Below, piece by piece: positions 1-64,000 of a stretch of DNA of 64,000 bases (position 1 is the stretch's first letter; the number at the start of each line of letters is the position of its first letter). Origin of the DNA: Branchiostoma floridae. Taxonomy: Eukaryota; Chordata; Leptocardii; Amphioxiformes; Branchiostomatidae. Made by a program: the position numbers and the translations under genes. Under the pieces are notes generated by a model that searched no databases, had not been told where the DNA came from, and saw only the letters and a program-made list of their open reading frames with translations. The stretch lies in contig NC_049982.1 in NCBI RefSeq assembly GCF_000003815.2, forward strand, positions 4,981,469 to 5,045,468. Reading direction: 5' to 3'.

Positions 1-3000
1 AGAAGTACACGACTCTGCCCTCCCCCTCGATGCCCCGCACCATCGGGGTCCTCTCCTGGTTGGTCTGTACATAGAAGGGTTCCCTGAAGGGGGGCGTCCA
101 CTCTATGTGCCTTATTCTAGCCTTCAGGACCTGCGAACAGAAAATATTGCAGAAACATGTTACCTTTAGGTAGTGACTTTGATTCAGTAGTTTGGTAGTG
201 TACAGAATCCTACTTAATGATAATATGAATGGTGCAGTCATGATCAGTGGCTCTGTTGCCCAGACAAGTTCTAACTTATATTACATTGCAATGAAATAAA
301 CCTTGATGTTCTTGTAAGAAGTTGTTGTAAGATATCACTTCCAATGTTTCAGGGGAGAGGGGCAAATATTAGTCATTTCAATTGGAACACTAGAGAAAGA
401 TCACAAGCATTCTGGTGCTGTCTATAAGTATAAGTATACTAGTATGATGCAAAGGGTAACCTAGTTGACATACACAGATCAACTTCCAAATTCTTTTTCA
501 TGAAATGATTTCAACACAAAGACTATGCCTTAGAAGATGATATATTTGTTTTCACGGATGTATCCCAAATCGGTTACATGGGTTTTAGCGAGAGCGCAGA
601 CGTGATATCGATGATGACATGATGATGATGAAATACACGATGCTCAAACATGGTAACATGGCAAAATATCATAAAAGACATGTAACTCTTAGAGAGGGAG
701 AGTTGACCTAGTCCACAGAGGAGCCTGATATGAATTATGATCAAGACATTGCTAAATTATGTCAGTAACCACATGACCATAACCATTCCGTTGACTCACC
801 GGCATCTCAGCAGGGAACCTAGGAGCCTGCTGCGGCCCCAGCTCCTTGGTGAGTGCATACAGGTTCCGAGGCTCACGCAGCTTCGGCACACGCTTGCCAT
901 GCTGGTAGTGGAACACGATCTGGGTGGTTTTTCTCAGCAAGTCATCGCAGAGTCTGTTATCTGTGGACGGATCAAAATGACATGTTTTAGCATAAACATC
1001 TATATATTGTAAAGCACAGCATAACTCTCGATACTACTCTAAGAATACCTCTAGGCAGACAATAAGGGTTCGACTGGTAATTGACTTAAGAATTTGTGTT
1101 ACATGTTGTTGGATAGCCACACATCAACCTAAACAGACTTGGAGTGTGTAACTTCTGCCAAAATGGCACATAATGTTCAAATTGGCACAGTTTTTATACT
1201 TCTAACACTTGAAAAAGTCTGTGTAGTAATTCAACTTACCATACATTTCTTTTGGTACTGTCTAAACCCAAATTATAAAATATCGCTGTGCTGTCAATCC
1301 ATGAAGAATTCTTTTTGATTAGCATTTCATTGCTAGAATCAATAATCAAAATCCAAATTCTACTGGTCCTCGTTATGAACCATAAAATGCTTGTTGCTAG
1401 TTTCTGAAACAGATAGTGAAATTTAAAAAAAAATACAATATCATGTCACTTGGAGAGTTACATTGCAAACTCTGGAACAGGGTCTCTGTATACTCACCTA
1501 CATTCTGTACGCTGTTTGACCGTTTGACTGTCTTGACGAGAGCATGGTTCTCATACTCATCTTCCTCATCCACATCCATGGCATCATGGTCGCTGTAACC
1601 CCCGCGATACCCTCGCGTCCGCTGCCACTGCTCGAAGGCCGAGAAGCTGGACCTGTAGCCTTCATTTCTCCCTGTGGTAAAACAAATAACAGCCTACATG
1701 AAGTACTGAAATTTCATAACCCACAACGACGTCATTCCTGTAACCAACATTGTAGGACTGTATTCATTGCCACTGCTCAAAAAGCAGAAGCTGTAACCTT
1801 CATTTCTCCCTGTAATAAAACAGGGAACAGCCTACTTGTAATTTCAAATCCACAACAACATCACCACTGTGATGCCATTGCTGTTAACCCACATGGTACA
1901 ATCATGTCACTGTACTGCCATTGCTCAAAGGCTGAGAAGGAGGCCCACTTGTGTGGTGAATTTTAATAAACAAATAAACAAAATAAACAAAAATATTCCG
2001 GGAGCTGCAAGGCGTCCCACGGGGCCATGTAGGGGTAATGCCCAGAAGTGCAAAAAAACTACAACTCGTGAACTGCCCAGCTGAACTGAAATGAACGGAC
2101 CTAAGCCTAAAGAAGCAACTGTTAGGGGCTTCAATCCTTATAAGACAATGGTTTATACTCAATGTGGATGGAGAGTCATACATTTGAAGATGATTTGTTT
2201 CTGGTCAGCTCAAATCCTTAATGTCTTTTTTTTATTTCTCATTTACTACTTGAATCAAGAACAAGCACTTAACTACAGAAAAATTATTATCAAGCATAAT
2301 AGTGGTCAACAAATCAGATTAGACACACTTTGACCTTCAACCTGCTAAAGGAAGCTGTTTAGCATTAAATGTGTGTTCCTTATGGGTAAGGAGGAAGAGA
2401 GAAGACTCGATGGTACTCCACATATGTCACTTCTGACGAGGGCTTCTAAGTGTGGCACACAACTTTGTTTGGTAGACTCCTGGGTTGAGCACACATGCAC
2501 TTGTACTTTGAAATGGCAAATATAAACTGCAACTGGCAACTGTAACACTAGTACACAATACTAACAGTCACAACAGGTATGAACAAAGACCAACAAATAA
2601 ATGCTTTGGAATGGACCAAGGATTATTGTTGGGGTTCCACATTTATGCTAATATTGAAAGAAAAAGAAAGTTGATGTACAAAAAAGTTTAGAGAGAAAGG
2701 CATGTACAGTCAAACTGTCCAAGAAGACTGCTAAGGGGACTAACAAAATCTATAAGGTGTAAGGAACCATCAAGATCAAACAGTGGTCGCATTGGCCATC
2801 TGGTCATTATGCAGAGGTGGGCAGTTGTAAAGGTTTGACAGTATTTACACCAAAATAACTGTTGACCCCAACATTGCACATTGTCAAAGACAAACTTTCA
2901 GCTTCATGTAAACTCCAGCAAACCTACAATGTACTTCTATCAACAGTAATACGTCTAAACCTCACTACACAAACCCAGACATGAAAGACATGATTCAAAG

Positions 3001-6000
3001 CCAATCAAACTTACCACACTAGGCAGCAAATCCAGCGGAACAGACAAACCAAAGATCGACAGTTACAAAACATAAACACCTAACGACCCTTACCAACTTT
3101 CACACCTGGCAAACCCACCTGTCATACTGCACCTGCGACACACCTGTCTCCTCAAGAATCACACCTGAGAGACGTCTTTGACGGAATTAGGTGGTACCAA
3201 GCACATTAAGTTCTGAGAGTCTTGCAGGCAGGTGGCACGTTTGATTGGGATTTGCCGTGCAAAGACACCAAAGCCATACTCCTGTGTAATGTTATCTTCC
3301 TGATCCCTCAAGCCGAATAACTCGCTATGGTAACACTTTCTTTCCCAGGTGCCGCATCTTGAAGCTCCAAGAAAGTGAAAACGTCTTCAAATCCAATTAA
3401 GATCGATCTGGCTGTCCCCGGACAAGGTGAAAACACACGCCGTGGCTTGGAAGTTTACGTTTTTCGCCTCAGTGGCACCACGTCGGGAGAGTGAGCCTTG
3501 ATTGTGTGTGAAGTAACCATGATACGGGAGCAGACCGACAACAGATGCTTTCATGGGGAAACACCCAGATTACAATCTCTAAAAACACAAACTTTATCCC
3601 CTCTTAGTTTCTAGCAATGTAAGCAGTGGTATACTCTATATACTGATACAAAATTACTTGTGAAAGAAAAATAAAAACACTGTTTAATCTTATGTAGAGG
3701 CAGGCGTACTCTACAGTCTTTCACGGTGCACACCCCTGTTTCTAGTTGGACCGGTCCAGGTGAATAGTGGTTACACTACAACAATGGGGTCAGTGAAGTA
3801 TGAAGCAGGGGAGGTAAGGGGTACTGTAGCATCACCTTTCCACCCCAGGCTAACGTTTCATCTGCCCATTCACACCCCGAAATTACCTCTGAAGACCCGG
3901 CCATACACCGGCACTGACCAGGGTCTCGCTATCACGTCAGACATTCGGGGAAAGGCAAACAAACATGGCGTCAGAAGGTCTGTATCTGTATCAGGGAAAG
4001 TTTTGGATCAGTGTCATCAAAACAGGAGACGGAGAGATAACCAAACTGTGAAACTTTCGCTGCAATCTTTAAGAGACCGACCAAATGGCATGGGACGAGG
4101 AATTTCAGCTATTTCACAAAAACAAGAAAGGCCAGGATGGCATAGAAGTTGATATACAAAGAAAAGCACTAGATAACATCATCAAGAGAAAGCTGAAATA
4201 AGAACAAGATGAACACTTTCACTGTGAGTTTTCCTTCATCAATACACACGCAGACACTTTCAGTTATCTTTTATGTACTAAGAAATGGCCAAAGTTAGGT
4301 TATTTTTTGGGTAGCAAGTCCAAAGACTGTCAAAAATGTTAGTCATTGATTTCTAAACGCCACATATAGGAAATTAACTCAGAGTTTACATATTTGGGTC
4401 TTACACAGTGGTGACCTTTATCACTACCAGGTAGCCAAACATTTACTCCAACATGAACCTCCGCCATCGCATGCACCGCTGCACTTTGGGTATTGAGTTC
4501 AGCAGTGTGCATGCCATTCCTGTGTTACACAGCAGGGTATCCATGTTACCTGGGACTCTCAAGTGCTTACTGTGTCCCACTGCAGTGTTTGAGGGAAAGG
4601 TTTGTAGTTAAACATCACCATGTTTCCCTCCAGAGGCCACACAAATGTGCAGGAGTGTTTATAGGATCAAAATGTCATTGGAACGGAGCTAGCGGCTTGA
4701 ATGTTGAACCATCTGCGTGTGTATCTGTATGAACCTAGAATACCACCTGTTTCAGTTATTGATTATCCCACACCTGTATCACTGTAATCACCCTCACACC
4801 TGTAATTAAAAGGCCCATCTTTCAATACAAAAGTGCTATTATAATAACTTCTGAAAAGATGCCAAAATTATAAGTTGCTATAGTCATATTGAGCATTGGC
4901 ATGATTTAAAATTAATCATGTTTTGTTTATTCCCATTACTGTTTTCTTAGTTGAATAGGCCTTAAGGGAAGAATTGGCCTAAGTATACATTTTCAAATTG
5001 ATCTGTAAACGCAGCTCTAAAAGTGGAAAGGTGAACAAAATACAGGTGTGGGGCCTGATCCTGGTTCTGTTTTCTATCAACCTATGTCCATTTAATACTT
5101 TGTTATTTTACAATTTGTTATTATATAGCAACAATGCCTCATTTTCAAAAGGCTTATAATATTTTTGCAAGGAAAGGAGCAGATTATAGAAAAACCATTA
5201 TCAATGAAGACCAACAAAAAGGAACCAAACAGTTTCTGTTGAAAGCAATTGTGCACTGAAGATATCTTTTGTACCTATAAGAAAAATTGATAAGTACGTC
5301 ATCAATTGGCCAGGTCTGATCCCATCTGACAGGCTATATTGAATGTTTGTCTCATCTATCATTGATCGTTAAATCCCTCCTGTCAGAACTGGATCAGACA
5401 ACCTTTCAGGCAGACAACTGTGTCAGGGCCAGCTGGAGGTTATCACTAATTAATGGGCTTTCACTACACATACAAATGTTTCTTCCATGCTATTCTCATG
5501 AGACAGAAGGATGCCAATAGTTATCTTCTACAGTATTGTTTTGATGTGTTGAGTGCACTCAAGGAAAGAGTACCAGTAAGGAGTATGTATATCCTACACA
5601 TCCTGTTTGATTGTTGCATTTTTTAACCAAAAAGTAACACCTTATTTGAAAGTGGTACAATTCTCATTTGCAAGACAAATATTCCCTCTCGTCATGGTAG
5701 CTTTTTTCGTTATAAAAATACAGATGATCTGATGATCATGGTTGATTTGACAAATTTCCTACAAATTGTAGATTTAGATTTAATACTTTAACAAAGATAT
5801 ATAACTTCTACAGCTTACTAGTACTTCCTGTACTACAACACGAACAGTAATAATGAAAAAAGCTCCATTTAATGATAATTCAAAAATAATTCTGACTATA
5901 GATCTCAATACTAAAATGTTGTTTTCATCCCCAAGTATATTCAACAGGAGCTTAGGCATCACAAAACAAACGTACTAAAGTCTAAGCCTTAATTGCCAAT

Positions 6001-9000
6001 TAATTGTACAAGTGTGAAATATTGGGAATGATCAATCAGAGCTACGCAAACAGTAACGGCAGTTCTAATGGCACTAAATCAAGGTTGGTCCTGGGCATGG
6101 TCAGCATGTAAGGCCTAAGGAAAAAAATGTTGTGTTTCCTGTTTCAGTCCAGAAGAAAAAAACATTAGGGTCGGTACATGTAGGTAGGGATTATTTTTGT
6201 TTTCTTGTATTTTTTTTAGGCTGGCCAAAACTCTAGTGTGACATATTGCAATACAGGTGAACAAAGCAAACTGAAATGCATGAGGTCACTGATGTCAAAC
6301 CTGAATGTTGTGTATAATACTATTAATAGGTACATTTATGCTTCATCAGATAGGACATGCAGTCAGTGTTTTTACTTCAATAGAAAGTAGGCCGAATATA
6401 AATTCTGGAAAGCTACATGATTCAACTGCCCACCCCAAAAAAGTCTAGGGTTGGCAGGTAGAAAACAGGAAACACAACATTTTTTTCCATGGCCATTTTG
6501 TTCATCAAGTGGTCAATGAGATACTCATCCATTAAGTAAAAGAGTTAGAACTGCCACTAGTTACTACGATCCTTCATAACCCACATTCCGCAGTCATGTT
6601 ACATAAACTCAGAGTTGTTGAAAGCACAACTGTGTATATTCCCTAGTACTTTCTGATATTATTTGACAGCTGTTATGAATAATTTACAAAGTAAGCATGC
6701 CTCTTCAGTCTGCACTGCTGCTGTTCCTAGCAACAACCTTTTAAAAGTCATAACACGTTAACAAAGCTTGCCATTGATTCAGAATGGCTGTCTCAGGATA
6801 TTACAATGCTACTCTCATACAGGACAAATAAGAACAAGAAGGGAGGACTTTGTGTACGTGTGACAATCGCTTCAAACGAGAAAACAATTAGACTTCAAAG
6901 GGTCAAGGCTGTTGTGGGGTAAGGAGGTTAATGACAGCAGAGTACGAAGGTCACAGTCATTCGTTTGCCTGATTACTCTTTTTAACAAAGTAAAATTCAA
7001 CACAAAGCAAGAGAACCTAAGGCTTGTAATGCCAATGAGCTGCTGAAAAATTCCATCTAAGATCATCATTTTTAATTATGTACTTTTGGAACCTTTGCTC
7101 TAGAATATGAGTTCAGCAACTGTGTACCACCATCTCTAACTTATTCCTAAAAAATTGATTGGCACAAATACGAAATGCCTAATAGTAGTTATCTATAGTA
7201 GGTACCATATACTGTAAATGCAGAAACTTTTGAGGTGGATTAATGTTTGCGTTTTTTGCGGCGGCCGCTTCACCGCGAACTTAAAACCACCGTGAGAATT
7301 TTTCCGAGGCAATAAGAGACTACAGTGCCTGGTGATACCGCGAAATTAAAACCGCCGCGAAAAGTCCTTTTTCCCGCTACCGCGAAATTAAATCCCCGCA
7401 AACTTAAATGCATTTACAGTATCTAAAGTATAGAAGGGACAGACTGGCTACAAACCATGTATATCTGTTTATCAGTAAGCTGAGCACTGTGAACATTCTG
7501 GAAGTTGTATATAACATCTAACTTTCTAGAGTTGTACTGTAGCACTGTAATGAAATTGTTACTCTACTAAAACTGTTTGCCTTGGTCCAGTTGGTGACCT
7601 AAATACCAGGTAGTGCAAAATCATTGCAAAATCCTTCTTGAGTACATGTTCCACTATATCCTAGCTACTGAAAAATTGATTATATAAGCACAGATGAGAA
7701 AGCCCACCTACAGTTGGGAAAAGGACTATTCTGTAAGCTGTATATAACACACATATAACTTTCTATAGCAGCATGCAGTGCAATCACCACTTGACTGAAA
7801 CTTTTACTTTTAATGTTTATGACATAGCTACTGAAAAATTGATGAGTATACAAAGGAGAAAACTCACCTATAGGAGGAAGGGCTTCTTTACAAGCCATAT
7901 TTTTCACCTGTTACGAGCTCAGCAATTATGTATCAGTTTTACATGCAAGCTGTACCTTCCTAAGTAACAGTACAGCAGGGTATCATTACTGACACATATA
8001 GTAGGTGAAATTACCACTGTACTGAAACAGCTTCTCTTGGACCAACTTTATAAGAAGCTATGTAGGTGACAGGTGGCTTAAAGAGTGACAAATCAGCACA
8101 CATCCTGCTTGTGGGAAAGGTTACTCATCGTGTGTCACTCAGGAGTCAAAAATCTCTCTCGCAAACTCCCCAATCCCTCTCCAACAGCCCTCCACGCCGC
8201 CATACAATACTCCACATCCCACTCTCATCCCTCCTACCCAGACACAGTAGTCATAACAGCCGGCAAAATAGAGGCATATCGGGGACGGTAACAATGCACC
8301 AAAGCCTCACACGAGTGGCAACATATACACGTATGTCCCACTGCAATAACGCACTCTGCACGGATTATTGCAACGCGAACAATAAGCGAACTATGCTTGA
8401 CTGGCACTTGCATATAGAGTGTTGGAGAAGAGACTGTTGATTACAGCTCAGTGCTGTACAGTGCAGTCCTTCAGCGAGAGTAAGTCCTCAATGTTACTTC
8501 AGAGAGATTGACACTACAGATTACAACTAAGCTTATCTGTACACAGAATCTCTTAAACCAAACTACACCGCTGGGCATGGTGTATCATGCTCTGTCTCAC
8601 AACTTGGCTTTTACCCCGATGGCAAAACCACAACGTCGGCCGGCTGTGAATGGATTTGAACTGCATGTTTACAAAACAAGAGATCAGCGTGCATGCCTAC
8701 CTGCGTCGGCAGGTGCCGTGTGGCACCGCTCCTTCCGATTCACAACGTCTTCTTCTTCGTCTTCCATTTTTCTGCCGGCAGCGGGGGAAAACCAAGAGAG
8801 AGAGACCACGCCTTTTCCTTCCTACATTGATTTTTCCCCCTCTTGAGGAGAACGCTCGTTACTCGCTGCGAGAGTCTCCACCCTGGGTGAGCACTGGTCG
8901 AGTGTCCTCTCGCCGACACAGGTCACATGTTCACTACAGCTCAACCAACTGAATAAACCTCCGCCGCCCTCGGACATGGAAACTGTATAGGGTCTCGGGA

Positions 9001-12000
9001 AGCCCGACCGCCGCACTGTGTGCTCAGCCGGGCGGGGGCAGGGCGGACACGTTCTCGTAACCACGGCAACCGATTGTCTTCGCAATGTAACAACTTAACA
9101 CAGCCGTCCTCTCAGAGAGCACGCACAAAGGTGACGTCCGGATCCGCATGTAAATGTCTCATGGAAACAAACTCCTGCTTATGTAGCCTCCGTAAAGTCT
9201 GTTCCTCCCCCCTTGCAAGGTTGGTACGCTCCGTCCCTAATCAAAGGGAGCCGGCTCGGGTTTCGCTCCTGTGCCCGGGCGACCGATCGTCCGTTATTCA
9301 CCCCCCGACACACCTGTAAGCAGACCCTTGTTTGCGCTCAAGCACCGGGTTTCACCCGCGCCTCTGTCCAAACAGCGCCCTATTAAATTTTTATAAAACT
9401 GACCCCCCGCACTCCTGTTGGTTCTGTTCAACTCCCTTTCACATTTCTACTGTTGGCGATCTCCGGAACAATGCCTGTTGCCAAGCGATGGTAGCCTGTT
9501 GACACTATGATAAACCATTAGCGAGGGGTTAGGCAAATGTCATTAGCTTTGGGGGTTGAAAGCAAAACCTGGCTGCAACATACTTTCCGTAACTAATTGT
9601 AATGAGGTTATTTTGCAAGCTGGCGGAAAAAACAAGTTGACTTGTCAGCAGACAACCCTCAAAGTAAGTTGTGATTCAGAACCATCCTACAGTTTACTTG
9701 CATTGTAATAATACATCAATGTATTTCTTAAGTTTATAGCAAGGCAAATTTGTTTATAGACACACTATCTGTTTAGACCTTAGAGGTAAACCCGCAAACT
9801 TGCGTGGAATTGAATGGAAATGTCAGCGCACAGCATTTCATTCAGGTTGACTACCCGTGTGGAAAATCTGATAGACTGTTGACGTATTAATAACACGACA
9901 TTAGTACAGGGTTAGGTAAATGTCAGTAACAACTCACGCATGATTGAAGCAACCTGGCTGACAAATTTTTGCTTTTAGAATTATTTTCTACTATATAATC
10001 AGCAACTGTGCTGAGAAAACCTTGTCAACAGACTTAAGCAAGTAAGCAAGACTAACACATTCTGCTTTTACAATACTAGTGTTTGCAATGAAGCAAATCT
10101 TCTAATCTATCCCTTAATCTAACTATTACTCATAGTACTAGTCTTAATCATAGAAAAAAACACCTTGTTTAGCCTAGGCTATGAAAAAAAAATGGATGGG
10201 GATAGGTTGAGTGGAAGTATCAGACTGATGTAATCTAACGCAAATTTGACAGGCTGTTGACAAATCATAAAACCATTAGCACAGCAAACATTATAAAGTC
10301 CATGTAGGAGGCTACCTGGGGTCAGCATAATACTTTGGTTTTGTACGTAAAAATGAAAACTAGTAGGACGTGAGAGGGCAGAGAAGGTGCAGAGTGTCAG
10401 TTAGAATTAAGAGTTGTGGACTAACATTTTAACATATCAAAGTACCATCTGTATAACTTATTGTTTCTTCTCCTTCTTTTGCAATACATGCTAGTATAGC
10501 TACCTGTCTAGTAAACAAATTCTGTTGTTTACCTAACTTGTTGAGAGCCACTTGGGAAAGATCGAAAGTGGGTGACCAAGATTGTAAAACTTCTCTAATT
10601 TTGTTTGTGCTAATGATTCTCATTTTTATATTGGCAAAAGCTATGTATATCCTGGTTTCCATCTTTATCACTTTTTAAGTTGCGTATCAAACTCATTACC
10701 AGAAAGATAGATTTTCCCACCTTTTTTCCTTTTAAAGGACGACAATGATTCGACATTATACAGGTCAAGTATAAGTCTTATATAGTTGCTACCAGTATCT
10801 GAAATGCAGTACCACGCACAAAATACAGGTGGGGCTATTTTAACTTTTTAAGCAATTACAAACAATCAGTCTATAACTGAAAAAAAGCTTTATATCAGTG
10901 AACTACCCTTTTCTTTTAACTCCCTTTCCTGCTATTTGTATACAGTTCTCCATTTTCACTTATCATGTTTGCAAATACTGTATCAACAATTCGCAGAAAC
11001 ATTAGCAAAGACAAAGCACCCCATGTCGGCTAGTTTAATTGCACAATCCAAGGACACAATTTTACAGCCATGACAAATTACATTCAATCACGTTAGTTAG
11101 CTTGGGACAATGATGACAAGCTAACAACTAGGTCAAAATGCACAAAAAACACTCCTTGTTTGGCTAAAACCTGGCAAACACACCCATTATGGCCACTTCT
11201 GCGGCTGCCTGTTTTCAAAACACAGCTTCTACCCCATCAAGAGGGCTTGTACACCGGTGGCCAAACATGGTGTTTTGTGTCACGTACATCACAAAGCCTG
11301 GCTCTACTGTTACATAATTTCAGTACCATTCAGGCCTTTGTTGCTGAGAACTGAGCACCGTTTTTCCTTGACCTGTTGTTTACGAGGGGGGTTCAATAAG
11401 TTCTTGGCCTCACCAAGAAATAACAAGCACAACTCAGATTTTCAGGCACAACTTCATAGTATGAAGTCTTTTATCAATATCCTCCAAATTACAAATCATT
11501 GGAGTCATTACTTTCCAGGCATTCTTTTTTTCTAAATTAGAAGGTAAGTGGGGAGAAAAAGAAGGGTGAAGTGTGATCAGACAATTTGACCTCACACCTC
11601 AGGTTGCAGATCAATTGTCCACCTTTTTTTTTCGTTATCCCTTACCTAACGTTACTGGGTGTCGCCTGCAACATGATGATCACAATAATTTGAATTTTGG
11701 TACACATTTATATAAGACTTTATACATGTACGTGGGGTTATCAATAAGTCCCCGACTTTACCGAGAAAAAATAAGCACAGCTCAGATTTCGAAGCATAGA
11801 TGTCAAGTATAAAGTCTTATATAAATATGTACCAACATTCAAATTAGTGTGATCATTACTTTGCAGGCGACACCCAGTAACGTTAGGTGAGGGAGAAGGA
11901 AAAAAACGTGGACAATTGACCTGACCTGAGTGTGTGGGTCAATTTGCGCTGCTGGAAGTTAGAAACCCAATTCTTTTTGCTTGAAATAGGAAGAGAATCA

Positions 12001-15000
12001 TTATCAAACATTTTGACAACGTCTTTTGTTAATTTATGGCATGGGAAACTCGACCCACACATGTCTGATCACAATTCACACAACTTTTTTCTCGCCACTT
12101 ACCTTCTAATTTAGGAAAAACGAATGCCTGGAAAGTAATGACTCCAATGATTTGAAATTTGGAGGATATTGATAAAAGACTTCATACTATGAAGTTGTGC
12201 CTGAAAATCTGAGTTGTGCTTGTTATTTCTTGGTGAGGCCAAGAACTTATTGAACCCCCCTCGTACCTCTATCATGTCTGAACACAACAAACATGCTGAA
12301 AAGCCGGGATCAGTGTCAGAACTTGCTTTGAACATTTGTTGACATAACAGATACATGTAAAACAGATGACTGTTCAAACTGAATACCCAAAAAATGAAAC
12401 AAAGACAATTACGGACAAACTTGGCCAAAAATCGTTGAAAAAAGCAAGTAATTACACTGAGCATGAACCTCAGTGATATACTATGTTCTCAGTGATAGAC
12501 AAAATTTCATTGATATAATAATAAAGATATCAATGAAAATGAAAATAATAAACTAAAGAAAATGCCTTTCTTCTCAGCTGGACAAGCATATCTGAAAATT
12601 TGCAGAGGCCTTGGCATCTGATCCTAACATGACCTTTATGCTTACATGTACCTTTTCCAATTTTCATGGTAATTTATATTACATTAAAAAGGTATGGCTG
12701 TTTTTGTATGGTTTAGTAACAGAGCTAAAAATACATTTTCGTAATCATAGCTTGACAAGGCTAAAAATATGTTAACAACAGAAGACAGAGCTGAAAATAC
12801 TTTAATCCTGGCTTGACAGAGCTAAAAAAGAAGCTCTGTTCTATTGTAACAGAGAGCAACCACCTGTTGATTTGGGGTACTGCGGTACTCAGTGATTCCA
12901 ACAGGTGGCGCTGCTGCTCAACTCATGTCAACTCTGACACAAGTTTGCTTGTCTCTGCAGTTTCAGATGACATTTACACTAAGTAATAGTCAACACCTGC
13001 CAACAGGTATACCTGTACGTGACTTTGACCTGATGGCTAAACAGAAAAGTTGCCAAATGTGTCTGGTAATCCGGATACAGTCTTCTGGGGGCCTCAAATT
13101 TGGGCTCAAATGTCAGTTTTTGCACGTTTCTTCTGGACAAAGTTTCTCTCCCGGCTAAAGTAATTTCATTACAAATGCATAGTTTAACAACAGAACTTCT
13201 ACCAGGCAGTCGCGTTTTGCATGCTTTGAAGGTCCTGAATGCAGTTTTTACAAAGTATATCTCTTATCAACTAAGTTAGAACCCCCTTTCTCTCTGTGAA
13301 AGAACAGAATCGGGCATAAAATGATAGTCAGCACACTAAGACTGGCACAGTACATCCCACATCTAAACCACATAAGTGTAATTCCCAGATAATGGTGAAA
13401 AAAGTGCTAATTTCAAGCCAATTTGAGTGTTAAAGGATCACTTTAAGAAGGAAGGAAAACCGTTACCTTCACGTCTCATGGTCGGCTGGGGATCTACTGG
13501 CCTTACGAACATAACACCAGCTGCAAATCAGTGTCACATATCATAGTAAAGCAAATATCACACACAAGGGACTCAACGTCTGGTTAGGGTGTAGGAATTT
13601 TCACTTTTGTGCTGAAATCGTGGGGCATTGTTGGCTCAAAGTCCACACGTTCAAGTATCAAGCGCACCTGCGTCCAAAAACAATCTATTGTCTTAACGGC
13701 AAGCGAGGTAACAAATGGTACAAATGAGCGTGGCAAGATGGAGTCCTTCGATTAAAAGCCTTTTATTTGAGGGAAAGTGCTGTTTAAGTCAACCAAAGGA
13801 ATTCCCTTTGTTTCTTTGTTCCCCTGTTTGTTCTTAAATCGTCAATCTTGTTACCTTGTGTCCAGGCGAGATCAAAGACTTTTTGTGAAGCGCGGCCGAA
13901 GTGTTTGGATAAGCCTTTCCCCACTTAGTTCTCATGCCAATATTTGGAAGTAAACTGATTGCGACTTCTGGGTCAAGTGAGAAAGGGTAAGGGTTAGGGT
14001 TTGTCTTTGGATTAGAGTTATTGTTCTTTGTCCTTCTTTTGGAAACAGGAGCTGTTTTCTGAACTTTAAAGCTATATGTAACGTACAAAGATGCTACGCC
14101 AGGTTACAAGAGCAAGGGAGCTGCAATGTTGTGACCTGATTTTAGTTTGTTCAAGTCTCTGAATCAACCACTGCCTTGATAAGCAACCTACTAAAGTTCC
14201 AATATTGAGCTGACTTACAAATTTGAAAGTCAAACTGTAATTTATAGCAACCAGGAACCAAGAAATGTGAAATGTTGAATTTTAAGTAAAGGGGAGGTGT
14301 TAAAAGAACTTGGGAAGACTCTCAAAAAGCCATTTTTCATCCTAAAATATAACAATATTGACATGAAAACACTTCTGGTAATGTTACCCAATAAAGGGCC
14401 AAACCACATGTTAAGCAACCTGATATCAGGCCTCTGTTTTTGTTACTATCGTCTTATTTGGCTTGTAAACACGACACAAAGCCCCCCACACTAGCGTTTT
14501 CAAAGGGAACATATTCCAAAACAAAATCACAGAATCGTTACTTGTCAGCGATGAAAACTTAACAACAAATTTGCACACATGGAAGATAAGGAAAATCCAG
14601 AAACTTTGAAGTTCTTATCGTCCGCAAAACTTGTTACAGTAGCTAACAAATCCCCTGATTATCCACAGATAACAGTTTTCTGAGTTGAAAACACAGGAAG
14701 ATCAGGTTCCAAAAACCACTCAAAGGCCAGCGGATTTGTTTCTCTCCAAACACGACATTTAGCGGCTCTGAAGAGCTGTCAACCCCACAGAGACAGATCA
14801 CTGACAAGTAGCCTTAAGCGACCCTTAAACATTTATATCATTCGTTTACAGTGTTTACGGAACTGTTGGAGTCACCATGTGGCGTACACCTCACATGCGT
14901 GCAAGTTTCGAACAGATTTAACTGCATTACGTGAAGCACTATCTGAAAGTTTCTGATGTAAAAACTCACATGTGTGCATTAATTAGGTTAATCGTAACAG

Positions 15001-18000
15001 ATACCAGGACACTATCTGATATTCCTGAATAGACAGAGACAACCACAACAACAGGAGATGTTTACCCTTTTAGAATAGGTGCGGATTGACGTGTCTGACT
15101 GAGTGCCTGTCCTACAGTAATCATATACAGTAATACTGCCCTACATTCTATGATCAGGTCTCCATCTCTAATCTCCTTATGTCAGGAACCAGGATTTGGG
15201 TGTGGCAACTACCAGTAAGAAGATTTGTAGTGTATGAAACCTCAGCAGCTGAGCTGACAAATCCTGAGAATACAGCTAACAAAACCCAATAAAGTTTTCA
15301 CCCACCAACAAGGTTACAAGAATCATCATGAACAATTCTAGAATTTCAACTTAAGTTTAGGTAGAAAGTTTGAAAACAGTTCTCAACTTTTACATGAAAG
15401 ATAATCAGAGCCAGATCATATGCAATTCATATTTCACTCAAACTAGTCTTCCTTGAGCACAAAGCAGGGCTGTGTCCAGGAATCAGCCCTCTGTCCAAGG
15501 ATGGAAATTTGCTTGCTGGGATGGGAAAAAAATTCAACCCTTCAGAAATTCATGAAAGCTCAAAGGGACAGATTAAACAACAAATATCAACAACATAGGC
15601 TCCGAAACAATGAGCAGAGACAGCCCTGACAAAATACAGTCAAAAGCTGAATCCTCTTCTGAGCTGTTGTTTGACTGTATATCCCTGAACTTACCTAAAT
15701 CCACCCAGGTGTAAAATTGTTCCTCACAGCGGAAGCTGTTATTACAACACTCAATTTGTCAGGCTGACTGCCTGCCAGGTTGCTATGCCCCTCCGGCCAT
15801 TCTGGGCTCCAAACAAATGAAACTTGTCAAGCCTAATCCAGCGCTAGCTGGGACTGGAAGTCTCAATACACAGGGCCTGGACGTGGCTCAAGACACTGGC
15901 AGGGTTGACTCAATAAAAAAAGAGATCTCGTAAACACTTTAAGAGTTCCTTTCACAGAAGCAAACCACACGTACATGCACAAGTACAATGTACACAGTCA
16001 CCCCAACACAGGTCAACTTGTACATTCTAGCAACTCTAAAGTAACATGAAAGGGTCTAGCGCTAAGCTAGACAAGTGAGAAATTGATATACAGAATGACC
16101 TACAAGAAGCCAAAAGAGATTAAGGAAGGAAACACTCCATCCCTTAGACCTTTCATGCATACCCCCCTCTTCCGGCTTAAAGTATCAAAGCTAATTTAGC
16201 TCTCCAGGTCAATAGCTTTAGAACCATGGCTAGAAGTAGTCTGAGTAGAAGTCTGTCTTGGAGTCCAACAATCTAGCAGTAGTTAGAATGAAGATTCTGT
16301 CCTCTGCTAATGTTACTTTACCTAGTACCAGACTCAGTCAGAGAGTAAGACAACTTGTTACCTGTTCGGAGCTGCTGTAGCATGATTCGTTGTGACTAGC
16401 GCCTGTCTGAAGTTATGCACATTGTACTAATTTGTAGCTCCTTCAAACATGCATTTACACCATCCACTTGAGACGTTCCCAGGCAACAACAGACTCCTTC
16501 AAATGGGTCTTGGTACTGTGCTTATAATGTCCACAAGGAAGTACTCTTACATTTAGTATGGGGAGCACAAGCTATAAGGGTTATAATACCTTGCATGTAG
16601 GGAACACATATGGCGTAAAAACAGACTCTTTCAATGGTTCTTCATGTGCTAACATTTACAATGAAGCACTTATGCCTAATCCACATAGAGAACACATTGC
16701 ATAACGACTGCACTAGGGGGTGATTCAGTAGCGCTTGAGAGTTTGATAGAGGTGCTTGAGTATGACCTTGTGCACAAGTGGCCTTAGTCATATCATTGAG
16801 GGTCACAACTCACCATAATCCTACCTGAGTCTAATACAGGTGTTTTTCTCAGGTACCATCGGAAAACACCTGGGACTTATGTCAGAACAACAAAGGCTGC
16901 AAAAGACTATGATTTGCAGCAGGACTTGTCATACAGTATGCCAATCTTTCTTTGTACACATACCTCAATTACCTGGATGTAATCATGTTGAAAGGATATT
17001 GAGTAGTTATCTTAATATACATCCTTTTATCTGAAAACAGGAAAGAACGTTCTGCATCTGACCGTGAAAAAAAAACACGGGTACATTCTCTCCAGATTCT
17101 TACCTCCTGAAAAAAACTATGGTACCACAGCTTTGTGAAAACTTAAAAGGAAAGTCTGAACTCAATGAAATGTGTGTTAAATTTAGGACCCAGCCGACAG
17201 ACTGTAGCTCTTAAGCCTACACTTTGTAAGTACTTACATTGCAGCCTTAAGCAGCCTTCCCACCATTGTTATGCCTTGCTTGACAACAACTTTTGTGTGC
17301 CAAGTTTAGTTCTACAGCTCATCTGTTTGTACAAGGGCCGTTACGTAAACATCGCAGCCCCAGGACACCTAGAAACCGTCATGGTATTTACCGACCTCTC
17401 GCATTAGCATTGCGCCTTAACAAAAAGCTGCTTTTCATCCCCAGACCTTATTCATAGCGGCACATTCTGGAGGATGCCTGGAGGACATACTGGTCTTTAT
17501 TTATTCAGGACTTTTCTCCACTTCCGTGGGGCCATCATGAGAATACTTAAGCTCCCAGCTAAAACCTGTATATATCAAAGTGTAGTGTGTTCCTGTCAGA
17601 CACACCTGCCTAAATATCTTCAATCAAAATAATACCTTGTTACCTGTGAAGGCTGGACTTTCTTTATCTTCATACTTCCTAATACACTTACAAACATTAC
17701 AAACAAACACAGTACAACATTCCTGCTAATGCTGTCAATAATAAAACAAACCACATGCTCCTCAATGCTAGACTGTAGTGGTCTGCTGCTACCTTATCAC
17801 TGAATCAGTGACACAGCCTAATTTAGCTCAGCGATTAAGAACCCATTGTGTTTTATTTGAGCTGGGACGGCTGTACCGCTTAATTCCCTCTGGGCAAACC
17901 ACACGGACTGTTCTGTCTCGGGGTCGAGTGGGACAAAATACTGACAGAACTGCGCATGAATCGGGGTCATGCAAAAGTTTGTTGTAGATATGAAACAAGT

Positions 18001-19598
18001 TGGTAAAACACTCAACAGAAGCTACTAGTGTTACCAGGGCATGTTGAACCTTGTAACTAAAGGTTATACATGTGAGTGTCACTGCATGACCTGACCACAC
18101 CAACAAACCCATTTATAAACAACAACTGTTGTTGTACAATTGAAATTGGAAGATTGCTTTTATACAAGTATTGGGCATTTACAACAAAGCTTTCAATAAA
18201 AACCTTGATTTTTTTTTTCAAGTGAATAATTTTTCCTATCTAACTTATTCTAAGGGTACGCCTGATTCTTTTGCTAGACAGCAAAATACCTTGCTTAGAA
18301 TTATGCTAGTAGTACAAATTGTATTGCCTCTACTTTATCTTGAAGTGGGATTGTGCGATTAGCACTCATGTGAAGTAATGGGATTTCCATTACTCACATA
18401 CTTGGCCCACTCGGATCCCACACGATTTAATCATGTTGACATACTTCTGGTTTCTAAGACGAGAGGGTTGGGCCAAATGCAGACGACAAAATCGAACTCA
18501 CAACTTCAAATGTTGTCTGTTCAAGTTTTCTCAGCAAAAACGACGGGACATCATTGTATTAGACACAACTAATTAGAGCAAGTGGCAAACTACAATGGAT
18601 AGAAGCCCTGTTTGCGTTGTTGGCTAATTTTCTGAATCAACGAAGAAAAGGGGCTTCACTCACCTGTATAGTAACCGTAGTGTTGCAGGTGTTTCTTCAT
18701 AAACGCATCGTACGAGTTCTGTGGGCAATAAAAGTTATGTTAAGATCCGAAACTTCGCAAGAAAAATGTAGAAAACGAGTAGAATGTGATTGATACAACA
18801 AGGAAGTCAATAAAACTTACCACGCCGAACTCAAACTCTGGATCGGGCTTTAGTGAGAAACTCATCTTGGGATTCGAACCGGCGACTTCCACACGAGTTG
18901 CCCGCTCTCTTCACCTCCAACTTGTACAAAACAACCCAGGCAAGCCGACCCCGGCGTATCAATGCCTAATTGACCCCTAGGATCGCCCTTCAGCTGAAAT
19001 ACAAGTCCTCGAAACCCTACTCTAGGCCCCCATGTTTGACAATCCGACACGGAAAGTATCTCAGCAACAAGCAAACATCGGAGACAAAGTTTTCAGTCGG
19101 AGCCATTCTTTCACCTGGAGCCGAACAACACACATGCTTCACCAACAATGGTGGCCCTACGCACAGAAAATAGTTCCAGTGGAAATGCACCGGCTCGTTC
19201 AGCTAAAAAAAAGATAATTCAAAACGGTAACCCTAATGATTAAAAATAATAACAACTATATGTAACTGCAGTATTTTTGTAATGTTCTAGATTTTAACTT
19301 ACAAACTGACGGAACATGGACTTTGATCGCGGAAGAATACCATAACCTCCTTCTGGGACAAACCAAACTGACTTATTGCGATTTCATTGATAAGATGGAC
19401 AAGTAAACCGTGTCGAAAAATCTGAATTTATAACCAAATATTCACAATTGTTGTCTAACTAACAGAATATGTGGCATCATATGTCTTTTTAGGATTATAA
19501 ATATATTTTCTCTTAGGTGGACGTCCCCTATGAGCTATTTGGATGGTAAGGTCCTCCAGCCTCGCTTTCGCCCTTCCTCTTTTTCCATCGTCAGCCAT
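1..19598 (-). CDS. Unidentified AT-hook-like gene, 5' part (six exons; 3' end outside window)
   Basis: I do not recognise the family. Exons in transcript order are 19598-19464, 19371-19303 (or from 19367), 18718-18664, 1671-1498, 960-800 and 130-1, all with AG/GT borders and compatible phases, giving about 241 residues before the window edge. Exon 1 starts at an ATG in AAGATGGC context and encodes MADDGKRGRAKAR followed by RGRPPKRK, a typical AT-hook, so a nuclear DNA-binding role is inferred. Exon 4 carries an acidic stretch (DAMDVDEEDEYEN). Exon 5 contains basic and proline-rich sequence (KRVPKLREPRNLY). No transmembrane segment or signal peptide is visible. The intron between exons 3 and 4 is about 17 kb. 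The donor of exon 1 (GTTAGT) and the exact acceptor of exon 2 are the weakest borders. The gene is divergent from RPL39, and a second first exon exists at 8701-8767. Confidence 0.72.
6111..6495 (-). mobile_element. MITE, family 1, copy 1
   Basis: The ends are inverted repeats: AGGCCTAAGGAAAAAAATG at the left and its near reverse complement ending in CCATGGCC at the right, both continuing with TTGTGTTTCCTGTTT. The interior matches the copy at 35411-35801 in opposite orientation (GGGTCGG..TAGGTAGGG near one end, CCCACCCCAAAAAAG near the other). No coding capacity is seen. It is non-autonomous; the superfamily is unclear. Confidence 0.8.
7209..7422. mobile_element. MITE with TACTGTAAATGCA termini
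   Basis: About 213 bp bounded by TACTGTAAATGCA and its reverse complement TGCATTTACAGTA. The interior repeats CGCGAAATTAAA-like and CGCGAACTTAAAA motifs in both orientations, so most of the element can fold on itself. It has no ORF. TA at both ends fits a TA-target family. Confidence 0.75.
8701..8767 (-). CDS. Alternative first coding exon of the AT-hook-like gene
   Basis: On the minus strand an ATG at 8767 opens MEDEEEDVVNRKERCHTAPA and runs 67 nt to a GTAGGC donor at 8700, ending in phase 1. The next exon of the gene (1671-1498) accepts phase 1, so splicing would give an acidic N-terminus in place of the AT-hook segment made by the distal first exon. The ATG lies at the edge of a CpG-rich stretch that looks like a promoter. 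The call rests on phase match, donor quality, start context and position. A chance ORF is possible; 5' transcript ends would decide. Confidence 0.5.
8768..9330. promoter_or_regulatory. CpG-rich promoter-like region inside the 17-kb intron
   Basis: This stretch is much richer in G, C and CpG than the AT-rich intron around it, and it directly precedes the minus-strand alternative first exon. I infer a proximal promoter. ORFs in it on both strands look like by-products of composition. No TATA box is evident. Confidence 0.4.
9331..18663. other. Intronic sequence, distal part of the 17-kb intron
   Basis: No exon is supported. Between about 9490 and 10310 three diverged copies of a roughly 380-bp segment follow each other (each with GTTGAC..ACCATTAG-like starts and CAACCTGGCTG or GCTACCTGG later). 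The nested foldback transposon at 11383-12263 is listed separately. A short minus-strand candidate with AG/GT borders at about 13467-13501 is too weak to call. The rest, 12300-18660, shows nothing I can name. Confidence 0.5.
11383..12263. mobile_element. Nested mariner-like foldback element with TA target duplication
   Basis: Arms of about 155 bp at 11383-11535 and 12115-12263 are inverted copies starting CGAGGGGGGTTCAATAAG; both outer ends are flanked by TA (11381-11382 and 12264-12265). Inside lies a second, related inverted pair: 11733 onward reads GGGGTTATCAATAAGTCCCCGAC, and 11580-11720 pairs with 11811-11930. The ATAAGTCCCCG core resembles mariner inverted repeats as I remember them. 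Arm sequences of outer and inner pairs are homologous to each other, so one family member has inserted into, or rearranged within, another. No transposase is present. Confidence 0.8.
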
Positions 19599-19640
19599 CT
19601 TGGAGCCGACGAGAAGCAAAAACAGTAAAAATGGTGAGGT
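19560..19640. promoter_or_regulatory. Overlapping divergent promoter of RPL39 and the AT-hook-like gene
   Basis: The two start codons are 19598 (minus) and 19631 (plus). A pyrimidine run at about 19571-19586 (CCCTTCCTCTTTTTCC) looks like the 5' terminal oligopyrimidine tract of a ribosomal protein mRNA and lies inside the coding part of the opposite gene. CCATCTTGG at 19595-19603 is, read on the minus strand, CCAAGATGG, a YY1-type motif over the start codon. I infer that the two 5' ends overlap. Confidence 0.6.
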
Positions 19641-20810
19641 ATTTTTGGACGTTTTAGAAAGTTATATGCGAGTTAACACGATGAATTTGGTCGCTTATGA
19701 TAAATATATCACTGATACTTACGATTTTATGGATTGTGTGTGTGGATGGCTCGGTTTGACTTGACAATCGCCAGTTTACTGGCTACGGTCACCGTCAGGA
19801 CATGCTAACTTTTTCCATCAGAAATCAGCTCGTGTCGTTACAACATGAACCCAATATAACATCTGTATCATGTATATGTATATGTACCTGACATCAAGGA
19901 AACTTGCAGAAACTGTTTTGTGTTTGTTAATCGTCAGCTTTTTAAAGTTAAAATTCCTGGCTTTCTGGCAAAAGTAAATTGTTTGTGTGGGAGGGGGGTG
20001 GATCAGAACTGTGCTTGGGAGAAAGAGATAGATGATTTTATGAAGGAAAATATAATGTGCTGCCCGTAACTTAACTCATGTTTATGATTTCTTAAGATGG
20101 CTACTCACTTTTTAACAGGTCTTTTTGTCGTCTGTATTAAACTAATGTCATGACATGAAATGTCTTCAGGGAGCCAACAAGACGTTTCGCATCAAGAAGA
20201 AGCTTGCTAAGAAGCAGAAGCAGAATCGTCCCATTCCGCAGTGGGTTCGCATGAAGACTGGCAACACCATCAGGTAATAAAGACACTCTATCCTATTGTT
20301 TACAGCACATGTGACCATCTTCCGACGAAACAAGCGGATAATAGAGACAACAACAACAACATGATGTATCACATGCGTAGAGTGTTACATTTTTAAACAA
20401 TTAACTGCTACAGTGCTAGCTGTATATGATGCAAAGGTGATGTTTTTTTGTTTGAAATCCCTGTAAGCTTGCTATAATCAACCTGTCTTACATTTTCATA
20501 ATTACAATCTCTGGCCTTACCTGTGTTTGTATCACTGACTGTAGTGGTGCTGCTAACATGAGCGTGACACAGTGTTCGTAGTTTGTACTGTCTTTTTGTG
20601 TTGTGCAATGATTTTTAGAATCCCTTAAACTTGTTATAACGATACATTTTCCAGGGATACTGCAATTATAATCCAGTACTGGACAATACTACAACTAGTT
20701 TACTACCATGTCTAGTACTGTGAGTAGCACATTTGGTTGACACCATTGCGTATCATTTCAGGTACAATGCCAAGAGAAGGCACTGGAGGCGTACCAAGCT
20801 CGGCCTCTAA
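19631..20810 (+). CDS. RPL39: Ribosomal protein eL39 (RPL39)
   Basis: Complete three-exon gene: 19631-19633 (only the ATG, then GTGAGG), 20170-20273 and 20762-20810. The product is 51 residues, the normal length for the family, beginning [20 protein letters not shown] and ending [11 protein letters not shown]. It is a small, very basic protein of the large cytosolic ribosomal subunit, lying in the exit tunnel. The start is fixed by length and by the usual pattern of an intron right after the first codon. The vertebrate N-terminus is MSSHKTF, so residues 2-4 differ, while the rest is almost unchanged. A pyrimidine-rich 5' end precedes the ATG and a polyadenylation signal follows at 21037. The two introns may host small nucleolar RNAs, as ribosomal protein introns often do, but I could not define box elements with confidence. 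Confidence 0.98.
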
Positions 20811-21036
20811 GTTAATCCACTTGAGAACCATCCTTCCTGAGGTTAGCAGCAACAGAGGAGTCACCAGGGTCCAGTTTCAAGTCTGTCTTTGACTCTCTAT
20901 GGTCATCTAGAAGTTTCCGTATCAGAACTTTCTGTGTAATGGAGTGGAAGAGTTGGAGGGATGCTGTCACCATGGCAACTTGATACCCAAAAGATGGTGT
21001 AGAAAACTACTCTGTGTATCACTACCTGTTTGGTTC

Positions 21037-21042
21037 AATAAA
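21037..21042 (+). other. Polyadenylation signal of RPL39
   Basis: AATAAA follows the RPL39 stop codon by about 225 bp, with a GT-rich stretch (CCTGTTGTTACTG) just after it. No other gene on this strand is nearby. Confidence 0.75.
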
Positions 21043-21059
21043 CCTGTTGTTACTGATTT

Positions 21060-23222
21060 CAGGAATCTGAAGTGTCATGTGGTCTAATGCTTGATTATTT
21101 TTGTGTTGATTGTTGTTTTGACAGTGAGATGAGAAGTCCCTAATATTGTGTATAGCTGAGTAATCAAAGAAGAACCAGAAAAGCATAACATGTACATGTA
21201 TACTAGTATGCATGTATTAAAATCAGTAACAGATTTAACATATTGCACCACCAAATTGAAACAATATATTTCTTACATCTAGTATACTGCACTGAACTGC
21301 GTTGTGTTCTCTGCAACACAACAATGATAGCTGGAATATTCAGAAGCAATGACAGCTTTGCCCACCTACAGTACAACATGGCAATGGTGGGTTTATACAT
21401 GTAGATCTTGCACTTTTTAAATGTCAACCAATCTCTGAATCAGCATATACGTAACATGTACACAAACTGCCATCATGATACACTAAGTATTACAACACAC
21501 ATGGTGCTTCCATACTAAACATGGTCATGGTCCAGTTTCCTTAAAATCAAGTAATGCTTATCAGGCCTCCTACTGCAGTGGGAACCATAACTTTGTATTT
21601 GATGCAAAAAAAAAAATTTAAACTACTCTCCATACTTCCAACAGCCATACAAATATGTACATGTACATTGTATGTACTCTCCAAGCTACTACCCAATCAC
21701 AGTATCAGTTGGGTAATAATTTTCCAGAATTCAAGTGTGAGCAATTAAAATACGAAATTTGACAGCAAAATACACTGAATACCTTCAAACAATTGCACAA
21801 ATTCTGAACCTGTACAAAATGTATTCCAATCCACCTTTCCAATCCATCTATATATAGTATTACACCTATATATGGTACATGCACATGGCATTGTTGCAAA
21901 AGATGCATAAGTTTGACATCACAGTGTGTAATATACCACACATTTTAAAAACAGCATATTTCTCAACAAATACCTGAGTTTCAGATGGGATACGGGGTAG
22001 CAACTGTCGGAGTTGACATGCACCTAACCTTCCAAGCTATTCTATGTGATAGAATGTTGATTTGCCTTAATTGTTTTATTTTCTAAATCTTGGTCACCCC
22101 ACCATCTTTGCCCTACTACTCATCAAAATTTTACTGTTATACATGTAGTTGAGGTAAAGGTAGTCTCATAGCCCTTTTGACTTTGAGGGCATAGGGACAG
22201 TTGTTTGTTATCCACTGTGTCAAGGACACGGTATTGGAGGGCTTTTACTTCCTCAACCAGTCAGGTGCCCATTCATACATCTGGGTGGAGTAAGGAAAGT
22301 TGCCTTTCCCAAGGGCACAAGATCAGTAGCATGACAGAATTCACACCTAGGACCTCTGGGTTCTGGATCAAATACCCCACAGTTTTGCCACATGACCCCA
22401 CAGTATCTATAGTTATATTTGTCTCTAAATCTTTGATTGAATCCCATACATACACCTTTTCCCACGTAATACTATCACATCTTTATACATTTCAAAACAC
22501 ATATATATTATTACTATACTTCAACCAGTGATATGCTCACCCTAAAAATAAAAGTGAAACCTCCGGTGTGCCCAAAGTACAGGACTTGGTATGTAAATTC
22601 TACTGGTAAAATTTTCCTACAGTACTGAAGAGGCCTATTGCCACCAAACCTCTGCTGGTTGCATGGCTAGGCAATAACAGGTTAACATAGCAGAATCAAA
22701 ACAATTTGCAAGTGATGCTTGGAATTAATTCTAAAATCTAACCAGAATTGAAAGAAACCAGCCTCTATCGAGGCATCACAGTTTCTCCCGTAGGATTTAA
22801 ATGCTTGAATTATTGCCTTGAAAGAAAGACTGACTTCCAAAAAATATATGTAACAAAATCTAAGCGGGATCGTACATTCATATATTGCCAAAATAAAAAG
22901 ACATTCACGGAAGTTTTTAACATATTCTATAGCCAACAACATTAATTTTGGTCCTCAGCCACCTGAATATAAATGTTAATGCTACCTTATCAGCAGCATA
23001 AAATAACCCCCCAAATTACCAGTTAAAATGGTATTTGTGACAAAGTACATCCCCAGAACTTTGACCTGTAACATACAGTCATGTACATGTAGAAGTTGAC
23101 ACTGCACCTGTAGTTTGTGTCCCAACTTTGGCACAAGCCTGTATCTCTTGGAGGACACAAAACCTTTAAAAATTCATCATCTATTGGGGAGTTTGGAATA
23201 CCGGTAATTCAATTTGAGTATA
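21060..23222. other. Intergenic region between RPL39 and TMEM41B (tail to tail)
   Basis: The region is AT-rich and contains no gene I can support. It includes a minus-strand SINE-like sequence at 22170-22405 and is followed by an inverted-repeat element at 23223-23402, both listed separately. Confidence 0.55.
22170..22405 (-). repeat. tRNA-derived-type SINE fragment
   Basis: Read on the minus strand it has CAGAGGTCCTAGGTGTGAATTC-like sequence resembling a degenerate Pol III B box, then GTGCCCTTGGGAAAGGCA, ACTTTCCTTACTCCACCCAG and GGGCACCTGACTGG. As I remember them, these are typical of widespread aquatic-animal SINE bodies. It is diverged and has no clear poly(A) tail. Confidence 0.6.
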
Positions 23223-23402
23223 CAGTAGAAGCCAGTTAATTGCACAATGGATTAACGCACACGTCTGTTAACTGCACACGTACGGAGTGCCAAAATCCCA
23301 AAGCGGTGCGGTCCAGCTAGATAACTTTGTATTATTGCACCAGCCGGATAATTGCATGAAATTCACTGGCAAATAGGCCGTGCAATTAAGTGGCTTCTAC
23401 TG
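23223..23402. mobile_element. Pogo/Tigger-like MITE, copy 1
   Basis: Termini CAGTAGAAGCCAGTTAATTG and the inverse CAATTAAGTGGCTTCTACTG, flanked by TA on both sides (23221-23222, 23403-23404). The interior repeats ATTGCAC-type words. The same family is at 43308-43481. CAGTA termini with a TA target fit pogo-like elements. It lies just 3' of the TMEM41B stop codon, probably within the 3' UTR. Confidence 0.8.
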
Positions 23403-23456
23403 TATTTCAAGGATGTATGCTCTAGGCTCGACAAATGAAATTTCCTATGAACTACA

Positions 23457-26400
23457 TCAGTCAAACTTCTCCTTTAGCTTGCCCTTAAAGAGTGTCGGGA
23501 GAAGGGACAGCACAGCGAACACAGCCAGGAAGCTCATAGACTTCCAGGAGACCGCAGCTCCATAGTGAGTCAGCTGGTACAGAGTAGTGCCGGTCTGGAT
23601 CGCTATACAGGAGGGTGGGGCCACGCCTGGGGAGATGGGGTACAACAGTTAAGTTGTTAAAACTTGAGGACTCTAAAAGGTAAAGGTAGTCCTTAAGCCA
23701 TAATTAAGACTTTAAATAGTAGTATCCAGTATTAAGTAATAAAGAGTACCACAAATGTTCTTTACTGGATGTTTTCTCAGCTTTCATAACTGAACATAAT
23801 AAATAATCATCAACTGAAATTTTATAGTGCAGTGACTCAACAAGGAATTATCACTTACAGTGATACATCTTTGGAATGTTGAAACCTACAAGGACTAGCA
23901 CTACAGAATATCTTGACATGGTTCCAAGCAAGGTCAACTTTAAAATATTCATATCCAAATTAAGCCTGGCATTCCAAAGAAAAACTACAGAAAATTGGTC
24001 CATAGTAGATGATTAACTAAAACTTACAAACAGGACCTTTAACAGTTAAGAAAACAACTTTCCCATTCTCACTAAGAGGGCAGGGATAAACAAGTCCACT
24101 AGCCCTATTGTCCAGGGCAAGTGAAAGTGCTGTTCGGGCAAGTACATGTCCTACCCCACTTGTCCGATCGGGCAAGTAAGATTTTTCCATTGATTTTAGT
24201 GCAATTTTGATATACTTGTTACTTTTTACAGTCATGACATCAAGCAATTGTCTACAGAGAATTCCATTGCTGGAAGTGAAAATGCATATACTAGCAGCGT
24301 TCCCGCCAGGTTCTTGAAAGTATGCGTCCAAATATTTGGGAGGGGGGTAATGAGCGCCGGAGGCGCGAGACGAGCGCCGCAGGCGCTCGCTTTCTAGGGG
24401 GGTCCGGGGGCATGCTCCCCCGGGAAAATTTGGATTTTCAAACCCTCTAAAACACAATTTCCTGCAATTTGAGAGGAAAATCATGCGCTTGAGATTGGAT
24501 GTCGGTTGCCTCTTTTACTCCCGTTATTCAGTAATCGACGACCGCCCTCTCGAACCCCAAAAATACGTTATATGGAAAAAAAAAACTATAAGCACAGGGA
24601 ATCGAATATCAGCCTTCCGTGATCTGGCCAGGGTATAATTTGTCCAGACATGAACATTTTTGATGCTTCGCAACAGGGCTCTAGCCAGTTCGTCAGCCCA
24701 TGGAAAAATTTTGCCAATTTTTTCCGTCATTGAATAAAAAATGGTCTAACGTTACCGAGTCGTGCGATCGATGTTCCGCCCTCCCGCATCAAATAGTTTT
24801 CCGAGACGATAAAATAACGACGCCATCACGCACATTTTGTGTTTTTTTTTCTATTTTTCCCGATGATTTTACTCAAAATTTTCGTATCGGTGGGGTTTTA
24901 CAAGGCCGTGCCGTCATTTTCCACGAGCGTGCGACCTCAGGTAACCCCGTTTTCGGCGTGAAATCTTTGGCTGGATTTCTTTTTAAATGGACCAAGAACG
25001 TTATACATTACTCGAAGGAGGACGATATGCTGCCTCTTTGGTAGTGATCAGTGCCGGTGTAGCCTTGAAGCAGTAGCCAGAAAGACGTCCCAACGTGCTG
25101 GGCGTTGCGATCGACGATCCGTCTGGGGAGGGGGGCGTGCCGCGCCATGTGCCACGGAGGCCAGTGCCAGTGCACAGCCGACTCGACAACAATATTGCGG
25201 CCCCTTTTCTGCCACAAATTTTGTCTTTTTGAAACATAAGAAATTTTGCAAATAACATATAAAGTGTACAGTTTTGGATTCTTCACTTATTTACCGTGCA
25301 CCGCTTTTTAAACTTGGATAAATGGGGAAACTTTAATAGTAAATTGTTAGCAGCTAGGGAAGAAACTTGCCAGGCGACACGGTCGGCTACCAATATCACA
25401 AAACAACGTCACGTGCGCCTAATACTCCGTAACTTTTGTTTTTTTTCCCGGTGACCAATGACAGAGTACAACATTACATTTATCAAACGCTGATTGGTTA
25501 TTAAGATGATTGGATTTGGACCTGGTGGCCAATCTAGACTGCTTGGCGCCGGTGGCCTGTTGCCAAAGATACCGACTGCCAATCAATTGCCCACAGCGTG
25601 AGAACTTTTGTTGAGATGTGCAACACTCGCACAGAACAGTTTGTTTGCTCAATACTAGTATTACCCACACATCTTTAACAAATACGTGAAAATGAGGATA
25701 AGTAAGTATCATGTTAAAATCAGAATATAAAATCTATATAAGATTTCTTCCAGACGAGTGTTAGAGAATGCTGACTGTCAGATGTATGTCACGGACTACA
25801 AAAAATTACATTGCGCAACGGACAGCTCAGACTGGCGCGTGGCTGGGTGTGTCGCACATGGGTCCGCTAGTTGTAAAACGTGCCGCGCTCCGCCCCATGC
25901 CCAGACTACTGGGATGACCGGAAAGTGAACAATTTGAAGTATAAATTGTAAAGGTAGGATTCCTTCTTATAAACACAGATTTTTTGAAATATTCCAGATA
26001 CATTTTGTACACTGATGGTACAGGTCAGCCTTTCTTTCAGATTTTTTTATGGACGCATTCAGCCGAGCCGAATGCGTCTTTCCAGAAAAAAATGCGTCCA
26101 AAGACGTAAAGACGTATGCCTGGCGGGAACGCTGTATACTAGTAACAGTGATATTTGAATTTTGGGCAAGTGAAAAATTGGTTCGGGCAAGTACATCTTT
26201 TATGTGCTTGCCTGATAGGACAAGTGGATTTTAGAAAACTTGTTCAACCTTGGAGGGGTTCTGAAAAAAAAACAAGGCTTTACGGGAGTAAGAAAATAAA
26301 AAATGTCATCTTCACCCAGGAAGGTGCCCAGGTAGAAGGGGTAGAGTGGAACGTCTATAACAGGAGATGTGATGTTGATGAACCAGTTGGGCAGGAACGG

Positions 26401-29400
26401 GGTGATGCGCAGGAAGATGATGTACCACAGCAGGTTGTCACGGTGACGGTTCACCTGCAGGAGACGGACAGGCGTCAATCATCCGTGTCAAAACTTGAGG
26501 ACTATAAAGATAAAGGTAGTACTGAAGCCTCTAAAAACAACTTGATTAAAAAGTAATACAGTCAAACCTGCCCGAGCGACCACCTCTTCTCAGCGACCAC
26601 CTGGCCATTTCGACCGCTTTTTCTCGGTCCCGATTTATTTTTCCATTGACGTAAGCATTAAGCGACCTTTTCTCAACGACCACCTGGCCAACGCGACCAC
26701 GACCGGCCAAAATTGGGACCTATAACGACCGCATCATTTTGAAGATTAAGGTTTTCATCGATTTTTTATGATAATTAGCGCGATTTTGTGCCGAAATCGG
26801 CCAGTTTGCGTCGGATTTTGGGGTTAAATTTACAGTTTACAGTGTGCGTGTTGTATTTGACATTAAAGACCTCGCTTCTTTGCGTGCGTGCAGTGTGCTT
26901 GCTATTTGCCATTAAACGCAACGGCAACCATTTATACTTTGCATCGGGCATGTTTTGAGTCGATACTCTTCTCAGCGACCACCTGTCCAAATCGACAGCT
27001 TTTTCCCGGTCCTCCGAGTGGTCGTCTTGGGCAGGTTTGACTGTATCTCCCACCAAATAATTGCTTTTGCTAAAGATATCAATCAAAAAGTTCTCTCAGT
27101 TAAATCCATGGAGAATACCACTTAAGAGATGGATAAACAGCTTGAAAGCACAAACTACAAAGTGCAGAGTCTGTCTGTAATCAAGCCACATCTGTATGGT
27201 AACAACTGGATAGTTAGTGTGTGTGTGTGTACATGTGTATGTGTGTGAGTGAGCTTTAATACGCTATTTTTTTCAAAACCTCCCTATGGACTTTTCTGTT
27301 CACACATACACTCTTCCTAGTCCATACTTACCGTTGCTGACCACTGCTTGACCCTGTCGGGGATGTAGCGCAGGACAAGTCGTCGCCCCACCAGATATGA
27401 CAATAAATAGCAGAAAGAGGCACCTGTCGCAGAACACTGTGGAAACAAAAAATATTCATGAGTTGAAATCGACATTTGAAAAAGAGTAGGGGGATGCCCC
27501 GGTCTGCGATGGTGCAAATTGTTCTATCTGGAGTTGGTGATTCACTACAAATCACCCAGATAGAGGCCTGGCTAACCTCCGTTTCGTATCAGGCTCCATG
27601 TTGTATCAGGCAAACATGTCAGTAATTGCTGATTCCTTGGCAGATGGACATAATTGGAAGAACGAATGAATGAATGAATAAATGAGTAATAATGAATGAA
27701 TAAACTTCTAAGAACAGAACAACAACAGGTTGACTCACCAAGCAAACGATGAAGAGTGCCAGAGGGAAGGGGAACATGTAGCCTATCAGGATGCTGAGGA
27801 AGATGGACCCTGGTATGGCAAATGTTTGTAAACTGGGAGCAGCAAGTCAAGGAAAGTCAAACTACAAATTATATAAATGACTGAACGAGTGACTTTAAAC
27901 TTGTGCAATGTGAACATGCTGGTTTTTAGAAGCCCTAAAATTATTAAATGTAATACAAATCTTTATGTTGAAAATGTTTAGAATATTGATTATAATTTTA
28001 ATTGTATTCCATTTTGGATATCTACAACAGATCCAGACCATACATGAACAAAAAAACTATGACACAATTCAAATGGTCACTCAACAAACTCCGTTACTCG
28101 ACAATCATATTACAGTAAATCAGAATCAGCATAACCTTCTATATGGCAAAAACATGTTATAAATCTTGGATACCAAAGCTCTTTGTACACAATCAAGTGT
28201 TCTCATCTAGACGACACTTCAGTGATAGTTTCTTAACTTACAAGTGTTTTAAGCTAGACAACACATCATTTATAGTCTGTTATCTTAATATTGACCAGTT
28301 AAAAAAACCCGCATGTGTTTTATTGTTATCCAGTAGATTACCTACCTGATGAAAAAATTATATTTGGGGATGTTTAAAGTTAAACCTTTGCAAATATTCA
28401 AGCATCTTGCGACAGAAAGGATACAATATATAAGTGACAATCACTCCTGCCATGACTTCATAGTAGTACGCCTCCTTGTATGCTGACAGCACACGTCCGA
28501 GTGCTTTGGCATCTTCTATGTTTCTTGGTAATTTCACTGCTGCTCTCTCCTCTCTGTTGAAATAAAAAATAGATGATAAAGACATATGTGTAGACTAGTG
28601 AGGAATGGTGTGCTGCCAGGGGCTCACTCATTCAATCATTTATTCATTTCATAAGTTGAAAGTTCCTCTGTGTTGGTAGGGATGACGGAGGGCGCAATAG
28701 ACTATGATCCACTGCTTAACGAGTCATGTGTGCTACTTAACTTGATGTCACAGAAGCAGTGGATTGTCCTTTCTTTGATAAAGACTAGAATCAATCAATC
28801 GAAAATTTGAGTAAGTCCAATTTTTTGTGCTAGAATTTTAGTGCAATTTTATCCTAAATTATTCATTTCATCTTTGAGCTCTGACATTAAAGTTGTGCAG
28901 CCCCTTCAATTTCTAAGGACCCCAAACATAGAAATCGTATTCCTTCTTGATCTGAAGACAAATATTCATATAGCTTCCAGTACATATAAGGTGGGTTTAC
29001 TCACTCCTTCAGATCTGGAAAGTTCCAGTAGACGAGACCTAAGACAACCAGAGATGCCAGGAAGATGAAGGCGAGGATGGTGAAGTTTTTGGACGACTCT
29101 TCTTGGCTGATATCTCCAGGTCTACTGGTGTTGCCTTTGTCTGGAAAAGAAGAAGAAAAATGAATTGAGAATAAAGGAAGGGCCATAATTTCCATCATCT
29201 TCCCAGAGGTAAAAGTGAAAGGAGCTAAACACTTCAAGACAACGATAATAAGGCCAATCTTAACATTTCATTTCTTCTTCCGGATCCCTTGGATATATTG
29301 TCTTCAATTTTGCTGTTTCCTGAACAAAAACAAATTACTATTCAATAAAAATAGCAATATCACTTTGACATGACCACCCCTGTTGAGCATCTTTCGTTAT

Positions 29401-29676
29401 ATGGCTATCTTTTGTAATGGTAACAACATATCAACTTCATATGGCCCAAAGAAACATACGAGATGACATGTCATGGTTACCTCCTGGTTCTTCGCGGGCC
29501 GTTTCTGAGCCCTCTGCGCCGGACCTGGACAAACCCTGGCGTTCCCTCATCAGAGGCGGTCTCGGTGTAGCTCCGAGAGGACTAGGAGGGCGCACGGTGT
29601 TTCCTGGGACGTGGTTTTCCGCCGAACCTGCGGCCAAGCCGGGATCAGACGACTTTTCTGACTGGGAGGCGGCCAT
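23457..29676 (-). CDS. TMEM41B: TMEM41B, ER lipid scramblase with VTT/DedA domain
   Basis: Complete seven-exon gene: 29676-29481, 29140-29005, 28553-28425, 27832-27739, 27436-27332, 26454-26316 and 23626-23457. All borders are GT-AG, and the joined frame is 969 nt, 322 residues (human about 291). The N-terminus is long, polar and poorly conserved. A membrane segment follows (ILAFIFLASLVVLGLVYW), then EERAAVKLPRNIEDAKALG, the loop LQTFAIPGSIFLSIL, SATGASFCYLLSYLVGR, and the DedA-type signature FLRITPFLPNWFINITSP. The end is LKEKFD. The family protein is an ER membrane phospholipid scramblase needed for autophagosome formation and lipid mobilisation, and is related to VMP1. The last intron (26315-23627) holds the hAT-type insertion. 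The gene is divergent from TTLL1, about 500 bp between start codons. Confidence 0.97.
24060..24294. mobile_element. Older repeat, left half (split by the hAT-type insertion)
   Basis: Contains GGGCAAGTGAAA, GTTCGGGCAAGTACAT and CCACTTGTCCGATCGGGCAAG words that recur, partly inverted, at 26143-26260 on the other side of the insertion. The two parts together look like one older element of roughly 350 bp; its exact ends are not clear. Confidence 0.5.
24295..26134. mobile_element. Non-autonomous hAT-type element with 8-bp target duplication
   Basis: The left end is CAGCGTTCCCGCCAGG and the right end its reverse complement CCTGGCGGGAACGCTG. Both sides are flanked by the same 8 bp, TATACTAG (24287-24294 and 26135-26142). 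An 8-bp duplication with CAG-type ends is diagnostic of the hAT superfamily. Subterminal ATGCGTCC words are also inverted. The 1.84-kb interior has a GC-rich hairpin-prone stretch (24345-24425, GCGCCGGAGGCGC and GCGCCGCAGGCGC) and no recognisable transposase; the 114-residue ORF at 24700-25044 resembles nothing I know. It sits in the last intron of TMEM41B. Confidence 0.88.
26559..27043. mobile_element. Tigger-like inverted-repeat element, copy 1
   Basis: Ends CAGTCAAACCTGCCCGAGCG and inverse CTTGGGCAGGTTTGACTG, flanked by TA. The interior repeats CAGCGACCACCTG, GGCCA and related words. It is 485 bp with no transposase. The end sequence matches the element at 59253-60021. It lies in the TMEM41B intron between exons 5 and 6. 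Confidence 0.8.
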
Positions 29677-38615
<8,939 letters not shown>

Positions 38616-39879
38616 TGAAAGAACAAGGAACACTGCAAGACACAGGAGCCTGGAGGCTGGACACCAAGTCGTCTTTCACTGACTGGTCACTGCCGACTAA
38701 ATGGAAGTAAGACAGAGACTGGGAACGCTACAGAACGCTTGATCTGGACATCAAGTCTTCTTTCACAGGCACCAACAACGACTACATGGAAGTAGGGTGT
38801 ATATATATATAGATGTAGTGGCTAGGAACACTACAGAATGCTTGATCTGGACACCAAGTATTCAAATAGGATAGAGACCGGGACACTACAAAACACATGA
38901 TCTAGACTCAAAGTCTTCTTTCACTGGCAGGCGGCCTCCTACTACATGGAAATGATAAAAGAAAAATGAACACTATAAAACACAATAGCCTGTCCCTAGA
39001 CACCAACTCTTATTTCACAAGCAGGCCTCAGGAAGTAGGATAGGGACTAGGAATGCTACAGAACACTCGATCTGGACATGAAGCCTCTGCCTGCTACATG
39101 AAAGTAATGAAAGAAAAAAAAATGAAAACCGTAAAACACAGGAGCCAGGATAGGTACACCAAGTGTTCCTTCACGGGCAAGCCGCCACCTACTACATGGA
39201 AGTAATGAAGGAACTGCAAAATATGTTATCTGGACACCAAGTCTTCTTTCACAGGCACCTCTGCCTTCTACATGGAAGTAGGATAGAGGCTGATTGAATG
39301 CTACAGAACGCATGATCTGGACACAAAGTCCTCTTCCTCCACAAACTACTGGAAGTAGGATAGAGACTAAGAACACTATCACAGTCATGAAGTAATGGAA
39401 GAACGAAGAACGCTGCAAAACACAGGAGCCTGGAGGCTGGGCATGCACCAAGTCTTCTTTGACAGGCAGGCCTTCATCAACAACGTGGAAGTGTCATTCA
39501 AGGAATGGCATTTTACAGTATCTGGACACCAAGTCTTCCCTCACAAAATACAGTCAAGGAAGGGACGCCAAAGCAGGGATCCTCTGACAATGTGGATGCC
39601 TCCACCTACTACATGGAAGTAATGAAAGAACAATGAACATTGCAAAACACAGGAGCCTGGAGGCAAGGCTCCAAGTCTTTTACAGGCAGGCCTCCACCTA
39701 CTGAAAAGGAAGAACATTGAACACTGCAGGACACAGGACCTCGGAGGCTGGACATCAAGTCTTCTTTCTCAGGCAGACCTCTGCCGACAACATGGCAATA
39801 GGTTAGGGAATAGGGATTAGGAACGCTACAGAACAATGGATCTGGACATGAAATCTTCTTTCACCGTAACGCACCCTAA
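38616..39879 (+). repeat. Degenerate tandem array derived from the TTLL1 last-exon coding end
   Basis: Right after the TTLL1 stop codon come about a dozen or more diverged copies, 80-100 bp each, of the coding end: GGACACCAAGTCTTCTTTCAC, GGCAGGCCTCCGCCTACTAC, ATGGAAGTAATGAAAGAACA and ACACAGGAGCCTGGAGGCT recur in order. The ancestral unit therefore includes the last codons and the stop codon of TTLL1. The copies lie in the 3' UTR or just beyond it. ORFs on either strand here are by-products of the repeat. Confidence 0.85.
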
Positions 39880-40067
39880 TACCCCCTCACATGTAGCGAA
39901 AATCGATCGGACGGCGAGTCTGCGAGCTCTAAATTACGAGGAGGCATGTCCCTGACGGGAAGGGGGAACTCTGCCATTTCTTCGTCGGCATCAGGGTCAT
40001 GCCTCCTCGTAATTCAGAGCTTGCAGACTCGTCGTCCGATCGATTTTCGCTACATGTGAGGGGGGTA
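39880..40067. mobile_element. Near-perfect hairpin MITE at the end of the TTLL1-derived array
   Basis: The left arm TACCCCCTCACATGTAGCG with AAAATCGATCGGACG is matched by the inverse right arm CGTCCGATCGATTTTCGCTA. The arms are about 75 bp with a loop around 39955-39990. Flanking sequence on the right resumes the tandem array (GGAACACTGCAAAA), so it inserted into the array. Confidence 0.8.
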
Positions 40068-41734
40068 TAAGGAACACTGCAAAATACAGGTAGCTCTGCT
40101 TACCATATGGAAATAGGATGGGGACAAGGAACACTGCTGAGTAGAGTCGGGATCCAAACACGGAAAAACACGGCAGATCTGCATGGGAATAGGAAAGGAA
40201 CCAATTAAAGCACATTGCATGTAAAGTACATCCAGGATTTTGTCTACTTGATACCCGAAAGTACCATATAGATATTGTCTATTATATAGACAATGTAATT
40301 TTGGCCTGTAAGAATGCTCTGTTATCAGTGGTAGCCACTAAACAGATCCTGACCTACATGTTCATGACTGGCTTAAGGAAGAATAGGTATATATAACACT
40401 GTGTTAACTGATGCCTTGACACTGTGAGGTAGCATTTTTACACCAATTGAGCCAAGAGTTGTTTCACCGAAATATGTCTGTCTATATATAAATATATGTA
40501 TAACTATAAAGAAAGACTTACCATTCCATGTAGATTGAGGCAAAGTTTTATTGAAGATGATATTGTGTATATTTGCTTTGAGTAAGCTTTATTATACACT
40601 GCGAATGCTGGACCATGTACAGACACCATCTTCCAGTTCTGTGTGTCTACTTGGTTTGGCCCCTTTCTTGTATATTATCATATAGCCAGGGGACGTGGGC
40701 CAATCAGAAGGCCCCATTTCATGCTGGTTATGACGCCGTAACAGCCGTGCATTAAATTTTTGATTATCACATATGTGATAAAACTTTTGAAAGTTTAAAC
40801 CAATCAGGAGGACAGACAAATAGGGCGCTGGCCAATCAGAATGAGATATCCAGGAATCGTCCATCTGCCAAGATAGGGGAATAAGTACAGGCATGGCAGG
40901 GGGGATGGCTCCCTCTATTAACATCGGTAGTGCGTGTTTCTTTGTTCAAAGAAAACATTTGCTGTCTTAAAACAACATTGAATTACCTATAATATTTAAG
41001 ACAATAAAATCTATTTCAAGTCATGTAACATAATGAATCGACTTTGTTCTTATTTTAAGCCTTGGAACAGAAATACATTTCACGTACAAGTTTTATGTTG
41101 TTCAAATTCACTGTTCAAATATATGTACTGAATAAAAGATGTATGTTTAAGAAAAGAATTTGTCGCTCCTACTCAACTGGAAACTCTAATCTACTCTTAA
41201 ATGGGTCAGTGTGGGTAGGCTATATGATAATAGGGTTAATGACCCACCTGTTCCTCGGTATATATGGTGTCATAACGCCTGGTCCTTTGCTATAACCACC
41301 TCATAAAACGGTTTTATTCGGTGGTTATAGCAAAGGCCCAGGCGTTATGACACCATATACACCTCGGGGCGGGTCATTAACCCTTAATTATTAGTCTTTT
41401 GGAGGGAATTTGTTACAGTGATTGTAAATACAGATTTAAGCATGGAACAGTTTGCACGTTTGGTTGGAGTTGCACCACATTGCATAATAAAAGAATTCAA
41501 ACAACACACAGTCACAGGTACTATAAAATGTGTATTTTTCTTTGCAAGTAGAATAATTTGAAGTGGAATATTGTGCTCAGTACTAGTATGCCATAGTTCC
41601 TTTCATAAACGAGGTATAATGAAAAAGGACAAGACATAGTTATCAACAGCCTGTAGATTCACTCAGTGTGTTCCCCTATGAATTGCTCTTGAAAATTCCG
41701 AAATGCACACAAAAAATGTACGGTCTTATTGTAA
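40068..41734. other. Intergenic region between TTLL1 and the lectin gene
   Basis: The last copies of the TTLL1-derived array fade out by about 40200. Three CCAATCA boxes lie at 40699-40860, but no coding sequence can be tied to them. A small hairpin element is at 41232-41385. Otherwise nothing recognisable. Confidence 0.5.
41232..41385. mobile_element. Hairpin MITE
   Basis: AGGGTTAATGACCCACC and inverse GGGTCATTAACCCT bound an almost complete palindrome (GGTGTCATAACGCCTGG and inverse inside). It is about 150 bp, with a loop at the AAAACGGTTTTA centre. No ORF. Confidence 0.75.
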
Positions 41735-42110
41735 ATGTCAAGTAACTAGAAGAGAAATCTTTATATAAGAATGAACACGTGGACAAACATTTTGACATGT
41801 CTCCACAATGAGAATAGCATTTTGTCTAGCATCGCGGGAGAACTTACTTGACAATTTTAACGAGCCAAGGAGGAAACACTCCGAAAATTGCAAAATATCA
41901 ATTACATAGAGCCGACGAAAACACTTTATCAAATGCACAAAGTCCTAGTCTGTAATCAGATATTACGCACACAGACTTCTTAATGGGAAAAGGACCTCTA
42001 AGTCTTGCGTCCTTTAAATTGGCCGTGGAGGCGAAATGTCTGGTTGGTTCTTTTTTTCTAGCATATCAGTCGTGATCAACGGACACAGCCCATGAAGGAA
42101 AAAAAAACAC
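41735..42110 (+). promoter_or_regulatory. 5' block of the lectin gene shared with the TSP1/EGF genes
   Basis: TTTATTGTAAATGTCAAGTA, CAAGGAGGAAACACTCC, GAGCCGACGAAAACACT, TATCAAATGC(A/C)CAAAGTCCT, CCTCTAAGTCTTGCGTCC and GGCCGTG recur in the same order 5' of genes B, C and D (best at 51930-52380). It lies about 470 bp before the lectin start codon. I read it as a shared upstream promoter or leader region; an old repeat is the alternative. Confidence 0.6.
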
Positions 42111-42281
42111 ATTTTTTTCTGAGACCTAACCTTGTCGATCCTGACTATTCATAATCATGACACTTAGCTACGTGTTAATGACGCCACCTGACGTGTAAAA
42201 ATGTATTCACTATATCTGATACTTTTACAAGCATGATTAAAAAGAAAGTTTTTTTTAGAAAAGATTGTTTTTGATACGGTA

Positions 42282-42349
42282 TTAGCTCGCCGAAAATAAT
42301 TTCATCAGGTTGGTAGATCATAGGACATAAGAATTTTCTTTTACACAAC
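42282..42349 (+). repeat. Partial copy of MITE family 2 (left end)
   Basis: CCGAAAATAATTTCATCAGG, TTGGTAGATCATAGGA and TTACACAACCAGT match the left ends of the fuller copies at 43966-44180 and 47406-47617. Confidence 0.55.
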
Positions 42350-42583
42350 CAGTTCTTTCTCACCTGCTGACGTTTCGCATTACCTCTCTTTCTCATTTAC
42401 TGTACCAAGCAAAGAAAACGATTACGTGGCTGTATGATTTGTCTCAAGTTCAAGATCGTGACTGTGCTGTTTGCCACCCACTCAATGCAATTTTTTTCAT
42501 CTTTGGTCTCTTTATTTTTCACATTGTGTTCTGGAACCTGCCTGACGCAGGGCGTGTATATTTTGCTGTCCAGAAATCTGACA

Positions 42584-45500
42584 ATGCCGGGAGATAAAAA
42601 GCCGTCCCAGACTGGTGACACAGGTAAACATTTTGAGATATCTTTTATCTACACATGTCAGCTGCCAGGTGGACGGGGTTGCTTTTCAGAAATCTTTGTG
42701 TAAAATCTAAGATTTGAAATTGCATAGTGCCTTTCTTAGCGTAGAACGTGTTTTTTTTTCATCTTTTCCAAATAACCGTTGACTGAGGCATGAAGCTTGA
42801 GAGATACATTTTTATGACGAAAATATTGTGATGTTATAAAATTTCAGGATGATCAAGCAATGTTTTCCTCTCGAAAGCATATTTTCACGATGGTAGTTTC
42901 CAAAATGGTCCTACGCTTACTGTGGCGTCATCACCAGTCATATTATGATTACCATACGACAAAAAAACTCGAGTCTGAAGATTGATGATGCTATGTACAA
43001 TTCGTCGCAGACGCGTTTGTTTTTTCATAAACTTTTACCATAGTTGTAAATATATGCTTGTAAAAATAATGTTGTATTTTGATTTCATGAAATCTTTAAG
43101 CAACTGTTCTTCCCCTAGATACATGCATACCGTCGGTGCCATTTTAATTTTGCAATTTTCCTCTAGGCACCACACCCATGCAGCAGCCGCAGACTGATTG
43201 GCAGGTACGTGCGGACGCTGCTGCGAGTATACCCAACCCCATGTACGCCTGCAAAGCAGGTAAGACTATGTAATACTGCTGCGGTTTTTACCCTTTTTGT
43301 CCCAATACAGTAAAAGCCAGTTAATTGCACAACGGATAATCGCACACTTCTGTTAATTGCACGAAATCCCAAAATCCATTGGTGGTGCGGTCCAGCTTAA
43401 TAACTTCGCTTTGTTGCACCATTCGAATAATTGCACGAAAAGCACTGTCAAATGCGGTGTGCAGTTAAGCGGCTTCTACTGTACTGTCTTGTCCTGCTGG
43501 GTCTGATCACATTCGCCGTACGATTGTCGTACGATCACAAATTGATGATGAAATGTACAATAACAATTCGTCGCTGACGCGTTTGTGTTATAGTATTTTT
43601 TTTATAATAGTAAACATATATTTGTAAAAAAAATAATGTTGTAAAGTATTTTGATTTTATGAAATCACGAAGCAACTGTTGTTCTCCTAGATACATACCG
43701 TCGGTACCATTTTGATTTTGCAATTTCCCTCAAGGCGCCACACCCATGCAGCAGCCGCAGACTGATTGGCAGTCACGTGCGGACGCCGCTGCGAGTAAAC
43801 CAAACCCTTTGTACGCCTCCGGAGCAGGTAAAACTCTGCAATCCTGCGAGTATTTTTGTCCTGATACTGTCTTGTCCTGCTGGGTCTGATCACATTCGCT
43901 GTACGATTGTCGTACGATCACAAAATGATCGCCTCCGAAAATAGTTTCATCGGGTTGGTAGAATATAGGATGAGGGGGAATCCTTATTACACAACCAGTA
44001 GGTACGTTACTTACATTGGGACTGTTTTCTTGTCGCAAAAGCGCCACCTAAATCGGCTACATATAGCGGTGAGAAGCAGAACTCCAGTGAGAAGCTCTGA
44101 CGAAGGTGTCTGAGAGACATCGAAACGTAAGCAATGCAAGTACCTACTGGTTGTGTACTAAGAATTCTCCCTCATCCTACAAAATGATTGCATTCCTGAG
44201 ATAGTCCTGTATGCGCCATACAAATTCAGCTGTAATTTTACGGAAAAGTCTGTTTTACATCCTTGGTGGTTCATTCTGTGACAGACTAGTGCTAACAATG
44301 ATAATAATTTAACTTCAGTTATTGTAAAGACTGTAGCTGAACAGTCAAACAATTGGGTATTACTTAGTCTTTTGTGTTGGAAATTACAATGGACCGATCC
44401 CAAAACCCCGCCCCCTGTTCGATCATGGTCCTATTTCGAACACCTCCGTCAAAAATAGCCATTTCTGTCCAATGGGGCAGTTTTGACGGAGGTGTTCGAA
44501 ATAGAATAGGTGGTTCTATCTGTTCGATATGGCGTTCGACAGGATTGGTCCATTCCAAGCCAAAAAGAACACTATTGTTTTCTGACAGACCGCACGAGTC
44601 AGGGTGGATCTGGCGGCCGCGGTGCCCTCTGTAGCTTCATCCTCTCCAACCGCAGCTGCATGACCGCCGGCATTGCCGTGCTGGTGAGCCTGATCGCTGT
44701 GGGACTTGTCCCTCTGGCGGTCGACATCAATAAAGAGGTAAACAGCCCTGCACTACAAGCTTGTTGTAAATTAGCATGAAAGTTCATCTGTGTTGGTAGA
44801 ATGCAGTATAGAAAAATATAGGGACTTTCCCCCTATAGTGGTAATTTCAGTGTTGGAGGTAAAGTGTTAGCATTTCTGTAATTGTTAATTAATTTTTCTG
44901 CTCATCAAGCCAGAATTTCCAACTTTTCTTTCTTATTTTTTTTTGTGATGTACGCATATAACGTTTATTCGTCTATAGGAGATGTCTGAACTGTCCACAG
45001 CTGTTGACGCCGTTATGCGCGACCAAGACATCATGTCCACCACTGTTGACGCCTTGAAGCGCGAACAAAACCACATTTCCACCACTGTTGACGCCTTGAA
45101 GCGCGATGAAGACGACATGCGCCAACTTTCCACCAGTGTTGACGCTTTGAAGCGCAATGAAGACGACATGCGCCAACTTTCCACCACTGTTGACGCCCTG
45201 AAGCTCGGCCTGGAAAAGGAACGAAACCGAACCACCGCCTTGGAGCAGCGTCTTCAGGAGATGAATATGACGCCAGCTGCAGGTAAGTTGGGTCTTAGTT
45301 GCTATGTGTACTGTTTGTGCACCTGATGGCATATTGGGCAGCATCTTTAGTATAATAGCGAGACAATTTGTGGCACTGACTATTATTTATTCCAGTAAAT
45401 GATATCAATCATTTACCTTTAGTTAGCAAAAAGTCCTATGAAGTATTTTCTTGCATTGATGGATAAATTACATCTTTGGTGGTATCGATTGTCATATTTT

Positions 45501-47204
45501 TTAATCACTGATCAATAATGTACCTACACAACTTGTGTACATGCATCTTCCAGTCATGTTTTAACATAGGGGTTTACTTACTCATAACGGTTATTGTTAC
45601 TCTGTAATACCATTTTCAATATCACCAGTGCCTATCCCTGAGTCTGGTGTTGACTCAATTTTTGTCAGTATCTTGCCCCAAAGGTTAGAGTCGATTCCAT
45701 ATTACCGAGAGGGTGTTTCTTGCCTTTTGTTCTAACAATTTGGAAATCTTTGTAACAATCTAACTGTGATAGGTAACTGTTTAGAACTATTTACAACATC
45801 TATGTGACGTTCTAAATGTTTCTATAGTATTCAAACATGTTAGAAACATTTCTAACATCAAATACATTATTTCTGTTAGTTTCTAAACTGTTCCAACATA
45901 GATGCATCATTTGTGATCACATGTTCGAACATGGAAACAATATGATGAAACTGGGTCAGTGGGCTGGGAAGAGGGCAATTCACACATCCCTGCCAAGTGC
46001 AGGAAATTATGTCTGTCTGCCACCTTCTCACAAAAGACTCACCAGTGTATACTAAAGAAAATCTAAAAATAGAAGAGCCAAACAAAGGACCAAGCTTAGC
46101 AGCTTTGTTTATGGGGTCAATAAAAGTTTTTATGGAGGGAAAAAATGACACAAAATGTTGGAACATGTTGGAACAATAACAAAAACACATAGGTGTTTGA
46201 AAATTGTTCTAAATAAAGAGATAATGATATCATTACTTTCCCAAATGTTCCAACAAATATAAAAAAGGTTCAAACATGTTCAAACTTTCATTTGAAATGT
46301 TTGAACAATTTCGAACTTTAGTGACTGAAATGTTCTTTTACTCAAAATAGTTCAAACTTATTACAAATATTATTTCAAAACCATCTCGGTGACTTGGAAT
46401 TGACTCTATACAATGTCGCGTGGAATCTGCTACAAGATCTTCAACACATGGAAGACCTTCAGCGATGCGGCCGCTGCCTGTGGTGAAGACGGCGGCACCC
46501 TCGCCATGCCCCGAGACGCTGAGATCAACGCAATCCTAACCCCCTTACACAAGACCGTGAACGACGATCGTGCCTTCTGGTTCGGCCTGCACGATCGGTG
46601 CGAAGAGGGGAGCTTTGAGTGGGTGGATGGTTCTGCACTTGGGTCGTACAACGACTGGGCTAAGGGAGAACCAAACGACCATGGGGGTAACGAAGATTGC
46701 GTTCTTTACTCCGGAGTGCCCTGGAAAGGGAAGTGGTTCGACGGAAATTGCGACTTGACGATGCGCTTCATATGTCAGGCAGTTCCAGGTACTTTTCTGT
46801 CCCAATTCCTGAAATGTACCCTTCTGTTAGCCTCCTTCGCCGGCGTCTCTAGGGCCTTGGCGAAGGTTGTTATCGCTCGATTCGCGATTTTTATCCGAGA
46901 ATATATTCCTCTCCCGACATTTTTCCTTTCCCGGCATATTTTCCTTTCCCGTCGTATTCACGGATAAAAATCGCGAATCGAGACACCCCCCCCCCCACAC
47001 ACACACACACACCTCTCTCCAAAAATAATAACTATCGCCAAGGCCCTAGAGACGCCGGTGAAGGAGGCTAACCTTCTGTCTAGTTAACGTGTCAGTCAGA
47101 CCAAGCACTTATATCATCATTGCTATCGTTATCTAGACCATAGAAAACACTGTACCATCTCGTCCCTGCTAAATTGTGTTCATTTTTTTCCAGGACGCCC
47201 ATAG
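42584..47204 (+). CDS. Type II transmembrane C-type lectin (lectin exon split by a transposon)
   Basis: Seven exons: 42584-42623, 43167-43259, 43735-43827, 44589-44737, 44979-45282, 45669-46788 (containing the element 45688-46406 and one TA duplicate) and 47194-47204. Leaving out element and duplicate gives 1089 nt, 362 residues, in phase throughout. The cytoplasmic part includes two near-identical 31-residue exons (2 and 3). One membrane helix lies at about residues 100-120 (TAGIAVLVSLIAVGLVPLAV) with no signal peptide. The neck has about four heptad-like repeats of STTVDALKR type (residues 126-226). The C-type lectin domain has CPKGY, CYKIF, FWFGLHDR, EPN and WFDGNC. EPN predicts mannose-type sugar binding, but the usual WND is WFD, removing one calcium ligand. 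A longer in-frame start at 42434 exists; I prefer 42584. As the sequence stands, the element disrupts the domain. Confidence 0.85.
43308..43481. mobile_element. Pogo/Tigger-like MITE, copy 2, in the lectin intron
   Basis: Ends CAGTAAAAGCCAGTTAATTG and inverse GGCTTCTACTG, flanked by TA. It sits in intron 2, after the first copy of the duplicated exon. The paralogous copy of that intron (43850-43890) lacks the element and shows a single TA at the matching place, so the insertion came after the exon duplication. Confidence 0.85.
43966..44180. mobile_element. MITE family 2, copy 1
   Basis: TAGGATGAGGGGGAATCC at the left and AGAATTCTCCCTCATCCTA at the right form the ends, each followed inward by an ACACAACCAGTAGGTAC block or its inverse. 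The centre has TCTGACGAAGGTGTCTGAGA and GACATCGAAACGT, a small hairpin. Copy 2 is at 47406-47617. Confidence 0.78.
44391..44551. mobile_element. Hairpin MITE in lectin intron 3
   Basis: GGACCGATCC and GGATTGGTCC are the ends. Inner arms CTATTTCGAACACCTCCGTC and its inverse pair almost perfectly around a short centre at about 44455-44485. Confidence 0.75.
45688..46406. mobile_element. 719-bp TA-target inverted-repeat element inside the lectin exon
   Basis: The left end is GAGTCGATTCCATATTACCG and the right end is the inverse of GAGTCAATTCCAAGTCACCG; TA flanks both sides (45686-45687 and 46407-46408). The interior is full of short palindromic words built on TGTTCGAACA and TGTTCCAACA, with no transposase. 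It interrupts the lectin exon right after CPKG plus part of a Tyr codon. A TA target duplication fits the Tc1/mariner group. Confidence 0.88.
46826..47072. mobile_element. Long-arm hairpin MITE in the last lectin intron
   Basis: GTTAGCCTCCTTCGCCGGCG and inverse CGCCGGTGAAGGAGGCTAAC bound the element, flanked by CTTCT on both sides (46821-46825 and 47073-47077). The arms continue (TCTCTAGGGCCTTGGCGA), with an inner pair TCGATTCGCGATTTTTATCC and inverse. A C run and CA repeat lie in the right half. Confidence 0.8.
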
Positions 47205-47405
47205 CCGACAGGTGGAACTCTCACCACCACTGTACAGCGGTTATCCTACCACCTGCAGCAGAACTAACCAGTAAAACGTGAAATATAGAATTAAATGTAC
47301 TTCAACGGGCCAAATCACCATACTGTTTTTGTTTTATATTCTCTTCAATTTGTTGAGTTGGAAAACAATGTATTTCCGAAAATAGTTTCATCAAGTTGGT
47401 AGCAT

Positions 47406-47617
47406 GTAGGATGAAGGAGAATTCTTTTTACACAACCAGTGGGTACTTACATTGCTTACATTGTTTTCTCACCGCAAAAGCGCCACCTACATCGGCTACA
47501 TATAGCGTTAAGAAGCAGAACTCCAGTTAGAAGCTCTGACGAAGGTGTCTGAGAGACATCGAAACGTAAGTAATGTGAGTAACCACTGGTTGTGTAAAAA
47601 GAATTCTCGTTCATCCG
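47406..47617. mobile_element. MITE family 2, copy 2
   Basis: The same ends and interior as 43966-44180 (GTAGGATGAAGGAGAATTC, ACACAACCAGTGGGTAC, TCTGACGAAGGTGTCTGAGA). It lies just 3' of the lectin gene. Confidence 0.78.
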
Positions 47618-47708
47618 AAGACTATGTAGTTTTCAGATTTCCGTGAATGGTTTCATCAGGTTGGTCATCCATTAGCCTCCACCGTCATCTGCTTTGGTGG
47701 CTGATTTT

Positions 47709-48125
47709 TGTATACCAGTTTTCTGGCTCTACACCATTTTTCTAATTGTTTACCACTTTTCTAATTTCATACCAATTGGTTATTGTATACCAGTTTTTTC
47801 TTATTGTGTTTAGTTTTCATCTTATTGCATTTAATAGCAGTTTTCTGATTTTATACAAAGCTTTTATTATATACCAGTTTTGTGATTGTGTACCATTTTT
47901 TTTACTGTTCTGTGACTGTATTTGTGACAGTTTTGTGACTGTATGTATCATTTTTCTGATTGTATACCAGTTTTCTGATTGTATACAACATTTCCTACTG
48001 CAATTTTTTTGTATACCAGTTTTCTGGCTCTACACCATTTTTCTAATTGTATACCAGTTATCCGATTATACACCAGTTATCCGATTGTTTTATGGTTGTA
48101 CACCAGTTTTATTATTTGATACATG
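47709..48125 (+). repeat. Minisatellite with a unit like GTATACCAGTTTTCTGATT
   Basis: About fifteen to twenty imperfect units of 18-26 bp in tandem, with ACCAGTTTTCTGATTGTAT as the commonest form. It is AT- and T-rich, and the 127-codon ORF across it is a by-product. Confidence 0.8.
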
Positions 48126-48935
48126 TTAAAATTTTACCACGAAATTGTCTGACGTCAAATGAACGCAAAATAATTATTAACGAGGAAATACATGAATATC
48201 AATAAAGGTCGAATGGTCAACCGTGGAACTGCAGGTCTCGGCAAGAAAACGTAAGGAGATATTTAAGATATTATGTACCAGAGCTGTAAACGTACATATT
48301 GGATAATAAATCTCCTTGACATAATTGGCTTTCATAGGTTATGACAATGTTTCTGAATAACGAGAGGGATTGCCGTAATATAATGTTATCAGCTTGTATG
48401 ACTGGCATTCTGAAGGAGTTTTTGTGGCTGGACATATCAGAACGTTCGCAGCTAGAACTCCAGATGCGTTTGCTGCATTCGTATATAGTTTTGAATGCCA
48501 CAGTTTGACGTCAGCTAGTTGGTGTTTTGATGATTGTAATAGCGATATTGACAGATTTGAACTGTTATTGAGAGAAATCAAAGTCCGGCCTCTCCAATAT
48601 TTTCCTGACCCCATCTATCATGTTTGCGTAAGGTCACAACACCCCAGCTCATAATGTTATTCAAGTGCTGAACGGACTTTATTTTAATTTTTGTTGACAC
48701 ATGAAATACCTTTTTGAAATATTCACAAATATCAATCACACACTTAGTGGCTAGATCATAACTATAAAGAAATCTGACACCATGTGTACAGTGTAGAATC
48801 ACCACACATTGGAGGATCAACAATTAAGAATCACGTAATGAATAACGCTGATATGCCCCATGCGAACCCCCTTAAAACCCTTGCCTTCAAACAGGTCGTA
48901 TAAGTTTTGAGGACGGCAATATCGTTGACTTAGAC

Positions 48936-49274
48936 ATGCATAAGGCACAAATCCTTCTCTTTTGTATCTTGGTCGCTCTCTTAACGAACCAAGAGGTTCA
49001 AACATGGCGACGCCGACGACGTCGAAGATGCGACTGGCACTGGAACGGTTGGGGCGCCTGCAGCGCCCCGTGTGGAACCTCAGGCACGCAGACGCGCACA
49101 GCTAGCGGCTGTGGAGCCCCGGGGCCGCAAACTCAGGCCTGTAACCGGTTCTGTCATAACGGAGGAACACCACAGACTTCGTCGTGTTGGTGTCCACTAG
49201 AGTTCTGGGGTACCTGCTGCGAGACCCGTGAGTTCAAATTTAGTTACTGGTTTCGTCAATTTATGGTCCTTTAG
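48936..49274 (+). CDS. Gene A: small secreted TSP1/EGF-like protein
   Basis: The ATG at 48936 opens a signal peptide ([20 protein letters not shown]), then an arginine run (RRRRRRR), a short TSP1 repeat ([28 protein letters not shown]) and an EGF-like module ([26 protein letters not shown]). A phase-1 donor GTGAGT follows at 49228. If unspliced, the frame stops at 49274 for a 112-residue protein; if spliced, the next exon is not identified. The EGF part has proline where the third cysteine of a normal EGF (NGGTC) should be, and a CC pair near the end. Known TSP1 and EGF modules bind proteins and glycans outside the cell; the function here is unknown. TATAAG at 48899 is a possible TATA box. 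Confidence 0.75.
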
Positions 49275-49539
49275 TTATCTGAGTTCTGTGTCAAGAAGAG
49301 AGAGTGTAGTTGGTTTAATTAGCCCTGGGGCCCCATGAAGCTAGTTTCTTCTTCATTGACAAAAAATGAACTAATGAACATAAACATCTCAGCATTCTTG
49401 ATTTTGTTGAAAATTGTCAGACCTCGAAAATCGTTGCAATAATAACCAAAGAGGAAACAAGTGAATAAGGGTCCAACGGTCAACACCGGAACGGCAGGTC
49501 TCACAAGTTATAGAGGGAATGTTCAACAAACTGGCCCTT

Positions 49540-49831
49540 TTACATATTAATCAGAGCCGACGAAAACACTCGAATCTATCAAATGCCCAAAGTCCTGTAC
49601 ACAGATATGACCTTTGGCTGTGACAACAGTGGCACCTGGATAACAGGTTTGGTTACATGTAGCTGATGGTCATAAATTTACCTGGTTGGATCGCACGTAG
49701 ACTCCATAACAGGGAAGGTACCTCTTAGTCTTACGTCCTTGGCCGTGAGCGCGAAGTTTCTGTTCTTTTTCCTACATTGACATCAGTCGGAGATCAACTG
49801 ACAAAGCCCAGATCGCGCAACATTGTTGAGG
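49540..49831 (+). promoter_or_regulatory. Shared 5' block upstream of gene B
   Basis: CAGAGCCGACGAAAACACTC, AAATGCCCAAAGTCCTG, TGTGACAACAGTGGCACC, GGATCGCACGTAGACTCC and CTTACGTCCTTGGCCGTGAG are shared in order with 52100-52390 and 56030-56320, and in part with the lectin 5' region. The block ends just before the short signal exon. Confidence 0.6.
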
Positions 49832-51070
49832 ATGATCTTGGCACTTGTCATATTTCTCGTTTCTACAGGTAAGAAAATATTCCGATATTGTAAATTGTAA
49901 TCGTCTGTTATAAGCTGCCATACACACATGCTCAGACGCATTCCTCATCTTTTTTCTCGAAAGAGTTTCTATCTAATTAGACCTAGGAGTACCGTAGTAA
50001 AAACTAGCTCAGTACCTTACATAGGGTACTAGTAGTTTTGATCAGGAATAGGAAACCTCTAATTACCAGTTATCAAGCGTTGAAACTAAGTCAAAAACTT
50101 GCTCCACGCCAGCGATGTATGCTATTGACGTCCGCCCAATGGCAAATGAGCTACACGTTTATGTGTTTTAGAAGAGAGAAAAAAAAAATGTAGCACAAAG
50201 CAAGGTGTAAACAGTACGATGCAGGCTATAGCTACTGACGGATACGTGAAAACCGTCATGTCTATGCGGGTTACCTTGTACGTGACCAGTCATCACAAGA
50301 CCAGAAGTTAAAACTTCAAACAAACAAGTCGCGTTATCAGGCAGAATATTTGTGCGCAATTTAATCGTTATCCCTGCTAGCCCCAATGTAAGTCATGTTA
50401 CAGGCTGTATCCGTCTATAAACCCCGCGTGCCTTTTAGTGATGGTTAAAAAATATTAGGAAGATGCGCCAGATCCAAATCCTTTTGCTGGGTGTCTTGGT
50501 GGCTCTGATTGGCAACAAGGAATGTTTCATTTTGGCGAGCACCTGGTCCTGGAACGATTGGAGCCCCTGTAGCGCTCCGTGTGGAAACTCGGGCACGCAG
50601 ACGCGCACAGCGACGTCATTTTTCGGCTTTTTATACCCGGCCCCAGGGCCACAAACTCGGCCGTGTAATCGGTTCTGTTATAATGGAGGAACGCCCCTAG
50701 CAAGGTCGTGCTCGTGTCCACCCGGATGGACAGGAACCTGCTGTGAACGTGAGTTTCAGTGATCCTTACCATGGAGCCAACAGGCGTTATGTTCTCCAAC
50801 TTTATGATCCTTTTGCAGAATTGTGCAGTTTGACTTAATACTAAGTTGACTTGCACTCTCCTCCAGAGGCCTGTACCTGGCACTGGAACGGTTGGAGCGC
50901 CTGTAGCGCCCCCTGTGGGAACTCAGGCACGCAGACGCGCACAGCTAGCGGCTGTGGAGCCCCGGTGCCTCAAACTCAGGCTTGTAACCGGTTCTGTCAT
51001 AACGGAGGAACACCACAGGCTACATCGTGTTGGTGTCCACTCGACTTCTGGGGTACCTGCTGCGGAACCT
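49832..51070 (+). CDS. Gene B: secreted protein with two TSP1-EGF modules
   Basis: Three candidate exons. S, 49832-49868, encodes [12 protein letters not shown] and ends in phase 1 (GTAAGA donor). T1, 50463-50748, starts at its own ATG 42 bp after TATAAA (50416) and encodes signal peptide [20 protein letters not shown], a TSP1 repeat and an EGF-like module. T2, 50867-51070, phase 1 in and out, encodes a second TSP1-EGF pair ([40 protein letters not shown]). T1-T2 gives a two-module protein of about 163 residues plus an unknown tail; S-T2 would give a one-module form. Reading through the T1 donor stops at 50762, so T1 alone could make a 99-residue protein. No C-terminal exon is identified. Both EGF parts lack the third cysteine. 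Confidence 0.75.
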
Positions 51071-52392
51071 GTAAGTTAAAAGTTAGTTAATGGTTTGGTC
51101 AATTGTACCCCTTAAATTAGGTATTTGGGTATTGTGTCAACAAGAAAGGACACGGTTGGTGTAATTTGCCCTGGACATTGATAAAACTAGTTAGTTCTTC
51201 ATTGACAAAAAATAAACAAAAACATCTCAGCATTCTTGATTTTGTTGAAAATTGTCAGAAGTCTTTGAAAATCGGTGCAATAATAACCAAAGAGGAAACA
51301 AGTGAATAAAGGTCCAACGGTCAACAACGGAAAGTCAGGTCTTCCAAGTCATCGAGAACATGTTCTTCAAATATTTGCGATGTCATGCACCAGAACAAAG
51401 TAAGTCTCTCTTGAAAAATGAGCCTTTTATCTAACTGAATAACAATGCATTATGTCGTAATTTGTCACCCAATATACCAGCTTGTTTGGCTTACATTCTT
51501 TGTCTGGTCTCCAACAATGGGGAGGAGCCCTTGACTTTACGAGTTCGTGTTGTACGAACTATAGAAGGTTAATCAAATGCCTAAAGACCTGACCATTGAG
51601 TGCGATATCAGTGCCAGTTCCATAATAGGTTGGGTTCGTTAATTAATAAATTTGCTTGTTTGGATTAGCATACAGAGTTCGGAAGGGGCCTATAATGTTT
51701 TAGGCCTTCAGCTCGACATTTTTGCCGTTTTCCTTACATCAACATGAACCAGGGATTAACCCTAACAACCCGAAGGTGGAGGAGTGGCAGTTTTACGTTA
51801 GTTTGTCGTTAATTACCTGGCTTTGTTCAACAGAATATCTGACTTAATTGTCCTCTGGATTCCCCTACATGGCTCTTAAAGGTAAAGAAATAAACACGTC
51901 CATTTACACAAACACAAAATACACGCTTTTATTGTAAATGTCAAGTAACTAGATGATAATTAAGATATAGACAAATAGTTTGAGTCTTAACACAAAATTC
52001 ACAATGGGTATAATTTCTTCAACTTGTCTGGAATTGCGTAAGCTTAAGGGGGATGTCTTGACAATTATCATGATCCAAGGAGGAAACACTCCTAAAAATG
52101 GTAACATATTAATCAGAGCCGACGAAAACACTCGAGCGCATTAATCTATCAAATGCCCAAAGTCCTATATACAGATGTGACCTTTGGCGAGGCTGCGACA
52201 ATAGTGGCACCTGGATATGAGGTTTAGTTAGCTGATAGTGATGAATTTACCTGGTTGGATCGCACGTAGACTCCATAACCAGGGAAGGGGCCTCTAAGTC
52301 TTACGTCCTCGGCAGTGAGCGCAAAATTTCTGCTTCATTTTCCTACATTGACATCAGTCTGACAAAGCCCAGATCGCGCAACGTTGTCGAGG
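51071..52392. other. Spacer between genes B and C
   Basis: 51080-51360 matches the 3' flank of gene A (ATCTCAGCATTCTTGATTTT, AATAACCAAAGAGGAAACAA, GGTCCAACGGTCAAC). 51930-52392 is the shared 5' block of gene C and the best match to the lectin 5' region. The middle (51360-51930) shows nothing recognisable. Confidence 0.55.
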
Positions 52393-54288
52393 ATGATCCT
52401 CGCACTTGTCATATTTCTTGTTTCTACAGGTAAGAAAATATTCCGATATTGTAAATTGTAAAATGCAATCGTCTATTATAATGTGCCATACACACATGCT
52501 CAGCCGCATTCCTCATCGTTTTTCTCGAAAGAGTTTCTATCTGAGCTTAATTAGATCTAGGAGTACCGTTACGGTAGTGGAAGACTAGCTCAGTACCTTA
52601 CATAGGGAACTAGTAGTTTTGATCAGGAATAGGGAACTTCTAATCACCTATTATCAAGCGTTGAAATCAAGTAAAAATAAAACTTGCTCCACGTGAGCGA
52701 TATATGCTATTAACGCCCACCCAATGGCAAATGAGCTACACGTTTATGTGTTTTAGAAGAGAGGAAAAAAAGAAACCGTAGCAAAAAGCAAGGCGTAAAC
52801 AGTACGATGAAGGTCATAGCTACCTACGGATACGTAAAAACCGTCATGTCTATGCGCCATGTGTACGTGACCAGTCATCACAAGACCATAAGTTAAAACG
52901 TCAAACAAACAAGTCGCGTTATCGGGCAGAATATTTGTGCGCAATGTTAATCGTTATCCCTGCTAGCCCCAGTGTAAACCCTGTTACAGGCTGTATCCAT
53001 CTTTGAACCCCGCGAGCCTTTTAGTGATGGTTAAAAAGTATTAGGAAGATGCGCGAGATCCAAATCCTTTTGCTGGGTGTCTTGGTGGCTCTGATTGGCA
53101 ACAAGGAATGTTTCATTTTGGCGAGCACCAGCTGGTACTGGAATGGTTGGAGCCCCTGTAGCGCTCCGTGTGGAAACTCGGGCACGCAGACGCGCACAGC
53201 GACGTCATTTATCGGAGCCGCGGTCCCAGGGCCACAAACTCGGCCGTGTAATCGGTTCTGTTATAATGGAGGAACACCCTTGGCTAGGTCTTGCTCGTGT
53301 CCACTCGGATAGACAGGAACCTGCTGTGGACGTAAGTTTCAGTAATCCTTATCATGGAGCCAGCAGGCGTTATGTTCTCTAACTTTATGATCCTTTTGCA
53401 GAATTGTGCAGTTTAACTAAAAGCTAAGTTGACTTCGTTGATAGCAGTTGTACTCTCCCCCAGAGTCCTGTACCTGACATTGGAACGGTTGGAGCGCCTG
53501 CAGCGCCCTCTGTGGGAACTCAGGCACGCAGACGCGCACAGCTAGCGGTTCTGGAGCCCCGGGCCCGCAAACTCAGGCCTGTAACCGGTTCTGTTACAAT
53601 GGAGGGACGCCCCAGGCCTCCTCGTGTTGGTGTCCACTCGACTTCTGGGGCACTTGCTGTGAAATCCGTGAGTTTCCGGTCAACGGATCTTGATTCCATC
53701 TAACTTATTTATTTGTGGCTATTTGTTTCCAAGGCATGAGAAGGAGTTGGTAATCGAACACAAGGATTTGCGCTTCAGTTTTCTCAATTTTCGAATTCAC
53801 TGCACCATAGTTAATTTGAAGACGATCGGTTGAATATAAACACAAAACACACATTGTAACAGGGTGCCCCTGTACCATATTGTAATTTAGCTTGGATTCC
53901 TAAGACATGTTAACACTTGTCTAGAAAATTACCGGCCACTCTTCTCCTGACCTCTTTTGAGAATGAGTGGGCAAGAGTAGGCGCCCTGATGACAGCCGTG
54001 AGTAATAACACTTGAAGAGAACTAATGAAATTTCTACCCTGGAGGGGCTGCCTTTCTTGTGCATCTCACCATATTTTGGGACTGCCCGGTAACATCTTAG
54101 AAATGGTTGAGGAAGTGAGTCACGAAGACAAGATAGAGAAACAATGTACAGTGTTCTCAGAAATAGATGTGTAGGCGATTAGACAATATATAAGGAAATG
54201 ATTAAAACACAGAGATCAGATCAGAGTGTGTGGAAGACTTGGCAGTGTGGAGACAGGAAGAATACAGTTCAACATCTTCAACATGTAG
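52393..54288 (+). pseudogene. Gene C: TSP1/EGF paralogue with stop codons in both module exons
   Basis: The layout is as in gene B: S exon 52393-52429, T1 53049-53331, T2 53464-53667, and a decayed copy of the possible last exon of gene D at 54101-54288. In T1, a Trp codon of the EGF part is TAG (53310-53312), where B and D have TGG. In T2, the first Trp of the TSP1 repeat is TGA (53475-53477), where B and D have TGG. Both are G-to-A changes. The TATAAA that precedes T1 in gene B reads TTTGAA here. Splice sites and signal peptide are otherwise kept. T1 could still give a truncated 87-residue product. The last-exon copy also has stops. Confidence 0.75.
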
Positions 54289-54396
54289 CGGACTTTCGTG
54301 TCTTTCTTGGGTCCGACGTGCAATTCCAACATCAGCAGCTATTACTAACGAACACAATGTAAGGGACGCCATCGAGATTAAGGTCGCGACCAACCA

Positions 54397-54423
54397 CACC
54401 CCTTACACACACACACACATACA

Positions 54424-54456
<33 letters not shown>

Positions 54457-54471
54457 GCGCGCGCACACACA

Positions 54472-54503
<32 letters not shown>

Positions 54504-54716
54504 TACACACACACACACATACACAGTCACACACACGCACACACATACAAACACACTCGCACACACACACATACACACAAACACATGTACACACACGCAC
54601 ACAAACACACACACACATATACATACATACATACATACATACAGACACACTCGCACGCACACACGTACACGCGCATACTCACACACGCGCGCAAACACAC
54701 ACACACAACTCAAAAA
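54397..54716. repeat. Long CA/GT microsatellite
   Basis: About 320 bp of ACACAC with interspersed AT, GC and CATA variants. Large ORFs on both strands across it, including the 267-codon one, are by-products of the repeat. Confidence 0.95.
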
Positions 54717-54754
54717 CAAAGCAATTTTTCACTCTTCCAAATCTTTTAAGATTC

Positions 54755-54905
54755 TTCTGTTGTTTTCGGATGGGGGTACAACGGGCTCAACGTCGCCCAA
54801 GGGCACAACGACGTCGGGGGCACGGCGGGTATAAAACTCGGGACCTCTGGATTCCTAGTCGAACGCTCAACCAGACACGCCACACGCGACGCCCAACCCG
54901 CCGTA
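54755..54905 (-). repeat. tRNA-derived-type SINE fragment
   Basis: On the minus strand GTGTCTGGTTGAGCGTTCGA resembles an A box region and CAGAGGTCCCGAGTTTTATA a degenerate B box. GTGCCCTTGGGC follows, the same word seen in the SINE at 22170-22405. It is truncated. Confidence 0.6.
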
Positions 54906-55885
54906 CTTGCAAGTGCGTGCTGTCTACGTGCCAAAACGTTGGCAATCTTTTGGTATCCGTAAGTGGTAAATACCGTCTCCGTACGAACACGTGGCGAATC
55001 TCACGGATTTGGGAGCACGCAGACACGCCGTAGAAATCTAAGTGCATGCAGAACTTTCTCTGCTCTCGGGCTGTGGATTCGCCCCCCGTACGTGCCAGTA
55101 CGGGCGACGCGCCTGCCCTGTACAGCCAATGAGCGCACAACGCACTAGCTCCGTGAGTGTATCAAAGTTTTCTCACAGTCAATTGCTGTACGGGCGGCGC
55201 ACGTAGGACGTGCGTGCCGCGCACGTCGTGATTGCGTGGTCCGTGCTTACCTCGCGCTTCACTTGTTCACCTGTGAATGCCGACGCACAGCACACCTGCA
55301 CTGTAACGAGGGAGCAGGTGCTCCGCACGTACAACGCACGTGGCAAGCACGTGGTTTCTGCAGTATATAAAGCCAAGTCGACGAAAGACTGCCAACCCGT
55401 CTCTAAGATGCGTAAGAAGACGCAGAAGGAGCCGTCAGTTGCATCTGTACCAGCTTCGACCAGAGCCGCCCAAAATAAAGACCTTGAAAGGTCGTCCTGT
55501 ATATACATCCCCGAAAAACTTCCGTTCGTCGCACTTGAACGCACTTACACCATGCGAGTGAGTAAGGAAACCGTACGTAAGCAGCACGTGTAGGTAGGGC
55601 CTGCATACGTTAACGTGGCAATCGCACAGAGACCGTACGTTGTAAGCACGTGCAACTCACCTACCACTTGCGCAACGAACGATGAACGCAACCGCTCGCA
55701 GCCAGGCGTGGCGTGCAGACCACGTACTTATACCTTGCGCAACCGTGCGAGTGACGTGCGTTGACGTACTCCCTCCCTGCTCTTGCCAGTCGTTCCCCAC
55801 GTTTTCAGAAATACGTGGCGGACGCGGCCTCCCAAAAAAACGTACCGGCAAATTGCACGTACGGCGGGTTGTGCCCCTAGCTGTA
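54906..55885. other. CpG- and ACGT-rich block of unknown nature between genes C and D
   Basis: Composition changes sharply from the AT-rich surroundings to sequence full of GTACG, CACGT and GCGC words. TATATAAAG lies at about 55362 and an ATG at 55408 opens MRKKTQKEPSVASVPASTRA, in frame with a longer ORF (55210-55593). A possible AATAAA is at about 55474. The block ends at about 55887, where homology to the 5' flank of gene C begins abruptly, so it looks inserted. I recognise no gene family and cannot define terminal repeats. Confidence 0.45.
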
Positions 55886-56019
55886 CGATGGGTATAATTT
55901 TCTCAACTTGTCTGGAATTGCGGAAGATTGGTGTATGGTCTGCACGTTGGGGTGGGCGAAATATGTACACTGTCACTGAAAAATTATAATAACCCTTCGA
56001 GGAAACAGTTGGGAAATAG

Positions 56020-56321
56020 GAACACATCAATCAGAGCCAACGAAAACACTTGAGCGCACTAATCTATCAAGTTCCCAAAGTCCTATACCCAGATGTGACC
56101 TTTGGGTGCGATAACAGTGGCACCTGGATAACAGGTTTAGCTAGCTGATAGTGATAAATTTACCTGTTTGGATCGCATGTAGACTCCATAACAAGGGAAG
56201 GGGCTTCTAAGTCTTACGCCCTTGGCCGTGAGCGCGAAGTTTCTGCCTCTTTTTCCAACATTGACATCAGACGGAGATCAATTGACAAAGCCCAGCACGT
56301 GATCGCGCAACATTGTCGAGG
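56020..56321 (+). promoter_or_regulatory. Shared 5' block upstream of gene D
   Basis: Homologous in order to 49540-49831 and 52100-52392: CAGAGCCAACGAAAACACTT, CCCAAAGTCCTATACCCAGA, GATAACAGTGGCACCTGG, TAGACTCCATAACAAGGG and GGCCGTGAGCGCGAAG. Confidence 0.6.
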
Positions 56322-58124
56322 ATGATCTTGGCACTTGTCATATTTCTCGTTTCTACAGGTAAGAAAATATTCCGATATTTTGAATTGTACAATGCAATCG
56401 TCTATTATAAGCTGTCATGCACACATGCTCAGACGCATTCCTCACCTTTTTTTGGCGAAAGAGTTTCTATCTGAGTTTGATCTAGGAGTACCGTAGTGGA
56501 AATCTAGCTCAGTACCTTGCATGGGGTTCTAGTAGTTTTGATCAGAAATAGGGAACTTGTGATAACCAGTTATCAAGCGTTGAAATTAGGTAAAAAAAAC
56601 TTGCTCCACGCGAGCGATATATGCTACTCACGCCCGTCTAATGCCAAATAAGCTACACGTTAATGTGTTTTAGAAGAGAGGAAAAAATAAACTATAGCAC
56701 AAATAAAGCAAGGCGTAAACAGTACGATGAAGGTCATAGCTACCGACGGATACGTAAAAACCGTCATGTCTATGCGCCATGTGTACGTGACCAGTCATCA
56801 CAAGACCAGAAGTTAAAACGTCAAACAAACAAGTCGCGTTATCGGGCAGAATATTTGTGCGCAATGTTAATCATTATCCCTGCTATCCCCATTGTAAACC
56901 CTGTTACAGGCTGTATCCGTCTTTAAACCCCGCGAGCCTTTTAGTGATGGTTAAAAAGTACTAGGAAGATGCGCGAGATCCAAATCCTTCTGCTGGGTGT
57001 CTTGGTGGCTCTGATTGGCAACAAGGAATGTTTCATTTTGGCGCAGATTATGGTGAACTGGAACGATTGGAGCCCCTGTAGCGCTCCGTGTGGAAACTCG
57101 GGCACGCAGACGCGCACAGCGGCGTCATTTTTCGGCGTTGGAGCCCCAGGGCCACAAACTCCGCCGTGTAATCGGTTCTGTTATAATGGAGGAACGCCCC
57201 TAGCAAGGTCGTGCTCGTGTCCACCCGGATGGACAGGAACCTGCTGTGAACGTGAGTTTTAGTAATCCTTACCCAAGAGCCAGCAGGCGTTATGTTCTCC
57301 AACTTTATGATCCTTTTGCAGAATTGTGCAGTTTGACTTAATACTAAGTTGACTGTACTCTCCTCCAGAGGCCTGTACCTGGCACTGGAACAGTTGGAGC
57401 GCCTGTAGCGCCCCCTGTGGGAACTCGGGCACGCAGACGCGCACAGCTAGCGGCTGTGGAGCCCCGGGACCGCAAACTCAGGCCTGTAACCGGTTCTGTC
57501 ACAACGGAGGAACACCCCTGGCTACCTCGTGTTGGTGTCCACTCGACTTCTGGGGCACTTGCTGTGAAATCCGTGAGTTTCGGGTCAACTGATCTTTATC
57601 CCATCTATTTATTTGTGACTATTTGTTTCCAAGGCATGAGAAGGAGTTGGGGTGGTCGTAATTGAACACAAGGATTTGCGCTTCAGTTTTCTCAATTTTC
57701 GAATTTACTACAACATAGTTAATTTGAAGACGATCGGTTGAATATAAACACAAAAGCACACAATGTAACAGTGTGCCCCTGTACCATATTGTAATTTAGC
57801 TTGAGTTCCTTGCACGTTGTCCTGATGACAGCCGTGAGTAATAACCCTTGATGAGAACTAATGAAATTTCTACCCTGGAAGGGCTGCCTTTCTGGTGCAT
57901 CTCACCATATTTTGGGACTGTCCTGTAACATCTTAGAAATGGTTGAGGAAGTGAGTCACGATGACAAGATAGAGAGACAATGTACAGTGTTCTCAGAAAT
58001 AGATGTGTGGACGATTAGACAATATATAAGGAGAGGATTAAAACCCAGAGATCAGATCAGAGTGTGTGGAAGACTTGGCAGGGTGGAGACAGGGAGAATA
58101 CAGTTCAACATCTTCAAAATGTAG
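56322..58124 (+). CDS. Gene D: intact secreted protein with two TSP1-EGF modules and a possible C-terminal exon
   Basis: Exons: S 56322-56358 ([12 protein letters not shown]), T1 56969-57251 (signal [23 protein letters not shown]1 [15 protein letters not shown]-like [12 protein letters not shown] and [12 protein letters not shown]), T2 57369-57572 ([40 protein letters not shown]). A possible last exon at 57937-58124 follows TCTTAG, accepts phase 1 and ends at TAG; it would add 62 residues ([27 protein letters not shown]), hydrophilic and without a known domain. T1 is preceded by TTTAAA where gene B has TATAAA. T1-T2 is open and intact. The last exon is supported only by phase and by its copy downstream of gene C. 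Unspliced T1 would stop at 57262. Confidence 0.72.
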
Positions 58125-58224
58125 CCGACTTTCGTGTCTTTCTTGGGTCCGACGTGCAATTCCAACATCAGCAGCTATTACTAACGAACACAATGTAAGG
58201 GAAGGCATCGAGATCAAGGTCGCT

Positions 58225-58371
58225 ACCAGACACATGCGCGCACAGACGCATACACACGCGCGCGCGCGCACACACAAACACACAAACACACACACACACG
58301 CATACACACACACGCACGCACGCACACACAAGCACACACACGCATACACACACATACACACACACAGGAAT
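58225..58371. repeat. CA/GT microsatellite downstream of gene D
   Basis: ACACAC and GCGCGC runs with CATA variants, in the same relative place as the larger one after gene C. It is therefore part of the duplicated unit. Confidence 0.9.
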
Positions 58372-58587
58372 TTTTGACAGTCGGGCATATACTGTGCTGT
58401 TAGGCTAACCCTTGAGGCGTCGCCACAAAATTCGTATTGATAAAGGCAAGGAAAACAATTCACCAAGTTGATTCAGCAAATGCCCAAAGTTCGAATTCTG
58501 TAAACATAAATCACCTTCGGGTGAAACAACATTTACACACGTTGTGCAGCGAATAGCTCTTTGTGCTGTTGTATTTTCGTAATTTTT

Positions 58588-58705
58588 GCAAACTCAGGCC
58601 TGTAACCGGTTCTGTTACAACGGAGGGATACTCTTGGCTACATCGTGTTGGTGTTCACTCGACTTCCGGGGTACCTCCTGTGAAACCCGTCAGTTTAAAG
58701 TTAGT
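58588..58705 (+). pseudogene. Gene E: isolated EGF-half fragment of the TSP1/EGF family
   Basis: Homology starts abruptly at CAAACTCAGGCCTGTAACCG and covers only the EGF-like half ([22 protein letters not shown]). One cysteine of the CC pair is Ser, and the donor GTGAGT reads GTCAGT. No signal peptide or TSP1 repeat precedes it. The 3' flank (GTTAGTTCACC, TGGTCAATTTAAG) still matches that of gene B. Confidence 0.75.
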
Positions 58706-59252
58706 TCACCTTTTGGTCAATTTAAGCCCATTCATTTATGATGATACATGTATTGGCTTTGTGTCGACAAAAAAGAGCATGGTTGGTGCAACTTGTACTG
58801 GGGCTCGATAAAGCCAAATACGTCTTTGTTGATGACAAGTGAACAAAAAAACACATCTCAGTATTCTTCATTCGTTAAAAACTGTCAGAAGTGGAATTCA
58901 CCCCTCCCATTCGATTTGCTATAACGTTATAGTTATATAGACTTTCTTCAAATAAGCCCTGCATTGTTCCTTGTTTATTTCCACCTACATCGCACACAAT
59001 AAGCTTTTCAGTAACGGCGTTTTCACCACAGACGTTTTCAATAATTCCCATCGTAGTACTTACTAGACTGTTGATAACTGTGGCACCTACAGTACAGGTT
59101 TGTTTTTTGGCGATGCCTTACAGGCTAGCCTAACAGTATAAAATGCGTCCGCTTCGCAAAAATGCCAAAATTCGATAGGTATTTCAGGAATTTTCCACGT
59201 GTGCCAATTGGAGTGGAATACCTCAAGAAAGGGTTGATGGATCATCCTGATA

Positions 59253-60021
59253 CAGTCAAACCTGTATTAGTGGCCACCTTTGTATAGCGACCACCTAGCC
59301 ATTGCTGTCAATTTTATCGGTCCCTAGGATTTTTCCCATTGACGTAAGCATTAAGAAAGTCTATAGCGGGCACCTGTCCAACGCGCCCACGGCCACACGA
59401 TGTCCGGTCCTGTAGATACAGAAACACTGCCTATTGCGACCATATGCCGTATATCACCCTTCACTGAGTTTAAAATCGTAGTTTGCGAGGATTTTGAGTA
59501 CACGTGTCTTGAACGTTAGAGTACAAATCTTTGTCGGCAATGGCAGGGTCAGTTGTGGTTAAGCGAAAGCTGAGATGGTTTGGCCATGTGGCAAGGTCAT
59601 CAGGTCTTGTCAAACATTGTTACAAGGGACAGTCCCGGGAAGCCGGAGGAGAGGAAGACAGAAAAAAAGGTTGGAAGGACAACATAAGAGAATGGATTGG
59701 GTTAAGTCTAGCCGAAGCGATGAGAACGGCGGAAGACAAGAGTCAGATGGAGGAGGATAGTGCAGCGAATAGTCATGGTGCCCCAACGACTCACTAGAAG
59801 GTCAAGGGATAGGTGATGTGATGTGAGGTGAGGCGAGGGTCAGTTGAATTTTGAGACGATCGAGACAATATTACTTGGTGAGAAAGATCAGTGGGTACTG
59901 AAATCAAGTGTAACTTTTTGCTCGTGGTCATTTTGATCAGCATTTTCTCTATAGTTGCCACCTGTCTGTATTTTCACATTTCTCCCGTCCCTTGAGTGGC
60001 CGCTATAGGCAAGTTTGACTG
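59253..60021. mobile_element. Tigger-like inverted-repeat element, copy 2, with a LINE piece inside
   Basis: Ends CAGTCAAACCTGTATTAGTG and inverse TATAGGCAAGTTTGACTG, flanked by TA. The left part matches 26559-26710 (GCGACCACCTAGCCATT, CATTGACGTAAGCATTAA). The middle is interrupted by LINE sequence. Confidence 0.75.
59540..59845 (+). mobile_element. LINE 3' end (C-terminal tail of the polyprotein)
   Basis: Encodes KLRWFGHVARSSGLVKHCYK, GGEEDRKKGWKDNIREWIG and AMRTAEDKSQM. This is the RLRWFGHV..W.DNI..W...A.DR..W pattern at the C-terminus of many LINE reverse transcriptases. A GTGATGTGATGTGAGGTGAG tail follows the stop. It is 5' truncated. Confidence 0.8.
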
Positions 60022-61221
60022 TATTTGTATTGTGTTTTTGTATCAAGACATAAGTTTGGTTTTGACAGTAATACATGTACAGTTACCTGTTTTGTCTCTC
60101 TATAATAGCTGGGTGATCATTTACATGGACGTGACAATGGCCACGGTTCAATAAGCAAACAGTTGGAACAATGAAACAAAGGAAAACACTTGAGCGCGTT
60201 AATCCATCAAAATTTCTCTACCAGAGGGGGCTTATAGTACTTGTATTTTTTTCCGATAGCATGTCATATCAGTGTTATTTCATTCGATTACTTGTAGACG
60301 CGCATCGCAGAGTCTGCTTATGATGCTGCGCTTTGTGTAGTTTGTTCCATCCAAAATAACTCTGGCTGTGTACATCCACCACAACTTAGTCTCCTGGTGT
60401 TCATACGAAAGGAATAGAAATAGGCATTTGTCTTCACACGAATACCATTTCCTTTTTGTCGACACAACACTTGCTTGAACACTGGAGTATGATTGAAAAT
60501 GATAACATCCTTATGATTCACTTTTGAGCCGACAAAGAGATGTTGTTCTTTAATATTGGTAGAATAGGTAACGCACACACCAGCATGAGCACATACGTTC
60601 ACATAAAACACGTAAATCTTAGATGTGAATGTTTGGATACAACATTTTTCATATCAAGAAACACTCTGTCCATGAACAGAAGTTAACTTCTTCCCATGTA
60701 AAATTTTCACAAGATTTTATCCCTAAAATTGCGATTAAGTTAACGTGACAATCAACTGAACCCAGAGATACGTATGGAAAAAAATCCCCTGTTAAATGAG
60801 GCAATGGAAATGGCCTGCCCATGCCAGTTGCCGGGTCCCAGGGCACATGTTGTTACTTTCTTGGACTTTTATCGGAGCACACGATGCGTCAATTCAACAA
60901 CCTGCGTTAGCTGACGTCCGTCATAAAGAAGTGCCCTTTGGATGAAATGTCAATCCGGCTGCATGGCAGATTTTGTCAGCAGACAGCACAACATTCGCCT
61001 GCAGCTGCTTGTATCTAAAGGTTTTACGACCTAGAAGTGAGCACCATACGGCCATGACCACAACAAGGTGATTAGACAGCGAAGATCGCTGACTTGACCT
61101 GACTTGACCTAAGCTGTCTCTGCGTTCATCAGGCTGTAATCAATGAGGTTAAACTGCTTGTTTGTCTGACGTTGAAATTTCACAAATCAGAGATCAGCTT
61201 CGCCCTCAAGACTCAACATCG

Positions 61222-62407
61222 ATGAGGATGATTTTGACTCTTGTCGTATCTCTGTTTTGTACAGGTAAGATTCATCGTAGGTGCTCTGTGAGGACACTAT
61301 ATGCATAATGTACATCTATCAGCTGTATGACGTTAAGGGCCTTATCCGTAGGTAGATTCTGCATTTTAACAGTGACTGGCAGCTTGGAGTCATGTAGGAC
61401 ATCCTGAAGTCTGTACAATTAGCTTTGATTGCAACATGACAGGTAAATTTTATTTAGTCGACCTTGCCAACATGAGACCATTTTTTATGATGAACATAAC
61501 GACAAGTGGTATTATTACATTCCAAATGTGAGTTACAATGTTGTTATACATTAGACCAGGTCGCGAAAGGCAGGGTTCTGAATCCTGGTGCTTTGATATG
61601 TCGGCTGTATGCGAGGTGATCCTATTGATATCTACGCCGTAGAAATAGCCTATACTCCATTGAGTTGTGGAAGAAACTATGGTTTACCGGGACAGGTATA
61701 AGCTTATATTCTTCTGTAGGGTGTCCTGGGTAGGATATGTCGATGACGTGTATAAAAATTTACCTGTTCCTGAATTAGATTGAGTCAGATTTACGTGACA
61801 AGCATCATTGACCTAATGGAGGAAATGCAAACAACCTGCGAACGCAAAAAGCTGCTGGGTCACAGAGGTATGTTGACATTTACATGGATAATACGAGACT
61901 TCTACAATGCAACAGTAAACGAACAACTAAAGTCCATCAGATTCGGACGTGCCCTTTGAATGAGATCTCTATCGAACAGGTTTGGCTATGAGACCTGATA
62001 AAAGGCTCGTTGGGTCATTCTTGGTGTCATTAACGTGATCAGTACTAGTCCGCCCATTTTAGCAAGGAAAAAAATATACAGAATTTGACATGCAGAAGTA
62101 TACAATACTTCTGTTGGGTGTTATGGTGGTTCTGTTAATGAACCAAGAAGTTCTGGCATCCCGGCGACGACGTTTTTGTTTTTGTAGACGTCGATCATGC
62201 AGTTACTCCTGGAACAGTTGGAGCGCCTGTAGCGCCCCTTGTGGAACCTCAGGCACGCAGACGCGCACAGCTAGCGGCTGTGGAGCCCCGGGGCCGCAAA
62301 TTCGACCCTGTAACCGGTTTTGTCATAACGGAGGGACACTCATGGCTTCGTCGTGCTCGTGTTCTCTCGACTTTAGGGGGACCTGTTGTGAAACCCGTGA
62401 GTTTTAA
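61222..62407 (+). CDS. Gene F: secreted TSP1/EGF-like protein, single module
   Basis: S exon 61222-61264 encodes [14 protein letters not shown] and ends in phase 1 with GTAAGA. The module exon starts at ATG 62090 with signal peptide [20 protein letters not shown], an arginine- and cysteine-rich stretch ([13 protein letters not shown]), a TSP1 repeat ([22 protein letters not shown]) and an EGF-like part ([25 protein letters not shown]). A GTGAGT donor follows at 62397; unspliced, the frame stops at 62407 for 105 residues. No second module is seen downstream in the window. As in gene A the arginine-rich insert precedes the TSP1 repeat, so A and F resemble each other more than B or D. How S is used with this module exon is unclear, because no phase-1 acceptor for the module is visible. 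Confidence 0.75.
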
Positions 62408-63576
62408 GTTTATTGTGTCAGTTATAACGGTTATAGCTATAGACCAAAATTCTAATTACTTGTGATTCATTCCAGGTACTAGGTCAAAGCAAGAATAAAC
62501 AACCAATACTTGCTTGTAATATAAATGTAACCACCATGAAAGTTTGTTGCATGTTCATATTTCTCGTTCCCCTTTTTGTCTGCAGTTTTCTTGAATTTTC
62601 TTGAACCTGATAATACGCTAGCTGGGTCATTCTGACTATCATTCACGCGATTAGTACTACTGCTAGCCCTCCCATTTTAGTGAGGAAAATCTTAATAACT
62701 GCAAGCTGTTGGCTTTTTTTTAAGGCCACAGCAAGTAAATCTTATGGATGGCATGTGTTGTCAAATTGGTACACTACTGTCACTATTACTACACTAGCAC
62801 TTTTTGACGTGATTTTGACTACAGGAATGGATGGCTGTGATACCATGTCTTCTCGTTTCAATTCTTGTTACAACGTTTATGGTGCCTATTTGCAAAATCA
62901 AGCCATCTTGTTTTTTCATTATTTTTGAGGTTTGCAGGGGATGTCGTCAATAACTGAAATACTTGACTAACTTTATTATTTTCAACACAACGAATGGAAG
63001 AAATACTTTGGCATTGAGTTGAATATGCCAAATAATTGCTAAGCGTCATGTTCTAACGGTTATAGTGAAGTCATTCAGAGAAAAATTTTAATCAATTGTA
63101 ACGTTGATATATTTTTCAGAGACTGAGATAAAGAAAGAATCAAAAACTAATACATGGGTAGCACGAAAGTTTGCTGCATGTCCATATTTGTCTACAGTTT
63201 TGTTAAATTTGCCCTTTGCAAACTGTTGAACAAATACATCGTCGGCAAATTTTTTAATTGCCCACATTTGCACAGCTGAGAAAGGTGAAGATAATGTTGA
63301 CGTCTGTGATATGTACACTAGTAGGGCATATATTTGTTCCTCACACGGAAATGTCTTCGTAAGTGATAACAAGCTCAGTCTGTTTGAACAAAGAGGTTAC
63401 TGGACGCTTTGGAACTCCTTTGGACGACATCGAAGGCCGGAGGGTGATCCGACCCGCGGGAGGGCTGGGACCGAGGGTGATGCGGAATACACCGTGTTGT
63501 ATTTTTTTTATGTCATACCCACCTGCAAAAACCCATATTTTGATGCGAAATACGCCAGAAGTTGAACAAATTTGGT
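62408..63576. other. Sequence downstream of gene F
   Basis: Short ORFs only. At 62585-62690 and 63165-63210 there are echoes of the region before gene F (GCTGGGTCATTCTG, CCATTTTAGTGAGGAAAA; GAAAGTTTG(T/C)TGCATG twice), pointing to further decayed duplication. No gene is supported. Confidence 0.45.
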
Positions 63577-64000
63577 GCCCTCGAACAAAAGTGTTGTGAC
63601 AGCAGTGTTCCATCGTCCGAATCAGGTATTCGAATTGCCAACCGAGCCGTATTCGGCCCGCTCGAAATGGTTCGATTCACTCGAATATAGCCTGTGTGAT
63701 ACGCCTTTCGAACTTGTGCTATAATGAAGCGTACGGACCGGTCCGGAACACCCGTATCGAACGTTTTCGCGTCACAGGTATGACATAAAGGAATTTATGT
63801 CATACCTGTGATGCGAAAACGTTCGGTACGGGTGTTTCGGACCGGCTGATAACTTTCCGTACGGCCCGGGGTTATCACACGGGCTCCATTCGAATAAATC
63901 GAACTGTTCGAGTGGGCCGAGTACGGCGCCATCGAAAGTTCGAATACCTGATTCGGACGTTGGAACATTACTGTTGCAACGCTGTTTTTTTTTCGAGGGC
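63577..64000. mobile_element. Large palindromic element reaching the window end
   Basis: GCCCTCGAACAAAAGTG at the left pairs with TTTTTTTCGAGGGC at the right end. The inner arms (CCGAATCAGGTATTCGAA; GGAACACCCGTATCGAACG; GTCACAGGTATGACATAAA) match their inverses around a centre at about 63790. No ORF of note. The outer end may extend beyond the window. Confidence 0.8.

Follow-up and report, generated by a model that had tools for sequence, protein, structure and literature searches.

A window of 64,000 nucleotides from the Branchiostoma floridae genome (NC_049982.1, positions 4,981,469 to 5,045,468) harbors repeated copies of a protein module of about 67 residues, in which a TSP1 repeat runs directly into an EGF-like unit whose cysteine pattern departs from that of EGF. 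Is this departure the product of decay, a rewired EGF domain following an ordinary TSP1 repeat, or the signature of a different kind of domain? A preliminary description of the locus favored rewiring over decay, and suggested that the cluster encodes recognition or immune proteins. Here we analyze the organization of the array, the conservation of the module throughout the host genome and its relationship to known domains, and we put forward, as a proposal to which we grant slightly less than even probability, that the module is one composite domain instead of an aberrant EGF placed behind a TSP1 repeat, and that it acts as a secreted, likely anionic-glycan binder.

Organization of the array

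Eight full copies of the module and one fragment are found between positions 48,936 and 62,407, making up five loci (T1-T5) plus the fragment F (Table 1), so that the six loci originally listed are recovered if F is counted. Self-BLAST of the window relates the T2-T4 blocks to each other at E 0.0 and T1 to T5 at 1e-63, while F joins the module-1 copies at E 3.7e-06, which is beyond chance. T2 is a hybrid copy, with T1-type sequence downstream of its second module, and T3, broken in both modules, is a pseudogene: one copy of the array is decaying.

Table 1. Features of the module array and its lectin neighbor in the window.
Feature	Positions	Strand	Description	Remarks
C-type lectin	44510..46964	+	Hydrophobic segment, coiled-coil-like frame, Lectin_C domain	Outside the family; putative assembly into a single gene
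T1, first exon	48936..49227	+	Signal-like N-terminus, R7, one 10-Cys TSP1/EGF module	
T1, donor	49228	+	Phase-1 GTGAGT	
Exon A upstream of T2	49832..49868	+	12 residues, phase-1 donor GTAAGA	Putative splicing
T2, module 1	50463..50748	+	Signal-like N-terminus and 8-Cys module, without TSP1 C1 and C4	
T2, module 2	50867..51070	+	10-Cys module, phase 1-1 exon	
Exon A upstream of T3	52393..52429	+		
T3, module 1	53049..53331	+	Module broken by in-frame TAG at 53310-53312	
T3, module 2	53464..53667	+	In-frame TGA at 53475-53477; TSP1 C4 replaced by S	
Exon A upstream of T4	56322..56358	+		
T4, module 1	56969..57251	+	8-Cys module	AlphaFold2 model mbec6b1cc1062
T4, module 2	57369..57572	+	10-Cys module	AlphaFold2 model md529b7619008
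F	58588..58690	+	Fragment, EGF half alone; NGGI, GTSC	Donor lost (GTCAG)
Exon A upstream of T5	61222..61264	+	14 residues, phase-1 donor	
T5, first exon	62090..62396	+	Signal-like N-terminus, split R4..R3 basic stretch, 10-Cys module	
T5, terminal exon	62476..62499	+	Tail RTRSKQE, then stop, AATAAA	Tentative candidate

Every full module in the window (8/8) is closed by a phase-1 donor, GTGAGT or GTAAGT. The read-through ends first assigned to these frames (e.g. 62407) are hence probably intronic and, since the module exons splice onward, "small" is unproven as a description of the proteins. The exon A preceding T2 is a candidate alternative signal-peptide exon, and its T3 counterpart shows three differences with respect to T2/T4, all of them synonymous. 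The search for terminal exons returned three candidate acceptors for T5, only one of which is accompanied by a poly-A signal, a single candidate for T1, which is the end of exon A, and none for T2-T4. The modules could thus be 5′ portions of longer matrix genes that perhaps encode several domains, an option compatible with a composite domain and suggested both by the donor that closes each full module and by the failure to find a conserved terminal exon across the window loci. We consider it unlikely, given that the array starts lie only 1.5-5.1 kb apart and that a short candidate terminal exon, with AATAAA, follows the T5 module. No TATA box before the start is claimed: TATAAA is present at -47 only in T2, T4 has TTTAAA, and none of the TATA forms tried was found before the start of T1, T3 or T5.

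Conservation of the cysteine pattern

The two features that first drew attention to the module are both confirmed. NGGT is followed by P or L in 8/8 full window modules, with F reading NGGI-L, and the extra cysteine is likewise present in 8/8 (GTCCE in six, GTCCG in two), with F reading GTSC. The cluster is not, as it had appeared, a local novelty: a single query against the 513 Mb host genome places the family in 38 places on eight contigs. Scanning the genome with the motif CNRFCxNGG, which is blind to the cysteines in question and returned 0 matches in the reversed control, we obtained 19 sites, with EGF Cys3 absent in 19/19 and an extra vicinal cysteine (CC) in 18/19, the exception being fragment F. 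The CxC..CC arrangement is kept in 31 of the 37 places examined, and its CC end is missing from F and from five broken copies on one contig (C15); the donor lies 7 or 4 nt past CC in 27 of 31 modules.

For alignment we used 23 of the 38 known modules, picked as intact; both T3 modules, F, L017, L019, L021, L026, L029, L030, L060, L061 and L063-L066 were omitted. Invariance in these 23 modules is confined to a W, a G and eight cysteines, and is partly due to choosing intact rows. The cysteines kept in 23/23 are those corresponding to TSP1 C2, C3, C5 and C6 and to C4, C5, the added Cx and C6 of the EGF remnant.

Amino-acid change between distant copies is lowered, with pN/pS values of 0.15-0.54 and pS of 0.22-0.87 across 36 pairs (L012 left out). 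Given such high synonymous change and a pattern that is nonetheless kept, decay was rejected as an explanation for the altered cysteines. Recent copies are little constrained, as illustrated by the 2 synonymous and 6 nonsynonymous changes between T2 and T4 module 1, and the divergence of the T2-T4 modules is about equal to that of their introns. The earlier contention that the pattern is altered and not decayed is therefore upheld by the paralogues on other contigs, but does not extend to T3, F and the five C15 copies, which have decayed. Searches for relatives elsewhere yielded 78 pattern matches in viral contigs and 21 in a set of genome contigs, with 0 confirmed in either set. No open-access paper on the family was found by title or abstract start, and the genes may have been annotated previously.

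Relationship to TSP1 and EGF domains

The Pfam TSP_1 cut-off (21.6 bits) is passed by T4 module 1 (25.1 bits, E 2.1e-05) and missed by the other five of the six window modules scanned, with no match for T1. Among the paralogues, L027 (residues 6-52, 4.5e-10) and L062 (residues 17-62, 1.9e-07) match TSP_1, and L027 also matches TSP1_spondin (residues 3-53); three partial paralogue exons gave no TSP_1 match. All TSP1 matches of L027 and L062 include the first cysteine of CNRFC, which in the family profile falls opposite a cysteine of the Isthmin-1 TSP1 repeat (E 0.031), and L063 and L065 carry GGxxCxG-x6-PCNRFC. The TSP1 profile matches end before the second cysteine of CNRFC, and the role of this residue as C6 thus rests on spacing. 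Group-2 positions, with C1 before the first W and C4 in the loop, are present in the 10-Cys modules. Scored by eye in 24 modules, the C1/C4 pair is complete in 17, missing in 4 and reduced to one member in 3 (C1 without C4 in L008, C4 with a different upstream Cys in L007, another pattern in L016), suggesting about two lineages of co-loss, which fits a group-2 repeat apart from the three exceptions; the co-occurrence of C1 and C4 yields a Fisher p of 0.0065 with relatedness ignored.

In the AlphaFold2 models the TSP1 half is predicted at pLDDT 73-88 and the EGF half less well, at 54-57 in one model and 65-77 in the other. The predicted strands fit the W/R-layered three-stranded TSP1 fold, as do the best Foldseek matches of the second model, the first 20 of which are TSP1-repeat proteins by title; of its 152 matches, however, none reaches E ≤ 0.001, the best being at 0.094.

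Over its full length, the EGF half of T4 module 1 is alignable with a NOTCH1 EGF (E 0.0062), with PPC on C1, RFC on C2, a P opposite C3 and the extra C beside C6. The hEGF score, 17.7, lies under the cut-off of 29.3, and the six cysteines bonded 1-3, 2-4 and 5-6 of an EGF are incomplete in all the motif matches, which lack C3. Alignment along the whole length of EGF is what might be expected from an ordinary tandem of TSP1 and EGF, in which the EGF would keep C1 and C2 and bond C2-C4 and C5-C6, the added cysteine could stand in for C3 as the partner of C1, and the TSP1 repeat would make do with fewer bonds. Such a tandem appears improbable to us: it leaves TSP1 C2 and C3 partnerless, yet both are present in 23/23 aligned modules, and the TSP1 profile matches of L027 and L062 cover the first cysteine of CNRFC.

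Proposed architecture and function

In the composite domain that we propose, C-NRF-C would constitute Cys5-Cys6 of a group-2-like TSP1 repeat and also, by descent, Cys1-Cys2 of an EGF. Group-2 TSP1 repeats are outlined as bonding C1-C4, C2-C5 and C3-C6 (PMC11990869). If the TSP1 bonds C2-C5 and C3-C6 take the CNRFC pair, EGF C3 becomes surplus, without a partner, and would be expected to be absent; EGF C4, deprived of C2, needs a new partner, and may find it in the added cysteine adjoining C6. The outcome would be a two-disulfide EGF remnant (C4, C5, Cx, C6), with an optional TSP1 pair, C1-C4, tying the N-terminus to the central loop. Since the phase-1 donor that closes most exons occupies a constant position, the unit may have been shuffled whole. 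The stable altered pattern stressed in the preliminary description is retained, but its likely cause is the overlap of TSP1 and EGF through two shared cysteines rather than the rewiring of a free-standing EGF. The fuller version of this proposal, which we advance with greater reserve, is a hybrid TSP1-EGF hairpin sharing two cysteines that forms a single fold and an exon-encoded unit across the genome, often with arginines in a row immediately behind the signal peptide, and that defines a secreted family restricted to the lineage, whose disulfide topology would be new.

The products are probably secreted. Of the 22 exons that have a start of their own, L017 among them being broken, 11 carry a run of R4-R8 behind the signal-like segment, on five contigs. 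Eight of these 11 runs are R6-R8 located immediately before C1, with CGN and AGR codons mixed, and a run of at least four arginines is absent from ten unbroken exons of this kind. Reading the run as a furin site was set aside, as nothing lies between it and the signal-like segment. In T5, two extra cysteines fall within the split R4..R3 stretch. We infer that the module most likely acts by binding glycans that carry sulfate or another negative charge, in matrix, in mucus or on cell surfaces, by way of the TSP1 W/R face and of the arginine run in the copies that have one.

The recognition or immune role suggested at the outset rested on expansion, secretion and the lectin neighbor, none of which is specific. 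The upstream neighbor is indeed a C-type lectin (Lectin_C at E = 1.5e-19 in frame 46404-46964, with the coiled-coil-like frame at 44979-45323), but it carries little weight in a genome for which a passage of PMC10140915 gives 300 CTLD-containing-protein genes, and a link between lectin and family function is not supported. Secreted antimicrobial or recognition proteins of innate immunity, cationic, cysteine-rich, locally expanding and putatively microbe-binding, would be consistent with the basic one-module products (pI 9.0 for T1 and 9.3 for T5, with signal cleavage assumed by eye), with tandem copies that exchange sequence, with an 8-Cys type that differs between T2 and T4 in N-terminus and central loop while being identical from CNRFC onward, and with the action of TSP1 proteins in cnidarian symbiont uptake as stated in PMC5446238. 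The two-module products are not strongly basic, however (pI 8.1 for T2 and 7.5 for T4), a point that also weighs against the binding of anionic glycans, and, with the lectin counting for little, we view an immune function as doubtful. Growth-factor-like EGF signaling ligands are very improbable: the C-terminal hairpin does align, though weakly, with a Spitz/LIN-3 EGF and with heregulin EGFs, but C3 is missing in every motif match and the hEGF cut-off is not reached.

Should the composite domain prove true, it would illustrate the merger of two extracellular domains that are among the commonest, with shared cysteines entailing the loss of one surplus cysteine and the gain of one new partner. 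It would thereby provide a worked case of domain birth through overlap, not joining, along with a disulfide map, clear and open to test, of a protein of about 67 residues.

Comparison with known systems

Group-2 TSP1 repeats of the F-spondin, TRAP and MIC2 type have the same W..W..CS..CG....R core, with C1 before the tryptophans, and the profile matches include CSP, MIC2, TRAP and F-spondin (E 0.00013 to 0.24). Unlike them, the family has C5-x3-C6 in place of the usual TSP1 spacing of C5-x4-C6, most module copies have a very short central loop, the module runs unbroken into the EGF remnant, and one branch is without the C1-C4 pair. In contrast with POFUT2-modified TSP1 repeats, CXX[S/T]C is absent from 8/8 window modules (CSAPC; CSALC in T3), and a site of this type is found in some relatives (CSATC in L023, CSTTC in L028, CSASC in L062 and CNASC in L024). 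With EGF-like domains (NOTCH1; Pfam hEGF) the module shares C1, C2, NGGT, C4-x-C5 and GT-x-C6, but it lacks C3, has an extra cysteine before C6, and its C1 and C2 are also claimed by TSP1. R-spondins are secreted proteins in which a TSP1 repeat, preceded by two furin-like repeats, is combined with a basic stretch regarded as binding heparan sulfate; compared by description, the module exons differ in that their basic stretch is N-terminal and in that no furin-like match was returned when six exons of the window were scanned with Pfam. Isthmin-1 has other domain partners and is not known to carry an EGF remnant. Its TSP1 repeat (PDB 9c6t) presents a similarly short spacing, and the RTC-DR segment of this repeat aligns with the first CNRFC cysteine of the family.

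Distribution of the module across the genome

The genome (513,431,437 bases in 431 contigs, the window being C4:4981469-5045468) was searched with a query built from the window modules, in which a TSP1 repeat runs into an EGF-like unit, locating at least 38 places on contigs C1, C4, C9, C11, C12, C13, C15 and C17; a second query located at least 33, one of them on C18. A CNRFCxNGG DNA pattern requiring neither the third EGF cysteine (C3) nor the added cysteine beside EGF C6 (Cx) matched 19 sites, nine in the window and ten elsewhere on C1, C4, C9, C11 and C12, against none for the reversed control pattern. No cysteine lies within three residues after NGG at any of the 19 sites, and all except fragment F carry C-x-C..CC. 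This motif is kept in 31 of 37 places read out; in module 1 of T3 it is present but beyond a stop, and five C15 copies lacking it look broken, pointing to loss elsewhere in the family. The EGF remnants of L024 and L025 hold a further cysteine (TCSCC) and another just beyond, so the cysteine count stays even.

Proposed cysteine sharing

Aligning the EGF portion of module 1 of T4 with a NOTCH1 EGF places the CNRFC cysteines on EGF C1 and C2, a proline opposite C3 and the extra cysteine beside C6. The first CNRFC cysteine also aligns with a TSP1-repeat cysteine of Isthmin-1, TSP1 profiles in L027 and L062 run through it and stop short of the second, and in L063 and L065 a TSP1-like sequence ends in GGxxCxG-x6-PCNRFC. 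If the pair is taken by the TSP1 repeat, EGF C3 would be partnerless and surplus and EGF C4 would need a new partner, matching the sequences seen; bonds through shared cysteines are predicted on that condition. One tryptophan, one glycine and eight cysteines (TSP1 C2, C3, C5 and C6; remnant C4, C5, Cx and C6) are invariant in all 23 modules picked as intact.

Group-2 TSP1 repeats are described, in PMC11990869, as bonded C1-C4, C2-C5 and C3-C6. With L016 set apart and 13 modules unscorable, C1 and C4 were scored by eye in 24 modules: 17 have both, four neither (three module-1 copies and L020) and three a single one (T3 module 2, L007 and L008). Their co-occurrence gives a Fisher p of 0.0065, which ignores relatedness and reflects only about two independent losses; L008 is an exception for which we have no explanation.

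Organization of the array

Positions are collected in the table. The preliminary description had located the array and counted its motifs correctly, save for F, which reads NGGI and GTSC.

Features of the window, and paralogues on other contigs (prefixed by contig)
Feature	Position	Strand	Remark
Tandem repeats	44992-45204		42- and 51-base units in lectin frame
Array	48,936-62,396	+	eight full modules, one fragment
T1		+	one module
T2, T3, T4		+	two modules each
F		+	fragment
T5		+	one module
Exon A, T2	49832-49868		signal-peptide-like, conserved, phase-1 donor
Exon A, T3	52393-52429		as above
Exon A, T4	56322-56358		as above
Exon A, T5	61222-61264		as above
T2, 8-cysteine module	50463-50747	+	
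T2, hybrid	50867-51371	+	
T4, 8-cysteine module	56969-57250	+	
AC-rich simple repeats	54405-54707, 58230-58366		long
Short open frame	59513-59794		
Inverted repeat	63577-64000		424 bases
L017, L019, L021, L029, L030	C15:17.147-17.203 Mb		no C-x-C..CC
L024	C15:17077973		
L025	C17:4929679		

T2-T4 share blocks at 87-89% identity (BLAST). Downstream of module 2, T2 resembles T1, with two stretches at 74 and 85%, and finds no match in T3 or T4 (39-46%), marking it as a hybrid, of T3/T4 type upstream and T1 type downstream, with exchange in or near module 2. T3 has lost TSP1 C4 and contains two in-frame stops. The array is turning over by duplication, exchange and loss. The AC-rich repeats occupy matching places after T3 and T4, within a duplicated stretch.

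The adjoining lectin named in the preliminary description does have a genuine C-type lectin domain upstream of the array, though B. floridae has hundreds of genes of this kind (PMC10140915). The tandem repeats lie within this lectin's coiled-coil-like frame, so its stalk length may vary. The inverted repeat matches its own reverse complement at 74% and is perhaps a mobile element; the short open frame looks like the C-terminal portion of a non-LTR retrotransposon.

Exon structure

The window's eight full module exons all run up to a phase-1 donor, GTGAGT or GTAAGT, and its module-2 exons begin in the same phase behind a pyrimidine-rich AG; T2 and T4 would each splice into a two-module protein with 18 cysteines after assumed signal cleavage. 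Exon A, 0.6-0.8 kb upstream of the starts of T2-T5 and seen near these only among 85 loci, may act as a second start joined in frame to module 2, skipping module 1. Over 57 bases, BLAST pairs the T5 copy with the T2 and T4 copies at 81-82%, leaving the surrounding sequence unmatched; the T3 copy differs from the T2 and T4 copies by three changes, all synonymous. One weak terminal-exon candidate was seen, for T5 only. A donor was seen in 27 of 31 modules, 7 nt past the CC codons in 24 of them and 4 nt past in three; those without one are distant relatives (L060, L061, L064, L066). The TSP1 and EGF parts share one exon with a fixed end in most copies, as expected of a single unit, but the TSP1 part appears to be interrupted by an intron in some of the distant relatives.

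Constraint

Across 36 pairs from nine loci on C4, C9, C12 and C15 (uncorrected; one mis-extracted row left out), pN was 0.07-0.33, pS 0.22-0.87 and pN/pS 0.15-0.54. Among window modules dN/dS was about 0.11-0.41, except for module 1 compared between T2 and T4 (about 1, from only 8 changes). In T2-T4 the modules have diverged about as far as their introns, and exon A and the signal-like stretch less far; little constraint is therefore evident in the youngest copies. The 8-cysteine modules of T2 and T4, which lack C1 and C4, are identical from CNRFC onward, their changes being confined to the N-terminal stretch and central loop. A C1-C4 bond, absent from this type, would have linked these two segments.

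Structure prediction

AlphaFold2 models had mean pLDDT 75.8 for T4 module 1 (EGF half 65-77) and 71.1 for T4 module 2 (first 40 residues 73-88, the rest 54-57). Foldseek returned 152 PDB matches to the module 1 model at E <= 10, none reaching E <= 0.001. The best 20 of these are TSP1-repeat proteins by title (E 0.094-0.98, 39-87 columns), among them BAI1, semaphorin-5A, properdin, F-spondin and Unc5D; some semaphorin-5A matches carry sulfate or sucrose octasulfate.

Discussion

The initial observation is borne out, and the cluster, first described as TSP1 plus variant-EGF proteins, is better explained as belonging to a family, spread widely through this genome, of composite TSP1/EGF domains whose cysteine pattern would follow from sharing. 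We found no paper on this family in the open-access literature; annotation may already exist in animal protein databases. The immune role proposed for the cluster is possible, with no direct support here.

Among the 22 module exons that have a start of their own, 11 carry a run of at least four arginines: R6-R8 immediately before TSP1 C1 in eight exons on contigs C4, C9, C12 and C15, R8 nearby in L027 (contig C1), and R4 in L008 and T5; the 8-cysteine type and several others lack it. Its codons mix CGN and AGR and vary between loci, which speaks for selection at the protein level. In TSP1 repeats, WXXW and basic residues can mediate binding to glycosaminoglycans (PMC5446238, PMC9019593); given this and the run in half of the starts, we tentatively predict anionic-glycan binding, at somewhat less than even odds, as the likeliest action of the module proteins.
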